NCBI RefSeq assembly: GCF_030867385.1
Contig: NZ_JAPFBJ010000004.1
Span: 186,001 to 250,000 of the forward strand
Length of the DNA stretch: 64,000 nucleotides
DNA from: Sphingobium sp. DEHP117
Lineage (GTDB): Bacteria; Pseudomonadota; Alphaproteobacteria; Sphingomonadales; Sphingomonadaceae
Direction of reading: 5' to 3'
The translations under genes were made by a program, and so were the position numbers. The notes beneath the pieces were generated by a model. It saw only the letters and a program-made list of their open reading frames with translations, did not search any database and was not told the origin of the DNA. This document shows, piece by piece, positions 1 through 64,000 of this stretch (position 1 is its first letter; every line of letters begins with the position of its first letter).

Positions 1-685
1 ACAGCCCTTGATCGCGGGCATAGGCCGACGAGAGCATCAGCGCGGCCGAGCTGCCAAGATCGATCATCAAGGGCACGGGAGGCAAACCCGAGACGGAAGC
101 TCGAATGAACAGCTCCTGCTTGGCACCGCGCCCGAGCGCGACAGCGCGCCAGTCGGGACCGGCGAGAAACGTGCCTGACTTGACGACCGCCATACGCCTT
201 TTCGCGAAATCGAGCGCGATGCAGCTACCCGTGAACATATCGGCACCGAGGAGGATATCGATCGGTCGTCCGAAGGCCGCCGACACTGAACTCAGATCAC
301 CAACGACGGCAAAGGGTAAGCGACGGGTTTCGCGGGCGAGCTGTACGTCGATGTCGCGGACCAGCAGCACCGGGGCCTTGGCGCTCAGCCCGCTAATCAT
401 GCGCCGCTCACCATCGTTCAAGCCGAGCTTCGCCGCGAGCGCCGTGCTCATGATCGACGCGCCGCTGCCACTGTCGAGCACCGCCCGCACCGGCACTCCG
501 CGCACTTGTGCCGAAACAAGGAGGGTATCACCCGTGCCGACTTCCAGCGGCTCCCATTCGAGGTGAGCCGCACCGAAGTTCCACGAGCCCGCAGACCGGG
601 AAGTCTGTCGCGCGAGCGTTGGAGAACCGAGCACCAAGCCGGTTCCACAGGCCACCAGCCGCGCCACTAATGAGCGTCGAGACAT
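1..685 (-). CDS. Retropepsin-like aspartic protease, C-terminus outside window
   Basis: An open minus-strand frame runs from an ATG at 685 off the left edge (228 residues seen). It starts with a signal-peptide-like stretch (MSRRSLVARLVACGTG). An aspartic-protease active-site motif, VLDSGSGASIM, lies near residue 76, and a second copy-like segment, LMIDLGSSAALML, lies near the window edge. Two such motifs in one chain fit the bacterial retropepsin-like family, thought to act in the periplasm. The second motif has L between D and G, as in a degenerate half. It lies outside the transposon that starts at 917. Substrate is unknown. Confidence 0.7.
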   Translation of the reverse strand, partial: MSRRSLVARLVACGTGLVLGSPTLARQTSRSAGSWNFGAAHLEWEPLEVGTGDTLLVSAQVRGVPVRAVLDSGSGASIMSTALAAKLGLNDGERRMISGLSAKAPVLLVRDIDVQLARETRRLPFAVVGDLSSVSAAFGRPIDILLGADMFTGSCIALDFAKRRMAVVKSGTFLAGPDWRAVALGRGAKQELFIRASVSGLPPVPLMIDLGSSAALMLSSAYARDQGL

Positions 686-916
686 ACCGATTGCTTCAAC
701 ACGGGCCGTCAAAAAGCCACCTCCAGCCCCCCGTCCGCAGGAGAGCAAATTGCGGTTACATGCTCCAGCCACTGGAGGAGCAAGTGCTTTTGGTGCGCCC
801 GAAAATCCTCAGAAGCGCTTGGAGAACTTTAGATGAAGGATGGTGCAGACCGCTTAGATGCCTTCCCGATAACGAACGGTTCCGGGGGACGCTGGGCCGA
901 TCGGGACCGCGAACGG

Positions 917-963
917 TGTAAACGCTCGCGCTAAGTGGCGGCATTCTGATCGCGCTATTTGTC
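917..963 (+). repeat. Left terminal inverted repeat of Tni transposon
   Basis: Begins TGTAAACGCTCGCGCTAAGT and matches the reverse complement of 3943-3989 over 47 bp with two mismatches (G/A at 934 and A/G at 943). A TGT terminus is typical of Tn7/Tn5053-type ends. Confidence 0.9.
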
Positions 964-974
964 GGCGAGCGTCG

Positions 975-1547
975 CTACGCGGCTACCGGCTTGGTCTCGG
1001 CCGATCGCACATAGGCGTAGAGTTTTGGCTTGGAGATGCCGAGCATCGAGCAAATCTTGGCGATCGGCATCGTGTTCTCGTGGTAGAGCCTGACGGGCAG
1101 GTCGCGCTTGTCCTTGCCGAGTGCGGCCGGCCGGCCACCCTTCTTGCCGCGAGCGCGGGCTGCGGTGAGACCGGCCTGGGTCCGCTCGCGGATCAGGTTG
1201 CGCTCGAACTCCGCCAATGCCCCGAACAGGTGGAAGGTAAGCTTGCCCGACGTGGTGGTCGTGTCGATCGCCTCGTGCAGGCTCAGCAGCCCGACCTTTT
1301 CCTCGTCGAGGTAGGTCATCCATCCGATCAGATCACGGAGCGAGCGGCCGAGCCTGTCGAGGCGCCAGACCACCAGTGTGTCGCCGGCGCGAAGCAGCTC
1401 CTTCACCTTTTCCAATCCAGGGCGAGCGGCAGTCGCCCCGGAGGCCTTGTCGGTGATGACCTTCTCGCAGCCGGCAGCCTTCAGCGCATCACGCTGGAGG
1501 TCCAGGTTCTGCTCGGCGGTCGATACGCGGGCGTAACCGATTTTCAT
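975..1547 (-). CDS. tniR: Serine resolvase/recombinase of the transposon
   Basis: A 190-residue small serine recombinase. The catalytic motif is YARVSTAEQ with Ser9, and the conserved arginine segment is WRLDRLGRSLRDL. It ends in a C-terminal HTH (IAKICSMLGISKPKLYAYV). Full length for the TnpR/Tin family. It probably resolves cointegrates at a res site in the 113-bp divergent gap 1548-1660. Its stop lies 12 bp inside the left terminal repeat, so the element is tightly packed. Confidence 0.92.
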   Translation of the reverse strand: MKIGYARVSTAEQNLDLQRDALKAAGCEKVITDKASGATAARPGLEKVKELLRAGDTLVVWRLDRLGRSLRDLIGWMTYLDEEKVGLLSLHEAIDTTTTSGKLTFHLFGALAEFERNLIRERTQAGLTAARARGKKGGRPAALGKDKRDLPVRLYHENTMPIAKICSMLGISKPKLYAYVRSAETKPVAA

Positions 1548-1660
1548 GCGTAGGGCCGGTGGCGCCCCGATCGGGCGCGGTTTGGGAAGAAAGTCGTCAT
1601 CGGCAGGTCTATGTTGCCCTAGTTTTCTTTACCGGGTAGATTTACGTCGAACAGGCCGGT

Positions 1661-3139
1661 TTGGCAACGCGAGCGGACTCGCATGGCGATGGGCAGGCAA
1701 ATCTCCGTTTTCCTTACCTGCGACACGGACCGTCGGCGGTGACGCATCCGGCGCTTGTCCCGCCGCTGGCGATCGAGCGCTACCGCGTCCTTGAACCGCA
1801 CCTCGCCGATGGCATCCCGCTCGCGGACCTCGCCCGCACCGGCACGCTGAGCGAGCGGACGTTGCAGCGCTGGCTCGGGCGCTACCGTGCCGAAGGACTT
1901 GCCGGTCTCGCGCGTCTGCCGCGCAACGATCGGGGCAGGCTGCACCTGCCGGAACATCTGGTCGAACTGACCCGCACTCTCGCCACCAAGCGCCCGCGAC
2001 CCCCGGTCGCCGCCATTCACCGAAAGGTGCAGGAACTCGCCATCGCGCATGGACACCGAACCCCCAGCTATGCGGCCGTCGCGCGTGTCGTCAGGGCGAT
2101 ACCGGCAAGCCAGATCGCCGCAGCCTCCGATCCGGCCGTCTACCGCGACCAGCACGAGCTAGTGCATCGGCGCGAAGCCGCGACCTCGAACGAGATGTGG
2201 CAGGCCGATCATACCGTTCTCGACATTCTCGTGCTCGATGATGCCGGAACCCCGGTGCGTCCTTGGCTGACCGTCATCGTTGACGATCACAGCCGAGCCA
2301 TCGCCGGTTACTTCCTCAGCCTCGATGCCCCCAGTGCCCTCAACACGGCGCTCGCCTTGCGGCAGGCGATCTGGCGCAAGCCCAATCCCGAATGGATCGT
2401 CAGCGGCATTCCCGAACAGCTTTACGTCGACAACGGCTCGGATTTCATCTCCGAGCATATCGAGCAGGCGTGCATCGCCCTCAAAATCCGCCTCATCCAT
2501 TCGCTGCCGGGGCGTCCTCGCGGGCGCGGCAAGATCGAGCGGCTGTTCCGCACCATCAACGACATGTTCCTGCCCGACCTGCCCGGCCACCTGATCGCGG
2601 GCAAGCCGCTGTCGGCGCCAGTGCTCACGCTCGACGAGCTGCGCGCCCGCTTCGAGGCGTTCGTGTGCGGCGTCTATCATCGTCGCCCGCATGGCAGCAC
2701 CGGCGAACCGCCGATCACGCGCTGGCAGAAGGGCGGGTTCCTGCCCGCAATGCCCGACAGCCTTGAACAGCTCGACATGCTGCTCGTGCACGTGCCCAAG
2801 CCCCGTAAAGTGCTGCGCGACGGCATCCGTCTGATGGGCAGGCGCTATGTCGAACCCACGCTCGCGGCCTTCGTCGGCGAGCAGGTCGAGGCGGTCTATG
2901 ACCCCCGCGACCTGACCGAGATCCACGTCTACCACCAGGGCCGGTTCGTCTGCCGTGCGCTCAGCTCCGAGCACGCTGGGCACCCGTCGTTGCGCGCGAT
3001 CCAGCGCGCCCGGCGCGGCGCGAAGGAGCGCGACAAGCAGGTGCCTGCCCCCACGGAGACCTTCGATGGCGACCAAGAGGATACGGCTTCCCGGCCCACC
3101 ACCTACCGAGGGCTCCGGCTCTACGCCGCTGACGATTGA
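1661..3139 (+). CDS. tniA: TniA-like DDE transposase (Mu/Tn7 TnsB type)
   Basis: 492 residues from a TTG at 1661; an in-frame GTG at 1739 is an alternative start. The N-terminal HTH (TLSERTLQRWLGRYRAEGLAG) is near residues 62-82. The rve integrase core has D183 (QADHTVLDI), D257 (YVDNGSDF) and E293 (RGKIERLF), followed by a Mu-transposase C-terminal-like region. It catalyses strand transfer of the element. The gene overlaps tniB by 74 bp, which implies translational coupling. Confidence 0.92.
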   Translation: MATRADSHGDGQANLRFPYLRHGPSAVTHPALVPPLAIERYRVLEPHLADGIPLADLARTGTLSERTLQRWLGRYRAEGLAGLARLPRNDRGRLHLPEHLVELTRTLATKRPRPPVAAIHRKVQELAIAHGHRTPSYAAVARVVRAIPASQIAAASDPAVYRDQHELVHRREAATSNEMWQADHTVLDILVLDDAGTPVRPWLTVIVDDHSRAIAGYFLSLDAPSALNTALALRQAIWRKPNPEWIVSGIPEQLYVDNGSDFISEHIEQACIALKIRLIHSLPGRPRGRGKIERLFRTINDMFLPDLPGHLIAGKPLSAPVLTLDELRARFEAFVCGVYHRRPHGSTGEPPITRWQKGGFLPAMPDSLEQLDMLLVHVPKPRKVLRDGIRLMGRRYVEPTLAAFVGEQVEAVYDPRDLTEIHVYHQGRFVCRALSSEHAGHPSLRAIQRARRGAKERDKQVPAPTETFDGDQEDTASRPTTYRGLRLYAADD

Positions 3140-3944
3140 GTTCCTGGTCGAGCAGCCGTTCCTGGCGACCCGCGAACATGCCCGGTTCGTCGAGTTTGCC
3201 GAAGCCTGCGCGCACTACCGCTATATCGGCGTGTGTCATGGCCGGCCGGGCGTCGGAAAGACGCGATCGGCGCGCGAGTTTTCCAGCTTCCCCGACCTGG
3301 GGGAATATGCCGCGCTCCGTCCCATTGCCGCGCTCCTTGGCGAAAAGGTCGCTCGCTGCCGCGCCGTCTTCTACACCGTGTCGGTCAGCAACACGCCCAA
3401 GACGATCGACGCGGTGTTGGGCCTCAACCTCATTAAGCTGGGCTATGCCCGGCTGACGGTCGCGGGCGGCTCGCAGGACGAAATCACCCATGACGCCGCC
3501 CGCATCGCCTGCCCCCTCGTCATCGTCGACGAGGCCGACCGCCTGACCATAAAGTCGCTCGAACATCTCCGCGACATGGCCGATCGCCACGGCTTCGGGC
3601 TGATCCTGATGGGTATGCCGGGCTTGGAGAAGCGCCTCGCCCGCTATGCCCAGCTCTACTCGCGGATCGGCTTCGTCCACGAGTTCAAACCGCTTACCGA
3701 GACCGAAATGCGGCTGCTGCTCGCGACCCACGCCGGCGATTTCGGGATCAGCTTCGACCCGGCCCAACTCGACGCGATCGAAGCGCAGGCAGCCGTGATC
3801 CGCATCACGCGCGGCAACTTCCGGCTCATGGAGCGCCTGTTCGCGCAGATGCGGCGGATCATGACCCTCAACCGCGTCGAGGAGGTCACCGCTGACATCG
3901 TTCAGGCCGCGCGCGATTGCCTCGTCATCGGACCCGGCAACTGA
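3066..3944 (+). CDS. tniB: TniB-like AAA+ transposition ATPase
   Basis: 292 residues starting at the ATG at 3066, which has GGAGACC 6 nt upstream; the longer frame from 2955 only shadows tniA. Walker A is GRPGVGKT (59-66) and Walker B is LVIVDEAD (151-158). Family members (TniB, TnsC) load on target DNA and activate the transposase. The stop codon TGA lies at 3942-3944, overlapping the inner edge of the right terminal repeat. Confidence 0.92.
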   Translation: MATKRIRLPGPPPTEGSGSTPLTIEFLVEQPFLATREHARFVEFAEACAHYRYIGVCHGRPGVGKTRSAREFSSFPDLGEYAALRPIAALLGEKVARCRAVFYTVSVSNTPKTIDAVLGLNLIKLGYARLTVAGGSQDEITHDAARIACPLVIVDEADRLTIKSLEHLRDMADRHGFGLILMGMPGLEKRLARYAQLYSRIGFVHEFKPLTETEMRLLLATHAGDFGISFDPAQLDAIEAQAAVIRITRGNFRLMERLFAQMRRIMTLNRVEEVTADIVQAARDCLVIGPGN

Positions 3945-3989
3945 CAAATAGCGCGATCAGAACGCCGCCATTTAGCGCGAGCGTTTACA
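3943..3989 (-). repeat. Right terminal inverted repeat of Tni transposon
   Basis: Reverse complement of 917-963 with two mismatches. Its inner edge overlaps the last two bases of tniB. Confidence 0.9.
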
Positions 3990-4258
3990 CAGGATAAGAT
4001 CCATACCGTTTCCGGAACCACTTTCTTGTTTCCTCTTCGAAATTGGACTGTGCTGATGAGTTTGAGCGATGGTGGCTTCGCTCATACACTACGCGCTACC
4101 AGGCCCCTGCCCGTTTCTTAGGCTTAACGTTGTAGCTCAAGACCCCGGGGGCTCAGCCTCCCTTCTCCGGTTCTTGCCGCTGCGCAAATCCCTCGATCTA
4201 CCTGCCGCCGTCGTGTGGTCGCACGGCATCATCCAAAGACCTATTTAGGCCGTCATGA

Positions 4259-5497
4259 CTAGCCAATCTTCGCCATAAGGCGCCCCGCCGCCCCCTGCTC
4301 TGCCGCGAGATTGCGATTATAAGCGAGCGGCATCCGCGGCGACTTCCACCGCAGCGCGTCCATGATGCCGGCCAAATCCTCCCCGCTGGCGAACAGGTCC
4401 TGATTGAGCCCGATCCGCGTCGAGTGCGCACTGATCCCCTTCAGCAACCGCGCCAGATCGTCCGCCGTCAAATCGGGCAGCGCGCCACGGTCGAACGCGC
4501 GGCCGATGATCGACCGAAAGATTGGTCCGATCGAGCCCGGGTGCAGCGCCACGGTGCCGATGTCATATTCGACGCGCGCCTTCACCGCCGGCTTGGACAG
4601 CGTCTTGCGCAGATCCCACGTCTCCCGGCCCGAGATGCTGTCGATCGGCCGACCGCGCACGGCTGCCCGCGCCTTGTAGCGCCGCACCTGCACCCGCCGG
4701 AACAGCGGCCCTGTCGTGATCCCCGCCGCTTCGGTCCACGCCGCGATCGCCGCGACGGTGCGCGGGCTGAGGTAGGCGGTCGCCCCGTCCCCGTCTTGAT
4801 CGCCCTTATGACGCAGAATCTGCAGCAGCCGCGCTTCGGGATCGATCGCCTCCTCAATATGCTCAATGGCGACCGCCACCAGTTCGGAGGCGCGCAGCCC
4901 GGTGTCATAAGCGGCCGATAGCAGCGCCCGATCACGCAGCCCCGGCAGATCCTCGCCACAACTCTCGAGCAGCGCGCGGATGTTGAGCCCCCGCGCCTTG
5001 TCGCGCTCGACGTCGCGCACCGGGCCCTTGAACCGCAGCGGCCGCGCCTGCTTCTGCGCAGCCCCCTTCTCGCGGCGCACCGTCTGGAGCCGCAGCTTCA
5101 CCAGCGGCGCCGGCGTCGGATCCTTGAGCTCGAGCAGCTGGTGGATCTTGGCGATCGACGCCTTGTAGCGGGATAGCGAGGCCGGCCGGCTCCCCTTCCC
5201 GGCCCGCGCGTCGAGATAATCGGCCACGGTCTCGGGCGTGGCCGGCAGCGCGATCCGGTTGTTGCGCCTACACCACGCATCGAACGCCTCGACGTCGGAC
5301 TTGAGCGCACGGATGCTATGGGGCGATGAAGCGGCCTGATAGGCGGCGATCAGGCCCTCGTTGACGGTGATGCGCTCGCCGGCGCGCATCTGCACGATCG
5401 TCCACGCAAGGTCGGCCGGCGCCCTGACGGCCGGCAGGACAGCCTCAGGCGGCGCTACGGGGATTTCTGGCCCTTCCCGGGCGGTTTCGGTGCTCAC
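4259..5497 (-). CDS. Tyrosine recombinase/integrase of the plasmid backbone
   Basis: 412 residues. An N-terminal SAM-like core-binding region spans roughly residues 45-145. Catalytic residues are R202 (TGLRASEL), H358 and R361 (ISAHSTRIG), and Tyr393 (PLAYNRNL). It lies next to the replication genes, divergent from an HTH gene, with a dif-like palindrome about 60 nt upstream of its start. I infer a role in multimer resolution or in recombination between plasmids sharing that site. No phage genes are present. Confidence 0.88.
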   Translation of the reverse strand: MSTETAREGPEIPVAPPEAVLPAVRAPADLAWTIVQMRAGERITVNEGLIAAYQAASSPHSIRALKSDVEAFDAWCRRNNRIALPATPETVADYLDARAGKGSRPASLSRYKASIAKIHQLLELKDPTPAPLVKLRLQTVRREKGAAQKQARPLRFKGPVRDVERDKARGLNIRALLESCGEDLPGLRDRALLSAAYDTGLRASELVAVAIEHIEEAIDPEARLLQILRHKGDQDGDGATAYLSPRTVAAIAAWTEAAGITTGPLFRRVQVRRYKARAAVRGRPIDSISGRETWDLRKTLSKPAVKARVEYDIGTVALHPGSIGPIFRSIIGRAFDRGALPDLTADDLARLLKGISAHSTRIGLNQDLFASGEDLAGIMDALRWKSPRMPLAYNRNLAAEQGAAGRLMAKIG

Positions 5498-5557
5498 GAC
5501 GCGCCTCGCTCCTCAGCCGCGCTTGTAGCCCACCTTATAAAGAACGGTCAAATCTGC

Positions 5558-5585
5558 TTATGTGATAAGTGCAATTATCACATGT
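5558..5585. other. Candidate dif/Xer-like recombination core site
   Basis: Two 11-bp arms, TTATGTGATAA (5558-5568) and TTATCACATGT (5575-5585), flank a 6-bp centre GTGCAA. Nine positions per arm are perfectly symmetrical. The 11+6+11 layout with inner AA/TT edges is that of XerCD dif sites. It sits just upstream of the tyrosine recombinase gene. It could instead be an operator for either divergent gene. Confidence 0.5.
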
Positions 5586-5590
5586 CGATA

Positions 5591-5640
5591 TTTATAGACA
5601 TCCATCATGCTAGACTGCTGATAGCCTTTCAGTCTATAAA
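5591..5640. promoter_or_regulatory. Nested inverted repeats in the divergent promoter region
   Basis: TTTATAGAC (5591-5599) pairs with GTCTATAAA (5632-5640). Nested inside, TAGACTG (5611-5617) pairs with CAGTCTA (5630-5636). The repeats end just before the HTH protein start, so autoregulation by that protein is plausible. Alternative hairpins are also possible. Confidence 0.45.
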
Positions 5641-5646
5641 TGGGTG

Positions 5647-6663
5647 ATGCGACGCCCCTTTCCTGACCTCTCAGCACCTTTATGGTCCGGTGCGCTGGCT
5701 TTGCAGCTCGAGCGCGCCTCCCACGCTATCGCTACGCTAAATGCGCGGATTTCCATCAGCCCCGTCGCCGAAACCTGGCGGCACCGCGCTCCCTGGAGCG
5801 GCATGGCGACCGCGCTCCAGTTCGAAGGCGCCGAAATCGACGAAAAGGATATTTTTTGCCTCGATACGGGGCATATCCTGCCCGGCCGCCCTCCCCCGCC
5901 CTCGCGGATCTGGGACCAGCAGCTCCTCGACACGTGGCGCAAGTCGCTCATCGCCCCACGCACCCTGCACTGGCGTGAGGACCTGCCGTTCCGCTTCGAC
6001 GCGCCCGACGACTGGGACGAGCGCCCTGCCCTGCTGCGCGCTCTGGAGCTCACCGCGCGTCATGCCCGCGCAATTCCTGGCCCTGCCGCCTGGCTCGCCC
6101 TGCCCCGCCTGCTGTTCGCACTCGGTCTCACCCAGACTCCCCTCGCCTGCCTTGTCACCGGCGACAAGATGCTGCGCCTGTCGCCCGCGGGAAGCGTCGA
6201 CGCCCTCCCCCGCATGATGAAGCGGCTCGAGCGGGCTGCCGTCGAGGGTCTCGATCGCCTCAAAACCAGCGAGGCGCTGCGCCAGCGGACGCAGGCGGTC
6301 CTCGCGGCCGAGACACGTCCCGGCATGCTGCGCGAGGCTGTGGCGTTACTGAGCCGCGGCATGGCCGGCCCCAGGGAAGTTACTGCGGCACTGGGACTGT
6401 CGATCTCCGGGGCAGGGAAACTTCTGGCCCGTACCGAGGGCCTGGGCCTCGCGGTCGAGATCACCGGTCGACGGGCCTGGCGTGCCTATATGCCCCATGA
6501 TCTCGCGTTGGCGTTCGATTATGCGCGGCGACCGGTCGGGCGACCGCCCTCCCCTGCCCACTCGCTGCCGGCCCGACTCGATCCGGTCCTCGCCGCATTC
6601 GATGCCGAAATGGCGGCGGTCACGGCGCGCCTGGAGGCGCTCGGAATCGCGCATGACGCGTGA
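5647..6663 (+). CDS. DUF1612-like protein with C-terminal HTH
   Basis: About 338 residues from ATG 5647; a GTG at 5644 is an alternative start. It resembles the RHE_PE00001/DUF1612 plasmid proteins: an N-terminal region of unknown fold, then a helix-turn-helix near residues 235-260 (GPREVTAALGLSISGAGKLLARTE by context). It is divergent from the tyrosine recombinase, with repeats between them, so it may be a local regulator. The family assignment is from memory of sequence style, not a search. Confidence 0.7.
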   Translation: MRRPFPDLSAPLWSGALALQLERASHAIATLNARISISPVAETWRHRAPWSGMATALQFEGAEIDEKDIFCLDTGHILPGRPPPPSRIWDQQLLDTWRKSLIAPRTLHWREDLPFRFDAPDDWDERPALLRALELTARHARAIPGPAAWLALPRLLFALGLTQTPLACLVTGDKMLRLSPAGSVDALPRMMKRLERAAVEGLDRLKTSEALRQRTQAVLAAETRPGMLREAVALLSRGMAGPREVTAALGLSISGAGKLLARTEGLGLAVEITGRRAWRAYMPHDLALAFDYARRPVGRPPSPAHSLPARLDPVLAAFDAEMAAVTARLEALGIAHDA

Positions 6664-6912
6664 GCTTGGTTAAAGCATTGATATCAAGCATGAAATGAAA
6701 AGCGCCCGCAAAGACCCTCTACAGCGCCAAAATGGGACTTTGGGTAGCGGGAGGTATCAAAATCCGGTCTTCGCGCTGTACGGGCTTCTCAGGGCAAAAT
6801 TGAAGGTAAGCGGTTATGTTGAGGTCATAATCGGCCTACAACTCCCTCTCGACTGAACATTTCTGCTGCGCTATAGTCACGAAATCGTTCAACCTGTCAC
6901 CCCGGGGTCGCT
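6664..6912 (+). promoter_or_regulatory. Upstream region of parA with inverted repeat
   Basis: A 249-bp gap. TACAGCGC (6720-6727) pairs with GCGCTGTA (6773-6780). CCCCGGGG lies 12 nt before the parA start. This should contain the autoregulated par-rep promoter, but I cannot assign -35/-10 boxes with confidence. Confidence 0.4.
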
Positions 6913-8106
6913 ATGAATTCAGAAGTCACCCGCATAGCTGAAATGGCTGAAGCTGGCGAGAAGATGATCGAACGGCTTCGCCGACAAGCATTTCTTCCCG
7001 AGAGTCGCAAAGAGCTGTCAGTTCGCTATGGTATTGCCGAAGCGGCGGCATTGCTAGACTGCTCGACCAATCGTATCCGAATGGCCGAAGATGACGGGCG
7101 CCTTCCCCCTCCCCCACCCACAGAAAACGGTCGTCGGCCTGGCTACTCCATTGATGCTTTGCTCCATATGCGCGAGGTTCTCGGCGCTTCCCCAGCCCGT
7201 TCGCCTCTCGACAATCCTGCGATAGTCGCGGTGCAAAATTTCAAAGGTGGCGTCGGCAAATCGACCGTTACGACGCATCTCGCGCACTACTTCGGCGTTC
7301 AGGGCTACCGTGTTCTGGTCGTCGATTGCGATAGCCAAGCCACGACGACGACGCTCTTCGGTTTCAATCCACACTTCAACATTACGCGCGCACAGACGCT
7401 CTATCCCTACCTCTCGATTGACCCTACCCAAACTGACCTGCTTTATGCAGTTCAAAAGACACCTTGGCCGAATGTTGATCTAATTCCGTCAAATCTAGAG
7501 TTGTTCGATGTCGAATACGAGCTGGCGGCATCTGGAGCAGACGGTGGCTCTGTCCTCGCATCGCGCTTTCGCAAGCTCAAACGTGGCCTGCAGGATCTCG
7601 CGCGTGATTACGATGTCGTGATTCTTGATCCACCTCCCGCACTCGGAACGATCAGCCTAGCAGTCATGCAAGCGGCCAACGCCTTGCTAGTCCCTATGGC
7701 CGCCACAACGCCCGACTTTTGCTCGACAGTCCAGTTTCTTTCGATGATGGACCAGATCACCTCGCAACTTGCAGACGCAGGCATTGAAGTAGCATACGAC
7801 TTCATCCGCCTCATCTGTTCAAAGTTCGATTCAAACGATCCAAGTCACGCCATGGTCCGGCAGATCATGGAGCAGACCTTTGGCCCGGCATTACTGCCTG
7901 TTCCGATCCTGGAAAGCGCCGAAATCAGTCACGCGGCCCTTCGCATGATGACGGTTTACGAGCTTGAACGGCCGATCGGCACACCGCGGACACACAAGCG
8001 ATGCCGCGCCAATCTCGATGAGGCGATGGCTCAGGTCGAGGCATTGGTTCGCCGTGGATGGGGCATAGCCGCACCAGCGTCAGCGCAGGAGGTGGTCAAT
8101 GCTTAG
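6913..8106 (+). CDS. parA: Plasmid partition ATPase ParA
   Basis: 397 residues. The N-terminal winged-HTH-like segment (AAALLDCSTNRIRMAEDDGR, about 44-63) marks a type Ia ParA that can also repress its own operon. The deviant Walker A motif KGGVGKST is at 111-118, the A' motif VVDCDSQ at 137-142, and a VILDPPPALG motif near 220. With ParB it segregates plasmid copies. It is first in a parA-parB-repA operon-like array with gaps of 75 and 49 bp, a repABC-like arrangement. Confidence 0.95.
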   Translation: MNSEVTRIAEMAEAGEKMIERLRRQAFLPESRKELSVRYGIAEAAALLDCSTNRIRMAEDDGRLPPPPPTENGRRPGYSIDALLHMREVLGASPARSPLDNPAIVAVQNFKGGVGKSTVTTHLAHYFGVQGYRVLVVDCDSQATTTTLFGFNPHFNITRAQTLYPYLSIDPTQTDLLYAVQKTPWPNVDLIPSNLELFDVEYELAASGADGGSVLASRFRKLKRGLQDLARDYDVVILDPPPALGTISLAVMQAANALLVPMAATTPDFCSTVQFLSMMDQITSQLADAGIEVAYDFIRLICSKFDSNDPSHAMVRQIMEQTFGPALLPVPILESAEISHAALRMMTVYELERPIGTPRTHKRCRANLDEAMAQVEALVRRGWGIAAPASAQEVVNA

Positions 8107-8143
8107 CGGAGTGACATGTCCTGCGATTGACGGCCAAACTGTC

Positions 8144-8160
8144 TCGATCTTTCAGGAACG
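8144..8160 (+). promoter_or_regulatory. Iteron-like motif between parA and parB
   Basis: TCGATCTTTCAGGAACG matches 16 of 17 bases of 10823-10839 in the putative origin downstream of repA. A shared binding site for a replication or partition protein is likely. Confidence 0.4.
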
Positions 8161-8181
8161 CACTCATGGAGGAGCACGCTG

Positions 8182-9261
8182 ATGGCACGAAAGCAAAGTG
8201 ACTACTTGGCTGGACTTCTGGCCGACGAAACGCCAGCGAGTGCGGACGACACCCCTGCCCTTCCGCTTAGAGAGGATGAATTTCCGTCCAGATCTACTCA
8301 GCCCCGACCAGCGAACCGGGCTGGATTGAGCTTGCTTGGGCGCGAAAGTGCTCTTGCGCGCGTTGCGTCAGGCGAGGTCAAGCAGGTCACGCAACTCCAG
8401 CTCGATCCGTGTCGGGTTCGTCTATGGGCGGGCAATGCCCGTATGCAGACTCGCTTGTCAGAGGCCACTGTTCGGGATCTGATTGACTCTATCGTGGCAG
8501 AAGGTGGCCAGAAGGTACCGGTTGTGGTCCGCCACGTATCCGACGACCCTGTGCACGACTACGAAGTTATCGTCGGCACGCGCCGCCATTTTGCTATCAG
8601 TTGGCTACGCGCGAACAGCTATCCGGACATGAAGCTTCTCGCGCAAGTCGCCGACTTGGATGACGAGGCCGCATTCCGCCTAGCCGACGTTGAGAACCGT
8701 GCACGTAAGGACGTCTCGGATATCGAACGTGCCCGCAACTATGCGGCTGCGCTCGAGGCCCATTACGGCGGCAAGGCCATTCGAATGGCCGAGCGATTGA
8801 AGGTATCTAAGGGCTGGCTATCCAAGATGCTGAAGGCTGCCGCCATTCCTGACGACGTACTGGCGGCCTTCGCCAATCTCGGCGAACTCCCTTTGAACCC
8901 CGCCTATGCTCTGGCCACCGCGCTCGATGATCCAGCCAGGGCAGAAGCAATTCGCGAGGAAGCCTCAGTCATAGTCAACGAGAATGAGGGCGCCCAGTCT
9001 GACGACTCCCCTCCCATGCCCGGCAGTGCAGTTCTCAAGCGGCTTATGTCGGCAACGACAGCGAGGCTGAACGCGACCAAGACATTCGACATGCAAGTTC
9101 AGGGGCGATTTGGAAGGCCAATTCTAACACTAAAGACGGTTACACGGCAGGGAGTAACGCTTCACCTGCCCACCGGCGCAGGCGCAGACGATAAGCAGCT
9201 ACAGGAAGCACTTCAGGCGATTCTCGATATGCTGCGCGAAAATGGGGTTTCGCTGACTTGA
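8182..9261 (+). CDS. parB: Plasmid partition protein ParB
   Basis: 359 residues of the ParB/RepB/Spo0J family. The nuclease-like N-terminal domain holds the box II motif GTRRHF (132-137). A central HTH follows (IRMAERLKVSKGWLSKMLKA), then a C-terminal dimerisation region. It should bind palindromic parS sites; two matching palindromes lie at 9286-9307 and 10229-10250. The ATG follows GGAGGAGCACGCTG. Confidence 0.93.
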   Translation: MARKQSDYLAGLLADETPASADDTPALPLREDEFPSRSTQPRPANRAGLSLLGRESALARVASGEVKQVTQLQLDPCRVRLWAGNARMQTRLSEATVRDLIDSIVAEGGQKVPVVVRHVSDDPVHDYEVIVGTRRHFAISWLRANSYPDMKLLAQVADLDDEAAFRLADVENRARKDVSDIERARNYAAALEAHYGGKAIRMAERLKVSKGWLSKMLKAAAIPDDVLAAFANLGELPLNPAYALATALDDPARAEAIREEASVIVNENEGAQSDDSPPMPGSAVLKRLMSATTARLNATKTFDMQVQGRFGRPILTLKTVTRQGVTLHLPTGAGADDKQLQEALQAILDMLRENGVSLT

Positions 9262-9285
9262 CCCCCCTGCCCCGACCTTCTTCAA

Positions 9286-9307
9286 AAAGTTTCCTTGAGG
9301 AAACTTT
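9286..9307. promoter_or_regulatory. parS-like palindrome overlapping the repA ribosome site
   Basis: Arms AAAGTTTCC and GGAAACTTT around TTGA. The core fits GTT-N10-AAC, like ParB sites of repABC plasmids. It ends 3 bp before the repA ATG and contains its GAGG ribosome site, so bound protein could block repA expression. The same arms recur inside repA. Confidence 0.55.
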
Positions 9308-9310
9308 GCT

Positions 9311-10567
9311 ATGAGCATGTCGACCGAAGGTCCGGTTGGTAAGGCCAATCGCCGCGCCATCAACGAGCAGTTTGACCTCTTCCTGCCTTACATCGTCGAT
9401 CTCCCGCTGCGCGACCAGCGAGAGATGATGGAGCGTCCATTCTTCAGTCTGGCGAAAACCAAACGGACAAAGCCCATCGAGTACTCCTCTCCCGACGGTA
9501 AACTCTGGGTTAATGTCTCTGCTAACCCTAGCTACGGCATGGCGACTATATGGGACGCCGACATCCTCATTTATTGCGCATCAATGCTCGCGGACATTCA
9601 ACGGCGTGGGATCAATGATGTCCCACGCACATTGCACATCATGCCCTACGATCTCCTGAGAGCAATTGGTCGGCCTACAACGGGCCGTGCATATGAACTG
9701 CTGGGACAAGCACTCGACCGACTTGTCGCAACTACTGTAAAGACAAATATCCGAGCAGAGAACCGACGCGAGGCGACGTTCAGTTGGCTCGATGGTTGGA
9801 CGCAGCTTGTTGATGAGCGCACCGAGCGATCGCGTGGTATGACCCTGGAGCTTTCAAACTGGTTTTGGGAAGGCGTCCTGATGAAAGGCGGCGTTCTCTC
9901 CATTGATCGGGCCTATTTCGACATTACCGGTGGCCGGGAGCGCTGGCTCTACAAGGTCGCACGAAAGCATGCTGGCGGGGCAGGGGAAGGGGGCTTTGCG
10001 ATCTCAATGCCCACGCTCTTCGATAAGAGCGGCGCCGAAGGCGAATACCGTCGGTTCAAATTCGAGATACTCAAACTAGTCGAGCGGAATTGTCTACCCG
10101 GATATGACTTGATCTTGGAGCAAGCTCAAAATGGCGGGGAGCCGGCCATTCGCATGCGGCGCAACGACGCCAAACCAGAAGCTGCAACCGGACAACCTGC
10201 CTCACAGGCAACGGTGCCTAGACCAGCAGAAGTTTCCTCCGGGAAACTTCCCGAACGAATGATGCCGACGATGGCCAAGTCGGCGATTGAGACACTGCCC
10301 AATGAACCCCTGCTCGATGCAAGCGCATTGATTCGGAAATCCGTCGCTGGCATAGCCGACGCCACAAACCGCGGCTTCATGACTGATGAGACAATCACAC
10401 TGCTTCGGAACGAATGTCCCGGTTGGGATCTGTATGCTCTGCATACCGACTTTGAATCTTGGGTTGCAGGTTCTGCTGAGCGCACTCCTGCCAATTGGCA
10501 ACGCGCCTTCATTGGTTGGGTGCGCCGCCACCATGAGAAACATAAGCACGAATTGAAAGGCTTTTGA
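9311..10567 (+). CDS. repA: Replication initiator RepA (RPA family)
   Basis: 418 residues of the RPA-type plasmid initiators. Characteristic segments are ANRRAINEQFDLFLPYIVDL near the start, PSYGMATIWDADILIY (about 77-92) and the winged-helix region LHIMPYDLLRAIGRPTTGRAY. The C-terminal part (about residues 280-418) is more variable and carries a palindromic DNA site within its codons. It should open the origin, probably at the iteron-like repeats 10682-10905. Full length for the family. Confidence 0.93.
   Translation: MSMSTEGPVGKANRRAINEQFDLFLPYIVDLPLRDQREMMERPFFSLAKTKRTKPIEYSSPDGKLWVNVSANPSYGMATIWDADILIYCASMLADIQRRGINDVPRTLHIMPYDLLRAIGRPTTGRAYELLGQALDRLVATTVKTNIRAENRREATFSWLDGWTQLVDERTERSRGMTLELSNWFWEGVLMKGGVLSIDRAYFDITGGRERWLYKVARKHAGGAGEGGFAISMPTLFDKSGAEGEYRRFKFEILKLVERNCLPGYDLILEQAQNGGEPAIRMRRNDAKPEAATGQPASQATVPRPAEVSSGKLPERMMPTMAKSAIETLPNEPLLDASALIRKSVAGIADATNRGFMTDETITLLRNECPGWDLYALHTDFESWVAGSAERTPANWQRAFIGWVRRHHEKHKHELKGF
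10229..10250. promoter_or_regulatory. Second parS-like palindrome, inside repA
   Basis: Arms GAAGTTTCC and GGAAACTTC around TCCG. Same core as 9286-9307, located in the variable C-terminal coding part of repA. A half copy, GGAAGTTTC, lies near 11001. Confidence 0.5.
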
Positions 10568-10681
10568 GCCTCAGGGGCACGCTCACTCACTTATCAGTTC
10601 TTCAGACCGATATTTATTGCCGTGCATCAAAATCCAAGGTCATCTCAAGTAGCCCGTTCCCATTGTGTCGTGCCTAACTGA

Positions 10682-10910
10682 CTAAGTGTCGGCCGTTCGG
10701 AACTCTTGAAGGCATTTTGAAGGAATTCGACTCTCGCCTGCGCGAAAGTGATTCAATCTATCTCCCATTACAGGGATGTTTACCGCCTAATCGACACATT
10801 CGGAACAGTGGGTATGCGATCATCGATCTTTCAAGAACGAAATGCCGACACTACGGGAACGCGAGCTACGGCATATCGGGAACGATCCATCGTCCTTTCA
10901 GGAACTGCTA
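10682..10910 (+). other. Putative oriV with iteron-like direct repeats
   Basis: GAAC-ended units recur downstream of repA, with ends at about 10703, 10806, 10838, 10860, 10883 and 10905. The last four are spaced 22-23 bp apart, two helical turns. Typical unit ends are CTTTCAAGAAC, ACTACGGGAAC, ATATCGGGAAC and CTTTCAGGAAC. Position after an RPA-type repA and next to AT-rich DNA supports an origin. Sequence agreement between units is moderate. Confidence 0.5.
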
Positions 10911-11350
10911 TCCGCTCGCGACTCATGGATTTACTTAGGATTCAAGGCAGCCAGGGCGTCCTTAACTATCTAACATATTTATGAAACCCTCTAACGTCTC
11001 TGGAAGTTTCAATTCTGTTTTGATGAAAAGAAAGGCAGTCATCGTTCTCCGTGTTATTATATGTTCTGAAGCCTCCCAAACGAGAGTGCGATTATCTCTA
11101 TGACCAATAACCAAGCGCCAAAACGCTATATTCTTTTTATATATCAAATAGTTATAATATTTCCGGCAACGCAAAATCGTCACCCTATCATATACCTCGT
11201 AAATTCTTGCTCAGAGTTGGGAATAAAAAGATCCTAGTTCACGGACTTTCAGACATATTCGATGATTTTGGAGCTCTCTGCCTCGCACAAATCCGCCATC
11301 GCGTTAATTGGAGCAGGCGAGGAAGAGGAGGGGGGTGGGCAAAGTCAGCC
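10911..11350. other. AT-rich region next to putative origin, no clear gene
   Basis: About 440 bp, with the lowest GC of the window around 11030-11180. It could be the DNA-unwinding element. A 73-codon minus-strand frame (10962-11183, GTG start) looks protein-like but has no convincing ribosome site and no recognised domain. A purine tract GAGGAGGGGGGTGGG at 11325-11339 precedes the next gene. Confidence 0.35.
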
Positions 11351-12193
11351 ATGTCTCTCGTCCGCAACAAACCCACGCCAGAACTCCGGTTCCTTGTTCA
11401 CCAGCTTGGAGGTCGTTGGTCGGGAAATACTGCATTGTGTCTATGCCCCGCTCACGACGACCGGACACCATCTTTGTCGATCCGGCAGGGCGATCGCGGA
11501 ATATTGGTGACCTGCCATGCCGGTTGCGATGCGCGTGATGTCTTGCGCGAACTCTCCTGCATTGCGCGCATTCCGAAATTCGATCCATTGGCTATCCAAA
11601 GGACCCCAGATCGAACCGCAACGCCCCATCTCGATCTGTGGCGTCAGGCTCGAGCGATCGAGAACACGCTCGCCGAACGCTACGTTCGTGAAACCCGCCA
11701 AATCTCTACTCCGCTAAAGGACATTCGATTCCACGCCAAATGCCCAAGAGGGCAGGGACCATTTACCCGATTCGAACCCGCACTCATCGTCGCCATGCGC
11801 CGCGCCGGCGAGCTCGCTGCCATCCAGCGGATCTTTCTCGATCCAGCTACAGCCAACTACACCGCCAAGCTTTGCCTCGGCTCCGCGATCGGCGCCGCCT
11901 GGACCAATGGATCGCCAGCGCGGACAGTCGGCATTTGCGAAGGGTTTGAGACAGCCGCAGCCTACACGTCACTGACCGGTATCCAGGCATGGGCCACCAT
12001 GGGGGCCAAGCGCTTCCACCAGGTCGATATCCCCACGTCGGTAGAAACCGTGATCCTGCTCGCCGACAACGACCCTGAAGGGCGGCGCGCGCAGGCACGT
12101 GCCCTTGAAACCTATGCTCGCCCGGGTCTTGCCATCGAAACCGAATGGCCGCCGGGGCACATGAACGACTGGGCGCAGCTCCTGAAGCGGTGA
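11351..12193 (+). CDS. Primase-like zinc-finger and Toprim protein
   Basis: 280 residues from ATG 11351; the longer frame from 11207 crosses the AT-rich gap and is unlikely. A CHC2-type zinc ribbon is visible as CPAHDDRTPSLSI followed by CHAGC (about 35-62). A Toprim-like C-terminal half follows, with GICEGFETAAAY and ILLADNDPEGR acidic motifs. It may make primers or act during plasmid entry. It is separated from the helicase gene by a G-rich tract right after its stop. Confidence 0.82.
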   Translation: MSLVRNKPTPELRFLVHQLGGRWSGNTALCLCPAHDDRTPSLSIRQGDRGILVTCHAGCDARDVLRELSCIARIPKFDPLAIQRTPDRTATPHLDLWRQARAIENTLAERYVRETRQISTPLKDIRFHAKCPRGQGPFTRFEPALIVAMRRAGELAAIQRIFLDPATANYTAKLCLGSAIGAAWTNGSPARTVGICEGFETAAAYTSLTGIQAWATMGAKRFHQVDIPTSVETVILLADNDPEGRRAQARALETYARPGLAIETEWPPGHMNDWAQLLKR

Positions 12194-12261
12194 GGGGAGG
12201 GGGGACAGGTGGGGCATGCCGCCGATCGGCAGCAGACCCCAGCAACCCACCGGAGACCTCC

Positions 12262-15200
12262 ATGACCACCACGCTCGCCTGCAGCAGCGCCATTCTTGGC
12301 GCGGCGCGTACACTTGCCGCCAAACTTCTCCTCTCAATCCCGATTGACCGTCCCGCGCTCACAGAGGCCATGAGCGAAAGCGCGGGCGGCTCGGACGCCG
12401 CCGGAGTCTGGCAGCAGCGCGACAGCTTCGAGGCTCTGGAAGTGGCGCTTGCCATGGCCATTCCCGAACTGATCGGCCGAATGGACGCTGGTTCTGCGAT
12501 CGTGACGCTCGAAGCGTTGGCCAAGGATCTACCCACTCACACAGTGCGCAGCGAAGGCCAGGTCGCGTTCCAGCAGTTCTCAACGCCGCCCGCATTGGCC
12601 TATCTCGCCGTCCATCTGGCCCGGATCACCAGCGAGGACGTCTTCCTAGAGCCGAGCGCGGGCACCGGCATTATCACCTCACTTGCCAATCGGGCAGCCA
12701 AGGCATGTCTGCTCAACGAACTCGAACCAGCGCGCGCGGAGCTGCTCGAGGGATTGTTTCCGGGCTCGCCGGTGTTCCGGCACGACGGTGCCAAGATCGC
12801 GGCGATGCTCTCCGGAACGGCGCGGCCGAGCGTGATCGTGATGAACCCGCCTTTCTCCGTCTCGCAATCGCGGGGCGAGGACCAGAATACTGCGGCAAGA
12901 CACCTGCGCCCTGCGCTCGATCACCTGCTGCCAGGAGGGAGGGTGGTCGCGATCATGCCCGACTGGTTTTCCGCATCAGCGCGCGGCGCTGAGATATTCC
13001 GCCGGACTCTGGAAGGCGCCCGCGTCGTCCTGTCGCTACGGCTCGATAAGGGTGGGTACGCCAAGCACGGGACAGGCATCGCTGTTCGCGTGTTGGTGAT
13101 CGACAAGGTTGCGGGCGAAATCGGCGTCGCGACGATCAATCGCCCATCGGTGAGTGAGCTATTCGACGCGATTACGGCGGTTCCGCCCCGCGCAACTCTT
13201 CGCAAGCCTGGTACGCCACCTACTCCACGGCTAAAGCTCAGCATGTTCCGGGCGGTGAAAAGCGGTCCAGCGCGGCCCGTCATTGTCCGGGCGCCCCAGA
13301 CCAACCACGTGCGGCCCGTCGCCTACCAGGTGCTCGACGAACCCGCGGCCATGGGAGAGCAGCGCGGGGTCTACGCCGATTACCGTCCCTCGCGGGTGGT
13401 GATCCCCGAAGCCGGCGAGCATCCAACCCAACTCGTCGAATCCGCCGCGATGGCCTCGATCGCCGCGCCGCGGCCGAACTATGTACCGTGCCTGCCCGAG
13501 CGGACGGTTACCGCGCGGCTACTGTCGGCGGCCCAGCTCGAAACCGACATCTACGCGGGCGAAGCTTGGTCGCGCGATCTCCATGGCCGCTTCATCCACC
13601 CCGCCGGCGAGGTGGCGCTCAAGGAAGACGCTGACGGTGAGCATTATCGCACCGGGTTCTTCCTCGGCGACGGGACCGGGGCGGGGAAGGGGAGGCAGGC
13701 CGCAGCCTGCATTCTCGACCAGTGGCTCAAGGGCAACCGCCGCCACATCTGGATCTCAAAGAATGCGCCGCTCCTCGAAGACGCACAGCGTGACTGGACC
13801 GCGATCGGCGGCCTGCCCTCGGATATCCTCGATCTTGCGCGCTGGAAGATCGGCGAGGAAATCACCGCCCCCGAAGGCATATTGTTTGTGCCCTATGGCA
13901 CGCTGCGATCGTCGCGGGTGGAGGACACCCGGCTCGAGCAGATCGTGCGCTGGGCAGGACTCGACTTCGAAGGCGTCATCGTCTTCGACGAGGCCCATGA
14001 AATGGGTGGTGTCGCCGGTGGGGAAGGGGCGCTTGGGCAAAAGCAAGGTTCGCTCCAGGGGATCGCCGGGGTGCTGCTGCAGAACACGCTGCCGCGCGCC
14101 CGGGTGCTCTATGCCTCGGCCACCGGCGCGTCGGACGTCAACAACCTCGCCTATGCCGTCCGGCTTGGCCTGTGGGGGCCGGGGACCGCCTTTGCCAACC
14201 GAGAGCAGTTCATCTCCGAGATCCGCGACGGTGGCATCGCCGCGATGGAACTGGTTGCCCGCGACTTGAAGGCCTCGGGGCTATACCTGGCCCGCGCCCT
14301 GAGCTTCGCCGGGATCGAATACGATATCCTGCGCCATGACCTGACGCCTGAGCAGATCGCGATCTACGACAAATATGCGGACTGCTGGGTCATCATCCAT
14401 CGCAACCTCGAAACAGCGCTCGAACTCACCGGCATCGTCGATGGTCTCGAGAACAAGACGCTCAACAGCGGCGCCAAGGCCGCGGCGCGCAGCCGGTTCG
14501 AGGGCACCAAGCAACGCTTCTTTTCCCAGGTCCTGCTCTCGCTGAAGCTGCCTTCGATCTACCCCGCGATCGACCAGCACCTGGCTGACGGGGAAAGCGT
14601 CGTCGTCCAGCTCGTCAGTACCGCGGAATCGATCCTCCATCGCCGCCTCAATGAGCTCGACCCCGAGGAGCGAGAGGCGCTTGACCTCGATTTGTCGCCG
14701 CGCGAGGCGATAGCCGACTATCTCACCCGGGCCTTCCCGACCCGGCAGATGGAAGAATACACCGATGATCTCGGAGACGTTCGCTCGCGGCCGATGTGGG
14801 ACGAGGCAGGCAATCCGGTCATCAATCCGCAGGCCGAGGCGGCCCGCGACGAATTGATCGAATATATCTGCGCCATGCCGCCGATCCCGACCGCGCTCGA
14901 TGCGTTGCTTGAGCATTACGGCGTCACCGCCGTTGCCGAGGTCACCGGGCGCAGCAAGCGCCTGGTCCGCGATGGTTCGGGTCAGCAGCGCCTCGAAAGC
15001 CGCTCACCGCGCACCAACCTTGCCGAGACCACCGCCTTCATGACTGGCGCGAAGCGCATCCTGGTGTTCTCTGACGCCGGCGGCACGGGCCGCAGCTATC
15101 ACGCCAGCCTCGATGCGACGAACCAGCAGCGCCGGGTGCATTTCCTGCTTGAACCGGGTTGGCGGGCTGACCGGGCGATCCAGGGGCTGGGGCGCACCCA

Positions 15201-16317
15201 CCGCACGCACCAGGCCTGCCCGCCACTGTTCCGACCCGTCACCACCGACTGCAAGGGCGAGGCCCGTTTCACCAGCACGATCGCGCGGCGGTTGGATGCG
15301 CTTGGGGCGCTGACCCGCGGCCAGCGCCAGACCGGTGGGCAGGGGATGTTCGACGCCGCCGACAATCTCGAGAGCGCTTACGCCAAGCACGCGCTGCACG
15401 ACTGGTACGGGCTGCTCGCGACCGGAAAGCTCAAGAGCACCTCGCTTGCCGAGTTCCAGCTGATGAGCGGGCTTGAGCTCACCGACCAGGACGGGGTGCT
15501 GCGCGAGGACCTGCCGCCGATCCAGCGCTGGCTCAATCGAATCCTCGCCATGAAGATCGCGGTGCAGAATGCGATCTTTGACGAATTCCTGACCCTCGTC
15601 GAAACCCGCGTCTCGGCGGCCAAGGAAGCCGGCACCTTCGATATCGGCGTCGAGACGATCGCGGTCGAGGCCTGCGAGGTGCTGTCGGACACGGTGATCC
15701 GCACCGATCCAGTGACGGGCGCGACTTCACACCTCCTCGAACTCTCGCTGACCCAGCGCCGCAAAGTCCTGAGCCTCGAGCGGGTGCTGACGATGGCGGC
15801 ATACGAGGACAAGCCGCTCTTCTTGCGCAACGACAAGTCCGGGAAGGTTGCGCTCGCCATTCCTGCACCGTCTCACATGGACGAGGAGGGTAATACCATC
15901 CGTCGCTTCGAACTCGTCCGCCCCTTGCGCAGCGAATATATCCTGGCGTCGCGGCTCGACGAGTCGGCCTGGGGCCCGGTTTCCAAGTCTGAGTTCAGCG
16001 CGCTCTGGGAGGCCGAGTATGCCGCCGATGAGAGCCAGCTCGTCACCGAGACCAACTATCTTGCCACCGGGCTTCTGCTGCCGATCTGGGGGGCACTCCC
16101 CAAGGAAGACTTGACGGTCAACCGTATCGTCGACAGGTCCGGCGCTTCCTGGCTGGGTCGGCACGTCCATGATCTCTATGTCGACGCCACCCTCGAAAAA
16201 CTGGGAGTGGCGCGCACGGTGCAGACCGATCCTGCAAAGATCACGGCCGCGATCCTGGGGGGGGGACCTGGAAGGCGCCGCATCCGCTCAATTTCACGAT
16301 CCGCACCTCCCGCGTGA
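12262..16317 (+). CDS. Strawberry-notch-like methylase/helicase, frameshifted near 3' end
   Basis: 1351 residues from ATG 12262 (GGAGACC 5 nt upstream). The N-terminal methyltransferase-like part has the NPPF motif (VIVMNPPFSVSQSRGE, about residue 192). A large SF2 helicase follows: LGDGTGAGKGRQ as Walker A (about 470), VFDEAHEMGG as the DEAH-like box, and a helicase C-terminal half (EPGWRADRAIQGLGRTHRTHQ). Such about 1400-residue proteins are common on alphaproteobacterial plasmids. At a run of nine G (16257-16265) this frame leaves the natural C-terminus, which continues in another frame to 16472. Confidence 0.88.
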   Translation: MTTTLACSSAILGAARTLAAKLLLSIPIDRPALTEAMSESAGGSDAAGVWQQRDSFEALEVALAMAIPELIGRMDAGSAIVTLEALAKDLPTHTVRSEGQVAFQQFSTPPALAYLAVHLARITSEDVFLEPSAGTGIITSLANRAAKACLLNELEPARAELLEGLFPGSPVFRHDGAKIAAMLSGTARPSVIVMNPPFSVSQSRGEDQNTAARHLRPALDHLLPGGRVVAIMPDWFSASARGAEIFRRTLEGARVVLSLRLDKGGYAKHGTGIAVRVLVIDKVAGEIGVATINRPSVSELFDAITAVPPRATLRKPGTPPTPRLKLSMFRAVKSGPARPVIVRAPQTNHVRPVAYQVLDEPAAMGEQRGVYADYRPSRVVIPEAGEHPTQLVESAAMASIAAPRPNYVPCLPERTVTARLLSAAQLETDIYAGEAWSRDLHGRFIHPAGEVALKEDADGEHYRTGFFLGDGTGAGKGRQAAACILDQWLKGNRRHIWISKNAPLLEDAQRDWTAIGGLPSDILDLARWKIGEEITAPEGILFVPYGTLRSSRVEDTRLEQIVRWAGLDFEGVIVFDEAHEMGGVAGGEGALGQKQGSLQGIAGVLLQNTLPRARVLYASATGASDVNNLAYAVRLGLWGPGTAFANREQFISEIRDGGIAAMELVARDLKASGLYLARALSFAGIEYDILRHDLTPEQIAIYDKYADCWVIIHRNLETALELTGIVDGLENKTLNSGAKAAARSRFEGTKQRFFSQVLLSLKLPSIYPAIDQHLADGESVVVQLVSTAESILHRRLNELDPEEREALDLDLSPREAIADYLTRAFPTRQMEEYTDDLGDVRSRPMWDEAGNPVINPQAEAARDELIEYICAMPPIPTALDALLEHYGVTAVAEVTGRSKRLVRDGSGQQRLESRSPRTNLAETTAFMTGAKRILVFSDAGGTGRSYHASLDATNQQRRVHFLLEPGWRADRAIQGLGRTHRTHQACPPLFRPVTTDCKGEARFTSTIARRLDALGALTRGQRQTGGQGMFDAADNLESAYAKHALHDWYGLLATGKLKSTSLAEFQLMSGLELTDQDGVLREDLPPIQRWLNRILAMKIAVQNAIFDEFLTLVETRVSAAKEAGTFDIGVETIAVEACEVLSDTVIRTDPVTGATSHLLELSLTQRRKVLSLERVLTMAAYEDKPLFLRNDKSGKVALAIPAPSHMDEEGNTIRRFELVRPLRSEYILASRLDESAWGPVSKSEFSALWEAEYAADESQLVTETNYLATGLLLPIWGALPKEDLTVNRIVDRSGASWLGRHVHDLYVDATLEKLGVARTVQTDPAKITAAILGGGPGRRRIRSISRSAPPA

Positions 16318-16472
16318 ACGGTTCTCGAAGGGTCGAGATCGTGGGTGCGGAACCCTCGCGCATTCCGGAGCTCAAGTCGAAGGGCTGCTTCACCGAGATC
16401 ATCGCCTACAAGACGCGTGTGTTCGTGCCGTTCGACCGGGTTGAGGACTTTCTGGTAAACTGGGTGAGCTGA
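16266..16472 (+). pseudogene. Out-of-frame C-terminus of the methylase/helicase
   Basis: From 16266 a second frame reads TWKAPHPLNFTIRTSRVNGS and continues through RRVEIVGAEPSRIPELKSK to FVPFDRVEDFLVNWVS, then a stop at 16470-16472. It reads as natural protein, unlike the arginine-rich tail of the annotated frame. One extra G (or two fewer) in the nine-G run restores a single 1400-residue chain. Sequencing error, mutation or slippage are all possible. Confidence 0.75.
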
Positions 16473-16519
16473 GAAGGCTCCCTTCATTAGGGGGCTTGCA
16501 TACCGTGGAGATTAAGATA

Positions 16520-16546
16520 AACTTAGTCTATTCAACTTAGCTAAGT
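16520..16546. promoter_or_regulatory. Likely operator of the VapBC-type module
   Basis: AACTTAG occurs at 16520-16526 and 16534-16540, and ACTTAGCTAAGT (16535-16546) is a perfect palindrome, ending 8 bp before the antitoxin ATG. Antitoxin autoregulation is expected here. Confidence 0.5.
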
Positions 16547-16554
16547 AGCAAGCG

Positions 16555-16794
16555 ATGGAAACAGTCAACATCCACGAGGCAAAGACGCATCTTTCACGGC
16601 TACTTGAGCGCGTGGCGAATGGAACCGCTGTAGTGATCGCTCGGGCCGGCAAGCCGATCGCGAAGGTTGTGCCGTTCGGTGCACCGGTCCCAACAAAGAT
16701 GAAGCGTTTGGGTTTCCTCAAGGGTGAGATGCGCGTACCGGACGACTTTGATCGGATGGGCGCGGGCGATATCGAGTCGATGTTCGAAGGTTGA
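16555..16794 (+). CDS. vapB: Phd/YefM-type antitoxin
   Basis: 79 residues. METVNIHEAKTHLSRLLERV is the classic Phd/YefM N-terminus that binds DNA; the C-terminal half should wrap the toxin. It is followed after 3 bp by a PIN-domain toxin, so this is a type II TA operon. A palindromic operator lies just upstream. Confidence 0.9.
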   Translation: METVNIHEAKTHLSRLLERVANGTAVVIARAGKPIAKVVPFGAPVPTKMKRLGFLKGEMRVPDDFDRMGAGDIESMFEG

Positions 16795-16797
16795 GCG

Positions 16798-17184
16798 ATG
16801 AAGTTCCTGCTCGACACACATGTTCTCCTATGGGCTGCCGGATTTCCGGAAAGGCTCACGCCCGCGGCCCGCAAACTCATCAATGATGAAGCGAACGAAC
16901 TCGTATTTAGCGCGGCCAGTCTCTGGGAAATCGCAATCAAGAATGCGCTTGGGCGTGAAGACTTCGCAGTCGATGCGCGGGTTTTACGCCGGGCGTTGAT
17001 CGACAACGGCTACCTTGAACTCGCCGTCACCAGCGAACATGCCGTCGCAATTTCTCAGTTGCCGCCGATCCACAAAGATCCATTCGACCGAATGCTGATC
17101 GCGCAGTCGATTGAGGAAGGCATCACTTTGCTGACCGCCGACAAGACCGTTTGCCAGTACCCTGGACCGATTCGCGAGGTCTGA
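16798..17184 (+). CDS. vapC: PIN-domain toxin (VapC-like ribonuclease)
   Basis: 128 residues. Acidic PIN residues are visible: MKFLLDTHVLLWA (Asp6), SLWEIAIK (Glu), KDPFDRMLIAQ and LLTADKTV (Asp). VapC toxins cut specific RNAs when free of antitoxin. It sits 3 bp after the antitoxin, and stabilises the plasmid by post-segregational killing or growth arrest. Confidence 0.92.
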   Translation: MKFLLDTHVLLWAAGFPERLTPAARKLINDEANELVFSAASLWEIAIKNALGREDFAVDARVLRRALIDNGYLELAVTSEHAVAISQLPPIHKDPFDRMLIAQSIEEGITLLTADKTVCQYPGPIREV

Positions 17185-17210
17185 CACCCAGTCACCACAA
17201 CCAACCTTGA

Positions 17211-17669
17211 TCAGTATAAGTCCGCGCCGTCCGCGATCAGCTCGTCCATTGCCTTCGAGCGAGTCTTGTCTCGTGCAGACTTGTACGCGAACACGTCCTC
17301 GGCCTGGAGCCGCCGATGCCGTCCCACCATGCTGTGCGGTATGTCTCCTTTCTCGATCAGCCTGATCAGGTAGGGGCGGGACATGTTGAGCAGGTCCGCT
17401 GCCTGCTGCGTTGTCAGCATCTGCTGGATCGGCACGAGCGTGACGGCATCCCCACTTCCAATGTGACGCAGCAGCTCCAGGAACAGATCCGACATCGCCG
17501 GTGTCAGGGTGATTTCAACCGGCTTTCTGGTCTTGGGATCCGGTATATGCAGCTTGGCTTCGCCGGCCTTCTGTGAGGCCAGGATACGCCGAAGCTGGTT
17601 GGCGATCTGGCGATCGTCGGCAGAGGGCAGCCTGTTGCCAAAAGGCAAGGCGTTGGCTGGCAGTGTCAT
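17211..17669 (-). CDS. Excisionase-type HTH protein (orphan antitoxin-like)
   Basis: 152 residues from ATG 17669, which follows GGAGAGAAACG; the longer frame to 17723 lacks this site. The C-terminal MerR/excisionase-like HTH reads MLTTQQAADLLNMSRPYLIR, then GRHRRLQAEDVFAYK. This type is usually an antitoxin with a PIN-like toxin gene right behind it. Here the next gene is convergent, so the partner is missing. Confidence 0.72.
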   Translation of the reverse strand: MTLPANALPFGNRLPSADDRQIANQLRRILASQKAGEAKLHIPDPKTRKPVEITLTPAMSDLFLELLRHIGSGDAVTLVPIQQMLTTQQAADLLNMSRPYLIRLIEKGDIPHSMVGRHRRLQAEDVFAYKSARDKTRSKAMDELIADGADLY

Positions 17670-17762
17670 CGTTTCTCTCCGCTGATGGATATATCCCTTA
17701 GCACATATTCGCAATAAACGCAACCTCGCTATGCATCCGTGTTCTGTGTGGATCGGTGTCCA

Positions 17763-17775
17763 TGAGGCATAAAAC
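17763..17775 (+). repeat. Half copy of the 19321-19350 palindrome arm
   Basis: TGAGGCATAAAAC is identical to 19322-19334. The second arm is not conserved here. The two copies flank the DUF433/DUF5615 and PemK-like TA modules. Confidence 0.4.
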
Positions 17776-17778
17776 GGG

Positions 17779-17949
17779 ATGACGGTCTATTCGGTTCTGG
17801 GCCGCCTTGATGGAGGCGACAGCATTGATGACATCCTCGCCGATAATCCGCACCTGACCCGCGCGGCCCTCGAAACCGCGGCGCTATACGCGCGGACCCA
17901 CCCGATGATGGGAAGGCCGGGCGGACGGCCATGGGCCAAAGCCGCTTGA
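17779..17949 (+). CDS. Short DUF433-like antitoxin, probably 5'-truncated
   Basis: 56 residues: MTVYSVLGRLDGGDSIDDIL, ADNPHLTRAALETAALYAR, then a short tail. DUF433 antitoxins (about 75 residues) end with this kind of helical part, but the usual N-terminal strands are absent. It overlaps the DUF5615 toxin start by 19 bp, the normal arrangement of this TA pair. The truncation point is next to the palindrome half-copy at 17763. Confidence 0.6.
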   Translation: MTVYSVLGRLDGGDSIDDILADNPHLTRAALETAALYARTHPMMGRPGGRPWAKAA

Positions 17950-18302
17950 AGCTATTAATTGACGAATGTCTCTCGCCGCAGCTGGCGGCGAGCATGACGC
18001 GATTCATCCGCGCGACATGGGCCCGCCTTGGCGAACCCGATCATGTCGTTCTCGCCCGTTGCCTTGCCGAGGATCGGGTGATCGTCACCGAGAACGCGGT
18101 CGATTTTCGGAAATTGGTCGCCCGCCAGGAAATCCACCCTGGTCTGATCGTCTTGCCGAGTGTTGCGCGCGAACGCTCGCTTGCTTTGCTACTTGCGGCG
18201 ATCGCCCATTTGAAAACCCTGGGCACGCCGGGTGACGTGATCGTCAATCATGTCCTTGAAGTTGGCGTAGCGGGCCAACTCGCTATGTTTCCGCCGCCCT
18301 GA
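17931..18302 (+). CDS. DUF5615 PIN-like toxin
   Basis: 123 residues. KLLIDECLSPQLA gives the first PIN acidic cluster, and VIVTENAVDFRKLV matches the usual TxDxDF-type motif with N and D. Ends VAGQLAMFPPP. It pairs with the preceding DUF433-like gene. If the antitoxin is truncated the pair may be inactive. Confidence 0.82.
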   Translation: MGQSRLKLLIDECLSPQLAASMTRFIRATWARLGEPDHVVLARCLAEDRVIVTENAVDFRKLVARQEIHPGLIVLPSVARERSLALLLAAIAHLKTLGTPGDVIVNHVLEVGVAGQLAMFPPP

Positions 18303-18391
18303 GCCGCAATTTACCATCACCGCAGTTTGATGGACCTTGCGATGTTATACCGTGGTCAATCGGCGTCGATTTGCAATCGGAAGTTGCAAAA

Positions 18392-18428
18392 ATGGCCATA
18401 TTTGCTATATTGCCCATAATGCCATTGA
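18392..18428. promoter_or_regulatory. AT-rich promoter/operator of the PemK-like TA module
   Basis: ATGGCCATATTTGC is followed by the near-mirror TATATTGCCCATAATG, giving an imperfect palindrome about 12 bp before the antitoxin start. It is AT-rich within GC-rich DNA. Autoregulation is likely. Confidence 0.4.
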
Positions 18429-18439
18429 GGAGTAACGCC

Positions 18440-18745
18440 ATGGCCCAGGCCAAGCAAATTGAGCGCAAGCGTGTGCCACTTACCAAATTCCACAATGCCA
18501 CCGGCGAATATCTCGACATGGCGTTGCATATGCCGATCATTCTGACCAACCACGGCCGCAAGCGGCACATCGTCGCCGACAGCGCTTATTTCGAACGAAT
18601 CGAGGCACTCGCCCGGGGCAATGTCCTCAAGGCCATGGACATCGAGGTCGCATCGAGCTTCGATATGCCTGACGAGTTGCGCCGACAGATCCTCGCCACC
18701 CAGCCCAGCGACGAGGAAATTGCCAGTGGCAAGTGGAACGATTGA
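18440..18745 (+). CDS. Antitoxin of a PemK/MazF-like module
   Basis: 101 residues from ATG 18440 (GAGGAG at -12). The N-terminal half (VPLTKFHNATGEYLDMAL, then PIILTNHGRKRHIV) resembles Phd/YefM DNA-binding domains. It overlaps the next gene by 20 bp, so the pair is translationally coupled. Confidence 0.75.
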   Translation: MAQAKQIERKRVPLTKFHNATGEYLDMALHMPIILTNHGRKRHIVADSAYFERIEALARGNVLKAMDIEVASSFDMPDELRRQILATQPSDEEIASGKWND

Positions 18746-19124
18746 CGATCTGCGCATCGGGCAAGTCCTGCGCTACGTCTACCTGTTCCGCGAAGAAGCT
18801 GCTGCCGGTCGCGACGAAGGCGTCAAGGAACGTTTCGTCATCGTTCTGCACGTCGACCCTGCGCGTGGCCGCGTCTATGTCCTGCCGGTGACCACCAAGG
18901 GTGATGGCAAGCCTGGCGCGATCCCGCTCCCTGCCGAAGTCGCTGCGGCCGCTGGACTCGATCCGACCTCCTCGGTGCTGGTTTCCGAATATAACCATTT
19001 TCAATGGATGGGTTTTGACATTCGTCCAGTTGGCGAAGGTTTCATCGCCGGTCGTTTGCCGCCTGGCTTCACCGCAAAGATTCGCGCGGCTGCCGTTGGG
19101 GCGGTGCCGATCAACCGCGACTGA
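18726..19124 (+). CDS. PemK/MazF-like toxin
   Basis: 132 residues from GTG 18726, inside the antitoxin end. QVLRYVYLFREEAAAGRDEG, then RFVIVLHVD and YVLPVTTKG fit the SH3-like MazF/PemK fold, a sequence-specific mRNA interferase. The first start in the long frame (18621) would overlap the antitoxin by 125 bp and is unlikely. Confidence 0.75.
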   Translation: MASGTIDDLRIGQVLRYVYLFREEAAAGRDEGVKERFVIVLHVDPARGRVYVLPVTTKGDGKPGAIPLPAEVAAAAGLDPTSSVLVSEYNHFQWMGFDIRPVGEGFIAGRLPPGFTAKIRAAAVGAVPINRD

Positions 19125-19472
19125 CCAAAAGAATAGAAAGCCGGCTCGCGTCTACCGAGCCCAATAAGCGGCCAATGTGGTTGGCATCAGCAGCGCGAAT
19201 ATCTTCGCAAGGCCCTCGATGCCCAGCAAAAGCGGTAGAGCCACAAACGTAGGCTGTCGCGTCAGCGTGCCGGACGTTCACTGAGGCCAAGCGGCGAGGA
19301 TCGACCGCTTCATTTTGCCCGTGAGGCATAAAACCGTCTTTATGCCTCACGCCACGACAACCGCTCCCGTGCAGTCGTGCCAGCGCCGGGAATATCCTGA
19401 AATTGTGAGGGGAGGGGGGCTGGAGTGGTTGAGCCGAAGGGCTCGGCCATTCCGGCTTTCAGGAGCACTCCC
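19125..19472. other. Gap with palindrome and G tract, no gene seen
   Basis: 348 bp between the PemK-like toxin and the ParB-like gene. It holds the perfect palindrome at 19321-19350 and a GTGAGGGGAGGGGGG tract at 19405-19419. I see no supported coding sequence. Confidence 0.6.
19321..19350. repeat. 30-bp perfect palindrome, 12-6-12
   Basis: Arms GTGAGGCATAAA and TTTATGCCTCAC flank a 6-bp centre ACCGTC. Long arms with a six-base centre are typical of tyrosine-recombinase core sites. It is followed by no T run, so a terminator is less likely. Half a copy lies at 17763. Confidence 0.55.
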
Positions 19473-21422
19473 ATGAACACACTCGAAATGATCTCTTTGG
19501 TCAAGTTGCGCTTGTCCGAAGCCAATGTCCGCAAGAACGACAGCAACCTCTTCATCGAAGAGCTTGCCGCCAACATCGAGGCCAAGGGCCTCCTCCAGAA
19601 CCTGATCGTCGTACCCGCCAAGAAACGGGGCATGTTCGATGTGACCGCAGGCGGTCGCCGCCTGCGCGCGCTCAACTTTCTCCTGGAAGAGGGCAAGTTG
19701 CCCAAGGATCATCCGGTCGCCTGCCGCGTGCTCGACATCGATGCCGCCGAGCAGTCCGAACTGTCGCTGATTGAGAATGTTATCCGGCTCGACATGACGC
19801 CGACCGATGAAATCCGCGCCTACAAGCACTTCGTCAATGAAGGCAGCGATCTGGACGCGATCGCCAAACGCTTTGGCCGCACCCGCCGCTTTATCGAAGG
19901 CCGCCTGCGTCTTGCCGACCTTGCCGATCCGATCTTCGCCGCGCTCGAGGAGGGCAAGATCACCCTCGACGTCGCCAAGGCCTATGCCACCACCCCCAAC
20001 CACGATCGGCAGATGATGGTCTGGAATGAGCTGTCGGACAGCTGGCAGGGCAACAACCCGGATTCCATCCGCCGCATGGTCACGCACAGCGCGATCCGCT
20101 CATCGTCACCAATGGCGAAACTCGCGAGCGAAGCGGACTACCTCGCGGCCGGCGGCAAGATCGAGCGGGATCTCTTCACCGAAGACGGCGGTGAGACCTG
20201 GATCGATGCTGAAATCGCCCAGCGCATCGCCGGCGAGAAGCTGCAGGCTTTCGCAACCCAGATCGCCGAAACCTCCGGCTATGCCTGGGTCCGGCCCGTT
20301 CTCGAGACCCGGATTCCCTACAGTGCGACCGAGGACCTTCATCAGGTCCACCTCGAACCGGCACCGCTCAGCGAAGAGGAACAGGCCGAAGCCGACCAGC
20401 TCCTTGAGACGATCTCGGCGCTCGAAGCGGAAAGCGAAGGGCTCGATGAGGACGACGAGGTTGCGGCCGCCGACTTCCAGACCCGCTGGGACGCCGCATC
20501 AAATGCGTACGACGCCCTCCATGACAAGCCGCTTGAGCGCCGCAAGGCGCGCGGCAGCGATGCCCCGGACGGTGCCAGCGGGACAAGGGAGGGCGGCGCG
20601 CCATTGTCAGCGCCCAAGCCGCTGTCGCAAAAGCTGGTCGAGGAACTCGCCGTCCAGCGCCGCGATATCCTCGCGGTCAATCTCGCGTCGAATCCGGCGA
20701 TCGCGCTCGACTATCTGATCTTCGCCATTGCCGACACCCGTTCCCACTACAGCGCCCAGGGTCTTGGCACCTCGATCCGGGCATCCTCGCCCTCGCTCTA
20801 TCTCGCAACCTATCCCGAATCCCCGGCGCATACGCTGATGGCCGACATGCGCGAAAATCTCGATCTTTCCTGGACCGAACATGACCGCACCATCGACCGA
20901 TTTGCGGCGTTCAGCGCGCTCGACGACGATGCCAAGGCAAGCTGGCTTGCCTGGTGTGTGGCGAAGACGCTCGAGGCCAGTATGGGCGTGCCCAAGAAGC
21001 CCGGTCAGGCCGGTCCCGAGCCGATTGACATGCACGATCACCTGGGCGCACTCATGGACATCAGCGTGGCGGGGCACTGGCGCCCGACCTCGGCCAACTA
21101 TTTCGACAGGGTGAGCAAGCAGACCCTGCTCGCGCACGTCACCGAGGTAGGCGGGCCGACCATGGCGGCAAGCTTCATGGGCTCGAAGAAGGGCGACCTC
21201 TCGGCTTCTTGCGAAAAGCTGTTCGCCGGCGAAACCATCGTCGCACCCGAGGTCAAGCAGGCCGCGCTCGCCTGGGTGCCCGAAGCCATGCGGTTCCGGG
21301 TACTCGCAGCCAGTGAACCGGAAGCCGGGGACGTGGGCGAGCCGGAACTCGAGCCCGATGCAGACGAGCTGGACCCCGCCGAAGAGCAAGGCGCCGAGCA
21401 CGACGACACCGTCGACGCCTGA
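19473..21422 (+). CDS. Large ParB-like nuclease-domain protein
   Basis: 649 residues from ATG 19473 (AGGAG at -10). The N-terminal ParB/Srx domain includes TAGGRRLRALNFL (about 54-66) and ENVIRLDMTPTDEIRAYKHF, then an HTH (DAIAKRFGRTRRFIEGRLRL). The rest is a long poorly known region with an acidic C-terminus. Plasmid proteins of this size differ from segregation ParB and often sit with GHKL and ArdC genes. Function is unknown. A G-rich tract lies 54 nt upstream. Confidence 0.85.
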   Translation: MNTLEMISLVKLRLSEANVRKNDSNLFIEELAANIEAKGLLQNLIVVPAKKRGMFDVTAGGRRLRALNFLLEEGKLPKDHPVACRVLDIDAAEQSELSLIENVIRLDMTPTDEIRAYKHFVNEGSDLDAIAKRFGRTRRFIEGRLRLADLADPIFAALEEGKITLDVAKAYATTPNHDRQMMVWNELSDSWQGNNPDSIRRMVTHSAIRSSSPMAKLASEADYLAAGGKIERDLFTEDGGETWIDAEIAQRIAGEKLQAFATQIAETSGYAWVRPVLETRIPYSATEDLHQVHLEPAPLSEEEQAEADQLLETISALEAESEGLDEDDEVAAADFQTRWDAASNAYDALHDKPLERRKARGSDAPDGASGTREGGAPLSAPKPLSQKLVEELAVQRRDILAVNLASNPAIALDYLIFAIADTRSHYSAQGLGTSIRASSPSLYLATYPESPAHTLMADMRENLDLSWTEHDRTIDRFAAFSALDDDAKASWLAWCVAKTLEASMGVPKKPGQAGPEPIDMHDHLGALMDISVAGHWRPTSANYFDRVSKQTLLAHVTEVGGPTMAASFMGSKKGDLSASCEKLFAGETIVAPEVKQAALAWVPEAMRFRVLAASEPEAGDVGEPELEPDADELDPAEEQGAEHDDTVDA

Positions 21423-21496
21423 TCCAAAACCAGTGCAACGCAGTCGCGGTCCGAGAGGTCCGCGGCTACGCGGCCGTGCTCCCAGGGATAACTGTC

Positions 21497-23176
21497 ATGA
21501 CCATATTGACCAAATTGCGCGCCCAGGTTTCTCCGCAAGCAATCTCCAAGGTGACCCGGATCTTCAACGGCACCCTCGACGACATCTTCAACGAACTCTT
21601 CCAGAACGCCCGGCGTGCCGGCGCCACGCGCGTCGTTGTCACCGCCGAACATGGCCCGGATACCTGCCTGATCACCGTCAGCGACGACGGTGACGGCATT
21701 GCCGATCCCGCCGACCTGGTCTCATTGGGCCAATCGGACTGGTCCGATGAGTGCCGCGCCCGCGAGGATCCTGCGGGCATGGGCTTCTTCAGTCTGGCTG
21801 GCCTAGACACCATCGTGAGTTCAAGCAGCGCGGCGGGCGCCTTCACGCTTGCGATCGCGGGCGATGCCTGGACGGGTGAGGCCGATATCGATCTGCTCCC
21901 GTGGGAGGGGCCGATGGGCACGCGGATCGCCTTTTCGTTCGTCGCCCAGCCCGACGGCAAACTCGAGCGCACGATCGCAACCGCGGCGCGCCATTTCCCG
22001 CTACCGGTCATCTACAACGGCAAGCCGCTCGAGCGCGCCGATTTCCTGGCTGGGGCGGAACAGATCGTCGAGCGCGGAGGATACCGCATCGGCGTCTTTC
22101 GCGACATCAACCTCGATCATGTCGATCGCATCAATTTCCACGGCCTCACCATCCGCCACAAGCTGCCGTCGATCAAGGAAGTCCACCACACGCTCTGGAG
22201 CGTCAAAGTCGACATCGTGGATGCGCCCGAACTGGTCCTTGTCCTTCCTGCGCGCAAGGAAATCTTCCGCAATGACGCACTTGAGACGCTCGTCGACCTG
22301 TGCCGCGAGGCCATCTTCGAGACGATCAGGCTGCAACCCCTTCATCGTCTCTCATTCGATGACTGGCTTTTGGCGCAAAGCTGCGATCCCGACTTTCCCG
22401 AGGCCGCGCGCGAACTGCCGCCCTGGGTCGCCTATTGTGCCCGTGACCAATATCGTGAGGTACCCAAATATACTGCGGTTACCGGCAAGGCAGCGATCTT
22501 CACCGAAGAGGATGCCTGCGGTTCCATCACCTTCGCGCGCTTACTCGCCTGTTCGCGAGGCGACACGGCCGATCTCGAACCACACCAACTTTCCGGTCCA
22601 CTGCCACTAACCTTCTTCAGCCCGGTGCGCCAGTTCGCGGGTTACCCCTGGTATGATGCGCTGCCGACCTATCATTCCACAGAAAATGTCATGCTCGATG
22701 CAGAAGATGCTCCCGTTGACGATCAAGCCGGCCTTGCCACGATAAGACCAGACCGGATCATACTGGGTTTCGAAGATCAGAGCGGTGCAAAGCTCAACCT
22801 GGATACCGACTTCTGGATTGCGGAGGACGACAGCTGCTGGTCCGATCCCGACAATGCGCGCATCGCGCTCACGCGCGGATCGAAGCTCGATCCCTCCGAT
22901 CTTACCGAGCTCATCATCGACGCGATCTTCTGTCCTTCGGACGATTCCGACGCCGACAGTTATGACACCCAGGAGACCCGCTTCCGCCACGACGCGGCGG
23001 TCCAGGCGCACACCATCCTCGAAGGTGAGGATGCGGCGATCCTCGCTGGAATCCGCATGGCCTTTGCCGACCGGATCGCCTGGCGCGTGCCGCACGGGCG
23101 AACGCTTCGGCTTTCATGGACCGATGGAAAAGGGGAGCTCGAACTGCTTGGCGCTTCAGGGGGGTCTGCAGCATGA
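21497..23176 (+). CDS. GHKL (Hsp90/MutL-type) ATPase
   Basis: 559 residues from ATG 21497. The Bergerat fold is clear: N box DDIFNELFQNARRAGA (about 29-44), G1 ITVSDDGDGIAD, and G2 DPAGMGFFSLAGL. There is no kinase or MutL C-terminal domain I recognise. Its stop overlaps the ArdC-like start (ATGA), so the two are coupled. It may be an accessory factor for establishment or defence evasion; that is inference. Confidence 0.85.
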   Translation: MTILTKLRAQVSPQAISKVTRIFNGTLDDIFNELFQNARRAGATRVVVTAEHGPDTCLITVSDDGDGIADPADLVSLGQSDWSDECRAREDPAGMGFFSLAGLDTIVSSSSAAGAFTLAIAGDAWTGEADIDLLPWEGPMGTRIAFSFVAQPDGKLERTIATAARHFPLPVIYNGKPLERADFLAGAEQIVERGGYRIGVFRDINLDHVDRINFHGLTIRHKLPSIKEVHHTLWSVKVDIVDAPELVLVLPARKEIFRNDALETLVDLCREAIFETIRLQPLHRLSFDDWLLAQSCDPDFPEAARELPPWVAYCARDQYREVPKYTAVTGKAAIFTEEDACGSITFARLLACSRGDTADLEPHQLSGPLPLTFFSPVRQFAGYPWYDALPTYHSTENVMLDAEDAPVDDQAGLATIRPDRIILGFEDQSGAKLNLDTDFWIAEDDSCWSDPDNARIALTRGSKLDPSDLTELIIDAIFCPSDDSDADSYDTQETRFRHDAAVQAHTILEGEDAAILAGIRMAFADRIAWRVPHGRTLRLSWTDGKGELELLGASGGSAA

Positions 23177-23981
23177 CCCGCCATCCCCGACCTGACGTCG
23201 CCCAGACGATCACCGATCTCATCCTCAGCAAGATCGAGACCGGCACTGCGCCCTGGCTCAAACCCTGGTCGGCGCTAAGCCAGCGCCCGCTGCGTCATAA
23301 TGGCGTTCCTTACGCGGGAATCAACGTCTTTTTCCTTTGGGCGGTTGCCGAGAGCCGCGGGTTCTCCAGTCCCTATTGGATGACCTACCGCCAGTCAGCC
23401 GAGCTTGGCGGCCAGGTGCGCAAGGGCGAAAGCGGCTCGTTCAGCGTCTTCTATTCGACCGCGCACAAGACCGACACCGATCGGCAGACCGGTGAAACCA
23501 GCGAAAAAACGATCCGTTTCATGAAATGGAACCATGTGTTCTGCGCCGACCAGATCGACGGTCTTCCGGCCCATTATCACCCGGCACCGCCCGATCCTGC
23601 GGCCATCGGCGCCCTCTCGGCGAGAGCACAAGCCTTTCTGGATGCGGTGCCGATCAAGGTCATCCATGGCGGCGACAGCGCTTACTATTCGCCGCTCGTC
23701 GATACGGTCTGCCTGCCGCATCCGTGGGCTTTCCATTCGATCGAAGCCTATTTCTCCACAAGGGCCCATGAGATTTCACACGGCACTGGTCATGTGTCGC
23801 GGCTCAACCGCCAGTTCGGCAAGCGCTTCGGCGACGATGCCTATGCGTTCGAGGAACTGGTCGCCGGCCTCGCGCAGTCGATTCTCTGCGCCGAATATGG
23901 CCTGCCCAACGAATTGCACGACAGCCATGCCGCCTATGTCGGGCATTGGCTCGCCTTATGGCGAGGTGAGCATAACGCCAG
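23173..23981 (+). pseudogene. ardC: ArdC-like antirestriction protein, 5' part, split by RIT element
   Basis: From ATG 23173 it reads an N-terminal ssDNA-binding region typical of ArdC (IETGTAPWLKPWS, then YAGINVFFLW and SPYWMTYRQSAELGGQVRKG). The metallopeptidase part has HEISHGTGH and FEELVAGLAQS. After LALWRGEHNA the frame enters the RIT element and stops at 24006. Removing the element and one GCCAG copy joins it in frame to 27808-27925. ArdC protects incoming plasmid ssDNA from restriction; the HExxH site is intact here but the C-terminus is lost. Confidence 0.9.
23977..23981 (+). repeat. Target-site duplication of RIT element (left)
   Basis: GCCAG, repeated at 27803-27807 right after the element. 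Confidence 0.8.
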
Positions 23982-24014
23982 TAATCGCGAGGTGTCGATA
24001 ATGTGAAGGAACGC
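23982..24014 (+). repeat. Left terminal inverted repeat of RIT element
   Basis: 33 bp, starts TAATCGCGAGGTGTCG and ends GAAGGAACGC. Identical to the reverse complement of 27770-27802. Confidence 0.92.
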
Positions 24015-24122
24015 AGTTTCAGTGTCTGAAATGCGCAGAATTGCGACGTTATCTGACGGGCTTTGCTCCGCATTATTTCTCGACGAACCTCTGCGGTCGT
24101 TTGACCAGCAGAGGAGCCGTCA

Positions 24123-25355
24123 ATGCCGAATACCGATTGCGAACTGATCTCCGAACTCAGATCCGTACTGACCAGCCAACGATACAGCCCGGTGGTGGCC
24201 GGGAACTACTGCGCCTATGCGCGCGGGTTCCTCGACTATCTTGCCCGGCGCAGCATCCCGATCGCGGAGGTGACCGAGGCGCAGGTGGGGTACTATTTGC
24301 ACCATGCGATCACGATGTTCCGCAAACGTCATGGCCGACCACCAGGGCCGTGTTGGCACTCCATTCCGCGTTCTGGAATCCACGCCCTACTGCGGCTTGC
24401 ACAGGGCCGTTGGCCACCCGCGCCCAAAGCGACATGTGCTGCTGACACGCTGCGCTTTACGATTTGCGACGAATACGAGATCTGGCTGCGCGAGGAGCGG
24501 GGCCTTGCGGAGCGCAGCATCTACGCATTGATGTGGGAAGGTCGGAACTTCCTGACCTGGCAGCTTGATCGATGCGGCGTCGACAGCCTGGTGGAAATGA
24601 GCGTCGGCGACATCGACCGTTACATGGATATGCGCAGCCCGCACCAAACGCGCAAATCGGTGAAGGACGTGGCGGAGCGTCTTCGCTCGCTGTTGCGTTA
24701 TCTGCACCGTACGCGCCGCACCGCAATCGACTTGTCGCCGCACGTCATCGCCCCGCTATTGTATGCCTATGAAGGGGTGCCCTCGATCCTGGAGCGCGAT
24801 CAGATCGCCGCCGTTCTGGAAACCGCGAGCAAAGACACAACGCCTATCGGGCTCAGAGATCAGGCGATCCTGCAACTGCTGGCGACTTATGGTCTGAGGT
24901 CCGGCGAAATCCGCAATCTGAAGATCGAGGATATTGACTGGCGGACGGAATCGATCCGCATCCTCCACACCAAGACCCGTGCCTGTTCCTATCTGCCGTT
25001 GATGGCTCCGGTGGGCGAAGCCATCCTCAGCTATCTGCGCTCGGGACGACCGCAGACCGACGCCCGCGAAGTGTTCGTGCGGACCCGTGCACCCTATGGA
25101 AGGCTCCGGGTGCTGCATAGTGCCGTCTTCCGGCGAATCCGGGATGCCGGGGTCAAGCCACCGGGGAAGTGTGGGCCACACATCTTCAGACATGCCCGCG
25201 CGGTCGAGATGCTGCGCGCCTCGGTCCCGCAAAAGGTGATCGGCGATATGCTGGGTCATCGTTCGACGGAATCTACCGCTCCGTATCTCAAGCTGGCAAC
25301 CGAAGACCTGCGGGCCATCGCGCTCGACGTTCCGGGATCGGAGGTGCTGTCATGA
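24123..25355 (+). CDS. ritA: RIT tyrosine recombinase A
   Basis: 410 residues, ATG preceded by GAGGAGCC. Catalytic signature: YGLRSGEI (Arg), HIFRHARAVEML (His-x-x-Arg), LGHRSTESTAPYLKL (His and Tyr). First gene of the trio, overlapping ritB by ATGA. The three proteins are thought to act together in transposition of the element. Confidence 0.93.
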   Translation: MPNTDCELISELRSVLTSQRYSPVVAGNYCAYARGFLDYLARRSIPIAEVTEAQVGYYLHHAITMFRKRHGRPPGPCWHSIPRSGIHALLRLAQGRWPPAPKATCAADTLRFTICDEYEIWLREERGLAERSIYALMWEGRNFLTWQLDRCGVDSLVEMSVGDIDRYMDMRSPHQTRKSVKDVAERLRSLLRYLHRTRRTAIDLSPHVIAPLLYAYEGVPSILERDQIAAVLETASKDTTPIGLRDQAILQLLATYGLRSGEIRNLKIEDIDWRTESIRILHTKTRACSYLPLMAPVGEAILSYLRSGRPQTDAREVFVRTRAPYGRLRVLHSAVFRRIRDAGVKPPGKCGPHIFRHARAVEMLRASVPQKVIGDMLGHRSTESTAPYLKLATEDLRAIALDVPGSEVLS

Positions 25356-26716
25356 CGCCATGGCCCGATCCCGAACGACTGTTGATCGCGCGCTATCTCG
25401 CGGACCTTGGCCTGCGCAGCAAGAACAGCCGCACCTATTACAAACAGGTGCTCTACAGCTTCCAGGACGTCGCCGCGCGCCACACCGAACTCGGCCAAGA
25501 TGTGCTGGTAGCCTGGTTGCGGGCGTGGTCCGACCGTTGGACAGCGACGACGCTGCTCCACCGCACCCGCATTATCGACCGGTTCCTCGATCACCTTGTG
25601 CAAACCGGGGCGATCCACCGCAATCCCGTCGTCGTCCTGCGCAAGGAGTGCAACGTCAAGCAGTGCATGCCGGTCTGGCGCGCTCTGGCTTCACGCGATC
25701 CAGAACAAGCCCTTGCCGAACTGCATCAGCCCAAACCGTTCGGCAGCGTGCTGGGCGCGATCATGGCCGAGCACGTTACGCTGATGCGCAACAGGGGGTA
25801 CAAATATACCACGCAGCCTGTGTGGCTTTTGCGGTTCGACCGGTTCCTACAGCTGAACCCGGCGCTGCAGGATGAACCGATCGGGGTGATGCTCGAACAC
25901 TGGGCGGCGGCGAAGGCCACGCGCAATCATCCTGCCGAATGCGAAAAGCTGAAGCGCGTCCTTGCGAAGATACTCCGCCACCGGGATCCGTCGATCCCAC
26001 CGCGCCGACCGGACCCACGTCCGGGGAAGGAAGTGGCCAAACAATGGCGCAAACCTCATATCTATACGCCCGCCGACGTGCAGCATATGCTCGACATTGC
26101 TCGCTCTTACCCCTCTCCGCGAGCGTCGCTTCGCCCGTTGAGTGTCTACACGATGCTTCTGCTCGCCTATTGCGCGGGCCTGCGGCGCAGCGAGGTTGCC
26201 CGCCTTGATCTGGGGGATGTTGATCTTCAGGGCGGCACGATCACTATACGGCAGACCAAGTTCTACAAGACAAGGATACTGCCGCTGCCCGACACTGTGA
26301 TGGCCGAACTTCGGGCGTACATCGATGTGCGGCGTCGCGCGGGTGCCCCGCAGGATCCGAGGTCAGGTCTGTTCTGGCACGAGCAGCGGAGCGGCCGCTA
26401 TACGAAGCAAGCCGTCGCCTGGCTGCTCGTTGACGTCATACGCCGTGCCGGGCTGAAGCCACCGCAGGGGCGAACGGGACCGCGTTTGCACGACCTGCGC
26501 CACTCGATGGTCGTGAACCGGATCCTCGAATGGTACAGGACGGGCATCAACCCGCAGGACCGTCTGCCATTCCTCGCGACCTACCTCGGCCACCGGGATA
26601 TCAACTCTACGCTGGTCTACATCACGGTCACCCAGGATCTGCTGCATTACGCAAACGAGCGGTTCCGCATGGTGGGCGCACCTTGCCTCAGCATGGAGCG
26701 GGAGGTGCAGACATGA
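25352..26716 (+). CDS. ritB: RIT tyrosine recombinase B
   Basis: 454 residues from ATG 25352, overlapping the ritA stop. Catalytic signature: YCAGLRRSEVARL, LHDLRHSMVV, YLGHRDINSTLVYI. It has an insertion around residue 400 (LEWYRTGINPQDRLPFLATY), a feature that separates RitB from the other two. Overlaps ritC by ATGA. Confidence 0.93.
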   Translation: MTPWPDPERLLIARYLADLGLRSKNSRTYYKQVLYSFQDVAARHTELGQDVLVAWLRAWSDRWTATTLLHRTRIIDRFLDHLVQTGAIHRNPVVVLRKECNVKQCMPVWRALASRDPEQALAELHQPKPFGSVLGAIMAEHVTLMRNRGYKYTTQPVWLLRFDRFLQLNPALQDEPIGVMLEHWAAAKATRNHPAECEKLKRVLAKILRHRDPSIPPRRPDPRPGKEVAKQWRKPHIYTPADVQHMLDIARSYPSPRASLRPLSVYTMLLLAYCAGLRRSEVARLDLGDVDLQGGTITIRQTKFYKTRILPLPDTVMAELRAYIDVRRRAGAPQDPRSGLFWHEQRSGRYTKQAVAWLLVDVIRRAGLKPPQGRTGPRLHDLRHSMVVNRILEWYRTGINPQDRLPFLATYLGHRDINSTLVYITVTQDLLHYANERFRMVGAPCLSMEREVQT

Positions 26717-27717
26717 GCAAGGCCAACCCGTTCCCGGTACTGATGCGCGCGTTCTTCTACGAATGGCTGGTCGAGCAGCGCAACGCATCCATCCATACAG
26801 TCCGATCATACCGCGATACCTGGCGGCTGTTCTTGCGGTTCGTCGCACAGCGGGCTGGAAGGAAGGTGGCTATGATTACGATGACTGATCTGGCCGCAAG
26901 CGAGGTCTCCGCGTTCCTCAGTTACGCTGAACATGAGCGCGGCGGCACGATCGGCACGCGCAACTGCAGGCTTGCCGCAATCCGCAGCTTCTTCCACTTC
27001 GTGGCGACCAGGGATCCTGCATCGATCGCGCAATGCGTCGAAATCCTCAACATACCCGTCAAGCGCACGCCGGTATCGGAGCCCTGCTATCTGGATCCGG
27101 CGGAAGTGACGGCAATTCTTGCCCAGCCTGACCGTTCGACGCTCGAAGGCATGCGCGATCATGTGCTGCTCTCGTTCCTCTACAACAGCGGCGCACGAAT
27201 ACAGGAAGCGCTCGACTTGTGCCCCGAAGCAATCCGGTTCGAAAGTCCGAGCTGCGTGCGCTTGACCGGCAAGGGACGGAAGGAACGCATCTGCCCGCTC
27301 TGGCCTGAAACAGCCTTGCTGCTGAAGAAGCTGCTCGAACGGCAACCACGGGCGCCTGACCAACGGCTGTTCGTTAACCGCTATGGCGAACCGCTCAGCG
27401 CGTCGGGCGTCCGATTCAAGCTTGCCGCCTACGTAAAGGCGGCGACCGAAGCCACACCAACGCTGCGTACCAAGCACGTGACGCCGCACGCCTTCCGGCA
27501 CGCCACCGCCGTGCACCTCATATCTGCGGGCGTCGATGTTACAGTCATCCGCAGTTGGCTCGGCCACGTGAGCCTCGACACGACCAACCACTATGCCAGG
27601 GCCAATCTTGAAACGAAGCGAAAGGCCCTGGAACAGGTCGCCGTTCCGACAACACCCGGCGGTCAGCCTTCGTGGAAGCGCGATACAAGCGTGCTCGCCT
27701 GGCTCGACACGCTTTGA
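26713..27717 (+). CDS. ritC: RIT tyrosine recombinase C
   Basis: 334 residues from ATG 26713, overlapping the ritB stop. Catalytic signature: YNSGARIQEAL (Arg), TPHAFRHATAVHL, WLGHVSLDTTNHYARA (Tyr). The shortest of the trio, as usual. Two bases after its stop begins an internal copy of the element-end motif. Confidence 0.93.
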   Translation: MSKANPFPVLMRAFFYEWLVEQRNASIHTVRSYRDTWRLFLRFVAQRAGRKVAMITMTDLAASEVSAFLSYAEHERGGTIGTRNCRLAAIRSFFHFVATRDPASIAQCVEILNIPVKRTPVSEPCYLDPAEVTAILAQPDRSTLEGMRDHVLLSFLYNSGARIQEALDLCPEAIRFESPSCVRLTGKGRKERICPLWPETALLLKKLLERQPRAPDQRLFVNRYGEPLSASGVRFKLAAYVKAATEATPTLRTKHVTPHAFRHATAVHLISAGVDVTVIRSWLGHVSLDTTNHYARANLETKRKALEQVAVPTTPGGQPSWKRDTSVLAWLDTL

Positions 27718-27769
27718 AATAATGTGAAGGAACGTTGGCAGGAAACCCCAGAACTCGGCCAATCTGGCC

Positions 27770-27802
27770 GCGTTCCTTCACATTATCGACACCTCGCGAT
27801 TA
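27770..27802 (-). repeat. Right terminal inverted repeat of RIT element
   Basis: Perfect inverted copy of 23982-24014. Followed by the GCCAG duplication at 27803-27807. Confidence 0.92.
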
Positions 27803-27925
27803 GCCAGGATCCTCAAGGCCGACAAGACCGCGATCCTCCACGCCGCCGCCAGGGCCAAGCAGGCAGTGAAGTGGCTGCGCCAGTTCGATCCGGCGCTGGC
27901 CGAACCGCTGCGCGACGCCGCCTGA
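27803..27925 (+). pseudogene. ArdC-like protein, 3' part after RIT element
   Basis: After the repeated GCCAG the frame reads RILKADKTAILHAAARAKQA, then VKWLRQFDPALAEPLRDAA and a TGA at 27923-27925. This is the expected ArdC C-terminus and continues the frame of 23173-23981 exactly when the element is removed. It has no start of its own. Confidence 0.88.
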
Positions 27926-27996
27926 GTAAACGAGACCCGGTGAGGGGAGGGGGTTGAGGGCTTCGTGCTTTCACTATGGCACGGGAGCTTTTGCCA

Positions 27997-28653
27997 ATGA
28001 CCTATGATCTCGCCTTCCGCTTCCGCCGCGCGCTTCAGCCCGATGGGCTCGCGACCATACCGACCGCCACCCAGGCGGTCGTCGATGCGCTGCAGGACGC
28101 GCGCAATGCCGGCATCGATCCAGAACGCGATCCGGCGATCCTGCTCCTGGCTCGGCATCTGGGGCGCATCGCTATGGGTCAGGCATGCGACGCGACATTT
28201 CCGGAGGATCGCGAATTGCGTTTACAATGCTTTGCGCGCATTGACGAGCTCCGCGGCAAGCCAGCGCTTATCGCCCTTGCTCGGCGGGGCGTTGCCTATG
28301 ATCTGGAAGCCAAGCGCGCCTTCCACCGCGAATCTCGCGCGGCACTGCAAATGGCTGCACGGCAGCTCGGGTTCCTACCCGACGACTATGACCTTCGCAA
28401 CACCATGGCTGGACCCGCCGTCTCAGGGGAGATCACCCTACATGCCGATACACTTTACATTCAGGTGTCGATCTCGGTGATGGGGCAGGGCCGCGAGGTG
28501 CTGTTTCGCCAATGTCGCGGACGGCGGGATTATGTTGGAGACCGGAACCAGTTTTGCGACATCGCGGTGCTCGCCGACCCTGTCAAATTCGCGGCGCGCG
28601 TGCGCCGGGATACCGGGCTCGCGTTCGAACCCCGTCAGGCCGAACTCGTATAG
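27997..28653 (+). CDS. Conserved plasmid protein of unknown function
   Basis: 218 residues from ATG 27997 (GGGAGC at -14); an upstream ATG at 27976 is possible. It starts MTYDLAFRFRRALQPDGLAT. No recognised domain; a mix of helices and a C-terminal beta-rich part (GEITLHADTLYIQVSISVMG). A GTGAGGGGAGGGGG tract lies about 45-57 nt upstream, as with several genes in this block. Confidence 0.7.
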   Translation: MTYDLAFRFRRALQPDGLATIPTATQAVVDALQDARNAGIDPERDPAILLLARHLGRIAMGQACDATFPEDRELRLQCFARIDELRGKPALIALARRGVAYDLEAKRAFHRESRAALQMAARQLGFLPDDYDLRNTMAGPAVSGEITLHADTLYIQVSISVMGQGREVLFRQCRGRRDYVGDRNQFCDIAVLADPVKFAARVRRDTGLAFEPRQAELV

Positions 28654-28663
28654 GAGACGCCCC

Positions 28664-28774
28664 ATGGGATGGCTCTTCATGATCTGCGACGGCATGGCGC
28701 TCGGGTCTATCCCGACAATCAATGCATTTGGCGCCGTGCTGGATTTGGCAACCTCGCATCCGCGCCACGGGTAG
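28664..28774 (+). CDS. Short MGWLFM-type protein, possibly truncated
   Basis: 36 codons starting MGWLFMICDGMALGSIPTIN with GGAGACG 5 nt upstream. The MGWLFM start recalls larger plasmid proteins of about 90 residues, so this may be a remnant whose rest was lost when the parDE module arrived. No function can be assigned. Confidence 0.4.
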   Translation: MGWLFMICDGMALGSIPTINAFGAVLDLATSHPRHG

Positions 28775-28843
28775 TTTCCATAGATCCTAGTCTTGCGCTT
28801 CTATATCATAAAGTGATATACTCTTCCTTAAAGGAGTTTGACC

Positions 28844-29113
28844 ATGCCTTCCAGTTTCACCTTGGGCACTCACTTCGAAGGTTTCATCAAGCAGCAAGTG
28901 CATAGCGGTCGTTATGCATCAGCCAGTGAGGTCGTCCGCGACAGCCTCCGCCTGCTCGAGGAGCAAGATGCTGTGCGTCAGGCGCGGCTTGATGCGCTCC
29001 GCGCAGAGATCGAACATGGTGTCGCCAGTGGACCGGGCATCCCCGCCGACCAGGCTTTCGCGAACGCGCGCCGGCGGATTGCCGAGCTAGCCGCCGATGC
29101 AACAGATAAGTGA
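28844..29113 (+). CDS. parD: ParD-type antitoxin
   Basis: 89 residues from ATG 28844 with AAGGAG at -12. An N-terminal ribbon-helix-helix (SSFTLGTHFEGFIKQQVHSG) is followed by ASEVVRDSLRLLEEQD, typical of the CC2985/ParD family. Its TGA overlaps the toxin ATG. The region before it (28790-28830) is AT-rich and probably holds the promoter. Confidence 0.93.
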   Translation: MPSSFTLGTHFEGFIKQQVHSGRYASASEVVRDSLRLLEEQDAVRQARLDALRAEIEHGVASGPGIPADQAFANARRRIAELAADATDK

Positions 29114-29406
29114 TGCGGCTTGAGTTTTCGCCAGCGGCGGACGCCGATCTGGTCGAGATCGCCAGCTTCATTGCGCGCGATAATATCCCACGGGCCAGCA
29201 CTTTCGTCGATGAACTTCAAGCGTCTTGCGCTATGCTCATCGATTATCCCCATACCGGTGTGTCCCGTTCCGACATTCGCCCCGGACTACGATCCAAGCC
29301 GTACGGAAGCTATGTGATCTTCTATAATGTTTTGGAGCGGGTCATCCGTATCGAGCGTATTTTGCACGGCGCGCGCGACATCGGCGCTGTCTTTCCGCCG
29401 GACTAA
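29113..29406 (+). CDS. parE: ParE-type toxin
   Basis: 97 residues. MRLEFSPAADADLVEIASFI, YGSYVIFYNVLERVIRIERI and LHGARDI are the RelE/ParE fold signatures. ParE toxins inhibit gyrase. Coupled to parD by a TGATG overlap. Confidence 0.93.
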   Translation: MRLEFSPAADADLVEIASFIARDNIPRASTFVDELQASCAMLIDYPHTGVSRSDIRPGLRSKPYGSYVIFYNVLERVIRIERILHGARDIGAVFPPD

Positions 29407-29657
29407 CCAATATCCTTGCGTTTGAGTAAGGATGCCGAAGGGCGTTCCGATATGCTTGGCCCAGGGTGGGATCGCACCGGGTCGTCGGAATTTGCCTGCC
29501 CAATTCTGCCCGGGGCGGAATGGTGCACCTGCATAACTTGATCCACTTGACCAACCTTGCCGCATGACGGCGTCCTGGCGTCCGGCACGACCATCACAAC
29601 CAACATCCATCATCAATCGTTGCGGTCTTTGACCGACCGGATTCCGGAGCCCTGTCG

Positions 29658-29894
29658 ATGTTCCATTGCTCACTACCAGAGCCATCCGCAAAGCGCGCCA
29701 GACTATGCAGCATCGAGAACGCCAACCGGGTTGCGGGCCGAGTTGCCGAGCGCATGGCCACCGATACGGCCGTCATCACAACCGGCAATCCCCTGCAGCC
29801 GTTCCGTGTGGTGCTTGCGAGCGCTGCGCCGCCGGCCCGCACGGTTACCCGCGTCGTCATCGCCGGAAACGATGACGAACCCGGTGCTGCCTAA
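29658..29894 (+). CDS. Small hypothetical protein
   Basis: 78 residues, ATG with GGAG 13 nt upstream. Starts MFHCSLPEPSAKRARLCSIE and ends VVIAGNDDEPGAA. Basic and alanine-rich, no domain seen. The opposite strand also has an open frame of similar length (29594-29860), so the assignment is not certain. The 250 bp before it contain no gene I can support. Confidence 0.45.
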   Translation: MFHCSLPEPSAKRARLCSIENANRVAGRVAERMATDTAVITTGNPLQPFRVVLASAAPPARTVTRVVIAGNDDEPGAA

Positions 29895-29916
29895 ACGGCA
29901 AGGTACCCGATGACTG

Positions 29917-30405
29917 TCATTCCGGACAGGGGCCGCGTCCGACGAACCAGGACTGCCCAAGTTCAAAATCGGGATCGGTCGACACCAGTGGTCCATCGGG
30001 TGCCTCGGCAACATACGGCGAGATGAGGTCCTTGCGGCGCACCCGCGAGCGGCTGAGCCAGGCTGTGGTGCGACCGCGGGCCTTCAGCAGGCTGAGCAGC
30101 CAGTCCATCGCCTCGGCCATTTCGACGACGCCGCGCCCGGCGAGGCAGTAGTAGATCGCCCGCTGAAAATCGTCGCACGCATTGCTGAGGATCGCTGCAA
30201 GCTTGGCACGGCCACCCGGCGCATTTTCATGAACCAGTGACACTGCCTCGCGCAGTTCCCGGACCGAAAGATAGGCATCGTCGACTTCGACGCCGATGCA
30301 CAGCGCCGCAATCGCTCGCCGCGCCGGCAACAGGCCCAGATCGCACGAGGCATCGCGCAGAGCAATGTCGAGATCGAAACGGTCGATATGGGCGGCGATG
30401 GGCAT
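29917..30405 (-). CDS. Conserved plasmid protein of unknown function
   Basis: 162 residues from ATG 30405, which follows GGAAAGGACTTAGCC; the longer frame from 30456 has no such site. Starts MPIAAHIDRFDLDIALRDAS. Predicted mostly helical (ELREAVSLVHENAPGG, AMDWLLSLLKARGR). It is one of few minus-strand genes in this block. No domain recognised. Confidence 0.65.
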   Translation of the reverse strand: MPIAAHIDRFDLDIALRDASCDLGLLPARRAIAALCIGVEVDDAYLSVRELREAVSLVHENAPGGRAKLAAILSNACDDFQRAIYYCLAGRGVVEMAEAMDWLLSLLKARGRTTAWLSRSRVRRKDLISPYVAEAPDGPLVSTDPDFELGQSWFVGRGPCPE

Positions 30406-30511
30406 GGCTAAGTCCTTTCCAAAAAGAACGTAGCGTGAACGCTCTGACCCCGTCAACCACGAGGGAGGGGAGAGGGTGTGCGTTTGGCGATCAACTCAAC
30501 GGGAGAAATCC

Positions 30512-30922
30512 ATGACCCAAGTTGCCCAAGCGGCTCCGGCGGAAGCCGCCGACTGCACCTCCGAAATCGCGGCGCTGAACGATGCCGCGAGGGCAGGGAC
30601 ACTGTCGACGTCGCGCACTGTAATCACCCGCACGCTCTGCGATCTGATCGCCGGGCCGTCCGAGGATCCCGCTGTCCGCCAGACCCGGCTGTTCGAGGGA
30701 CAGTGCGCCCTTCGCCGCCTCATCAACGAGACCCCGATTGATCCCGGCAATGATCCCTATGGCGAACGGGATTTCGGCGTCGTCCAGTTCCTCGGTCGCA
30801 AGCTCTTCTGGAAGGTCGACGCCTATGAAAACGACGGCACCTTCTCCTGGGGTGCCAGCAATCCCGCTGATGCCGCGACAAGCTACCGCATCGTCACCAT
30901 CATGCTCGCGACCGATTACTGA
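30512..30922 (+). CDS. DUF3768 protein
   Basis: 136 residues from ATG 30512 (GGGAG at -12). IAALNDAARAGTLSTSRTVI, NDPYGERDFGVVQFLGRKLF and WKVDAYENDGTFSWGASNPA, then TSYRIVTIMLATDY, follow the DUF3768 pattern. Function unknown; common near plasmid transfer genes in alphaproteobacteria. The next gene starts 4 bp after its stop. A G-rich tract is 48 nt upstream. Confidence 0.85.
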   Translation: MTQVAQAAPAEAADCTSEIAALNDAARAGTLSTSRTVITRTLCDLIAGPSEDPAVRQTRLFEGQCALRRLINETPIDPGNDPYGERDFGVVQFLGRKLFWKVDAYENDGTFSWGASNPADAATSYRIVTIMLATDY

Positions 30923-30926
30923 GCCG

Positions 30927-31262
30927 ATGTCACGCTACTCCTTGAAGCCGCTGCCTGAGCATGCCGACCTCTTCGAGGTGGCGCTGGGCTGGGACGCAGG
31001 GTTTGGCACCTACTTCCTGACGCTGTTCGGCGCGCCCGACCAGGACCGCGAAACCGATATTCGGCTCTGGCGCGGCACGCGTCCTCGCGAGATCGCCACG
31101 GCCGCTGCGCTCATAGCACTGGCGACACCCTATGCCGAACTCCCTGACGATCTCGCCCGGCGGCTTGAAATCGACCGCTTGGCGCGCCCCATAAATCCTG
31201 ATCGTCCGGCGAGCGGCCTGCTGCAACAGCTGCTCGCCCGTCCCTTCGGCCCATCCTCCTGA
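30927..31262 (+). CDS. Conserved small plasmid protein
   Basis: 111 residues from ATG 30927, 4 bp after the DUF3768 stop, so co-transcribed. Starts MSRYSLKPLPEHADLFEVAL and continues with GWDAGFGTYFLTLFG. No named domain. Likely a partner in the same small-gene operon (30512-31953). Confidence 0.75.
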   Translation: MSRYSLKPLPEHADLFEVALGWDAGFGTYFLTLFGAPDQDRETDIRLWRGTRPREIATAAALIALATPYAELPDDLARRLEIDRLARPINPDRPASGLLQQLLARPFGPSS

Positions 31263-31278
31263 CTGGAAGGCAAACCCC

Positions 31279-31953
31279 ATGTCCAACTGTTACACCCATT
31301 GCTGCTTTGGCATGACCCTGACGCCCGCCGAGGCGGCACTGCTGCGCGAAGCGATTACACTTACCGACTTCCTTGGGGACGAGCCGGATGAAGCCGAGGT
31401 GATCGAACACTGGCAGGGCCTGTCCGAAGACTTCCGGGCGCTGTTCGCGCCCGTCGATGACAATTCCGTGTCAGGATTCCTCAAGCTCTTTCCCGACAGC
31501 GATTTTCCGACGTTCGGCACCGATTTCGCTTTCGACGAGCGTGACGATGGCACGATCCTGGTCATTGCGAGAGCCGAGCAATTCGAGCCTGACGCGGTCG
31601 CCTCGCTGCTCCACCGCATTGTTACCGTCTCACTGCCGATCGTCGCGACGTGGTCTTTTGATTGTGACCGTCATGAAGTCGATGCTTTTGGCGGCGGGGC
31701 CTTTCGGATCGATACGGATGGCATTCACTGGCTCTCGACCAGCGAAGCCTTCGACAGGGAGCGTTTTGCCTCTCGGCTCGTCCTTACCACCCGCAATGAT
31801 GAAGAAGGCCTGCTGTTCTGGAACAACGAATACGGCTTCGGCGCGCTTGAGGACGCGGACATTTACACCGAGGCCGAGGCAGACGAGCTCGGCACGGTGA
31901 TCGCCGATGAAGAGCCCGAGTGGATCGCGTTGCCCCGTCGGTTGCTCGGCTGA
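31279..31953 (+). CDS. Conserved acidic plasmid protein
   Basis: 224 residues, starting MSNCYTHCCFGMTLTPAEAA with GGAAGG upstream. Strongly acidic, with repeated D/E clusters and FDCDRHEVDAFGGGAFRI. The two Cys-Cys near the N-terminus are unusual. It follows the previous gene by 16 bp. No function can be assigned. Confidence 0.75.
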   Translation: MSNCYTHCCFGMTLTPAEAALLREAITLTDFLGDEPDEAEVIEHWQGLSEDFRALFAPVDDNSVSGFLKLFPDSDFPTFGTDFAFDERDDGTILVIARAEQFEPDAVASLLHRIVTVSLPIVATWSFDCDRHEVDAFGGGAFRIDTDGIHWLSTSEAFDRERFASRLVLTTRNDEEGLLFWNNEYGFGALEDADIYTEAEADELGTVIADEEPEWIALPRRLLG

Positions 31954-32092
31954 CCGCTACCCCAAAACTCCCAAGGCGGGCCTGCGGGCAGAGCCCGCAG
32001 CAACCGGCCTTCCGGCTGGGAGGGAAGGGGGGTGGGAAGGGGTGATCGGACAAGGGGTTCGGTCGCACTCATCCTCACGAAGGGAATGTCTC

Positions 32093-32623
32093 ATGAATAT
32101 CGGTGAAATCAAGAAGAACGCCAGCGGCCAGCTGATCGGCTCGGTCGAAACGCTCACCATGACCCGGACGATCGGGCTTCGCCCGCTCAGCTCCACCAAT
32201 CCGCGCGCACCCAGGTTCGAAATCGTCGCGCTCAACGATCAGCGCCGCTGGGTGGCGGTCGGTGCCCTGTTCGAACTCGCGTCCAATGCGACCGGCGAGA
32301 TTTTCTACCAGGGCAAGATCGACGACCCCTCGATGTCGCAGCCGCTCTACATCGCAGTGTTCCCGCGCGAGGACGGCACGATGGCGGTCGCTTGGCAGCG
32401 CCCGCGCCGTCGCGACAATCGCCTCGGCGCCAGCGAATATGGCGATGGTGACATGTTCGGTTCCGAGGAAGGGACTGAGCGCTCCACTGGCCAATCCGCC
32501 GCGCAAGCGGGTGATGGCCTAGGCGACAGCACGGCCGAGCCTCCGGCCCGCCGCGGACGCGCGCAGGCCAAGGATGCCGGTTCTGACAGTGAGGGCGCGA
32601 TCCCGCCGCTCGTCGACGCCTGA
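32093..32623 (+). CDS. DUF736 protein with long C-terminal tail
   Basis: 176 residues from ATG 32093. The first 110 or so residues are DUF736: MNIGEIKKNASGQLIGSVET, LTMTRTIGLRPL, PRFEIVALNDQRRWVAVGAL, PLYIAVFPREDGTMAVAW. The family is usually about 100 residues, so the acidic, Gly/Ala-rich tail (about 115-176) is an extension. Plasmid-borne and often near transfer genes; role unknown. A GGGAGGGAAGGGGGG tract is upstream. Confidence 0.88.
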   Translation: MNIGEIKKNASGQLIGSVETLTMTRTIGLRPLSSTNPRAPRFEIVALNDQRRWVAVGALFELASNATGEIFYQGKIDDPSMSQPLYIAVFPREDGTMAVAWQRPRRRDNRLGASEYGDGDMFGSEEGTERSTGQSAAQAGDGLGDSTAEPPARRGRAQAKDAGSDSEGAIPPLVDA

Positions 32624-32874
32624 GGCTTAAACGCTTCGGCTAACAGGCATGGGGGCCTGCGTCAGCGGGTCCCCATGCGCATGATCTCATCTTCACAACC
32701 TTGGCCGCGCCTCCCCCCGACGCGGCCCGAGGCGGAGCGCCGGCATTCCCCCCGCCCAGGCGTTCCGCTTCATTTTTTGCCTGCCAGGCTTCGGAGGCAC
32801 ACACGGTTTTTGCGAAGCTTTCAGGAGGGGAGGGGGCTCGCCCTCGATGCCAACAGTAGCGAAAGGACAGCATC

Positions 32875-33315
32875 ATGGGCGACCGCGCACCCGTTCACAT
32901 CACCATTGGCGGCAAGATGCTGCGCGATTGTCTTGCCGAGTTCGCCCGCCACGCGGCGGATTATGACCTCCGGATCGATTGGGACGCCGAGCCCTTCGAT
33001 CCCGAAGCGATCACTGAAGGCGAACCGCTCGAGCTTTACGGCACCGAACTCAATGGCGGTCTCATCGACGAGATCGATACTTTCTGCGTCCGCCACGGTC
33101 TGCCGTTCCGCCGCTGGTCGGGCGGATGCCCCGGCGCATTCCATCCCGAGATCATACTCTTCGAAGGCGAGGGTCCGATCCGCGCATATATGGCGAGCGA
33201 GGATGAACAGCTGCTGTTCTCGCCAGCCAAGATCAAGGTCTTCACGAGGCTGCGCGACCTCAAGCGCGCAATTGCTCGCACAGAGCTGACCATGCCGCCT
33301 TTTGTACTCATCTGA
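32875..33315 (+). CDS. Conserved plasmid protein of unknown function
   Basis: 146 residues, ATG preceded by GAAAGGACAGC. Starts MGDRAPVHITIGGKMLRDCL. Middle part LYGTELNGGLIDEIDTFCVR and RRWSGGCPGAFHPEIILF looks globular. No domain recognised. A GGAGGGGAGGGGG tract lies 40-52 nt upstream. The next gene starts 11 bp after its stop. Confidence 0.75.
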   Translation: MGDRAPVHITIGGKMLRDCLAEFARHAADYDLRIDWDAEPFDPEAITEGEPLELYGTELNGGLIDEIDTFCVRHGLPFRRWSGGCPGAFHPEIILFEGEGPIRAYMASEDEQLLFSPAKIKVFTRLRDLKRAIARTELTMPPFVLI

Positions 33316-33325
33316 GAGATCATCC

Positions 33326-33658
33326 ATGGCCGACCCTGTTTGCCCTGCGGCTGTGCGCCGCGCCGCGGCTCTTGCCCGCTTTCCGCTGTCACGGGTGAGC
33401 GAGGCGTTCCACGACGACATGCTCACCGTCCTTCCGCCCGAATATATACGCGACATCGCCGGGTTCCTGGTCTCTGAAGCGGTCTGCGAAGACGTCCATG
33501 CCCAGTTCGTTGCGTGTGCGGGGCGATTCTATGGCGCCTATGTCGCGGTCAATGACCCGGCGACATGGATCACCTGGGCGCGCATCGCGAAATTCGATGC
33601 GGCTCATCCGAGCGCGTCCGAGCTGATCTGGTATCCCGGCCCGGACTGCGCCGCCTGA
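33326..33658 (+). CDS. Conserved small plasmid protein
   Basis: 110 residues from ATG 33326 (GAGAGATC upstream). Starts MADPVCPAAVRRAAALARFP and ends SELIWYPGPDCAA. Probably in an operon with the gene before it. No function can be given. Confidence 0.7.
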   Translation: MADPVCPAAVRRAAALARFPLSRVSEAFHDDMLTVLPPEYIRDIAGFLVSEAVCEDVHAQFVACAGRFYGAYVAVNDPATWITWARIAKFDAAHPSASELIWYPGPDCAA

Positions 33659-33760
33659 ATGCGGGAACGGGGTTGTGAGCGGAGTTCCAAGCACGAGACC
33701 GCTCCTGACCCCGATCACCCCCGTCGACGAGACCGCAGCCGGGCGACGGCCAGAGCTGAT

Positions 33761-34987
33761 TCAGGCGGCCGCCTGCGCACCGCCGCGTCGCATTCCGCTG
33801 GCGCTGCCGGGCAGTGGCTCACCTTCCTTCCAGAGGCGGTGCACGACGCCCTGGCCTGCAAGCAGGGCTTCGAGCGATCCGGTCACCTCGTTGTCACGGT
33901 CGTGGATGTGGATCGCGCATGCCTCCTCGCCGGTGTCCTTGAGCACCAGACTGGCGATTGGCGTGTCGGTATCGAGATTGACGCGCAGACCCTTTACGAA
34001 CCGGCGTTTTTCGGTGACCGCTTTACCGATCAGGTAGCGCTCGTCGCTGCTCTCATAGGGGAGCCACTCAGGCGTCACCGGCATAAGCGCGACCTCGATC
34101 AGATCGAACGTGCCTTCGCGCCGGCGCGAGAACGATCCGGCGAGCACCAGATGGCCTTTTCCATCTCCCTGGCCGCCCTGAGCCTGCCATAAGGCGAGTT
34201 CGCCCGCGAACCGCGTATGGAAGCGCCGCGCCATGTCCGGGTCCATCACGAAGGGCATGTCACCGACGTGGCGCAATACAATCCTCTCCGCACCATGTGC
34301 ACTGACGATCTCCTTGACCTCGCCCACCACCACCATCATCTCGTCGCGCGAGCGGTATACGCGCGCAAGACCGGTGCGACGACGCGCCCGGATGTCTTCC
34401 TTCTCTTCGAGCCTGAAGCTCTCCGGCACGAACAGCAGGTCGGCCAGTCCCTCCTGCTTCGCGCGGCACGTGGCCGCTGCTTCCATCAGCGCCCGGCGCA
34501 CCACGAACCAGCTGCGCTTGCTCGCCATTTTGGGGTGCCAGTGCGTCAGCTCCGCCCGGTCCCACAGCACATGCAGCAACCCCCGCATCGACAGCTTCTG
34601 GCCCGTGGTCTTCACCGAAGGCTTGTCGTTGGTGAGCGCCGATGGCGCGAGACGCGCAGCCCCACGCGAGAGCGGAAAGCCGAGCTTCAGGCTTGTTTCG
34701 CCGCCCGTCTCGTCATCGATAACCGCACTCCCGCGCACCTGCCCCATGCCGGTCAGGAAGTCAGGAGCCTCATAATGGTCGCAAGCCGTCGCATGACGTG
34801 CGCCCGATCCCGGCCAGCGTGCGAGGACGTAACGATTATGGCGGTGTGAGATATAAAGCGGCAGATCAGTCGTCTTGCGGCATTCGCAAATAACCGGGCT
34901 CTTCTGTGCATAGGCCTGCGCCAAGAGCTGCTGAAGTTCTTCGCCTTCGGACACGCTGCGGCCGAATATACGGTATCGCTGTGCCAT
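33761..34987 (-). CDS. DUF1173 protein
   Basis: 408 residues. It starts MAQRYRIFGRSVSEGEELQQ and contains CECRKTTDLPLYISHRHNRY, with cysteines near 34-36 and 69 that could hold a metal, and LPGSASGMRRGG at the end. The pattern fits DUF1173, a family on alphaproteobacterial plasmids of unknown role. It runs opposite to its left neighbours. A 62-codon gene precedes it at 35331. Confidence 0.82.
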   Translation of the reverse strand: MAQRYRIFGRSVSEGEELQQLLAQAYAQKSPVICECRKTTDLPLYISHRHNRYVLARWPGSGARHATACDHYEAPDFLTGMGQVRGSAVIDDETGGETSLKLGFPLSRGAARLAPSALTNDKPSVKTTGQKLSMRGLLHVLWDRAELTHWHPKMASKRSWFVVRRALMEAAATCRAKQEGLADLLFVPESFRLEEKEDIRARRRTGLARVYRSRDEMMVVVGEVKEIVSAHGAERIVLRHVGDMPFVMDPDMARRFHTRFAGELALWQAQGGQGDGKGHLVLAGSFSRRREGTFDLIEVALMPVTPEWLPYESSDERYLIGKAVTEKRRFVKGLRVNLDTDTPIASLVLKDTGEEACAIHIHDRDNEVTGSLEALLAGQGVVHRLWKEGEPLPGSASGMRRGGAQAAA

Positions 34988-35142
34988 TGGTGTCCTTCCA
35001 ATTTCTCGCGATCGACGCCGTCCTATCGATCTGTTGTGCTTCTACTTCAGGTTTGTCATGCGCCGCGCAAGGGGCACGTCACGGTCATTCTATGCCAGCC
35101 GCCGGGCGGCGGCAAGCGTGCTGGCGCGCCTCTTGCGGCTCC

Positions 35143-35331
35143 TCAACTGCCCTCCGCCTGACGCTGCTCAAGATGCTCGGCCGCGCCTTCGGCGAGGCCG
35201 AGGCACAACGCTGCTTCCTCGCGGGTCAGCACGATCATCTCGCTGCCATGATCCGCGAGCTTGCCGCGCAAGATCTTGGCCATCGCGCGCGCGACCTCGA
35301 GCGCAGTGGGCATTTCCAGTCGATCGTCCAT
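35143..35331 (-). CDS. Small conserved hypothetical protein
   Basis: 62 residues from ATG 35331, with GGAAAGGATC at -15. MDDRLEMPTALEVARAMAKI is followed by LRGKLADHGSEMIVLTREEA. Probably an acidic helical protein, upstream of and perhaps co-transcribed with the DUF1173 gene (155 bp gap). No function known. Confidence 0.6.
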   Translation of the reverse strand: MDDRLEMPTALEVARAMAKILRGKLADHGSEMIVLTREEAALCLGLAEGAAEHLEQRQAEGS

Positions 35332-35639
35332 GACTGAAGATCCTTTCCCGGGACAGCCCTGCCTGCGGCAGTGGACCCGCGTGATGTGATCTGTTGACGC
35401 TTGATACCGCACTTGTTCGGCATTGGCGAGGTGATGAAGGGGAGGGGCACCCCGGCGCCCGCGCCCCGCGCGGGCTTGGGGCGACCCGCTCTACTCGCTA
35501 GTGCGCCCGGCGACGCTGGCGCGTCGCCGCTCACCCAAGCTCGCCGGCATGAATGCCGGCCCTTCGGGTGACGATCGGGGCCAGCAGCCGAGCGCCAGCG
35601 CGCTTGGCGAGCGAGGAAGGTGGCGCTAAACTTCGTGTC
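35332..35639. other. GC-rich gap without a supported gene
   Basis: 308 bp, with a GGGGAGGGG tract at 35439-35447 and short inverted repeats (GCGCCCGCGCCCCGCGCGGGC near 35456 split by overlaps). No start with a good ribosome site is seen. Confidence 0.5.
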
Positions 35640-35861
35640 ATGCCCATCGTCCTTGCTGCCGCCGTCTTTTGCCTGTCGCCCTCCGTCCATGACGGCGACA
35701 CCATCCGCTGCGACCGCGAGCGCGTGCAGATCGCCAACATCGACGCGCCGGAGCTCCCCAACAGCCCGAAATGCCAGGACCGTCGCCGGTCCTACGCTCA
35801 GGTAGCGATTTTGCCGCCGCCGAGGCCTCGCGCGCCCCTGGCGCTGATCGGCCTTCCATAG
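35640..35861 (+). pseudogene. Remnant of a staphylococcal-nuclease-like gene
   Basis: MPIVLAAAVFCLSPSVHDGD, then TIRCDRERVQIANIDAPELP, shows the start of a secreted thermonuclease-like domain (DGDTIRC and NIDAPEL are its signatures). After RRSYA the frame turns into proline-arginine repeats. Another frame (about 35800 on, DFAAAEASRA) carries the likely continuation, so there is a frameshift. The normal fold needs about 120 residues; only about 40 are intact. Confidence 0.55.
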
Positions 35862-36336
35862 TGCCGGAAGCCTACCGCTCGAAGCCATGCCCATGCTCGT
35901 ACTGCGATACGGGCCTCGGCCTGTGCGGGCACAGGCGAAATGCGCGGGACCGGGTAGCCTGTTCTGACCGCGGCAGTAGACAGCCCTGATGGGCGGTAAA
36001 GGTCATGCGTACGAGTGCGCATGGCTGCCTGGTGGGGCAAGCGCAGTTGGCGGGCGGCCAAGGTTGACAGGTCTTGGGTCCATGAACCCGCGAAGCTTGA
36101 ATTGACGAAACCGCCCTGCGTTTGCCGATGAACCTGTGCGGCGCCAGTCGCGCGTCCGCAACCCAAAAGCAGCGGACCGTGAAGCCCTTGAACGGGCTTG
36201 CCGCACCACTCCTCGCTTTTCGGTTTCCCTCGCGCCCATTTCATTTGGCCGCTCGGTGCGGTCCCGCGCCTATCGGCGCCGCCTGTCTGGTTCATCGGCG
36301 GGCGGTTCCGCCGAACTCAAGCCACGGAGAAATTCC
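35862..36336. other. Gap of 475 bp with no gene recognised
   Basis: Holds the out-of-frame tail of the nuclease remnant. The rest shows no coding frame I can support on either strand and no clear terminator. The ssb ribosome site (GGAGAAATTCC) ends it. Confidence 0.4.
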
Positions 36337-36672
36337 ATGAAGAACCTCGTCATCCTTGTCGGCCGCATCGCTGCCGCGCCCGAAACCCGCCATGCCGGCG
36401 ACACCGAGATCACTGGCTTCACCCTCGTTACCGACCGCCCCAGGCTGGTCGATGGCAAGACGGTCAAGAACGAAGCCGGCTACACCGAGACCCTCGCCGA
36501 ATTCCACCGCGTCACCGCCTTCAACGGCCTCGGCACCTCGGTCGCCAAGCACAAGAGGAAGGGCGATGTTGTCGAGGTCCAGGGTCGGCTGCACTACTCG
36601 AAGTGGACCGATCGCGAGGGCGTCGAACGCTACGCGGTCGAGATCGTCGCCGAGGAAGTCCTTTTCATCTGA
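36337..36672 (+). CDS. ssb: Single-stranded DNA-binding protein, short form
   Basis: 111 residues from ATG 36337 (GGAG at -10). OB-fold signatures: MKNLVILVGRIAAAPETRHA, FTLVTDRP, EFHRVTAFNGLG, KGDVVEVQGRLHYSKWTDRE. It ends EIVAEEVLFI directly after the OB fold, without the usual linker or acidic DDDIPF tip, so it may bind ssDNA but not recruit partners as chromosomal SSB does. Likely protects incoming ssDNA. A strong terminator follows. Confidence 0.92.
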   Translation: MKNLVILVGRIAAAPETRHAGDTEITGFTLVTDRPRLVDGKTVKNEAGYTETLAEFHRVTAFNGLGTSVAKHKRKGDVVEVQGRLHYSKWTDREGVERYAVEIVAEEVLFI

Positions 36673-36680
36673 TCCCAACC

Positions 36681-36707
36681 GGGAGGCGGCAGCGCCGCCT
36701 CCCTTTT
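36681..36707 (+). terminator. Rho-independent terminator after ssb
   Basis: GGGAGGCGGC and GCCGCCTCCC form a perfect GC-rich stem around AGC, followed by TTTTT, 8 bp after the ssb stop. Confidence 0.9.
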
Positions 36708-36888
36708 TGGCATGCCCTTGCCAGCGCCTAATCAGACATCCGAACTCCAGCGTGATGCGGTTCCGAATGGGCGAGGGTCTCAATCGCGCTCCCATGTCGG
36801 TTTCATACAATACCGACCAAAGGTGAGGGCCTAGCCGGACATCGCGACCCGAAGGGCCTGTGCAGCGATGTATTGGGTTCTTGACTTC

Positions 36889-36921
36889 AGGCGGCCTGGG
36901 TACCCCGGGCCGCCTTTTTTT
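36889..36921 (+). terminator. Rho-independent terminator without an annotated gene upstream
   Basis: AGGCGGCC (36889-36896) and GGCCGCCT (36908-36915) form a stem closed by a 7-base T run. The nearest upstream gene, ssb, already has its own terminator, so a short unannotated transcript between 36710 and 36889 is possible. Confidence 0.7.
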
Positions 36922-36938
36922 CCGCCTTCTGCCGCCTG

Positions 36939-37086
36939 TGACACTTTGCCCGCGCGGTAGAGTGTCATATTTCTATTGTCGGGCCCGATTAATTTCAAAG
37001 GTCTGTTCGGCTGACCGGTCTGGCATAGTGGGACCAGGAAAACGGCCGTTAGTTCTCCCTGGCCAGCTCATCCGGGCAAAGTGTCA
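36939..37086. promoter_or_regulatory. 14-bp inverted repeat and AGTGTCA half-sites upstream of a regulator
   Basis: TGACACTTTGCCCG (36939-36952) pairs perfectly with CGGGCAAAGTGTCA (37073-37086). A further AGTGTCA at 36961-36967 makes a short palindrome with the left arm. Three half-sites before the 37158 gene suggest an operator; the long repeat could also fold in single-stranded plasmid DNA. Confidence 0.5.
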
Positions 37087-37157
37087 CGCGCGACAAACGA
37101 CATCTTGCAAACAAAAGGGGATTCACAAGATTCACCATTTGTGCTCAATACTGATCC

Positions 37158-37715
37158 ATGGAGCGACAGAAACGAATTTCGGGAATTGGCAGCATTTATG
37201 CCCTGCTTGCGGAAGTGTCGCGCCGTCCGCGTTATGCTTTTCTCGTTCTACAGCTTGTAGCGGAAATCGCCGATGCGTGCGGCAAGGCCGGACCGATCGT
37301 CAGCAACGCGGGTGAACCCATGCTGCTGCGCGACTGGCTTTGCACCCAGCTTCTTCCCTTGAGCGAGCAGCAGGGGCGCCGCGCGGCGCTGCGCGCGCGC
37401 GTCGCCGCATCGCTTAAGGCTGAAATGACCGGCGACGCTGCCCGCGATAGCGCACGGATCGACGAGGCGGTCGAGGAACAGGTCCTTGCCGTGGGCCGTG
37501 CCAATGTCAGCCGCGCAATCTCCGATCTGGCGCGGGCTGGGCTTGTTACGCGCCATTATGCCGGTTACGCAACCAACCACAGCAACCGTGGCGGCGGGCG
37601 TCATGCGGTCTATGTGGTACGCCCTGAAGTGTTGCGCCTGCTACGCAGACCTTCGCCGCTGCAGGCAGCCATGGCGCTGCCGGCCACAAGACAAGGCGAC
37701 CTGTTCGCCGCCTGA
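37158..37715 (+). CDS. Predicted DNA-binding protein (winged helix-like)
   Basis: 185 residues, starting MERQKRISGIGSIYALLAEV. The segment VGRANVSRAISDLARAGLVT and the following basic hairpin (RHYAGYATNHSNRGGGRHAV) look like a winged-helix domain. The upstream repeats support autoregulation. Family not identified. Confidence 0.65.
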   Translation: MERQKRISGIGSIYALLAEVSRRPRYAFLVLQLVAEIADACGKAGPIVSNAGEPMLLRDWLCTQLLPLSEQQGRRAALRARVAASLKAEMTGDAARDSARIDEAVEEQVLAVGRANVSRAISDLARAGLVTRHYAGYATNHSNRGGGRHAVYVVRPEVLRLLRRPSPLQAAMALPATRQGDLFAA

Positions 37716-37723
37716 CGGGCAGC

Positions 37724-37785
37724 TTGACAAATTGCCTGTATGCCGCATATATTGCCCGAACATCAGTCATTTGGTGAGGCAATAT
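37724..37785 (+). promoter_or_regulatory. Promoter and operator of the first RES-Xre module
   Basis: TTGACA (37724-37729) and TATATT (37748-37753) are spaced by 18 bp, close to sigma-70 consensus. ATATTGCC (37749-37756) and GGCAATAT (37778-37785) form an inverted repeat across the -10 and the antitoxin start, a natural autorepression site. Confidence 0.65.
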
Positions 37786-38146
37786 GGCAAGTGCGGCATT
37801 TCTGAGCGAAGTCTCCGGTGACAAGGGTGTCTCGGTCGACCGGCTATCGGCTGCGCTTCATATCACCAAATCGGAACTCGCGCTCGCTGCAGGTCTGTCG
37901 CGCGATGCCGTCTCGAAGGCGACCCGCAGCAACAGCGTCGCGACCCAGTCGCGCCTGCGCGAGATGAGCGAGATCATAAACCGGGTCATACCCTGGGCGG
38001 GCAGCGAACTTGCCGCCTATGCGTGGTACCGCTCGCAGCCGCTGCCCTCGTTCGGCGATGCTACGGCCGAAGAACTTGTGCGCCAGGGGCAGGGCGAGAG
38101 GGTTCGCGCCTATCTCGGCCGGATCGCGGCCGGCGGCTTCGCCTGA
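37784..38146 (+). CDS. Xre/MbcA/ParS-type antitoxin
   Basis: 120 residues with GGTGAGGC before the ATG. An N-terminal Xre-like HTH (LHITKSELALAAGLSRDAVSK) is followed by a DUF2384 toxin-binding part (RVIPWAGSELAAYAWYRSQP, then LPSFGDATAEELVRQGQGER). It precedes a RES toxin by 15 bp. Such antitoxins block the RES active site and repress the operon. Confidence 0.93.
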   Translation: MASAAFLSEVSGDKGVSVDRLSAALHITKSELALAAGLSRDAVSKATRSNSVATQSRLREMSEIINRVIPWAGSELAAYAWYRSQPLPSFGDATAEELVRQGQGERVRAYLGRIAAGGFA

Positions 38147-38161
38147 TCCCAGGCCCGGATC

Positions 38162-38701
38162 TTGGGTTCAACGCTTCCGTTCAGCCGGTACGACGGACTG
38201 GTCTATCGTGCGCATCACCCGGCCTGGGCCTATGATCCGGAATCCGGCGAGGGCGCGCGGACCCATGGCGGCCGCTTCAACCGCGTTGGCACAGCCTGCT
38301 TTTATGCCGCGCTCAGCCTCAAGACCGCCTGGCTCGAGGCCCAGCAGGGTTTTGCGTTCAAGGCGCAGCCGCTGACACTCTGCAGCTATCGCGCCGAGCT
38401 TTCCGATATCCTTGATCTGACCGATCCCGACGTGCGTCAGGCTGCGGATATGACTCTGGCGCAGCTCGGCTGCCCATGGGAACAGCTTGCAGGCGAGCGC
38501 AAGCCGGTTCCGACCTGGGAGCTGGCCGACCGGCTGATTGCCCAGGGCTGCGCCGGGGTGATTGTGCCAAGTTTCGCTTCGCGGGCTTCGGCCGATGATC
38601 GCAACCTGGTGCTATGGTCGTGGAGCCGTATTGCGCCGCATCGTCTCGAGGTGATCGATGACGAGCAGCGATTGCCGCGCGATCAGTCGTCATGGCGCTA
38701 G
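38162..38701 (+). CDS. RES-domain toxin (NAD+-degrading type)
   Basis: 179 residues, TTG start at 38162. RES-fold signatures: YRAHHPAWAYDPESGEGART, HGGRFNRVGTACFYAALSLK, TAWLEAQQG, and GVIVPSFASR near the end. Family members (MbcT, RES-Xre) degrade NAD+. Its TAG stop lies inside a CTAGTG palindromic element (38698-38775). Confidence 0.92.
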   Translation: MGSTLPFSRYDGLVYRAHHPAWAYDPESGEGARTHGGRFNRVGTACFYAALSLKTAWLEAQQGFAFKAQPLTLCSYRAELSDILDLTDPDVRQAADMTLAQLGCPWEQLAGERKPVPTWELADRLIAQGCAGVIVPSFASRASADDRNLVLWSWSRIAPHRLEVIDDEQRLPRDQSSWR

Positions 38702-38775
38702 TGTGGTGGATTTGAAATACGCCTCATTATAGCGGTTGGGCGGCGAGCGGATTTCAAATCCGTAAACCACACTAG
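38698..38775. repeat. Palindromic CTAGTG element 1
   Basis: 78 bp. Begins CTAGTGTGGTGGATTTGAAA and ends with the complementary ATTTCAAAT and ACCACACTAG. The tip contains the stop codon of the RES gene. May be a small non-autonomous repeat, or a bidirectional hairpin. Confidence 0.65.
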
Positions 38776-38788
38776 AATCATATAGTTG

Positions 38789-38864
38789 CTAGTGACCCTG
38801 ATGAATCTGAAGTTCGTTCAGCGCCAGCCTGACAGTGTAGCGAACTTCAGATTCGGATCACTAG
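38789..38864. repeat. Palindromic CTAGTG element 2
   Basis: 76 bp. Begins CTAGTGACC with GAATCTGAAGTTCG, and ends CGAACTTCAGATTC with ATCACTAG. Same tips and size as element 1 but different arm sequence, 13 bp away. Confidence 0.65.
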
Positions 38865-38910
38865 CGCACACCGAACTCTCAGCCAAGCATACTGACCATG
38901 AAACTGAGGT

Positions 38911-38969
38911 GTTTTGCCGTTAACCCCGAACGCCCACGCTTCTGCGAAACGGGGGTTCGGGGGCAAAAC
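38911..38969. terminator. Bipartite hairpin, terminator-like
   Basis: GTTTTGCC (38911-38918) pairs with GGCAAAAC (38962-38969), and CCCCGAAC (38924-38931) with GTTCGGGG (38955-38962). No T run follows, so termination is uncertain. The rest of 38865-39239 holds no gene that I can support. Confidence 0.35.
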
Positions 38970-39239
38970 CTATCTACTCTCTCATCTCGGTGGCTGAGCG
39001 AAATCAGCATCGCCAAAGTATGACGCCTGGGAGATTGGCAGCGGTCAAGGATCGCGGGTGCCCCCCAATTTTGCTGCGCACCCTCGTGCCTCAGGAGCTT
39101 CACAAAATCGGTTCCCCCCGCGCCCGCACGCGCGGCGGCGCCGCTGCGCTTGCGCCGTCCTCTGACCGCCTGACTCCGGCGTCCTTCCAGATGCATCTTT
39201 CATCAGCGTGATGAGAGAGATGTTCCTTTGGAGGATATC

Positions 39240-40283
39240 ATGACGGACCGTTTTTCGAACTTTGCCGATCTCGCCGAATATTATGCGCGCGAAATAGCGA
39301 CGCCCGACTATGCCACCGCGTTCATGGAGCAGACCGAGATGGCCAAGCTCTCGATCGAGCATGAACCGAGCGCAGTGGAAATGCCCGATCCCGACGAAGC
39401 GCAGGCCGCGATCGAGATGATGCTCGCGACCGTATTCGACCTCTTCCGCGACACCCGCATGGAAGACATGGCCTCCGAGGTCGCCTGGGGTATCGCCAAC
39501 AGCTTCCATATTGTGGCGAAGCGCCTCGATGACCGTGAAGATTCAATGGCCAATCGTCTCAAAGAGAAGCTCCGCGAATATGATCCGAGCGAGGTCTACG
39601 CCACCGATCTCGAAGATCTCACCATGCAGGCGCGCAGCCTTGCCGAATGCCGCGACGCGATGGAGTGTATGCGTGACCACGCGGCCCGTATCTACCTTGC
39701 AGAAACCGGACGGCCCTTTTCGCCGGTGCGCGGTTCCATGGTCTCGTCCAAGACCAATGCCTCGATGATCGAAGCGCGCGACTATCTCGCGGCACAGAAG
39801 GCGCAGCGGCGTGAGAAGTTCGCACCCTCGGGTCCGGTCGTGCTGTTCTCGGGCGGGCAACAGTTCACCGACATTGCCCTCGTCGAAGACTATCTCGATG
39901 CGATTCACGAGCGTGTGCCCTCGATGGCGCTCGCAACCACAGCGCAGAACAAGGGAGCGGACGTGATCGCGGCGGCCTGGGCCTCGCGCCACAATGTGCC
40001 GGTGATCCTGTGCAAGCCCGATGCCTCGCGGGGTCCCTCGGCGCCCTATCAGCGCAATGCGCGGATGCTCGCCTTCAAGCCGGTCGAAGCTGTGGTGTGC
40101 AGCGGCGGCGGCATCCAGGCGAACCTTGCTGACCGGCTGCGAGAAGCGCGCATTCCCCTGCACATCGTGCGCGACGCGAGCGCCCAGAACGAGGCGGCCG
40201 CGGTCCGCACAAGGCAAGCGGCGCCAGGCGGTCAGCAGGCCGGCAAGCGCGTCGCCAACGGCGACGATCTTCCGCCCTTCTGA
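39240..40283 (+). CDS. DUF2493 (SLOG-fold) protein with SSB-tip-like tail
   Basis: 347 residues from ATG 39240 (GGAGG at -12); the in-frame ATG at 39228 lacks such spacing. The C-terminal third is DUF2493/YspA-type SLOG: PVVLFSGGQQFTDIALVEDY, ATTAQNKGADVIAAAWASRH, VPVILCKPD. SLOG proteins bind nucleotides or their derivatives. The last residues, NGDDLPPF, resemble the acidic tip of SSB. A terminator follows. Confidence 0.85.
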   Translation: MTDRFSNFADLAEYYAREIATPDYATAFMEQTEMAKLSIEHEPSAVEMPDPDEAQAAIEMMLATVFDLFRDTRMEDMASEVAWGIANSFHIVAKRLDDREDSMANRLKEKLREYDPSEVYATDLEDLTMQARSLAECRDAMECMRDHAARIYLAETGRPFSPVRGSMVSSKTNASMIEARDYLAAQKAQRREKFAPSGPVVLFSGGQQFTDIALVEDYLDAIHERVPSMALATTAQNKGADVIAAAWASRHNVPVILCKPDASRGPSAPYQRNARMLAFKPVEAVVCSGGGIQANLADRLREARIPLHIVRDASAQNEAAAVRTRQAAPGGQQAGKRVANGDDLPPF

Positions 40284-40312
40284 GCGGCAGACACCGCGTT
40301 CCAAACGTATCG

Positions 40313-40352
40313 AAGGGTGTCCGGCCTCACCGCCGGATGCCCTTCTTTTTTG
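40313..40352 (+). terminator. Rho-independent terminator after DUF2493 gene
   Basis: GAAGGGTGTCCGG and CCGGATGCCCTTC form a stem followed by TTTTTT, 30 bp after the stop. The remaining gap to 40701 shows no gene that I can support. Confidence 0.85.
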
Positions 40353-40701
40353 TCGCTGGGACAGTTGCAACTGCCCGGCTCGCTCGCTGGACCATGGGGA
40401 CGGCCGCTGGCCTGCCCGACTTCAGCCTTCGCATCGACCGGGCGCCAAAGACCCCTTGGGGCCACCCGGTGGTGCAGGCCAACAAAGGTTAAAACTCTCG
40501 CAGAATTCTTGAGCATGATGGCCGCCATTGGCCCGCGTCAAGAAGGGCGGTTCCCCCAATTTTTCCTGCACTGCGTTTTCGAAAAAATCGGCTCCCCCAC
40601 CCCCGCTGGGGCGGCGGGCCGCGATGCGGCCCGTTCTGTGACCCGGTCCAAGCCCGGCCATCCTTCGAGTGACCTCTTCAATGATTTGAATGGAGGTTCC
40701 C

Positions 40702-41013
40702 ATGAACTTGGCTGTATCGCAAATCGACATACCGACCTTCGATCCCGTAAGCTATGACGCCGCCGTGCGCGCCGCTTGCGCGCGGGCCCAGCATAGCTTC
40801 TTCGACAGCCATGTCATTGAGGATGAGGACGGCAGCTTCCTCGCCATCGATGAAGGCGACTATAATGCGCTGCCCCAGGACCTGATCGACCGGATCGTCT
40901 ATACCGTCCCGGGGATGATGGCCGATGACTTCGACGAAGCGAACATCGCCCGCGCCGCGAGCTTCATGAGCGTGGTGATGGATCCCGACTTCGACGCCGA
41001 TTGTCTGTTCTGA
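40702..41013 (+). CDS. Small acidic conserved plasmid protein
   Basis: 103 residues from ATG 40702 with GGAGG at -10. Starts MNLAVSQIDIPTFDPVSYDA, very acidic (FFDSHVIEDEDGSFLAIDEG, MDPDFDADCLF). No domain recognised. Last plus-strand gene before the transfer region; a terminator follows. Confidence 0.75.
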   Translation: MNLAVSQIDIPTFDPVSYDAAVRAACARAQHSFFDSHVIEDEDGSFLAIDEGDYNALPQDLIDRIVYTVPGMMADDFDEANIARAASFMSVVMDPDFDADCLF

Positions 41014-41020
41014 CGCCTGC

Positions 41021-41064
41021 CCGGCCGGGGAGCTCTCCGCACGAGGGCTCTCCGGCCCCCTTTT
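41021..41064 (+). terminator. Rho-independent terminator between convergent genes
   Basis: GGCCGGGGAGCTCTCC and GGCTCTCCGGCCCCC can pair in part around GCACGA, followed by TTTTT. It would end the 40702 transcript; traG ends about 65 bp further, on the other strand. Confidence 0.6.
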
Positions 41065-41128
41065 TGCTTCGAAACAAAGCGCCGCCGGGGTATCGAACCC
41101 CGTCTGCGCTGGTCTCATGGGATCCGGC

Positions 41129-43051
41129 TCACTTAGCGATAAATGGATCGGGGTCGATATAAGGCTTCATGTCATCGCGGCGAAACCAGATCGCCCGTGA
41201 ACAGCGCAGTGGCGATTGGCCGGTCACGAAGATGATCTGTTCGTCCGTTCGCATATCGGCCAGCAGCTCATTGGGCTCGATCAGCGCTTTCCGCTGATAA
41301 TTGATCGACCTTGATCGGGTGCGGGACGATCCGCCAGACAGTGCGCCGCCGCGACTATTGGACCCGCGCGAAATCGAGAGCTGATCGATTTCTATGGTGT
41401 AGTGACCGCACATTTCCGAGATTGTTTTCGCGAGATCGGGATCGTTGATGGCCGAGAAAGACCGGTAGGACGTTGCCTCGAACCATTTGCTTTGGGCATT
41501 GCGGCCCCAGATGTCGAGGAGCTGGCCGAGCGACTGATATATCATCAACAGGGTAATGCCATATTTGCGTCCTTCATCGCGGGCGGTCTCGATGATCTTG
41601 AGCCGCCCCAGCGTGATCGCCTCATCGGTCAGGAACAGGACCTTGCCATTGGTCCGAGGATCGCCGTCATAAACGGAATTGAGCAGGGCGCCGTAGATCA
41701 CGCGTATGAGCCCCGGGTGCGCGGACAGCGTCTTGAGATCGATGTTGATGAACACATCGGTGTTCCCGTTTCGTAACTCCTGGCTTTTGAAACCGTCCGA
41801 CGAAACGAGATCCGCATAGCGCTCGAAGGAGAGCCAGCGCGTCGCTTTGGCGGCGTTGGAATAGACGCCGGAGAATGTATCGGATGCGAGATTGACAAAC
41901 GGCCCGAGCTTGTCGCGGATGAAGCTCGAGGGCGTTGTGGCGTGGACATTTTTGATATGCTCGCGCAGCTTCTTTTCCGGCAGCGCCAGGAGCTGTCGCA
42001 GTGTGCGCAGGTTTCTTTGCAGTGCATCATATTCCGGACTGAGAGCGACATCGGCAAGCAGCGCGGTAATTAATTCGCGGCCCTGTTCCCTGAAAAACTC
42101 GTCCGAGCCGCTCGACATTTCAGCCTCATCGGCGACGATCCACTCCGCGATGAAAGCGATGTTTTCTTCCGGTTGTCCATTGTCATGAATCCAGTCGAGA
42201 ACATTGAACGATGTTGCCGGGTCGTCCGGATCGATGACATGGATCACATGCCCCAGCGATCGGCGATAGCGCTTGACCATCGGAAAGACCTGTGTCGACG
42301 GGTCGAGAATAACGGTCGAGCTGAGCCAGGTGAGAAGGTTCGGAATGACGACGCCTGTGGTCTTGAAACTGCCCGGTCCTGCAAAAACCAATCCATGACC
42401 TGATCCGATCGATCCGTCGAACGTCAGTAGCGGTTGTTCATGGCCTTTGCCCCATGTCGAACGATCGGTCGGATCGAATGTTGGGGTGATGCTCCTGTCG
42501 AGATCGGGACGATAGCGCTCTCCCAAGACTATGGGGCCGCCTGGAGGAAAGAGCTTTGCCGCTCTTGCCAAATCCATCCATTCCGCGTCCCCATGATAGG
42601 CGTGGAATGATCGTTTGGGTGACAAGCGCCCACGCCTCGTCGGCGCGCGCTGTTGTTTGAGGATCAGATATAGTATCCCGGCCATCATCATCGAAAGTCC
42701 GATGCCGGTTAAAGCAAAGCTGTCGATATAGGGCAGGGCGGCTATGGGCCATGCTGCAGTCTTGAAATAAGGGTGGAGCCGTTCCAGCTCGGCACCAATA
42801 AGCAGAATTGCGTTCGTAAAAGTGCCGAAGATGACGCCATAGGCCAATGATGGAAAGGCGGGGGACTTCAATGCCGAACGCGCCATCACCATCGCGATCG
42901 ACGTCGCCAATAACGGCGCCATCAATGGACACGAACGGATCAGGATGGGATTGGTTGAGCGGACCACAAGTCCCGGCCAGGCATAAGCGATACCCGCCAT
43001 GGTCGCGATGGTGCAGATCATGGTGATAGCGATAAGCAGCACTCTGTTCAT
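41129..43051 (-). CDS. traG: Type IV coupling protein (VirD4/TraG)
   Basis: 640 residues from ATG 43051, which overlaps the traD stop as ATGA; the frame is open to 43084. N-terminal membrane segments (LLIAITMICTIATMAGIAYAW and others up to about 125) anchor it in the inner membrane. Walker A is GPGSFKTTGV (about 225) and Walker B is VLFLTDEAITLGRL. It carries the relaxase-DNA complex to the mating channel. Full length. Confidence 0.95.
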   Translation of the reverse strand: MNRVLLIAITMICTIATMAGIAYAWPGLVVRSTNPILIRSCPLMAPLLATSIAMVMARSALKSPAFPSLAYGVIFGTFTNAILLIGAELERLHPYFKTAAWPIAALPYIDSFALTGIGLSMMMAGILYLILKQQRAPTRRGRLSPKRSFHAYHGDAEWMDLARAAKLFPPGGPIVLGERYRPDLDRSITPTFDPTDRSTWGKGHEQPLLTFDGSIGSGHGLVFAGPGSFKTTGVVIPNLLTWLSSTVILDPSTQVFPMVKRYRRSLGHVIHVIDPDDPATSFNVLDWIHDNGQPEENIAFIAEWIVADEAEMSSGSDEFFREQGRELITALLADVALSPEYDALQRNLRTLRQLLALPEKKLREHIKNVHATTPSSFIRDKLGPFVNLASDTFSGVYSNAAKATRWLSFERYADLVSSDGFKSQELRNGNTDVFINIDLKTLSAHPGLIRVIYGALLNSVYDGDPRTNGKVLFLTDEAITLGRLKIIETARDEGRKYGITLLMIYQSLGQLLDIWGRNAQSKWFEATSYRSFSAINDPDLAKTISEMCGHYTIEIDQLSISRGSNSRGGALSGGSSRTRSRSINYQRKALIEPNELLADMRTDEQIIFVTGQSPLRCSRAIWFRRDDMKPYIDPDPFIAK

Positions 43052-43257
43052 GATCCGAAACCTGCTTTTCCAACGGCGATCCATTTTTCCCGCGTTGCCG
43101 GATCGGCGCTGCTTTCTCTCGCCAACAGGAGCGCCCCCAGGATCAAAGCGGGATCTTCGTCAGAAAAGCCCGCCTTGATAACGAGGCTGCCGAAAATGAT
43201 CTTTTGCCGCGTATCGGCACGCCGCTTGTCGGATGGATTGCTTCGCGCCTCAGTCAT
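43048..43257 (-). CDS. traD: Small conjugal transfer protein TraD-like
   Basis: 69 residues from ATG 43257, overlapping the traC end by 8 bp; the frame is open to 43326. MTEARSNPSDKRRADTRQKI, then IFGSLVIKAGF, is the pattern of Ti-type TraD/TraC-family accessory proteins. In Ti plasmids these assist relaxosome assembly. Coupled to traG by ATGA. Confidence 0.78.
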   Translation of the reverse strand: MTEARSNPSDKRRADTRQKIIFGSLVIKAGFSDEDPALILGALLLARESSADPATREKWIAVGKAGFGS

Positions 43258-43519
43258 GAGACGACGCAGCTCTCGCCGCCGCTTTGCTACCTCCTGTTGA
43301 AGCGGAGCTTTCCTGAAATCGCGCAACCAATTCCCGGAATGCGTCGCGAAGGACCTTGTCGCTCAAATCCAGTTCGGCGAGCCCTGTCGCCACCGCGATT
43401 TTTCCGATGCGCTGGCCTGATGCTTCCAGCACCGCTTCCAGTTCTGCCCTGCGGGCCTCGATTTCAGCACGAATTTTTCCGACCCTGGAGAGGGCGGCGG
43501 CTTTTCTGACTTCGCTCAT
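43250..43519 (-). CDS. traC: Conjugal transfer protein TraC-like
   Basis: 89 residues from ATG 43519 (MSEVRKAAALSRVGKIRAEI). A long helical region (EARRAELEAVLEASGQRIGK) is followed by GLAELDLSDKVLRDAFREL, fitting TraC, an oriT-binding relaxosome accessory protein. First gene of the traC-traD-traG unit, reading away from oriT. Confidence 0.78.
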   Translation of the reverse strand: MSEVRKAAALSRVGKIRAEIEARRAELEAVLEASGQRIGKIAVATGLAELDLSDKVLRDAFRELVARFQESSASTGGSKAAARAASSHD

Positions 43520-43637
43520 GAGACTGTCGATCCTTCCATTGCACAAGAATTTTCAGATCATGATTGATCTGCCGGAATTGTCAAATATGATAATTTCGTA
43601 TAAAAGGAACGCCAGCCCTACTGAAGCGAAGCGTTTC

Positions 43638-43669
43638 GGAGGGCGCACTTATACATCGCTGCGCGATGT
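43638..43669 (-). other. oriT: Origin of transfer (oriT) with IncQ/Ti-type nic motif
   Basis: On the minus strand an inverted repeat ACATCGC-GCA-GCGATGT (43669-43653) is followed by ATAAGTGCGCCCTCC. TAAGTGCGCCCT is the nic core of RSF1010-type origins. By analogy the cut falls between 43644 and 43643. It sits between divergent traC and traA, as in Ti plasmids. Confidence 0.85.
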
Positions 43670-43795
43670 CATGCTTCTTAGGGGGTGCAAGAATGGAAGA
43701 AGCAGTTGCCGTTCACCGTGATCACGCCTGGATAAGCAGTCTGCAGTGGCTCAGACCGTCTCCCAGCTTGGTTGCGCGGCAGTGATTGAGCGCTC

Positions 43796-46700
43796 ATGGC
43801 GATCTACCATTTCTCAGCGAAGATCATCAGCCGGGGGCGGGGCCAGTCCGCGCTGTGCGCTGCCGCCTATCGCCATGGCGCGGAAATGATGTTCGAACGC
43901 GAAGGGCGGATCGTTGCCTACACTGGCAAACACGAGGTTGTTCACACGGAATTTCTCATTCCCGATACTGCGCCGCACTGGGTTTCGGAATTATCATCGC
44001 TTTCGGCGAGCCAGGCTTCTGGAAAATTCTGGAACAGGGTCGAAAGTCATGAGCGGCGCAACGACGCGCAGCTCGCGCGCGAGATCGAGCTGGCGCTGCC
44101 AAAAGAATTGTCACGCGAGCAGAATATCGCGCTCCTGAAGGAATTTCTGATCGAGCATTATGTTTCAAGGGGCATGATTGCCGACGTCGCCTATCACGAT
44201 CTTGAGCATAATCCGCACGCGCATATCATGCTGTCGCTCCGGCCGCTTCATGAGGACGGGTTTTCCTCTTCCCGTGTTCCGGTGCTGAGTGAAAATGGTC
44301 AGCCATTGCGCAGTGCTCCAAGCAAAAGCCATCCCAAGGGCCAGATCGTCTATGCCGACATTTTCGGCGGCGACTGGACGAAGAAGGACGCGCTTGCGGG
44401 TTGGCGCGAAAGCTGGGGGCAAGCCGTCAACTATGCGCTCGCCAAGGCGGGATTTGGACAGAGCATCGATCACCGCACTCTTGAGGCCCAGGGTATCGAG
44501 CTCGCCCCGTCTCGTCATCAGGGCCCCAATTGTCGCGGGATGGAAAGGCGCGGGCTGGAAGCGCCGCGCGTCGTCGTCGATCAGGAATTGCAGGTACAGA
44601 ATATCGCGCGAATAGCGGCGAGGCCCGAATGCGTGCTGGAAGTTATCACGGCGCAGGAGAGCGTGTTCGATCGGCGCGATATGGCAAGGGCGCTGCACCG
44701 TTATGTTGATGATGCAGCCGCTTTCGGATCGCTACTCGCGCGGATCGAAACCTGCGCCGAGCTGGTTCCGATTGCGGCAGCCAGCTATAATGAGGCGGGC
44801 CAGGAAATAGCCGCCGCCCGCTACACCACGCGCGCAATGCTCGACCTTGAGCGAGCAATGCTGGCGAATGCCAGGGCGCTTGCCGAGCGAGGAGGCGAGG
44901 GCATAGTCGAGCTGCTTTGCGAGCAGAGTTTTGCGCGCAGCGCTGCAAACGGACTGGTGCTGAGCGATGAGCAGAAAGCCGCTGTCCGCTACATAACAGG
45001 CGAGAGCCAGCTCGCCCTTGTTGTGGGTAGGGCAGGGGCTGGCAAATCGACCATGTTGCGCGCGGCCCATCAATCCTGGGCGGCAGCGGGCAAAAGGGTA
45101 TTTGGCGCCGCGCTCGCCGGGAAAGCGGTCCAGGGTCTACAAGAGTCGAGCGGCATCACGCAAGCACGCACCCTTGCCTCGTGGGAAGCGCGATGGGCGC
45201 GGGGGATAGACCGCCTGCAAAAAGGTGATGTGCTTGTCATCGACGAGGCCGGAATGATCGGCTCCCGCCAGCTCGCCTCGTTCCTCGGCATGGCGCGGGC
45301 GCAGGGCGTGAAGCTTGTTCTGGTCGGCGATCCCGAGCAGCTTCAACCCATCGCGGCGGGCGCTGCCTATCGCGCCGTCGCGGGCGCCGCGGGATATGTC
45401 GAGCTGACGGAAGTCCGGCGTCAGAAGAGCGCGTGGATGCGCGAGGCGACCATAGCTCTGGCGCTAGGACAGGTGGACAAAGCGTTCGAAGCCTATGGCA
45501 AGCATGGAGCAGTCCATAGCTATGCGCTCAAGGATCATGCGATCGAGGACATGGCGCGCCAATGGGTTGCGGACCATGTGATGGGGCATGAGGCTTTTAT
45601 GCTGGCCCATTCGCGCAACGAGGTCGCGGCGCTTAACGAGAGGGCGCGGGCCATGCTCGTCGAAGGAGGCCATCTGGGCGCGGCGGCTACATACAAGGTG
45701 GCGGGGAGGCAAGTCATATTTGCGGTGCGCGAGCGCGTGCTCTTCCTACAGAATGACGCCGGCCTCAATGTCAAGAACGGGCAGTTCGGCACGGTGGTCA
45801 AGGCGAGAGATGGCAGGCTCGACATCGAGATCGTCGACCCCGATGGCGCCAAGCGTGTGGTCCGTGCGAGGGAGCAGATCTACAGCGCGCTCCAGCATGG
45901 CTACGCGACGACCGTTCACAAATCCCAGGGCATGACGGCCGCGCGCATCCATATGCTCGCGAGCCGGAGCTGGAATAGCAATCTCGCTTATGTCGGGCTG
46001 ACCCGCCATAGCGAGCGCGCCGACATTTATTATGGCCGCAAAAGTTTCGCGGAAATGGGAGGGATCGCAACGGCGCTGGCGCGATCGGGGGCGAAGGGGA
46101 TCAGCACCGATCATGAGGCGAGCGACCTTTACGCGCGGGCGGTCGACTATGGCGATCGGCGCGGCCATTTCACTCCGGCGGCCTGGGCGCAGAATATTGG
46201 CAGGATCATCGCCGCACAGCGGGCGAAACTTGCCACGATGGCCGAAGCCTTGAGCGCCATTATGTCGCGGTTCGACGCCATGGGCCGCCGGTCTGCCCCA
46301 GAGGCGAGCGTTCTGGAGCTGGCGCCGCTGGTGCCGGCAGTCACGACATGGACGCAGACACCGCAGGCTGTGGGCGCCGGCGAGGCGATGAAGAGCCGGC
46401 AGGTGACCAGGAAAGTTGCCGAGATCGAAAAGGCGGCACTGCGGATCTGGGCCGAACCCAAAGCGATAGTGCAAAAATTGCTGCCGCTTGGAAGCCTCCC
46501 GGACGCGCAATTCGCCAGGGAAATGGCGGCGCTGCCCATGCGCGTATCGGAGCTGGGGGCCTTGCGACGCGCTGGTCTGCTCAGTCGACCTAAACAGCCG
46601 GAGGTCGGCGATATTCGCAACCTCCTGGGCGAGATCGGTTCCTATAGAAAAACCGTGCAGGCCATGACAGCGAAACTGGCTGCCGTTGAGCAGGAGCGGC

Positions 46701-47017
46701 GTTCGGTGCTGGCGATTGCGGTTCCCGGCCTGTCGCCGTCTGCGCGCGCGCTGGTGGAAACACTCGCCGGCGTGCGCGCCCTTCACGGTGACGATGCATT
46801 GGACAGCGCCGTGCGCGCAGCAGCGCAAGCCCAGCCCCTTGAGGTGCAAGAGATTGCGCGGGCAGGGGAGGCGATCGCGCGCAGATTGGGTGGGATGAGC
46901 GCGCTCAATGATGAAGCCGGACGCCTCGAAAAACTCTGGTCTTTGAGGGGCGGATTTGATTCATTGCCTTTGCAGATGAGCGGAGGCGGTGATGGCGGGA
47001 CAGCCGGGTTTCTTTGA
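43796..47017 (+). CDS. traA: MobA/MobL-TraA relaxase-helicase, C-terminus replaced by IS
   Basis: 1073 residues. The N-terminal MOBQ relaxase domain starts MAIYHFSAKIISRGRGQSAL and has the metal-binding histidines HNPHAHIM (138-145). The TraI-like SF1 helicase has VVGRAGAGKSTM (about 405) and LVIDEAGMIGSR. It nicks oriT and unwinds the plasmid. From about residue 1041 (46916-46919) the codons belong to an IS5-type element, so the last 32 or so residues are not native. The true tail remains at 48225-48398. Confidence 0.93.
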   Translation: MAIYHFSAKIISRGRGQSALCAAAYRHGAEMMFEREGRIVAYTGKHEVVHTEFLIPDTAPHWVSELSSLSASQASGKFWNRVESHERRNDAQLAREIELALPKELSREQNIALLKEFLIEHYVSRGMIADVAYHDLEHNPHAHIMLSLRPLHEDGFSSSRVPVLSENGQPLRSAPSKSHPKGQIVYADIFGGDWTKKDALAGWRESWGQAVNYALAKAGFGQSIDHRTLEAQGIELAPSRHQGPNCRGMERRGLEAPRVVVDQELQVQNIARIAARPECVLEVITAQESVFDRRDMARALHRYVDDAAAFGSLLARIETCAELVPIAAASYNEAGQEIAAARYTTRAMLDLERAMLANARALAERGGEGIVELLCEQSFARSAANGLVLSDEQKAAVRYITGESQLALVVGRAGAGKSTMLRAAHQSWAAAGKRVFGAALAGKAVQGLQESSGITQARTLASWEARWARGIDRLQKGDVLVIDEAGMIGSRQLASFLGMARAQGVKLVLVGDPEQLQPIAAGAAYRAVAGAAGYVELTEVRRQKSAWMREATIALALGQVDKAFEAYGKHGAVHSYALKDHAIEDMARQWVADHVMGHEAFMLAHSRNEVAALNERARAMLVEGGHLGAAATYKVAGRQVIFAVRERVLFLQNDAGLNVKNGQFGTVVKARDGRLDIEIVDPDGAKRVVRAREQIYSALQHGYATTVHKSQGMTAARIHMLASRSWNSNLAYVGLTRHSERADIYYGRKSFAEMGGIATALARSGAKGISTDHEASDLYARAVDYGDRRGHFTPAAWAQNIGRIIAAQRAKLATMAEALSAIMSRFDAMGRRSAPEASVLELAPLVPAVTTWTQTPQAVGAGEAMKSRQVTRKVAEIEKAALRIWAEPKAIVQKLLPLGSLPDAQFAREMAALPMRVSELGALRRAGLLSRPKQPEVGDIRNLLGEIGSYRKTVQAMTAKLAAVEQERRSVLAIAVPGLSPSARALVETLAGVRALHGDDALDSAVRAAAQAQPLEVQEIARAGEAIARRLGGMSALNDEAGRLEKLWSLRGGFDSLPLQMSGGGDGGTAGFL

Positions 47018-48224
47018 TCTTTCGGACCGATACGAGGCGCTGAGCGCAGCGGGTGATCCGCTGGAGCGTTTGGCGTCGGTGGTGGATTTTGAGGTTTTCC
47101 GCGGGCCATTGATCGCGGCGCTTCGGCGCGGTCGGCGGACCAAGGGCGGACGGCCGCCGTTTGATCCGGTGCTCATGTTCAAAATTCTGGTGTTGCAGGC
47201 GCTCTATTCACTGTCGGACGAAGCGACCGAGTTTCAGATCAAGGATCGACTCTCGTTCCAGCGGTTCCTGGGCCTCGGGCTTGACGGCACGGTGCCGGAT
47301 GCCACGACGATCTGGTTGTTCCGGGAACGCCTGGTGAAAGCCAAGGCAATCGATCGGCTGTTTGCCCGCTTCGATGCTGCGCTGACCGACCGGGGCTATC
47401 TAGCGATGGGTGGCCAGATCATCGACGCGACAGTCGTGCCCGCACCCAAGCAACGTAACACCGAGGCGGAGAAGACGGCGATCAAGGAAGGTCGTGTGCC
47501 CGAGGACTGGAAGCCGGCCAAGGCCCGACAGAAAGATCGTGATGCGCGCTGGTCGATCAAATACAGCAAGGCCAAGGTCAAGGAGGGCGCCGATCCCGGA
47601 GCGGCCCAAAAGTCCAGGGGGCCTGTCGATCTCGCCATTCCCATGTTCGGCTACAAGAACCATATCGGCATCGACAAGGCACACGGCCTGATCCGCACCT
47701 GGGATGCGAGCGCCGCCAATGCCCATGACGGGGCGCGGCTGCCGGTTCTGGTAAGCAAGCAGAACACCGCCTCCGGCGTCTGGGCGGACACCGCCTACAG
47801 GTCCAAGAAGAACGAGACCTTCCTGGAAAAGGGTATGTTCAAGAGCCATATCCACCAGAAGCGGTTGCCGAGACGGCCGTTGCCCGAACACATAGCCAGA
47901 GCCAATGCCAGGCGCTCCAAGGTTCGCGCCCACGTCGAGCATGTGTTCGCCGGACAGAAGCATCGCATGGGTCTGGTCGTACGCACCATCGGCATCGCCC
48001 GCGCCCGCATCAAGATCGGCATGGCCAACCTCGCCTATAACTTCCAGCGTCTGATCTGGCTCGAAGGGAGAACTGCGCCCGCTTGATGCAAGAACGGCCC
48101 CAAAAGGGCCGGAAAGACACCAAAATCAGCAGAAAACCGACCAGGCAGGCCGCGCCGTCACGCCGCTGCCAACAGTCGCACAACAATCACACCAAAATCA
48201 GCCGGTTTTTCGAGGTGTCCAGCC
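46916..48224 (+). mobile_element. IS5-family insertion sequence in traA
   Basis: About 1.3 kb. Ends GGACGCCTCGAAAAAC (46919-46934) and GTTTTTCGAGGTGTCC (48205-48220) are inverted with one mismatch; weaker symmetry extends outward a few bases. One transposase gene in the same direction as traA. No clear target duplication. The relaxase frame resumes right after it. Confidence 0.85.
46992..48086 (+). CDS. IS5-family DDE transposase
   Basis: 364 residues from ATG 46992 (GTG at 46989 is an alternative; GGAGGCGGTG is upstream). Starts MAGQPGFFDLSDRYEALSAA and contains KGGRPPFDPVLMFKILVLQA and LSDEATEFQIKDRLSFQRFL, the IS5 N-terminal signature. DDE residues are in MGGQIIDATVV (D), GVWADTAYRSKKNE (D) and RSKVRAHVEHVFAGQKHRMG (E). 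Full length and probably active. It overlaps the false end of traA by 26 bp. Confidence 0.93.
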   Translation: MAGQPGFFDLSDRYEALSAAGDPLERLASVVDFEVFRGPLIAALRRGRRTKGGRPPFDPVLMFKILVLQALYSLSDEATEFQIKDRLSFQRFLGLGLDGTVPDATTIWLFRERLVKAKAIDRLFARFDAALTDRGYLAMGGQIIDATVVPAPKQRNTEAEKTAIKEGRVPEDWKPAKARQKDRDARWSIKYSKAKVKEGADPGAAQKSRGPVDLAIPMFGYKNHIGIDKAHGLIRTWDASAANAHDGARLPVLVSKQNTASGVWADTAYRSKKNETFLEKGMFKSHIHQKRLPRRPLPEHIARANARRSKVRAHVEHVFAGQKHRMGLVVRTIGIARARIKIGMANLAYNFQRLIWLEGRTAPA

Positions 48225-48398
48225 TTCGCGCAAAAGGTACGATCAGTCGCAAGTGATGAAAAGCACCATAAGTCCCTACACGCGATGTTGCGGGAAATAT
48301 CCGCGATATACCGCACTCAAAAGAGCATCAAAAGGCGTGAATCCGAAGATATTTCGATCACGCGGCAAGAGTATTTGAGCAAAAGGCCAAGGTTATAA
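48225..48398 (+). pseudogene. Detached C-terminal tail of TraA relaxase
   Basis: Immediately after the IS right end the frame reads FAQKVRSVASDEKHHKSLHA, MLREISAIYRTQKSIKRRES and EDISITRQEYLSKRPRL, then TAA. It has no start codon with a ribosome site. Joined to residue 1040 of TraA it gives about 1097 residues. The basic, arginine-rich end is what is expected of a type IV secretion signal. Confidence 0.75.
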
Positions 48399-48451
48399 GA
48401 AAAGGGTCATGAAATGGCGAATAGGTAATCATTGCGTATAAAGGTCAATGT

Positions 48452-50140
48452 ATGAGCAATTCTGTCAGTCTTTCTCCCATAACGATACGGGAATTTTCTG
48501 AGCCTGATCGAGCGGCGGTGCAGGAGGCCGTTGTGCGCGCCGTGGAAGACGATCCGGAGCGCTTTTTGAAGCGCTATGTCGAGCATCCGGAATCGCATGA
48601 AGGCCGCTATATATCGGCCGATCTTTTCAAGGAAATGTTCGACGCGTTTGCCCAGAGCAAGGAAGCGCGCGGCCGCTATAACACGCCGGTTCATAATGCG
48701 GCGGCTGTGCTCTCGGCGGAGCAATTTCGCAAGGTAGTGCATGCGCCGCACTCTCCTGGTGAGCATGTTCTCTTTCTGACCGGCATACCTGGCGCGGGGA
48801 AAACCTCGACCATTGTGCGCAGCGGCGCGCTTCCCAGTGATGTTCGCCTGGTCTTCGAAGGCCAGATGAGCAACCCCAGAACCGGCCTCGAAAAGATCGG
48901 CATGGTGATCGATGCGGGCTTGAAGCCGCTCATCCTCGTCGTCCATCCAACGCCCGAAAATGCCCTCGACAACACGCTGCAGCGCTTCGTCGAATATGGC
49001 CGTGGTGCAGGATTGGGGATCATGGCGGCGATCCAGGGAAATCTGCCGGCCAGCCTCGAAGCAATTCACGCCCGATATGGCGACAGGATAGCGTTGGAGA
49101 TCAAAGATGTTCGTGACAGAAATGCCGTCATTTCCTATAGTGGATGGGAGCATTTGCCCATTCTCCGATCGGAGGGAAGCCGTGACCAAATCTACGAACG
49201 TCTCGTCGCCGCCCTCAACGCGCAGCGCGAAGCCGGAGCCATCAGCCAGGCAGCCTATGACCAGGCCTTCGGACGCGTCCAGCCCGAGCCTGCGCTCCTG
49301 GCTGGACAGCATGGACAAGGGCATCGAGGAGATGCACCGGGACGAGAACATCCGCAAATCAGTGGCGAAGCGTCTCTCCTAACGCCTATTAAGCCGTTCA
49401 TCCCTGGAGATGGGGAAGCCGTTAAACCGCTCATAGTGCCGGACCGCACACAGGCAGAGCGGATGGCCGGCGTCGTCGACAATGAAAATGTCGTTCGAAG
49501 CGCGATCGACATGAACGCGAAGCTTTGCGCGACATTCAAGCATCCTGACGTCGCGCTCGCTCTTGTGGAAAACGCGATCCGTACTGCGCCTCCCGGCTCG
49601 GAGCGGGCGCATGTAGAAGCGACGGCACTCAAACAGGTCCGATCACTTGAACTGCGGGGATCGGACCGTCTCCTCGATTTCCAGGGTCGTGCCGCGAGGA
49701 GCGCCGCCAGGCAGGAATTGCCGGGAGCAATCGACAGCATCAAACACCATACCCTGAGCGTTGAGCACCATGCGAAGCATGGCGATCGCGAGCATTTAAG
49801 CCTGCAAAAGCAATGTGCCGTTGCAATTCCCGACGCCTCCCCGGAGCTTCGCGCGCTGCTTGCAGCGCCTGACGCGCAGAGTTTTGCAGCAACCCTGCGC
49901 GCCGGCGACAAAGAGGAGATCCTTGGCAATGCCGAGTCACTCCTTGCCAGCATCGAAGCGCGCATAGGCAATGCGCGAAGCTCCGAGGATGGCGCCAGGA
50001 TCGGCGTCAGCGAAGGCCAGTTGGCACATTTGCGCTCTTTGAAAAGCGCTCTGCATCGTGTCGAGCAGCGCGCCCAGACGATCGAGGAAAGCCCCTCGAT
50101 CAACAAATCCGAGAAGGAGGGTCCGCGCCTTGTCCGGTAA
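48452..50140 (+). CDS. Zeta-toxin-like kinase with long C-terminal domain
   Basis: 562 residues. The P-loop LTGIPGAGKTSTIVRSGALP (110-129) and the preceding YISADLFKEMFDAF fit zeta toxins and related polynucleotide/sugar kinases. Residues about 340-440 (KHPDVALALVENAIRT, then LELRGSDRLLDFQGRAARSA) look BID-like to me, a weak resemblance. A helical region follows to the end. It lies between traA and traF, and no epsilon-type antitoxin is visible. Could be a conjugation accessory protein or a translocated effector. Confidence 0.75.
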   Translation: MSNSVSLSPITIREFSEPDRAAVQEAVVRAVEDDPERFLKRYVEHPESHEGRYISADLFKEMFDAFAQSKEARGRYNTPVHNAAAVLSAEQFRKVVHAPHSPGEHVLFLTGIPGAGKTSTIVRSGALPSDVRLVFEGQMSNPRTGLEKIGMVIDAGLKPLILVVHPTPENALDNTLQRFVEYGRGAGLGIMAAIQGNLPASLEAIHARYGDRIALEIKDVRDRNAVISYSGWEHLPILRSEGSRDQIYERLVAALNAQREAGAISQAAYDQAFGRVQPEPALLAGQHGQGHRGDAPGREHPQISGEASLLTPIKPFIPGDGEAVKPLIVPDRTQAERMAGVVDNENVVRSAIDMNAKLCATFKHPDVALALVENAIRTAPPGSERAHVEATALKQVRSLELRGSDRLLDFQGRAARSAARQELPGAIDSIKHHTLSVEHHAKHGDREHLSLQKQCAVAIPDASPELRALLAAPDAQSFAATLRAGDKEEILGNAESLLASIEARIGNARSSEDGARIGVSEGQLAHLRSLKSALHRVEQRAQTIEESPSINKSEKEGPRLVR

Positions 50141-50144
50141 CGCA

Positions 50145-50690
50145 ATGCCCTCTGACATGCCCCAGCGCAGGAAATATGTCATGGTCGCCGGCGTAGCCCT
50201 TTTTGCCGTCCTGGCGACCACCGCAATGGCCTGGTCGCAAGGCATCATGATCAATGAAACACCGAGCTTTCCGCAAGGTATCTATCAGAAATATCCACGG
50301 GAGGCCAGGGTGAGGCGAGGCCAGATGGTTGTCGCCTGCCCACCGGACGAACCGATATATCGTCTCGCATTACAACGCCATTATCTGAGGCCCGGATTGT
50401 GCCCCAGCGGCACGGAGCCGCTTATCAAGAAGGTGGTGGGGCTGCCGGGTGACAGCGTGACCGTTGGCAGCAAGGTCAGTGTGAACGGCGCCGTTATAGC
50501 CAACAGCAATGTTTATCCAACCGATGGCGACAATCGGCCGATGAAGGCGTGGAGCAGCGGAGAAGTGCCAGCGGGGCAGCTATTCCTTATGTCGGATTAC
50601 AGGGAGGACAGTTTTGACAGCCGATATACAGGACCGCTCCCGGATCACGCCGTCGTTGCGTACATTAGGCCGCTATGGACGTACGATTGA
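50145..50690 (+). CDS. traF: Conjugal transfer signal peptidase TraF (S26)
   Basis: 181 residues from ATG 50145. One N-terminal membrane segment (YVMVAGVALFAVLATTAMAW). The S26 active site is visible as Ser in TPSFPQGIY and Lys in PLIKKVVGLPGD. TraF matures the pilin TrbC by cyclisation in IncP/Ti systems. The stop overlaps traB, which starts inside its end. Confidence 0.9.
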   Translation: MPSDMPQRRKYVMVAGVALFAVLATTAMAWSQGIMINETPSFPQGIYQKYPREARVRRGQMVVACPPDEPIYRLALQRHYLRPGLCPSGTEPLIKKVVGLPGDSVTVGSKVSVNGAVIANSNVYPTDGDNRPMKAWSSGEVPAGQLFLMSDYREDSFDSRYTGPLPDHAVVAYIRPLWTYD

Positions 50691-51840
50691 GCTCAAATTA
50701 TCGGCACTTTGCAGCAAATCCTGGTTCGCGCTGGGGCTTTTGCTGGCGGCTGTGTCCTGGTCGGGCGATATCCGGTTGATGCCTGTGGCGAGCTTGATGC
50801 CGCTCTTATGGTCGATCGCGCCCACACGTCCAAAAGCGACCCTCTTCGCGCTTGGCTATCACGCCGGCGCGAGCTGGTCGCTTATCGCCGGGATAGTGCG
50901 TGTTCTCGATACCGGCGCATTGAGCGCGATCGCCCTATGGCTCTTGGGCAGTGCCATGCCCGCCTCGGTCTATGGACTGCTGCACTCTCATGACAAAAAA
51001 TCGCAGCCAGTTCGCTTTGCGCTGGCTATGATATTCTGTGCCTTCCCCCCGATCCTTACAGGCTGGGCCAATCCGATCACTATCGCAGGTCTGTGGTTCC
51101 CAGGTTTCGCATGGGCGGGCCTGTTGGCGACACTGATCATATTGGCTGCGCTCGCCAGCAAGATCGATCTGCCATTCAAGATTCTGGCGATCATCATGCT
51201 CACGATTTTTGGCGCACTCTCCTATCGTTCACCCGCTGCAATCAAACTCACCGGGCATATGACCCATGAAGATTACTCTTCAGGCGGGCTCGATGGCCAC
51301 GAATATGAGCGGCTGCAAAGTGCAGCAAACCTGGTTGCCGCCGATCGAGCAGTCATACATGTCTTTCCCGAAGGCTATGCCGGTTTATGGGGGCGCGGCT
51401 CAGAGATATTCTGGCTTGATATGATGGACCAGGCCGATCCTCATGCGCTCGTCGTTATGGGCGCGTTCAGCCCTCTCCCTCATGGCGGCTATGAGAATAT
51501 TGCCGTTGTTCTCGATCGCGGCCGTGCTCAGCTTATCAAGCAGCGTATGCCCGTTCCCTTGGGCATGTGGAAGCCTTGGAGCGCAGCAAGCGTGCCGGCC
51601 ACATTTTTTCGCGGTTCAACTGTTGACACCAGCAAGGGCCGAATTGCTGTGCTGAATTGCTATGAGATTGTCGTTGTCTGGACGGTCCTCGATACGATGA
51701 TCGACCACCCCAGCGTGCTGCTGGGCATCGGCAATGTCTGGTGGGGCAGAGGCACAAACATCGGACTTATCCAGTCCGAAATCCTGACCGCATGGGGGAG
51801 GTTATACAATGTACCGACCGCGCTCAGCCTCAATGAATAA
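50614..51840 (+). CDS. traB: Conjugal transfer protein TraB (nitrilase-like)
   Basis: 408 residues from TTG 50614, overlapping traF by 77 bp. About six N-terminal membrane segments (residues 38-205) are followed by a nitrilase-type domain with the triad Glu in VFPEGYAGLWG, Lys in LIKQRMPVP and Cys in VLNCYEIVV. The layout recalls apolipoprotein N-acyltransferase. Ti TraB boosts transfer by an unknown mechanism. Confidence 0.87.
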   Translation: MTADIQDRSRITPSLRTLGRYGRTIELKLSALCSKSWFALGLLLAAVSWSGDIRLMPVASLMPLLWSIAPTRPKATLFALGYHAGASWSLIAGIVRVLDTGALSAIALWLLGSAMPASVYGLLHSHDKKSQPVRFALAMIFCAFPPILTGWANPITIAGLWFPGFAWAGLLATLIILAALASKIDLPFKILAIIMLTIFGALSYRSPAAIKLTGHMTHEDYSSGGLDGHEYERLQSAANLVAADRAVIHVFPEGYAGLWGRGSEIFWLDMMDQADPHALVVMGAFSPLPHGGYENIAVVLDRGRAQLIKQRMPVPLGMWKPWSAASVPATFFRGSTVDTSKGRIAVLNCYEIVVVWTVLDTMIDHPSVLLGIGNVWWGRGTNIGLIQSEILTAWGRLYNVPTALSLNE

Positions 51841-52031
51841 ACTGGGCTTAGCGGGTCCACTGCTTCTGATCTTATGGTTTAGGCCATTCTTGCGTCAACA
51901 CGCCGTATTCCTCTGGATCGGTGGCGGCGGTGTTCGACAGCGACAGCGTGGAAGCACTGAGCGCAGGCCCAGATCGCCAACATTGCTGCAATCCGCTGGC
52001 TTGAACTTGATCGTCAAAACCGATCGTTCGT
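51841..52031. other. Convergent gap between traB and E1-like gene
   Basis: 191 bp. A minus-strand frame ending at 51872 (ALSASTLSLSNTAATDPEEY near its end) looks partly protein-like, and could be a broken extension of the E1-like gene, but there is no proof. No strong terminator. Confidence 0.3.
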
Positions 52032-53363
52032 TCAGCCGAGTATAAACGTTTCGCCGCCAAGAAACGCGGCGGGTGCGGCAGCTGCTTCACCACCGATAAC
52101 CATAGCCGGTGAGCCCAGCTCAAGCTGCAGCAATGCCTGGGCGTGGGACATCGCCCCAAGTCGGGCGAGTTGAGCGAGCATGAGCGCGGCGGTGGCCGCA
52201 CCAACGAACGGTACGGAAACACTTGCGTCCGCAAGCGGAATAACACCACATTGACCGATTTCTCTTTCCAAGTCCGCATAGGCACCCTGGGACATCAGGC
52301 GCTCACGCTGCGACTGTTGCGGCTGGTCAAGCCATAGGTCCTCGATCGACGCGCCCGCCGGAATGGTTCGAATCTGCAGCGACTCAAAATCGCGGGTGCC
52401 GCGTCCTATTCCGGCATCGATCATATAATCGAAGCCGTGGGCGGCAAGAATGCGCCGGGGATGCACATCATCAAGACCGGCAAGCAGAATTGCCGGGTCA
52501 TGATCGGTTCGGCGAATATCGCCCAAGTGCCGTCGCTCGATGAGCTCGGTTGTCCAGCCAGCATGGTCCAGCCAGGAGGCCGCGACGCGTACCTTGCGGC
52601 GACCGATATCGTTCGTATTCACGAGCAAGCTTGTCGGCTCGTTTTCGACACTGATCCATTGATCGTCTTGCAAGACGATATAGCGTTCACCCTGGAACGG
52701 CAGGGTAAGCAGTCCCCAGACAATAGCCTGCCCGAGATGGCCAAGCCCGACCAGCCAGAGCCGATTGGGAATGGTACATCGAGCCGGACCGACGCGGTCA
52801 GGCCTGACGATCTGGTCGGGTTCCCACAAGGAAACAATTTCATCGCGCGGCGGTGTGCCGTTCCGAACTTGGGCAAATATCTGCCGGATGGCGAGCCCGC
52901 CCGCGAACATGCCAGCGAGCGCAAGCGAGGCGCCGCCTGTCGGCTGGTGGAATGGGCGTGTGCCAGCAAGCCACCTATTCCACCAAGTGAAGACCTGCCA
53001 ACCATGCCAGGGCACCGCATTGTCGATGCGAACGAGATGGGTCGTGCCGGGATCGATCGTCGCGACGACACTAGCGCCGAGCGCATTTGCGGCGGTGCCA
53101 AGTGTCGCTCCGACCAGCAACGGCTGGAGCAAGGGCGTGTGGAGACCATCGCCGGCGAGCTGGACACGGCCGAAGCATTTTCTGGCGGTCACCACCGAGG
53201 TTAGCGCAGCGCTTTGCCCGGCAGCAGTTCGCGCCGCCTCTGCGCCAATCACGACGCAAGGACGGACGGCGTCGAGCCGGGCCTCTGCCGCCGCGAAGGA
53301 AGCGGCGAGATTGGCATCGGTCAGCGCCTTGGTGACGCGTGAGCGGGCAAGATGGGGCGTCAT
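52032..53363 (-). CDS. E1-like (ThiF/MoeB-type) activating enzyme
   Basis: 443 residues from ATG 53363, overlapping the JAMM gene stop (TAATG). The Rossmann nucleotide site is LWLVGLGHLGQAIVWGL (about 240), followed by LQDDQWISVENEPTSLL and GRRKV, the D/N/R/K pattern of E1/ThiF adenylation. IGQCGVIPLADASVSVPFVG may hold the catalytic Cys. The N-terminal 200 residues are a separate domain of unknown type. It would adenylate the ubiquitin-like protein from the same operon. Confidence 0.85.
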   Translation of the reverse strand: MTPHLARSRVTKALTDANLAASFAAAEARLDAVRPCVVIGAEAARTAAGQSAALTSVVTARKCFGRVQLAGDGLHTPLLQPLLVGATLGTAANALGASVVATIDPGTTHLVRIDNAVPWHGWQVFTWWNRWLAGTRPFHQPTGGASLALAGMFAGGLAIRQIFAQVRNGTPPRDEIVSLWEPDQIVRPDRVGPARCTIPNRLWLVGLGHLGQAIVWGLLTLPFQGERYIVLQDDQWISVENEPTSLLVNTNDIGRRKVRVAASWLDHAGWTTELIERRHLGDIRRTDHDPAILLAGLDDVHPRRILAAHGFDYMIDAGIGRGTRDFESLQIRTIPAGASIEDLWLDQPQQSQRERLMSQGAYADLEREIGQCGVIPLADASVSVPFVGAATAALMLAQLARLGAMSHAQALLQLELGSPAMVIGGEAAAAPAAFLGGETFILG

Positions 53364-53800
53364 TAGCCGTGCTCCAAGCGGAAGAAGCGGGATCCTGCGC
53401 TGGAATGATCCAGCCATCGGCCGTGGCCTGCAAACTCGTAAATGCCGATCGCGCCTGGTTCGACCGCCCCTGCCGCAAAGCCAGGCAAGATCATCGCGAT
53501 ATGTCCCGCGCGCGGCATCACCGGATTGGCCTGGTCGGACGGCGACTGGCGGCAGCTGCCGGGATGGACATGGATGTCCGCAACAACACCATAGCCGCGT
53601 TCGCGGCATAGTACCCAAAGACGCGGCAGCGCAGTCTGCCTTATCGTTACCTCGCCGGTTTCAAGTGCTCGCTCGTCGATGTCATCATAATAGATGAAGT
53701 CGAGAATGCGGTTGCCGCCATTGGGAAGAGGGATTCCGAGCAGATAGGCGCCGCTTTCGCGCGTCTGATCTTGCGTGCGTCGCGCCAGCTCGGCGACGCC
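53363..53800 (-). pseudogene. JAMM/JAB-type deubiquitinase-like peptidase, 5' end broken
   Basis: An open frame of 145 codons reads GVAELARRTQDQTRESGAYL, LGIPLPNGG, RGYGVVADIHVHPGSCRQSP, then SDQANPVMPRAGHIAMI. The HxH-S-x-x-D JAMM motif and the upstream Glu are present. There is no start: a TAA at 53801-53803 blocks the frame. A GTG at 53825 in another frame (SAQSLAV) could be the original start with a one-base shift. The IS701 end is 32 bp upstream. Stop overlaps the E1 start. Confidence 0.8.
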
Positions 53801-53831
53801 TTACTGCCAGAGACTGCGCTGACACCGCAGC

Positions 53832-53835
53832 CTAG
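53832..53835. repeat. CTAG target duplication of IS701-type element (left)
   Basis: CTAG at both ends (also 55250-55253), the known target preference of IS701-family elements. Confidence 0.8.
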
Positions 53836-55249
53836 CATTACAGTTGCATATTGATTGAAACTCTGAATCAATAGGTCTCCATGGTAAGGAGGCCGTGGAT
53901 GACAGGCGCATCAATTGAGACCACGCTGGAGCTATGGGCATCGTCGCTTCGCGACGTGAAGGCTCGTATGCGTGGCTTGTTCACGCAGGAACGAGTGGCA
54001 GTGTCAGCGAACCTTTTTCTGGATGGTTTGCTGGGCGACGAGCGCCGTAAGACGGGTTGGATGCGGGCTGAGGCGGCGGGTGATCCGGGTCCTTGGCGAC
54101 AGCAGGCCATTTTGGGCCGGGGGCGCTGGGACGCGGGCGGGCTTCGCGACATTGTGCGGGATTATGTTGTCGAAAACCTCGGCACACAAGATGCAGTTCT
54201 GGTCATCGATGAGACCGGTTTTCTCAAGCAAGGCAAGGCATCCTGCGGTGTTGCGCGTCAATATACCGGTTCGGCTGGCAAGATCACGAACTGCCAGATT
54301 GGTGTGTTCGCCGCCTATGTGTCGGCACGGGGTCACGCCTTTATCGATCGGGCGCTCTATTTGCCCAAGAGTTGGACGGGTGCCCCGGCAAGGCTGATTG
54401 CCGCGCATGTTCCCGAGGCGGTCGCCTTCGCCACCAAGCCAGCTTTGGCGGTCGATATGATAGGGCGCGCGCTGGCAGCGGATGTGCCTTTTTCATGGGT
54501 GGCGGCCGATGCGGTGTACGGTGTTGGGGACATTGAAGGCGCGCTGCGCCGAGCCTGCAAAGGCTATGTTCTCGGGGTTAAATCCGATCACCATTTCGGC
54601 TCGTGGGCAGGAAAGCCCCTGGTTGCAGGCACTGCGGAAGAAATCGCCCGTGATCTTGCGCCCGATGCATGGCTGCGTCTGTCTGCTGGCGAGGGAACCA
54701 AGGGCGCGCGGCTTCATGACTGGGCTTACTGCGAACTCGCGGATCTCGAAGCTGATGAATATGATGAGACGAAATCGGGGCTTTGGACCCGGGGCCTTCT
54801 GATCCGCCGCAATATCAGCGACGGCGATCTCGCTTTCTTCACAACCTGGTGCCCGGCCGGGACGGGCATCCAGACGCTTGTTTCCGTCGAAGGTCATCGC
54901 TGGGCGATCGAAGACAGCTTCGAAACCGCCAAGAACGAACTCGGCCTTGATCACAACGAAACGCGATCATGGCATGGCTGGCATCGCCACGTCTCGCTCG
55001 TGATGCTCGCCTTCGCCATGATGGCGGTCATCCGGTATCGCGCCAACGACACGACGCCCCCAAAAAGGCTGAGAATGCCAACCATCAGGATCTGATCCGC
55101 TGGTCGATCCAGGAAGTCCGGCGGATCGCCAACAAACTGGCCCAGCGTCGTATCCAGCCCGCCACCATCATCGCTTGGTCATGCTGGAGACGAGCGCATC
55201 AGGCTGCCGCACGGCGCGCCCATATCAAATTAAAAATGCAACTGTAATG
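53836..55249 (+). mobile_element. IS701-family insertion sequence
   Basis: 1414 bp with inverted ends CATTACAGTTGCAT (53836-53849) and ATGCAACTGTAATG (55236-55249), flanked by CTAG. It carries one transposase gene, opposite to the interrupted operon. It separates the E2-position gene from the JAMM gene. The right CTAG supplies the TAG stop of the E2-position frame. Confidence 0.9.
53881..55095 (+). CDS. IS701-family transposase, frameshifted near 3' end
   Basis: 404 residues in this frame. DDE residues: VLVIDETGFLKQGKASCGVA (D), FSWVAADAVYGVGDIEGALR (D), GHRWAIEDSFETAKNELGLD (E). At CCCCCAAAAAGG (55057-55068) the natural C-terminus continues in the -1 frame (KKAENANHQDLIRWSIQEVR to LKMQL) and stops at 55247. 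AAA followed by AGG could allow a -1 slip, but IS701 elements normally use one frame, so it is more likely a mutation or error. Confidence 0.88.
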   Translation: MVRRPWMTGASIETTLELWASSLRDVKARMRGLFTQERVAVSANLFLDGLLGDERRKTGWMRAEAAGDPGPWRQQAILGRGRWDAGGLRDIVRDYVVENLGTQDAVLVIDETGFLKQGKASCGVARQYTGSAGKITNCQIGVFAAYVSARGHAFIDRALYLPKSWTGAPARLIAAHVPEAVAFATKPALAVDMIGRALAADVPFSWVAADAVYGVGDIEGALRRACKGYVLGVKSDHHFGSWAGKPLVAGTAEEIARDLAPDAWLRLSAGEGTKGARLHDWAYCELADLEADEYDETKSGLWTRGLLIRRNISDGDLAFFTTWCPAGTGIQTLVSVEGHRWAIEDSFETAKNELGLDHNETRSWHGWHRHVSLVMLAFAMMAVIRYRANDTTPPKRLRMPTIRI

Positions 55250-55589
55250 CTAGGCGGCGGCCCGGCGATCCAACCAAGAAGCCTGTTCAGAAACGAGCGC
55301 ATAGAGCTCCTCCATGATAAAGGTGAGATCGCGGCGGGCGTGCCAAGCGAGGTCGGGCCGCAGCCGCGCCCAATTGTTGTGGTTAGCGGCGCCGCGCTGC
55401 CAGGGACGATAAATTCCGCCGTAGCCGGTGCCGCTTTCGTTCCAAGTTTTAAGTGCGTCAGTGACACTGGGGGCGGCATCGCCGGGCGGGTCGGGACGGC
55501 GTCCGGCCGTCGGATCCCACGCAGAAGCGCGTTCGGCGAAGATGTGCCTCAAGCGTGGCGCGATCGCCTTCGATCGGTTCTTCAGCCAT
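55250..55589 (-). pseudogene. E2-position gene between ubiquitin-like and JAMM genes, frame broken
   Basis: An ATG at 55589 overlaps the ubiquitin-like stop by 8 bp and reads [20 protein letters not shown], but that frame stops at 55458 after an arginine-rich tail. The +1 frame then looks natural: [40 protein letters not shown] and [15 protein letters not shown], ending at the TAG made by the IS target. A one-base error would join them into about 112 residues. Its position suggests an E2-like conjugating enzyme, but I see no certain catalytic Cys. Confidence 0.5.
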
Positions 55590-56070
55590 TGGTGAAATCC
55601 TTGAGCGTGAGGTCGACCACCAGACAGTGGCTTCCCAGCGTCGTGAAGGAGCCGATCGTGCGATTGCGCGGCATCGGTTCTTCGGCACCCGGAAGGATCA
55701 GGTTGGCTTTTGGCGCGATCGCAGGATCGAGATTGTACCCGTGCTTGCCGACCGCCCACTGGAGCACTGTGAAGACCGTCGTGGACGGTGCGAAGCGATG
55801 GTCCTTTTCGTGATGTTCATAGCGCACTATGACATCGATCACGCGATGCGAATGGGCAAGCAAGCGTAGATGGCGCCGGTCGGGTAAATTGCAAGCCAGC
55901 GGTTCTTCGCGCTCGCGCTCGAAGATGTGCACGTTCGCATCAAGCTTAAGCTCGCCACGGATATGGCTGACCATGTCGGTGTCCCTGTGCAATGCGATTT
56001 CGATGATTTCCTCGGTACCTTCGCGCTCGATTTCGATGCGCACCAGTTCGTCTACTTCAATGTCACTCAT
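55582..56070 (-). CDS. Tandem ubiquitin-like (beta-grasp) protein, BilA-like
   Basis: 162 residues from ATG 56070 (GGAG at -12). Two beta-grasp-like repeats are apparent. The first is [20 protein letters not shown], with THVHIF-type strand NVHIFERE. The second is [20 protein letters not shown], then [15 protein letters not shown] and [10 protein letters not shown]. The chain ends DFTNG, with a terminal glycine as needed for E1 activation. Position beside E1-like and JAMM genes supports a ubiquitin-like modifier. Fold assigned by eye. Confidence 0.7.
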
Positions 56071-56126
56071 TTTCTTCACTCCATAATCTCGTTCAATGAA
56101 TCCGCTGAACGGCACTTAAAAAAAAT

Positions 56127-56639
56127 TTAGCCGATGCGCTGGTACACGAATTCTACTCCACCGCTGTCAGCCACACTTTCACTTCGCATCAAAAACCCCT
56201 GCTCCCAGAGCTGCTTGAACTTGGTACTTGCATTCGCGATCGAAAAACCCGCCTTTTCGGCGAATTCGGCTGCCTTGGCCTGGTGACGTTCCAACGCGAA
56301 TTGAAGCGCTTCGCGATTTCCCGGGCTAGGTTGCCCACCAACTATTTCGATCGATCCGTCGATCCAAACCGGCACCGGCACTTCCGCTCGCGCCGCTGCC
56401 AAATCGAGATCGAACAAAATGTCCCGATCGGTCACGTCGACAAGGCAAATACCCTTGGTCCCACGATAACGGCGCAACACCGCAACAATTGCTTCCGATG
56501 AAAAGGAAGCATCAATCTGTTTCACACCCTCCATCGACAGTTTAAACACCTGTTGAGCAGGCCTGTCTTCGATGAATGACACGATCTGCTGCTGGACAGC
56601 CCGCCCTTGCAGGCGGCCCCATCCGTTGTCGTCATTCAT
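56127..56639 (-). CDS. STAS-like (DUF4325) protein with winged-helix end
   Basis: 170 residues. The first about 100 residues (QQIVSFIEDRPAQQVFKLSM, GVKQIDASFSSEAIVAVLRR, GICLVDVTD) fit DUF4325 STAS-like domains. The end (HQAKAAEFAEKAGFSIANAS, then TKFKQLWEQGFLMR) looks like a winged helix. DUF4325 proteins usually sit beside a GHKL ATPase, as here, like an anti-sigma/antagonist switch pair. It lies 56 bp before the ubiquitin-like gene. Confidence 0.75.
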   Translation of the reverse strand: MNDDNGWGRLQGRAVQQQIVSFIEDRPAQQVFKLSMEGVKQIDASFSSEAIVAVLRRYRGTKGICLVDVTDRDILFDLDLAAARAEVPVPVWIDGSIEIVGGQPSPGNREALQFALERHQAKAAEFAEKAGFSIANASTKFKQLWEQGFLMRSESVADSGGVEFVYQRIG

Positions 56640-56711
56640 GAATTCCCGTAACCTGATAAGGCACCTGATTCCCGTTCAACGATATCATTTAATCAGAATT
56701 ACCCGGTCTTG

Positions 56712-57647
56712 TCAAGCAAGTTTAAGGGCGAAGCTCAGATGTGTGCCCCACAGAAGCGGCAGCCCTGCGGTAGAATAGGCCATGTTCTGAGGATATTGAT
56801 CGTTCGCGGGCTTGAGCAATGTCCGCTGGCGCGGCAGTCGAATGTCAAGCTCAGCCTGGAATTGGATCGCATGGGCGGCGCTCACCATTAAACCGTTGCC
56901 ACGATCCTGATTATCGAGTCGCGAGATCCCCTTGCGGAACATCTCTACCAACAGGTCAACGTCGTTGAAATTGGCTGCAGGATCAGCCTTGGCTGCCAAC
57001 GCCGGCCGCAAGCTTTCAATAATGCCGATACCACTGTCCGAGACTGCGATCCGCACCTCATTGCCGCGCTGATATCGTTGAAGCGCGGCATAGCCATCGA
57101 GGGGAGACTTGCTGTGCTCGGCGACGTTATTGATCAGCTCGCTGAAGATAGTGGAAACAGAGCTGTAGATTTGCGCAACGTCGCCCCGTGTTGCGCAGCT
57201 GTGCTGAACGGCGGCACCAAGCCTTGCAATCAAACTCATCTCAGCAGCAACCGTGCCGCTAAATCGTTCGATCTCCACCAGCGTGGCGTTGCCACCACGG
57301 TGGAGGGCCGCGCGAGAGAAAAGTGGGCGAGCGGGCGACACTTCGACCGAGCGCGGCAGATGCTCGAAGAACCCCATGCGATCAAGATAGCCGGTGTCCT
57401 CATGGCCGCCTTCGAAGACCAGCAGAATTCGCTTGGTCATGGCGACCACCTGATTGCAGAAGCTGAGCACGCGCAGGATCACATCGATTGTCATCTTGGT
57501 CCCTGCGGCGATGCGCACGACGACGGTCGTAAACGACGCACCCAGCGCATCGCCGCAGCGCTCAAAAGCGTCCTCGAATTTGCGCGGATTGATCCAGCCC
57601 TTTGGAAGAAGCAGCGTGCATTCAGAAGGGCGCAAGACGGTAGCCAT
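56712..57647 (-). CDS. GHKL ATPase paired with STAS-like protein
   Basis: 311 residues. A STAS-like N-terminal half (LLLPKGWINPRKFEDAFERC, ILLVFEGGHEDTGYLDRMGF) precedes a GHKL ATPase: N box STIFSELINNVAEHS, G1 VSDSGIGI, G2 DNQDRGNGLMVSAAH. The start ATG overlaps the RES toxin stop (TGATG), so it is translated together with the TA pair. It may sense a signal and control the downstream conjugation genes; this is inference. Confidence 0.82.
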   Translation of the reverse strand: MATVLRPSECTLLLPKGWINPRKFEDAFERCGDALGASFTTVVVRIAAGTKMTIDVILRVLSFCNQVVAMTKRILLVFEGGHEDTGYLDRMGFFEHLPRSVEVSPARPLFSRAALHRGGNATLVEIERFSGTVAAEMSLIARLGAAVQHSCATRGDVAQIYSSVSTIFSELINNVAEHSKSPLDGYAALQRYQRGNEVRIAVSDSGIGIIESLRPALAAKADPAANFNDVDLLVEMFRKGISRLDNQDRGNGLMVSAAHAIQFQAELDIRLPRQRTLLKPANDQYPQNMAYSTAGLPLLWGTHLSFALKLA

Positions 57648-58360
57648 CAGGCGATCTCCTCACCTGTCTTGGACATCGAGATCTTCTCGATTTCTGGATC
57701 GGGGGATCCTCGCCAGCTCATCCTGTAGACATCGCCCTGCGCGACAGATTGAACGGCGTGTGGGAAGAGCGCGGCTAAGCATGTGCCGCCCAAATGTCTG
57801 ACCGATGGATAGATAATGCCGTTCAAACCTTTGGCGCGCGCTGCGTCAGCAAGGGCATTGCCCGCAGGATATCCGATCGCCTTATTTGGATTGAGTGCAG
57901 TGTGATCGGAGTGTGGGCGAAGATCCAGAAACTCGCCCGCAAAGCTTGCGTATAACTCGGCATAGTCGACTACAGCCTCGAATACGCCCGTGGCAGCCAG
58001 CATCTCGGTCAAATGGTATTGGACCTCAGCGAGGCTCGTTTCCAACTCGAATCCGGCATACCACGCGCCGCGGTCCGCGCTGTTAAATCGATTGGGTTCG
58101 CGTGGCTTGGCATAGGAGAAGGCCGCGTTGATGAAATTGGCATGTGGCACGCCATACACCAGTTCGTATGATTGGACTTCGCCCGCTCCCCGGGCTTGAG
58201 CGACCAGTCGATTGCTGGTGGCCCCCTCGATTTCAGCCAAGGCTCCAAGATCTTCGGCGTCGACCAGGCCCAGCAGGACTGACTCCCGAAGACGCGCTGT
58301 GGTGACCAGTCTTATGGTCCTCGACAACGCGTCACGGGTTATGGTCAGCCCATCCAGCAT
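57647..58360 (-). CDS. RES-domain toxin, second module
   Basis: 237 residues from ATG 58360 (frame open to a GTG at 58372). RES signatures: PREPNRFNSADRGAWYAGFE, LETSLAEVQYHL, GLNGIIYPSVRHLGGTCLAA. This longer RES type is distinct from 38162-38701. It starts 1 bp after the Xre stop. Predicted NAD+-consuming toxin. Uniquely here it is followed with overlap by a GHKL gene. Confidence 0.87.
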   Translation of the reverse strand: MLDGLTITRDALSRTIRLVTTARLRESVLLGLVDAEDLGALAEIEGATSNRLVAQARGAGEVQSYELVYGVPHANFINAAFSYAKPREPNRFNSADRGAWYAGFELETSLAEVQYHLTEMLAATGVFEAVVDYAELYASFAGEFLDLRPHSDHTALNPNKAIGYPAGNALADAARAKGLNGIIYPSVRHLGGTCLAALFPHAVQSVAQGDVYRMSWRGSPDPEIEKISMSKTGEEIA

Positions 58361-58361
58361 G

Positions 58362-58802
58362 CTACATTCCACCCCGAACAGCGTCGACGTAGCGGCGTGT
58401 CTCCAGCATCAGAGGAATACCGCCTTCGATCATAGCATCGACAGGGCTTTTCCGCTGAAAGATTGGCCCTCGGTTTGGCAGCTTTGGCCATCGATCCGCC
58501 ATGGCATCCGCGAATAGCAGATGAAGGCCTTTATATACACCGATCGCAGCAGACGCGCGGGTGAGTTGGTCTTGGGAAAGCGGTTGATCCCAGACACCCC
58601 GTTTGATGCGGTCCCAAGTGCTGTCGCTCACGCCGAGGAGCGCAGCAGCCTCACTATTCGACAATCCCCACTGTTGGACGATTGAACGAAATGCTTTGAG
58701 CGCAACGCCAGAAAGTCGGGCTCTATCCTCGCCCTTCGAAAACGTCTGGACGTCAATGGGCGTAAGCGGAGCCTTTGCGCCGAACTTTATTACCTCTGCC
58801 AT
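58362..58802 (-). CDS. Xre/MbcA/ParS-type antitoxin, second module
   Basis: 146 residues from ATG 58802 (GGAGACGACG upstream). HTH: WGLSNSEAAALLGVSDSTWD. The C-terminal DUF2384 toxin-binding part reads RASAAIGVYKGLHLLFADAM and GGIPLMLETRRYVDAVRGGM. First gene of the minus-strand operon ending at 52032; a 14-bp inverted repeat upstream is its probable operator. Confidence 0.9.
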   Translation of the reverse strand: MAEVIKFGAKAPLTPIDVQTFSKGEDRARLSGVALKAFRSIVQQWGLSNSEAAALLGVSDSTWDRIKRGVWDQPLSQDQLTRASAAIGVYKGLHLLFADAMADRWPKLPNRGPIFQRKSPVDAMIEGGIPLMLETRRYVDAVRGGM

Positions 58803-58833
58803 CGTCGTCTCCTTTCTCCCCACTTTCCCATAC

Positions 58834-58885
58834 CATATATTCGTCAATTGGTGCGGTGTCAATCATCAAATGACGAATATATGGG
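58834..58885. promoter_or_regulatory. Operator of the Xre-RES-ubiquitin-like operon
   Basis: CCATATATTCGTCA (58834-58847) and TGACGAATATATGG (58872-58885) are perfect 14-bp inverted copies, 24 bp apart, starting 31 bp upstream of the antitoxin ATG. Strong candidate for autoregulation by the Xre protein. Confidence 0.7.
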
Positions 58886-58987
58886 ACTGGACACGAAGTA
58901 TAAGCCCAATGTTCGCATCCACGGTCAATTCCTGCCCTCATTTGTTCCATGGTTGCGAGTGTTAACTATCGCGCCTAGTGGGGAGCG

Positions 58988-59164
58988 ATGCGCAAAGAAG
59001 ACCTGACCGCGATCGTCACTGGGGTATTGGCAAGGGCGCCGGCGTGGGTGCGGCATGATCTTGGCGCGTCGGACAAGTTAGTGCGCGCGCGGGCGGAAGA
59101 TGCGCTCGCAGCGATGATCACTTCGGCACTCGCAGGTTATGCGGACGGGACGCCCACGCGGTAA
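58988..59164 (+). CDS. Small DUF6771-like protein
   Basis: 58 residues from ATG 58988 with GGGGAGCG just upstream. MRKEDLTAIVTGVLARAPAW, then VRHDLGASDKLVRARAEDAL, matches the style of DUF6771, small sphingomonad proteins of unknown role. It ends 76 bp before the MucR-like gene. Family from memory only. Confidence 0.6.
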   Translation: MRKEDLTAIVTGVLARAPAWVRHDLGASDKLVRARAEDALAAMITSALAGYADGTPTR

Positions 59165-59240
59165 ATTTGACTCCGCGCATCAAATGCCTCTTAAGAGCAC
59201 AGTTTCCATTTCCATCTCTCAGCCTTCCGGAGTCTTCATT

Positions 59241-60056
59241 ATGGACAAGTTTGACGCACGCCAGGCGACGCTCGATCTCGTCACCGCCTTTGTCAACAAT
59301 AACAGCCTGAAGGCGCAGGAGCTGCCGTCCCTGCTGTCGGACGTCTACGGCGCGATTGCGGGATTTGGTGAAGTGAAGGTGGACAGTATCGCGTCGCAGG
59401 ATGCTGCACCGGTAGAAGCGCCGCCGCAGCTTGAGGCAGTGCCTGCCGCCGCGCCGGCGCCCGGCGCCGAGAAGAGCAAAGACGAGCCTCAAGCCGCGGT
59501 GTCCGTTGAAGCGTCGCTTGCAGATCCCAACTACATCGTCTCGATGATCACCGGCGAGAGGCTGAAGACGCTGGCGCGGCATCTGAAGCGTCATGGTCTG
59601 GATGCCGAGCAATATCGCGCGCGCTACAATTTGCCCAACGACTATCCGATGGTGGCTCCGGCCTATTCGGAAGTACGGCGCGCTGTCGCCAAGAAGATGG
59701 CATTGGGAAGTGTGGGACGGGCAAAGCCTGCCAGCACTGCTTCCGCACCGCTGGTCGTCGTTCCCGCTGCTCCCATCGAGCAGGCATCCGTTGACGCCAC
59801 AACAAAAGCCAGGAAGGCTCCGGTCCAAAAGGCAGCCGGAGCGAAGAAGCTCGCAAGCGACGGCAAGGTCGCCTCACGCAAGCAGGTCGCCAAGGCTGCC
59901 AAGCCGGATCAGGTTGATGTTGTTCCGTCAGTACTGAAAAAAGCCCGCACATCGGTACGCCAAGCGGCATCAGCCGTTCTGCAAAAGGATGAGGATGCAG
60001 TGGTGTCTCCTCCTCGGGCACGCCGCAGCAAGCTCACACCCGTATTTAATGGCTGA
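59241..60056 (+). CDS. MucR-family regulator lacking zinc cysteines, with basic tail
   Basis: 271 residues from ATG 59241 (GGAG at -14). The MucR/Ros core runs from about 90 to 155: MITGERLKTLARHLKRHGLD, AEQYRARYNLPNDYPMVAPA, YSEVRRAVAKKMALG. Usual MucR proteins have Cys where this has MITGER, so it probably does not hold zinc in the normal way. A 110-residue Lys/Ala-rich tail (KARKAPVQKAAGAKKLAS and others) recalls histone H1-like proteins. A nucleoid-associated or silencing role is likely. Confidence 0.87.
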   Translation: MDKFDARQATLDLVTAFVNNNSLKAQELPSLLSDVYGAIAGFGEVKVDSIASQDAAPVEAPPQLEAVPAAAPAPGAEKSKDEPQAAVSVEASLADPNYIVSMITGERLKTLARHLKRHGLDAEQYRARYNLPNDYPMVAPAYSEVRRAVAKKMALGSVGRAKPASTASAPLVVVPAAPIEQASVDATTKARKAPVQKAAGAKKLASDGKVASRKQVAKAAKPDQVDVVPSVLKKARTSVRQAASAVLQKDEDAVVSPPRARRSKLTPVFNG

Positions 60057-60196
60057 CAGCGGCCCGGCTCATATCACCGGTACATTCGTGCTGACGGAAA
60101 ATTGCATGATGCGGGATTTGCGGCATAAGGGGAAGCGGCCCCGGATGGTACTCGCGTCAATACCATGCTGGCCCAGATCGTAGCAGCCGGGCAAAT

Positions 60197-60799
60197 TTAG
60201 AGACCAGCAATATGAGTGTCAGACCCGTTGATACTCGACAAATCGAGAGCGGTATCGGCGTTGTAAGGCGTCACTGCCGGCACATGTTCGGCTGGCAAGC
60301 TGTTTGAACCCATCTCATTCTGGGTGGCGGTTGGAGGTGTGGACCCGACCGCTCTCGACATAATGTGCTGAACATAATTCATGGTTTCGCGGTAAGGAGG
60401 GATGCCGCCATAACGATCAACGGCAGGCTCACCTGCGTTATAGGCTGCCAGCGCCAATTCGTAATTTTTATACCGTCCCATCAGATATTTGAAATGGTAG
60501 AGGCCAACGATGATGTTCTCGACCGGATCGTTGATATTGTGCATCTGATAGTGCGCCGCGAGGGACGGCATCAACTGCATAAGACCCGTCGCGCCCTTGG
60601 GTGAAACGATTGTCGGCCGCCATGCGCTCTCCTGGGAGACGATCGCAGCCGCCATGTCAGGATCCACCTGAAGCGATTGCGCCACAGCGCGGACAACAGG
60701 CTCAAAGACCGCCCGCTGATTAGGCGCGGGTGATCGGGCGACTGCGGAAGTCGCGCTGATGCTGAACAGGGCAGCAATGCCGACAAAACGCCGCATCAC
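60197..60799 (-). CDS. virB1: VirB1-like lytic transglycosylase
   Basis: 200 residues with a signal peptide (MMRRFVGIAALFSISATSAV). SLT domain: MAAAIVSQESAWRPTIVSPK with catalytic Glu, GATGLMQLMPSLA, and ELALAAYNAGEPAVDRYGGI, PPYRETMNYV. It opens peptidoglycan for assembly of the mating channel. Overlaps the trbI stop by 4 bp. Last gene of the visible trb operon. Confidence 0.92.
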   Translation of the reverse strand: MMRRFVGIAALFSISATSAVARSPAPNQRAVFEPVVRAVAQSLQVDPDMAAAIVSQESAWRPTIVSPKGATGLMQLMPSLAAHYQMHNINDPVENIIVGLYHFKYLMGRYKNYELALAAYNAGEPAVDRYGGIPPYRETMNYVQHIMSRAVGSTPPTATQNEMGSNSLPAEHVPAVTPYNADTALDLSSINGSDTHIAGL

Positions 60800-62253
60800 C
60801 GCCGCCGCGCCACGAGCTGCAACGGATAGTCGGGGAGGACAATATCCTTTTCCACGATGATGTTGAAGCGATAGCCGGGCCTGATCGTGAGCGTTGGCTG
60901 GAGGTCAAGCCCCTTGTCGATTACCCGCGTCGCAACGCGACCAAATTCCTGTGAAAATTCCTGCTGGGCCGCGTCCTCAACCCGGATTCCGCCATTCAAT
61001 GTCTGATTGCTCGATCCACTGGCATAGCGTACTCCGGTTCCGAGAAGCGATGTCAGTATCGCCGCGCCGAACACCTTGCCCGTGTGGCTATTTTTTCGGT
61101 CCCTGAAACCCGCATAGCCCGCTTGATCCGAGCCAGACATGCCGCCCAGATTGAGGGTAAAGCCGTTCGGGAAAATGAGGTCGGTCCAAACGACCAGAAC
61201 CCGGTTTTGTCCGTAGCCTATTGAACTGTCATAGCGACCAAAGAGCTTCGTCCCCTGTGGAATGAGCAAATGCTTTCCGGTCGTGCTGTCATAGACATGC
61301 TCGCTGACCTGGGCGATCAGGCGCCCCGGAAGATCGCTGTTCACGCCCGTTATCATGACGCTGGGAATGATGCTCCCGCGCTTGACTTCTCCTGGCGCTA
61401 TGGGGGCCGACACCGAGTTTTCGAGATAGCCGTTGTCCGTATTGCCCTGAGATGCGAAAGCGCGCTTGGATATCTGCCCGTTGGGATCGTTCAAGCCCGC
61501 AAGACTGGCTGGGGTAATAGCCCCGGGGAGTGAGAGCGCACCCGAATTTGCGAGGGCGCTGATCGCATTAGGAGAGGCGCCAGCCTGCGCGAGCAAAGCC
61601 GCCAAGGGATTTTCTGCGCCCGGATTAGCGCCGGCAGTGCTGAAATGCACATCGGTCTCACCGCTCTGCGCCGCATCGACAAAGGCGCGATGCTGCTCAA
61701 TTTGCTTCATCCGGTAAGCATATGCTGACTCCGCCCGATGACGCACATATTCCTGGTAGGGTGTTGGTTGAGGCGCACCACCACTTGATCCCGCATCCGC
61801 AATCTGCGTTGGCGGGCAGGGGGCGGACGCGGAATTGGCCGGACCTTGTGCCGGCACAGGAAGCGATGGGTTCACGGAGGACGCCGCCTTCACCGCTTGT
61901 TGCATCGTGGCAGGCGGGATGGCATTGCCACCACATGGGTCAAGCGGCGCCACTGGAGGATTATCCGGCAACGGTGCTTCCAGGACACCAGCAACCGGAG
62001 CGCCTTTTGACAAGGAGTCGGCGGCTTCACTCGCCGCTATTCTGCCTGTGCTCGCTATGCTTTGATCGGTTTGCACGGCATGTTGCCCGCGTTGCGAGAT
62101 GCCATAGACCACAATTCCGCCGACAAGCATTCCGACGGTCGTCATCAAGATTATCGGATTCTTGTTCAACCTGCGGACAGAAGTAGGGTTGACCGAACCA
62201 TATGGCTCAGGCGAGGGTGCTCCCTCTTCGATCGCAACATCCTTATCGATCAT
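60796..62253 (-). CDS. trbI: TrbI/VirB10 mating channel scaffold
   Basis: 485 residues. A cytoplasmic N-terminus is followed by one membrane segment (PIILMTTVGMLVGGIVVYGI, about 32-51), a proline-rich periplasmic linker and the VirB10 core: RGSIIPSVMITGVNSDLPGR, LIPQGTKLFGRYDSSIGYGQ, RVLVVWTDLIFPNGFTL. It spans both membranes and joins the energy and core complexes. Full length. Overlaps both neighbours by 4 bp. Confidence 0.95.
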   Translation of the reverse strand: MIDKDVAIEEGAPSPEPYGSVNPTSVRRLNKNPIILMTTVGMLVGGIVVYGISQRGQHAVQTDQSIASTGRIAASEAADSLSKGAPVAGVLEAPLPDNPPVAPLDPCGGNAIPPATMQQAVKAASSVNPSLPVPAQGPANSASAPCPPTQIADAGSSGGAPQPTPYQEYVRHRAESAYAYRMKQIEQHRAFVDAAQSGETDVHFSTAGANPGAENPLAALLAQAGASPNAISALANSGALSLPGAITPASLAGLNDPNGQISKRAFASQGNTDNGYLENSVSAPIAPGEVKRGSIIPSVMITGVNSDLPGRLIAQVSEHVYDSTTGKHLLIPQGTKLFGRYDSSIGYGQNRVLVVWTDLIFPNGFTLNLGGMSGSDQAGYAGFRDRKNSHTGKVFGAAILTSLLGTGVRYASGSSNQTLNGGIRVEDAAQQEFSQEFGRVATRVIDKGLDLQPTLTIRPGYRFNIIVEKDIVLPDYPLQLVARRR

Positions 62254-62624
62254 GTCAGATCCTTTATGCTTTTGCTGAGCGCCGTCGCTGCAATGGCCTT
62301 GTCACCATCGACCCTGAACCCGCGCGTCAGAACCATATGGCTGCTTGTGAGGCTCGCGATCACCAGGCCGTCAGACGAACGCACTAGCGCGACGTGAACG
62401 ACGGGCGCGTTGCGCGAATTGCTCAGCGCGCAGCCCCCTGCCATCACCTGCTCTATAGCGGCTTGGCGGAGTGATCTTTTCACCTTCAGGCGGATCGGTG
62501 CAGGGCAAATTTCATATGGGTCAGCCTGCGATATCGTCATGCCGAAGATCTGTTGCTGAAGCGCAGGTTCGACAGGAGGGGGAGAGGCGAATATCCCCGA
62601 TAGGAATGCGAGAAGCCAGGACAT
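62250..62624 (-). CDS. TrbH-position protein of the T4SS operon
   Basis: 124 residues. A short N-terminal hydrophobic segment (MSWLLAFLSGIFASPPPVEP) is followed by a small domain (ICPAPIRLKVKRSLRQAAIE). No similarity I can name. It sits between trbG and trbI, overlapping each by 1-4 bp, which is where TrbH lies in IncP and Ti operons. Likely a periplasmic accessory. Confidence 0.7.
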   Translation of the reverse strand: MSWLLAFLSGIFASPPPVEPALQQQIFGMTISQADPYEICPAPIRLKVKRSLRQAAIEQVMAGGCALSNSRNAPVVHVALVRSSDGLVIASLTSSHMVLTRGFRVDGDKAIAATALSKSIKDLT

Positions 62625-63460
62625 TACTGGTATCTCGCAATATCAATACGACTGCCTTTCCTGCCAACACCGGAGACGAGCGCCGCGCGATCGAACAGTT
62701 GATCGACGATGTAGCGATGATCGACGACGCGGTAATTGACCAGTTTCTCTTTTTTGTTTTCGTCCAATATGAGGAGGGCCGGCGCCTCACTGGAATCGAG
62801 CGCGCTTGGCATGTCGATGTAGGTTTTGAGGCCATCATTATAGACCCGCTCCGGCTTCCATCGTGATTTGCCCGTTATGCGGTAGCGGAAATCAAGACCG
62901 TCAGCGCGCCCGCCATAACTGCCCCTGGCACTATCGGATACCGGGTTGACCCGTGCCAGCTCCGCTGGCGATATCTGCGCCTCATCGGGGTAGATGAAAC
63001 CGACGCGCGCCATATATGCGGCGGCATCGGATCTCAGCGCAATATGATAGACCCGGCGCGACGTCGTGATGATGAGCGACGTGTTCAAATTCGGTTCGAC
63101 CGGCTTCACGATCAAATGAACTTTCTGATCGAGACCTTCTCCGCTTTTCGCCGCGCTGATCTTCCAGCGTACAATGTCGCCGACATTGACATTGGAGACC
63201 TGTTCGCCGGCCTGCAGCTCGATATCGCACACCTGGAGCGGTGCACATACAACCTGGGGTTGGCTCGCTCCGAAGAGGATATTGACCTTTCCATCGTCTC
63301 CTGGAGCAATGACACCGCTGTCGTTCTGCCAGAGCTGGCTATAGGATATGCCGCGTTTGGCGGGTAAATTGACCTCCTTGGTCGAACGCGCGGTAGCTGC
63401 GGAGGCCGCCAACAGCGCGGGAATTGCCACGGCACTATAGAGCGCTCGATTTTTGTTCAT
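62624..63460 (-). CDS. trbG: TrbG/VirB9 outer-membrane core protein
   Basis: 278 residues with a signal peptide (MNKNRALYSAVAIPALLAAS). VirB9 features: NILFGASQPQVVCAPLQVCD, IELQAGEQVSNVNVGDIVRW, SLIITTSRRVYHIALRSD and the C-terminal GRKGSRIDIARY. Cys72 and Cys78 lie within the N-terminal domain. Forms the outer core with TrbI. Overlaps trbF and the next gene. Confidence 0.94.
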   Translation of the reverse strand: MNKNRALYSAVAIPALLAASAATARSTKEVNLPAKRGISYSQLWQNDSGVIAPGDDGKVNILFGASQPQVVCAPLQVCDIELQAGEQVSNVNVGDIVRWKISAAKSGEGLDQKVHLIVKPVEPNLNTSLIITTSRRVYHIALRSDAAAYMARVGFIYPDEAQISPAELARVNPVSDSARGSYGGRADGLDFRYRITGKSRWKPERVYNDGLKTYIDMPSALDSSEAPALLILDENKKEKLVNYRVVDHRYIVDQLFDRAALVSGVGRKGSRIDIARYQ

Positions 63461-64000
63461 TTTACATACCCCGCATAGGAAATATTTGTGATGTAAAGTC
63501 CGAGTGGGTTCACCAATATGGTTTTGGGATCCGGGTGGGCGGCGAGCGCAATCTGCACTTCCCCGCGAAAATAATTGGTGGCCTGCGTTGTGCCGTCGCG
63601 ATTATAGGTCGTTTCGGTCCATTCAATCCGATAGCTGCGGTCGCTGACGGGCAGGACGGTCTGGACCGAGACAGAAACCGTTTCCTGCTGCGCTTTCTCG
63701 AACGGGCTATTGCCTGGTTGCTGAAAATACTCGGATATCGTCCGCGTCGCCGGATCGGATTTCGCGAGATAGGCGTAGAGCTTGTCGACCATCGCGCGCT
63801 GCACGACGGCATCGGCCGAGACGCCACGAAAATTCTGGATGAAGTCCGCTATGAGGAGCTGAACGATCCGCTTGTCATAGCTGGTCGTGCTTTCGAGCGG
63901 GCCATTATAGGCGACCTGGCCGAGCTTGTTAACTTCGACGATATAGGGAACGACCTTGGTCTGGCTCGAAAGATATATGGCATAGAGCATGGTTGTTCCG
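63457..64000 (-). CDS. trbF: TrbF/VirB8 inner-membrane protein, N-terminus outside window
   Basis: The frame is open to the window edge (about 181 residues seen; the ATG at 63990 is internal). VVPYIVEVNKLGQVAYNGPL is the VirB8/TrbF start of the periplasmic domain. Later parts (DPATRTISEYFQQPGNSPFE, YRIEWTETTYNRDGTTQATN) fit the VirB8 fold. The missing part should hold the cytoplasmic tail and the membrane segment. Overlaps trbG by ATGA. Confidence 0.93.
   Translation of the reverse strand, partial: GTTMLYAIYLSSQTKVVPYIVEVNKLGQVAYNGPLESTTSYDKRIVQLLIADFIQNFRGVSADAVVQRAMVDKLYAYLAKSDPATRTISEYFQQPGNSPFEKAQQETVSVSVQTVLPVSDRSYRIEWTETTYNRDGTTQATNYFRGEVQIALAAHPDPKTILVNPLGLYITNISYAGYVK

What the first reader, a model, noticed from the sequence alone, without database searches (positions are those of the whole stretch)
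46916..48398. IS5-type element removes the C-terminal tail of the relaxase
Native TraA codons run to about 46916. The IS follows, and right after its right end the relaxase frame continues for 57 codons to TAA at 48396. The lost tail is rich in Arg/Lys (KSIKRRES, SKRPRL), the type of C-terminal signal used for type IV secretion of relaxases. The plasmid may nick oriT but transfer poorly.
Basis: partly seen in the sequence, partly recalled or inferred. Interest (0 to 1): 0.62.

Follow-up and report, generated by a model that had tools for sequence, protein, structure and literature searches.

The report
Jumping gene cut relaxase's export tail
A mobile DNA element has cut off the last 57 amino acids of the protein that starts plasmid transfer, probably removing half of the two-part tag that lets it leave the cell, while a neighbouring toxin-like gene seems to keep a tag of the same kind.

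Summary
A 1302-bp IS5-family element (46919-48220) with inverted ends and a 4-bp target duplication (AGCC) sits in a Ti-type traA relaxase gene. Native codons run to 46918, and the same frame resumes at 48225 for 57 codons to TAA. Of seven IS copies examined, six had both ends recognisable, and all six carry perfect 4-bp duplications.

TraA residues 841-1041 are homologous to C-termini of Rhizobiales TraA relaxases that carry a BID domain, the secretion signal shared with Bartonella effectors. Nine such relatives continue 57-70 aa past a conserved R-F/L-G, against 66 aa here. Reviews describe BID plus a positively charged tail as one bipartite signal. The IS seems to spare the BID bundle and remove the +7 tail, replacing it with 32 neutral residues.

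The next gene encodes a Zeta-toxin protein whose C-terminus probably is also BID-like (weakly basic end, +2). TraG resembles BID-associated coupling proteins; VirB genes are present; the same contig carries F-type and MobF genes. Reduced TraA export is likely but untested, and transfer by the other system may be unaffected. Boldest open reading: a conjugation machine becoming a dedicated toxin injector.

The parts
41129..43084 (-). traG, VirD4-type coupling protein (651 aa)
   Evidence: Pfam T4SS-DNA_transf E 3e-104; NCBIfam PRK13822 TraG over cut-off, TIGR02767 just below; 37-41% identical to TraG in 8 of the 10 BID-TraA loci, no match in the other two (L040, L041), about 24-32% to other coupling proteins
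43048..43326 (-). traD (small Dtr protein)
   Evidence: Pfam PF06412 over cut-off
43250..43546 (-). traC (small Dtr protein)
   Evidence: Pfam PF07820 over cut-off
43639..43669 (+). putative oriT: nic-like GAGGGCGCACTTA (motif recalled) followed by the 7-nt inverted repeat ACATCGC/GCGATGT
   Evidence: exact and only match in the window (up to 1 mismatch: 0.09 expected, 8 of 100 shuffles with a match); inverted repeat; traC/traA intergenic position as in PMC5675462 (passage)
43796..46918 (+). traA, native codons 1-1041 of the Ti-type MobQ relaxase-helicase
   Evidence: MobA_MobL E 1.5e-68 and AAA_30 E 2e-53; TIGR02768 TraA_Ti and, narrowly, MobQ over cut-off
46322..46717 (+). BID-like helical bundle of TraA (residues 843-974)
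   Evidence: profile 45.7 bits vs best 9.2 of 2000 shuffles; hhalign E 4.7e-10; model aligned to BID 4yk1, Z 8.0
46915..46918 (+). left copy of the target duplication AGCC
46919..48220 (+). IS5-family insertion sequence, 1302 bp, terminal repeats 46919-46934 / 48205-48220
   Evidence: the only 100% copy among four matches in this genome, next best 81%
46919..47017 (+). IS-encoded replacement tail of TraA (32 aa, net charge 0, then stop)
46989..48086 (+). transposase, DUF772 + DDE_Tnp_1
48221..48224 (+). right copy of the target duplication AGCC
48225..48398 (+). separated C-terminal tail of traA, 57 codons + TAA, net charge +7
48452..50140 (+). Zeta-toxin protein (562 aa): N-terminal Zeta kinase domain, C-terminal BID-like domain (about residues 331-562)
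   Evidence: PDB Zeta_1 toxin 6eph E 7.7e-52 over residues 8-286; BID:
50058..50690 (+). traF, conjugative signal peptidase
   Evidence: TIGR02771 over cut-off
50614..51840 (+). traB-like carbon-nitrogen hydrolase
   Evidence: NCBIfam PRK13825 series, best E 8e-65, all below cut-off
60197..60799 (-). virB1-like transglycosylase
   Evidence: Pfam SLT E 3.6e-25
60796..62253 (-). virB10
   Evidence: Pfam TrbI E 7e-61
62624..63460 (-). virB9
   Evidence: Pfam CagX E 4.7e-52
63457..63990 (-). virB8 (ORF as called lacks the first 38 model positions; start not settled); the cluster continues outside the window (virB6, 4, 3, 2, 11 in L147)

Best explanation
An IS5-family element inserted, apparently recently, into the last part of a Ti-type (MobQ) traA on a 277.5-kb contig of what is most likely a Sphingobium. 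It removed the final 57 residues. Native TraA ends in a bipartite type IV secretion signal: a BID four-helix bundle (about residues 843-974) and an extension ending in a basic tail. The relaxase, helicase and BID bundle remain, but the basic end is replaced by 32 neutral IS-encoded residues. The most likely effect is that TraA can still nick and unwind at oriT but is recruited and exported less well by its TraG/VirB machine, so transfer by this system drops. The neighbouring Zeta-BID protein keeps its own C-terminus and may still be a substrate. Shown: the insertion, the frame, the domain homologies and the gene set. Inferred: recency, the role of the tail in this protein, and the loss of export.
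For: Insertion anatomy. BID homology of TraA 841-1041: profile of nine TraA C-termini 45.7 bits vs best 9.2 of 2000 shuffles, half of them shuffles of the tail; hhalign 96.6%, pairwise E 4.7e-10; Pfam BID PF17841 in 5 of 5 relatives tested, 4 over the cut-off; the A1 profile vs PDB sequences puts three Bartonella effector chains first of 19 matches at E up to 1; BID-containing chains are ranks 1, 2 and 4 of 172 aligned to the model. Lost length: nine relatives 57-70 aa after R-F/L-G, here 66; NF010402 has 64 positions beyond residue 1040. Charge +7 lost, 0 gained. TraG resembles TraG of 8 of 10 BID-TraA loci. VirB set. [quoted passage not shown] BID plus tail is called crucial for interbacterial transfer of relaxases and toxins as well (PMC6509941, passage).
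Against: The tail is not recognisable by sequence; two true relatives' tails (L041, L058) are equally unrecognisable, so this is neutral rather than negative. One relative's end (L041) has net charge 0. The window's TraA does not itself hit the Pfam BID model. L040 and L041 carry BID-like TraA without a TraG match in the locus held. Structure evidence is weak: pLDDT 61.9, best Foldseek E 0.11, and Z about 8 is within what helical bundles give by chance (note). [quoted passage not shown] In what I read, the statement that the tail is essential concerns effectors.
Confidence: 0.66

Rival explanations
1. Near-neutral truncation: the BID bundle and other signals in TraA suffice, and this system conjugates normally with the shortened relaxase.
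For: The BID bundle is retained. A relaxase C-terminal end was dispensable for conjugation in TrwC (PMC10025392, passage). The tail is poorly conserved even among true relatives.
Against: An end of 57-70 aa is present in all nine relatives used, and a review calls BID plus tail essential for effector export.
Confidence: 0.22
2. The system is becoming a dedicated toxin injector: TraA export is lost while TraG/VirB and a BID-tagged Zeta protein stay intact, and plasmid transfer is left to the F-type/MobF genes.
For: Zeta protein with BID-like C-terminus; VirB genes and TraG open; MobF relaxase and F-type TraC on the same contig; the scenario is imagined in PMC6536674 (passage).
Against: No export or toxicity shown; the Zeta end is only weakly basic (+2 over 57 aa, +1 over 30); no antitoxin identified (uninformative control); a single genome and probably a single event; the IS lies upstream of zeta, traF and traB and may reduce their expression, and no outward promoter matched the consensus scan.
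Confidence: 0.1
3. Decay (compatible with the best explanation): the VirB/TraA system is redundant on a contig with other conjugation genes and is simply being inactivated, with traA the first casualty.
For: F-type TraC, MobF relaxase and TrwB on the same contig; another transposase gene lies between parts of a Bil-like defence operon on the same contig.
Against: The other tra and virB genes examined are open and match most of their family models, VirB11 13-273 of 370 and VirB8 39-209 of 213; the separated tail is still open.
Confidence: 0.3
4. The stretch 48225-48398 is not part of traA but a chance open frame.
For: 3.5% of base shuffles stay open over 57 codons; no sequence match.
Against: Exact frame after one copy of a well-supported 4-bp duplication; length and charge fit relatives; NF010402 has 64 more positions.
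Confidence: 0.04

Closest known systems
BID-containing TraA relaxases of AvhB/TraG-type systems in Rhizobiales (e.g. Agrobacterium pAT, Bartonella pVbh; PMC6509941, PMC5675462)
   Same: MobQ relaxase + helicase + BID + C-terminal tail; oriT between traCD and traA; VirB system; similar TraG
   Different: In a sphingomonad; about 41% identical over the relaxase-helicase to the best relative found; one BID-like domain detected; tail cut off by an IS
PezT/Zeta-BID proteins of alphaproteobacterial conjugative plasmids (PMC6509941) and VbhT of pVbh (PMC5675462)
   Same: Toxin-antitoxin type toxin domain fused to a C-terminal BID-like domain, encoded near TraA and VirB genes
   Different: The Zeta domain is of the gonococcal Zeta_1 kind; the gene lies between traA and traF; weakly basic end; no adjacent antitoxin recognised
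IS5-family elements of Novosphingobium/Sphingomonas plasmids (e.g. NZ_CP063447.1, 82%)
   Same: Transposase, terminal repeats, 4-bp duplication
   Different: 18% DNA divergence; inserted in traA

Membership tests
IS5 family insertion sequence | IS5-type DDE transposase over the curated cut-off | tested here: met
   NF033581 233.9 bits, cut-off 140
IS5 family insertion sequence | terminal inverted repeats and a short target duplication | tested here: met
   4-bp duplications in 6 of the 6 copies with both ends found, of 7 examined
Ti-type TraA (MobQ) relaxase | MobA/MobL relaxase plus RecD-like helicase over the equivalog cut-off | tested here: met
   TIGR02768 826.6 bits, cut-off 590.45; MobQ 201 bits, cut-off 200
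BID-type T4S substrate (TraA) | BID domain homology | tested here: met
   by way of TraA relatives; no direct hit to Pfam PF17841
BID-type T4S substrate (TraA) | positively charged C-terminal tail in the present protein | tested here: not met
   the present ORF ends in 32 IS-encoded residues of net charge 0; the +7 tail is separated by the IS, so the signal as it stands is incomplete
BID-type T4S substrate (TraA) | export by a VirB/VirD4 system | not testable with these tools
   needs a translocation assay
PezT/Zeta-BID toxin | Zeta kinase domain | tested here: met
   Pfam Zeta_toxin 27.2 bits, cut-off 22.3; 6eph E 7.7e-52; no NCBIfam match
PezT/Zeta-BID toxin | C-terminal BID domain | tested here: inconclusive
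   19.6-21.3 bits vs 10.8 best of 2000 shuffles, but an unrelated receptor-like sequence also reached 17.6 bits; hhalign 89.7%, pairwise E 1.8e-6; the only two plasmid hits at E up to 1 are BID proteins, E 0.2 and 0.8; BID-containing structures rank 1-4 of 984 (Z 8.6-7.0, next unrelated row 6.8), with a model whose alignment contained BID sequences. Likely, not proven
PezT/Zeta-BID toxin | positively charged C-terminal tail | tested here: inconclusive
   net charge +2 over the last 57 residues, +1 over the last 30
PezT/Zeta-BID toxin | cognate antitoxin | tested here: inconclusive
   no Epsilon_antitox match in the genome, but the control search rang nowhere

The most novel reading that the evidence does not exclude
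A conjugation system caught while turning into a single-purpose bacterial toxin injector: an IS has removed half of the relaxase's bipartite export signal while the coupling protein, the VirB channel genes and a BID-tagged Zeta toxin remain intact, and plasmid transfer is left to F-type/MobF genes on the same replicon.
Probability: 0.1. Interest if true: 0.8.

Novelty: new member of a known kind. Interest (0 to 1): 0.45.

Why it matters
It extends BID-tagged relaxases, and probably Zeta-BID proteins, to a sphingomonad plasmid: in 397 Sphingomonadaceae genomes (this one included) the BID profile rang in two, this one and a chance match; the search scored few candidates per genome and missed this genome's own Zeta end, so it is a lower bound. 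It is also a natural truncation that separates the two halves of the BID-plus-tail signal in a relaxase. If the Zeta protein is exported while TraA is not, it would be a concrete candidate for the step from DNA transfer to toxin delivery that PMC6536674 only imagines (passage).

Tried and rejected
Tail by sequence: tblastn of the 57-aa tail in 72,556 plasmid records gave no match at E up to 1; the BID profile did not pick it out from its shuffles; Pfam and NCBIfam none at E up to 10 (a true 57-aa tail from L042 also gave none, so that test has little power). Leave-one-out control: the tail scored 2.1 bits with 40 of 300 shuffles as good; true tails L041 (1.0; 55 of 300) and L058 (3.7; 19 of 300) behave alike, while seven closely related rhizobial tails score 37-105 with no shuffle as good.

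Close relatives of this TraA: none found. Best about 41% in genome contigs (80 of 304 loci kept), 40% among the 60 plasmid records listed of at least 5000, 42-43% over part of the protein in 298 family genomes. Viral contigs gave five loci, the best 37% over residues 255-721. So the empty site could not be seen in a relative.

The second Sphingomonadaceae hit of the BID profile (G427) is a chance match inside a TonB-receptor-like sequence (judged by eye). Zeta C-terminus: no other copy in 397 family genomes; one weak 30% match in 385 class genomes searched with the whole protein (G743), whose region did not match the BID profile; none in viral contigs. TraG: only 8 of 10 BID-TraA loci had a TraG match; L040 and L041 had none at E 1e-10. 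Outward promoter: none found, 0.5 expected. The oriT-like motif occurs, among 167 loci, only in L005, which is this plasmid. Foldseek E-values were not significant for either model.

Full report
What was checked. The window is bases 186001-250000 of contig C4 (277,515 bp) of a 3.59-Mb genome in five contigs. Three genomes of the same genus have contigs whose lengths equal those of named Sphingobium contigs (6313, 12640 and 31865 bp), so the organism is most likely a Sphingobium (inference).

The insertion. traA starts at ATG 43796 and its native codons end with GCC 46916-46918. The element 46919-48220 (1302 bp) carries a 365-aa IS5-family transposase between inverted ends. It is flanked by AGCC. 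Of seven copies examined (the window's, L002 from this genome, and the first five IS hits), six had both ends recognisable, and all six have perfect 4-bp duplications; L167 lacked a recognisable right end. After one copy of AGCC the traA frame continues at 48225 for 57 codons to TAA 48396-48398. Among four matches in the genome it is the only 100% copy; the others are 81, 65 and 65%. An intact transposase, a perfect duplication and a still-open separated tail suggest a recent insertion (inference).

What was cut. The relaxase (MobA/MobL, residues 17-252) and helicase domains are complete, and the protein is over the cut-off of the Ti-type TraA model and, narrowly, of MobQ. Only a minority of relatives share the part after about residue 840. 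Of the 80 TraA loci kept, ten have a C-terminus that the BID profile matches; nine of those ten built the profile, so only L040 is independent. Residues 841-1041 score 45.7 bits in that profile, against at most 9.2 for 2000 shuffles, 1000 of this stretch and 1000 of the tail. hhalign gives 96.6% and a pairwise E of 4.7e-10 against nine relatives (L040 in place of L041). The same C-termini hit Pfam PF17841, the BID domain, in five of five tested, four of them over the cut-off; the window's own sequence does not. A profile of the window's stretch with nine relatives against 177,635 PDB sequences puts three Bartonella effector chains first (E 0.0007, 0.003, 0.008) of 19 matches at E up to 1. An AlphaFold model of residues 841-1073 is of low confidence (pLDDT 61.9). 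Foldseek finds nothing significant, though its first hit and 5 of its 29 hits are BID-containing structures. VIA-align puts BID-containing chains at ranks 1, 2 and 4 of 172, best Z 8.0, rmsd 4.0, 124 residues, model 3-134, i.e. TraA 843-974. The tool warns that such Z values can be generic for helical bundles.

So the IS lies about 67 residues after the BID bundle, in the extension that leads to the C-terminus. Nine relatives run 57 to 70 residues past the conserved R-F/L-G, and this protein would run 66. NCBIfam NF010402 aligns residues 1-1040 to model positions 1-1038 of 1102, leaving 64 positions (score 827.8, below that model's cut-off of 1317). The lost tail has net charge +7; nine relatives' last 57 residues have 0 to +8; the 32 IS-encoded residues that replace it have 0. 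The tail sequence itself cannot be matched to anything. A leave-one-out control shows that true tails of the two most divergent relatives cannot be matched either.

What the literature says. In Bartonella effectors the BID domain with a short positively charged tail forms a bipartite type IV secretion signal. BID domains occur also in alphaproteobacterial relaxases and in PezT/Zeta toxins, and the review calls BID plus tail crucial for interbacterial transfer of relaxases and toxins (PMC6509941; parts 1 and 2 of 4 and passages read). A later review states that BID and tail are essential for effector secretion (PMC8714903, passages). [quoted passage not shown] Schulein et al. 2005, the primary source, was not read.

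The neighbourhood. The order is traG-traD-traC (minus strand), an oriT-like site at 43639-43669 (nic-like motif recalled; exact and unique in the window), traA, the IS, the traA tail, a Zeta protein, traF and traB, and VirB1, 10, 9 and 8 at 60197-63990. VirB6, 4, 3, 2 and 11 follow outside the window in L147. VirB5 and VirB7 were not assigned; three genes in the cluster (124, 100 and 263 aa) had no match. TraG is 37-41% identical to TraG in eight of the ten BID-TraA loci and in L105 (whose traA match runs to the contig end), and about 24-32% to the other coupling proteins found; L040 and L041 had no match at E 1e-10. This mostly fits the published statement that BID-associated coupling proteins form one group (PMC6509941).

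The Zeta protein. Residues 8-286 match the gonococcal Zeta_1 toxin structure (6eph, E 7.7e-52). The C-terminal part scores 21.3 bits in the TraA-BID profile (19.6 for the whole protein) against 10.8 for the best of 2000 shuffles; an unrelated receptor-like sequence reached 17.6 bits, so this alone is marginal. hhalign gives 89.7%, pairwise E 1.8e-6, over 177 columns. In 72,556 plasmid records at E up to 1 the only two matches are Bartonella BID proteins, a TraA and VbhT (E 0.8 and 0.2). A model (pLDDT 72.4), made with an alignment that includes TraA BIDs, has BID-containing structures at ranks 1-4 of 984 (Z 8.6 to 7.0; the next, unrelated row has 6.8); the best Foldseek E is 0.016. Its end is only weakly basic (+2 over 57 residues). 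I take it as a probable Zeta-BID protein. A BID-less relative (42% over the Zeta part) lies on contig C5. No antitoxin was recognised; the control of that search was uninformative.

Other conjugation genes. C4 also carries a MobF (TrwC) relaxase and a TrwB-type coupling protein (L148) and an F-type TraC; the rest of that system was not surveyed. The contig C1 (1.41 Mb) has two other Ti-type TraA genes that the BID profile did not pick out (the loci held may not reach all of their C-termini). So impaired TraA export need not stop the plasmid.

Judgement. The insertion and the loss of a native basic tail are secure. That the tail is the second half of a BID-type export signal is well supported by homology and position. 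That export and transfer through this system are reduced is likely but not shown. Whether the Zeta-BID protein still uses the channel, and whether the system is drifting towards toxin delivery as imagined in PMC6536674 (passage), is open. A library search for 'BID domain' with 'Sphingo' found two papers, neither opened, so I make no claim that this is absent from print beyond that search.

Noticed in passing
window 52032-56115 (minus strand): Bil (ISG15-like) defence genes: BilA 55585-56115 (E 1.9e-40), BilB 55253-55759 (E 6.9e-18), BilD 52035-53618 (E 2.5e-130), with a DDE_5 transposase 53881-55095 in between where BilC could have been; looks like an IS-broken Bil operon on the same plasmid.
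   Followed up: partly
window 24123-27717: Three overlapping phage-integrase-type recombinases in tandem, perhaps a recombinase-in-trio element (name recalled).
   Followed up: no
window 23116-24006: ArdC-type antirestriction protein (ArdcN + MPTase-PolyVal).
   Followed up: no
window 57647-58372: RES-domain protein, possibly a RES/Xre toxin-antitoxin pair with its neighbour (partner not tested).
   Followed up: no
window 12145-16317: 1390-aa strawberry-notch-like helicase (AAA_34 + Helicase_C_4).
   Followed up: no
L148 8427-13777 and G000:C4:91866-93014: Further conjugation genes on the same contig: MobF TrwC relaxase, TrwB coupling protein, F-type TraC.
   Followed up: partly
L161 4830-5975 (G000:C5): BID-less Zeta relative, 382 aa, 42% identical to the Zeta part of the C4 protein.
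   Followed up: no
Moraxella bovis plasmid records: The Zeta part also matches stretches annotated as zincin-like metallopeptidase proteins; Zeta domains may be fused to ArdC-like domains on small plasmids.
   Followed up: no
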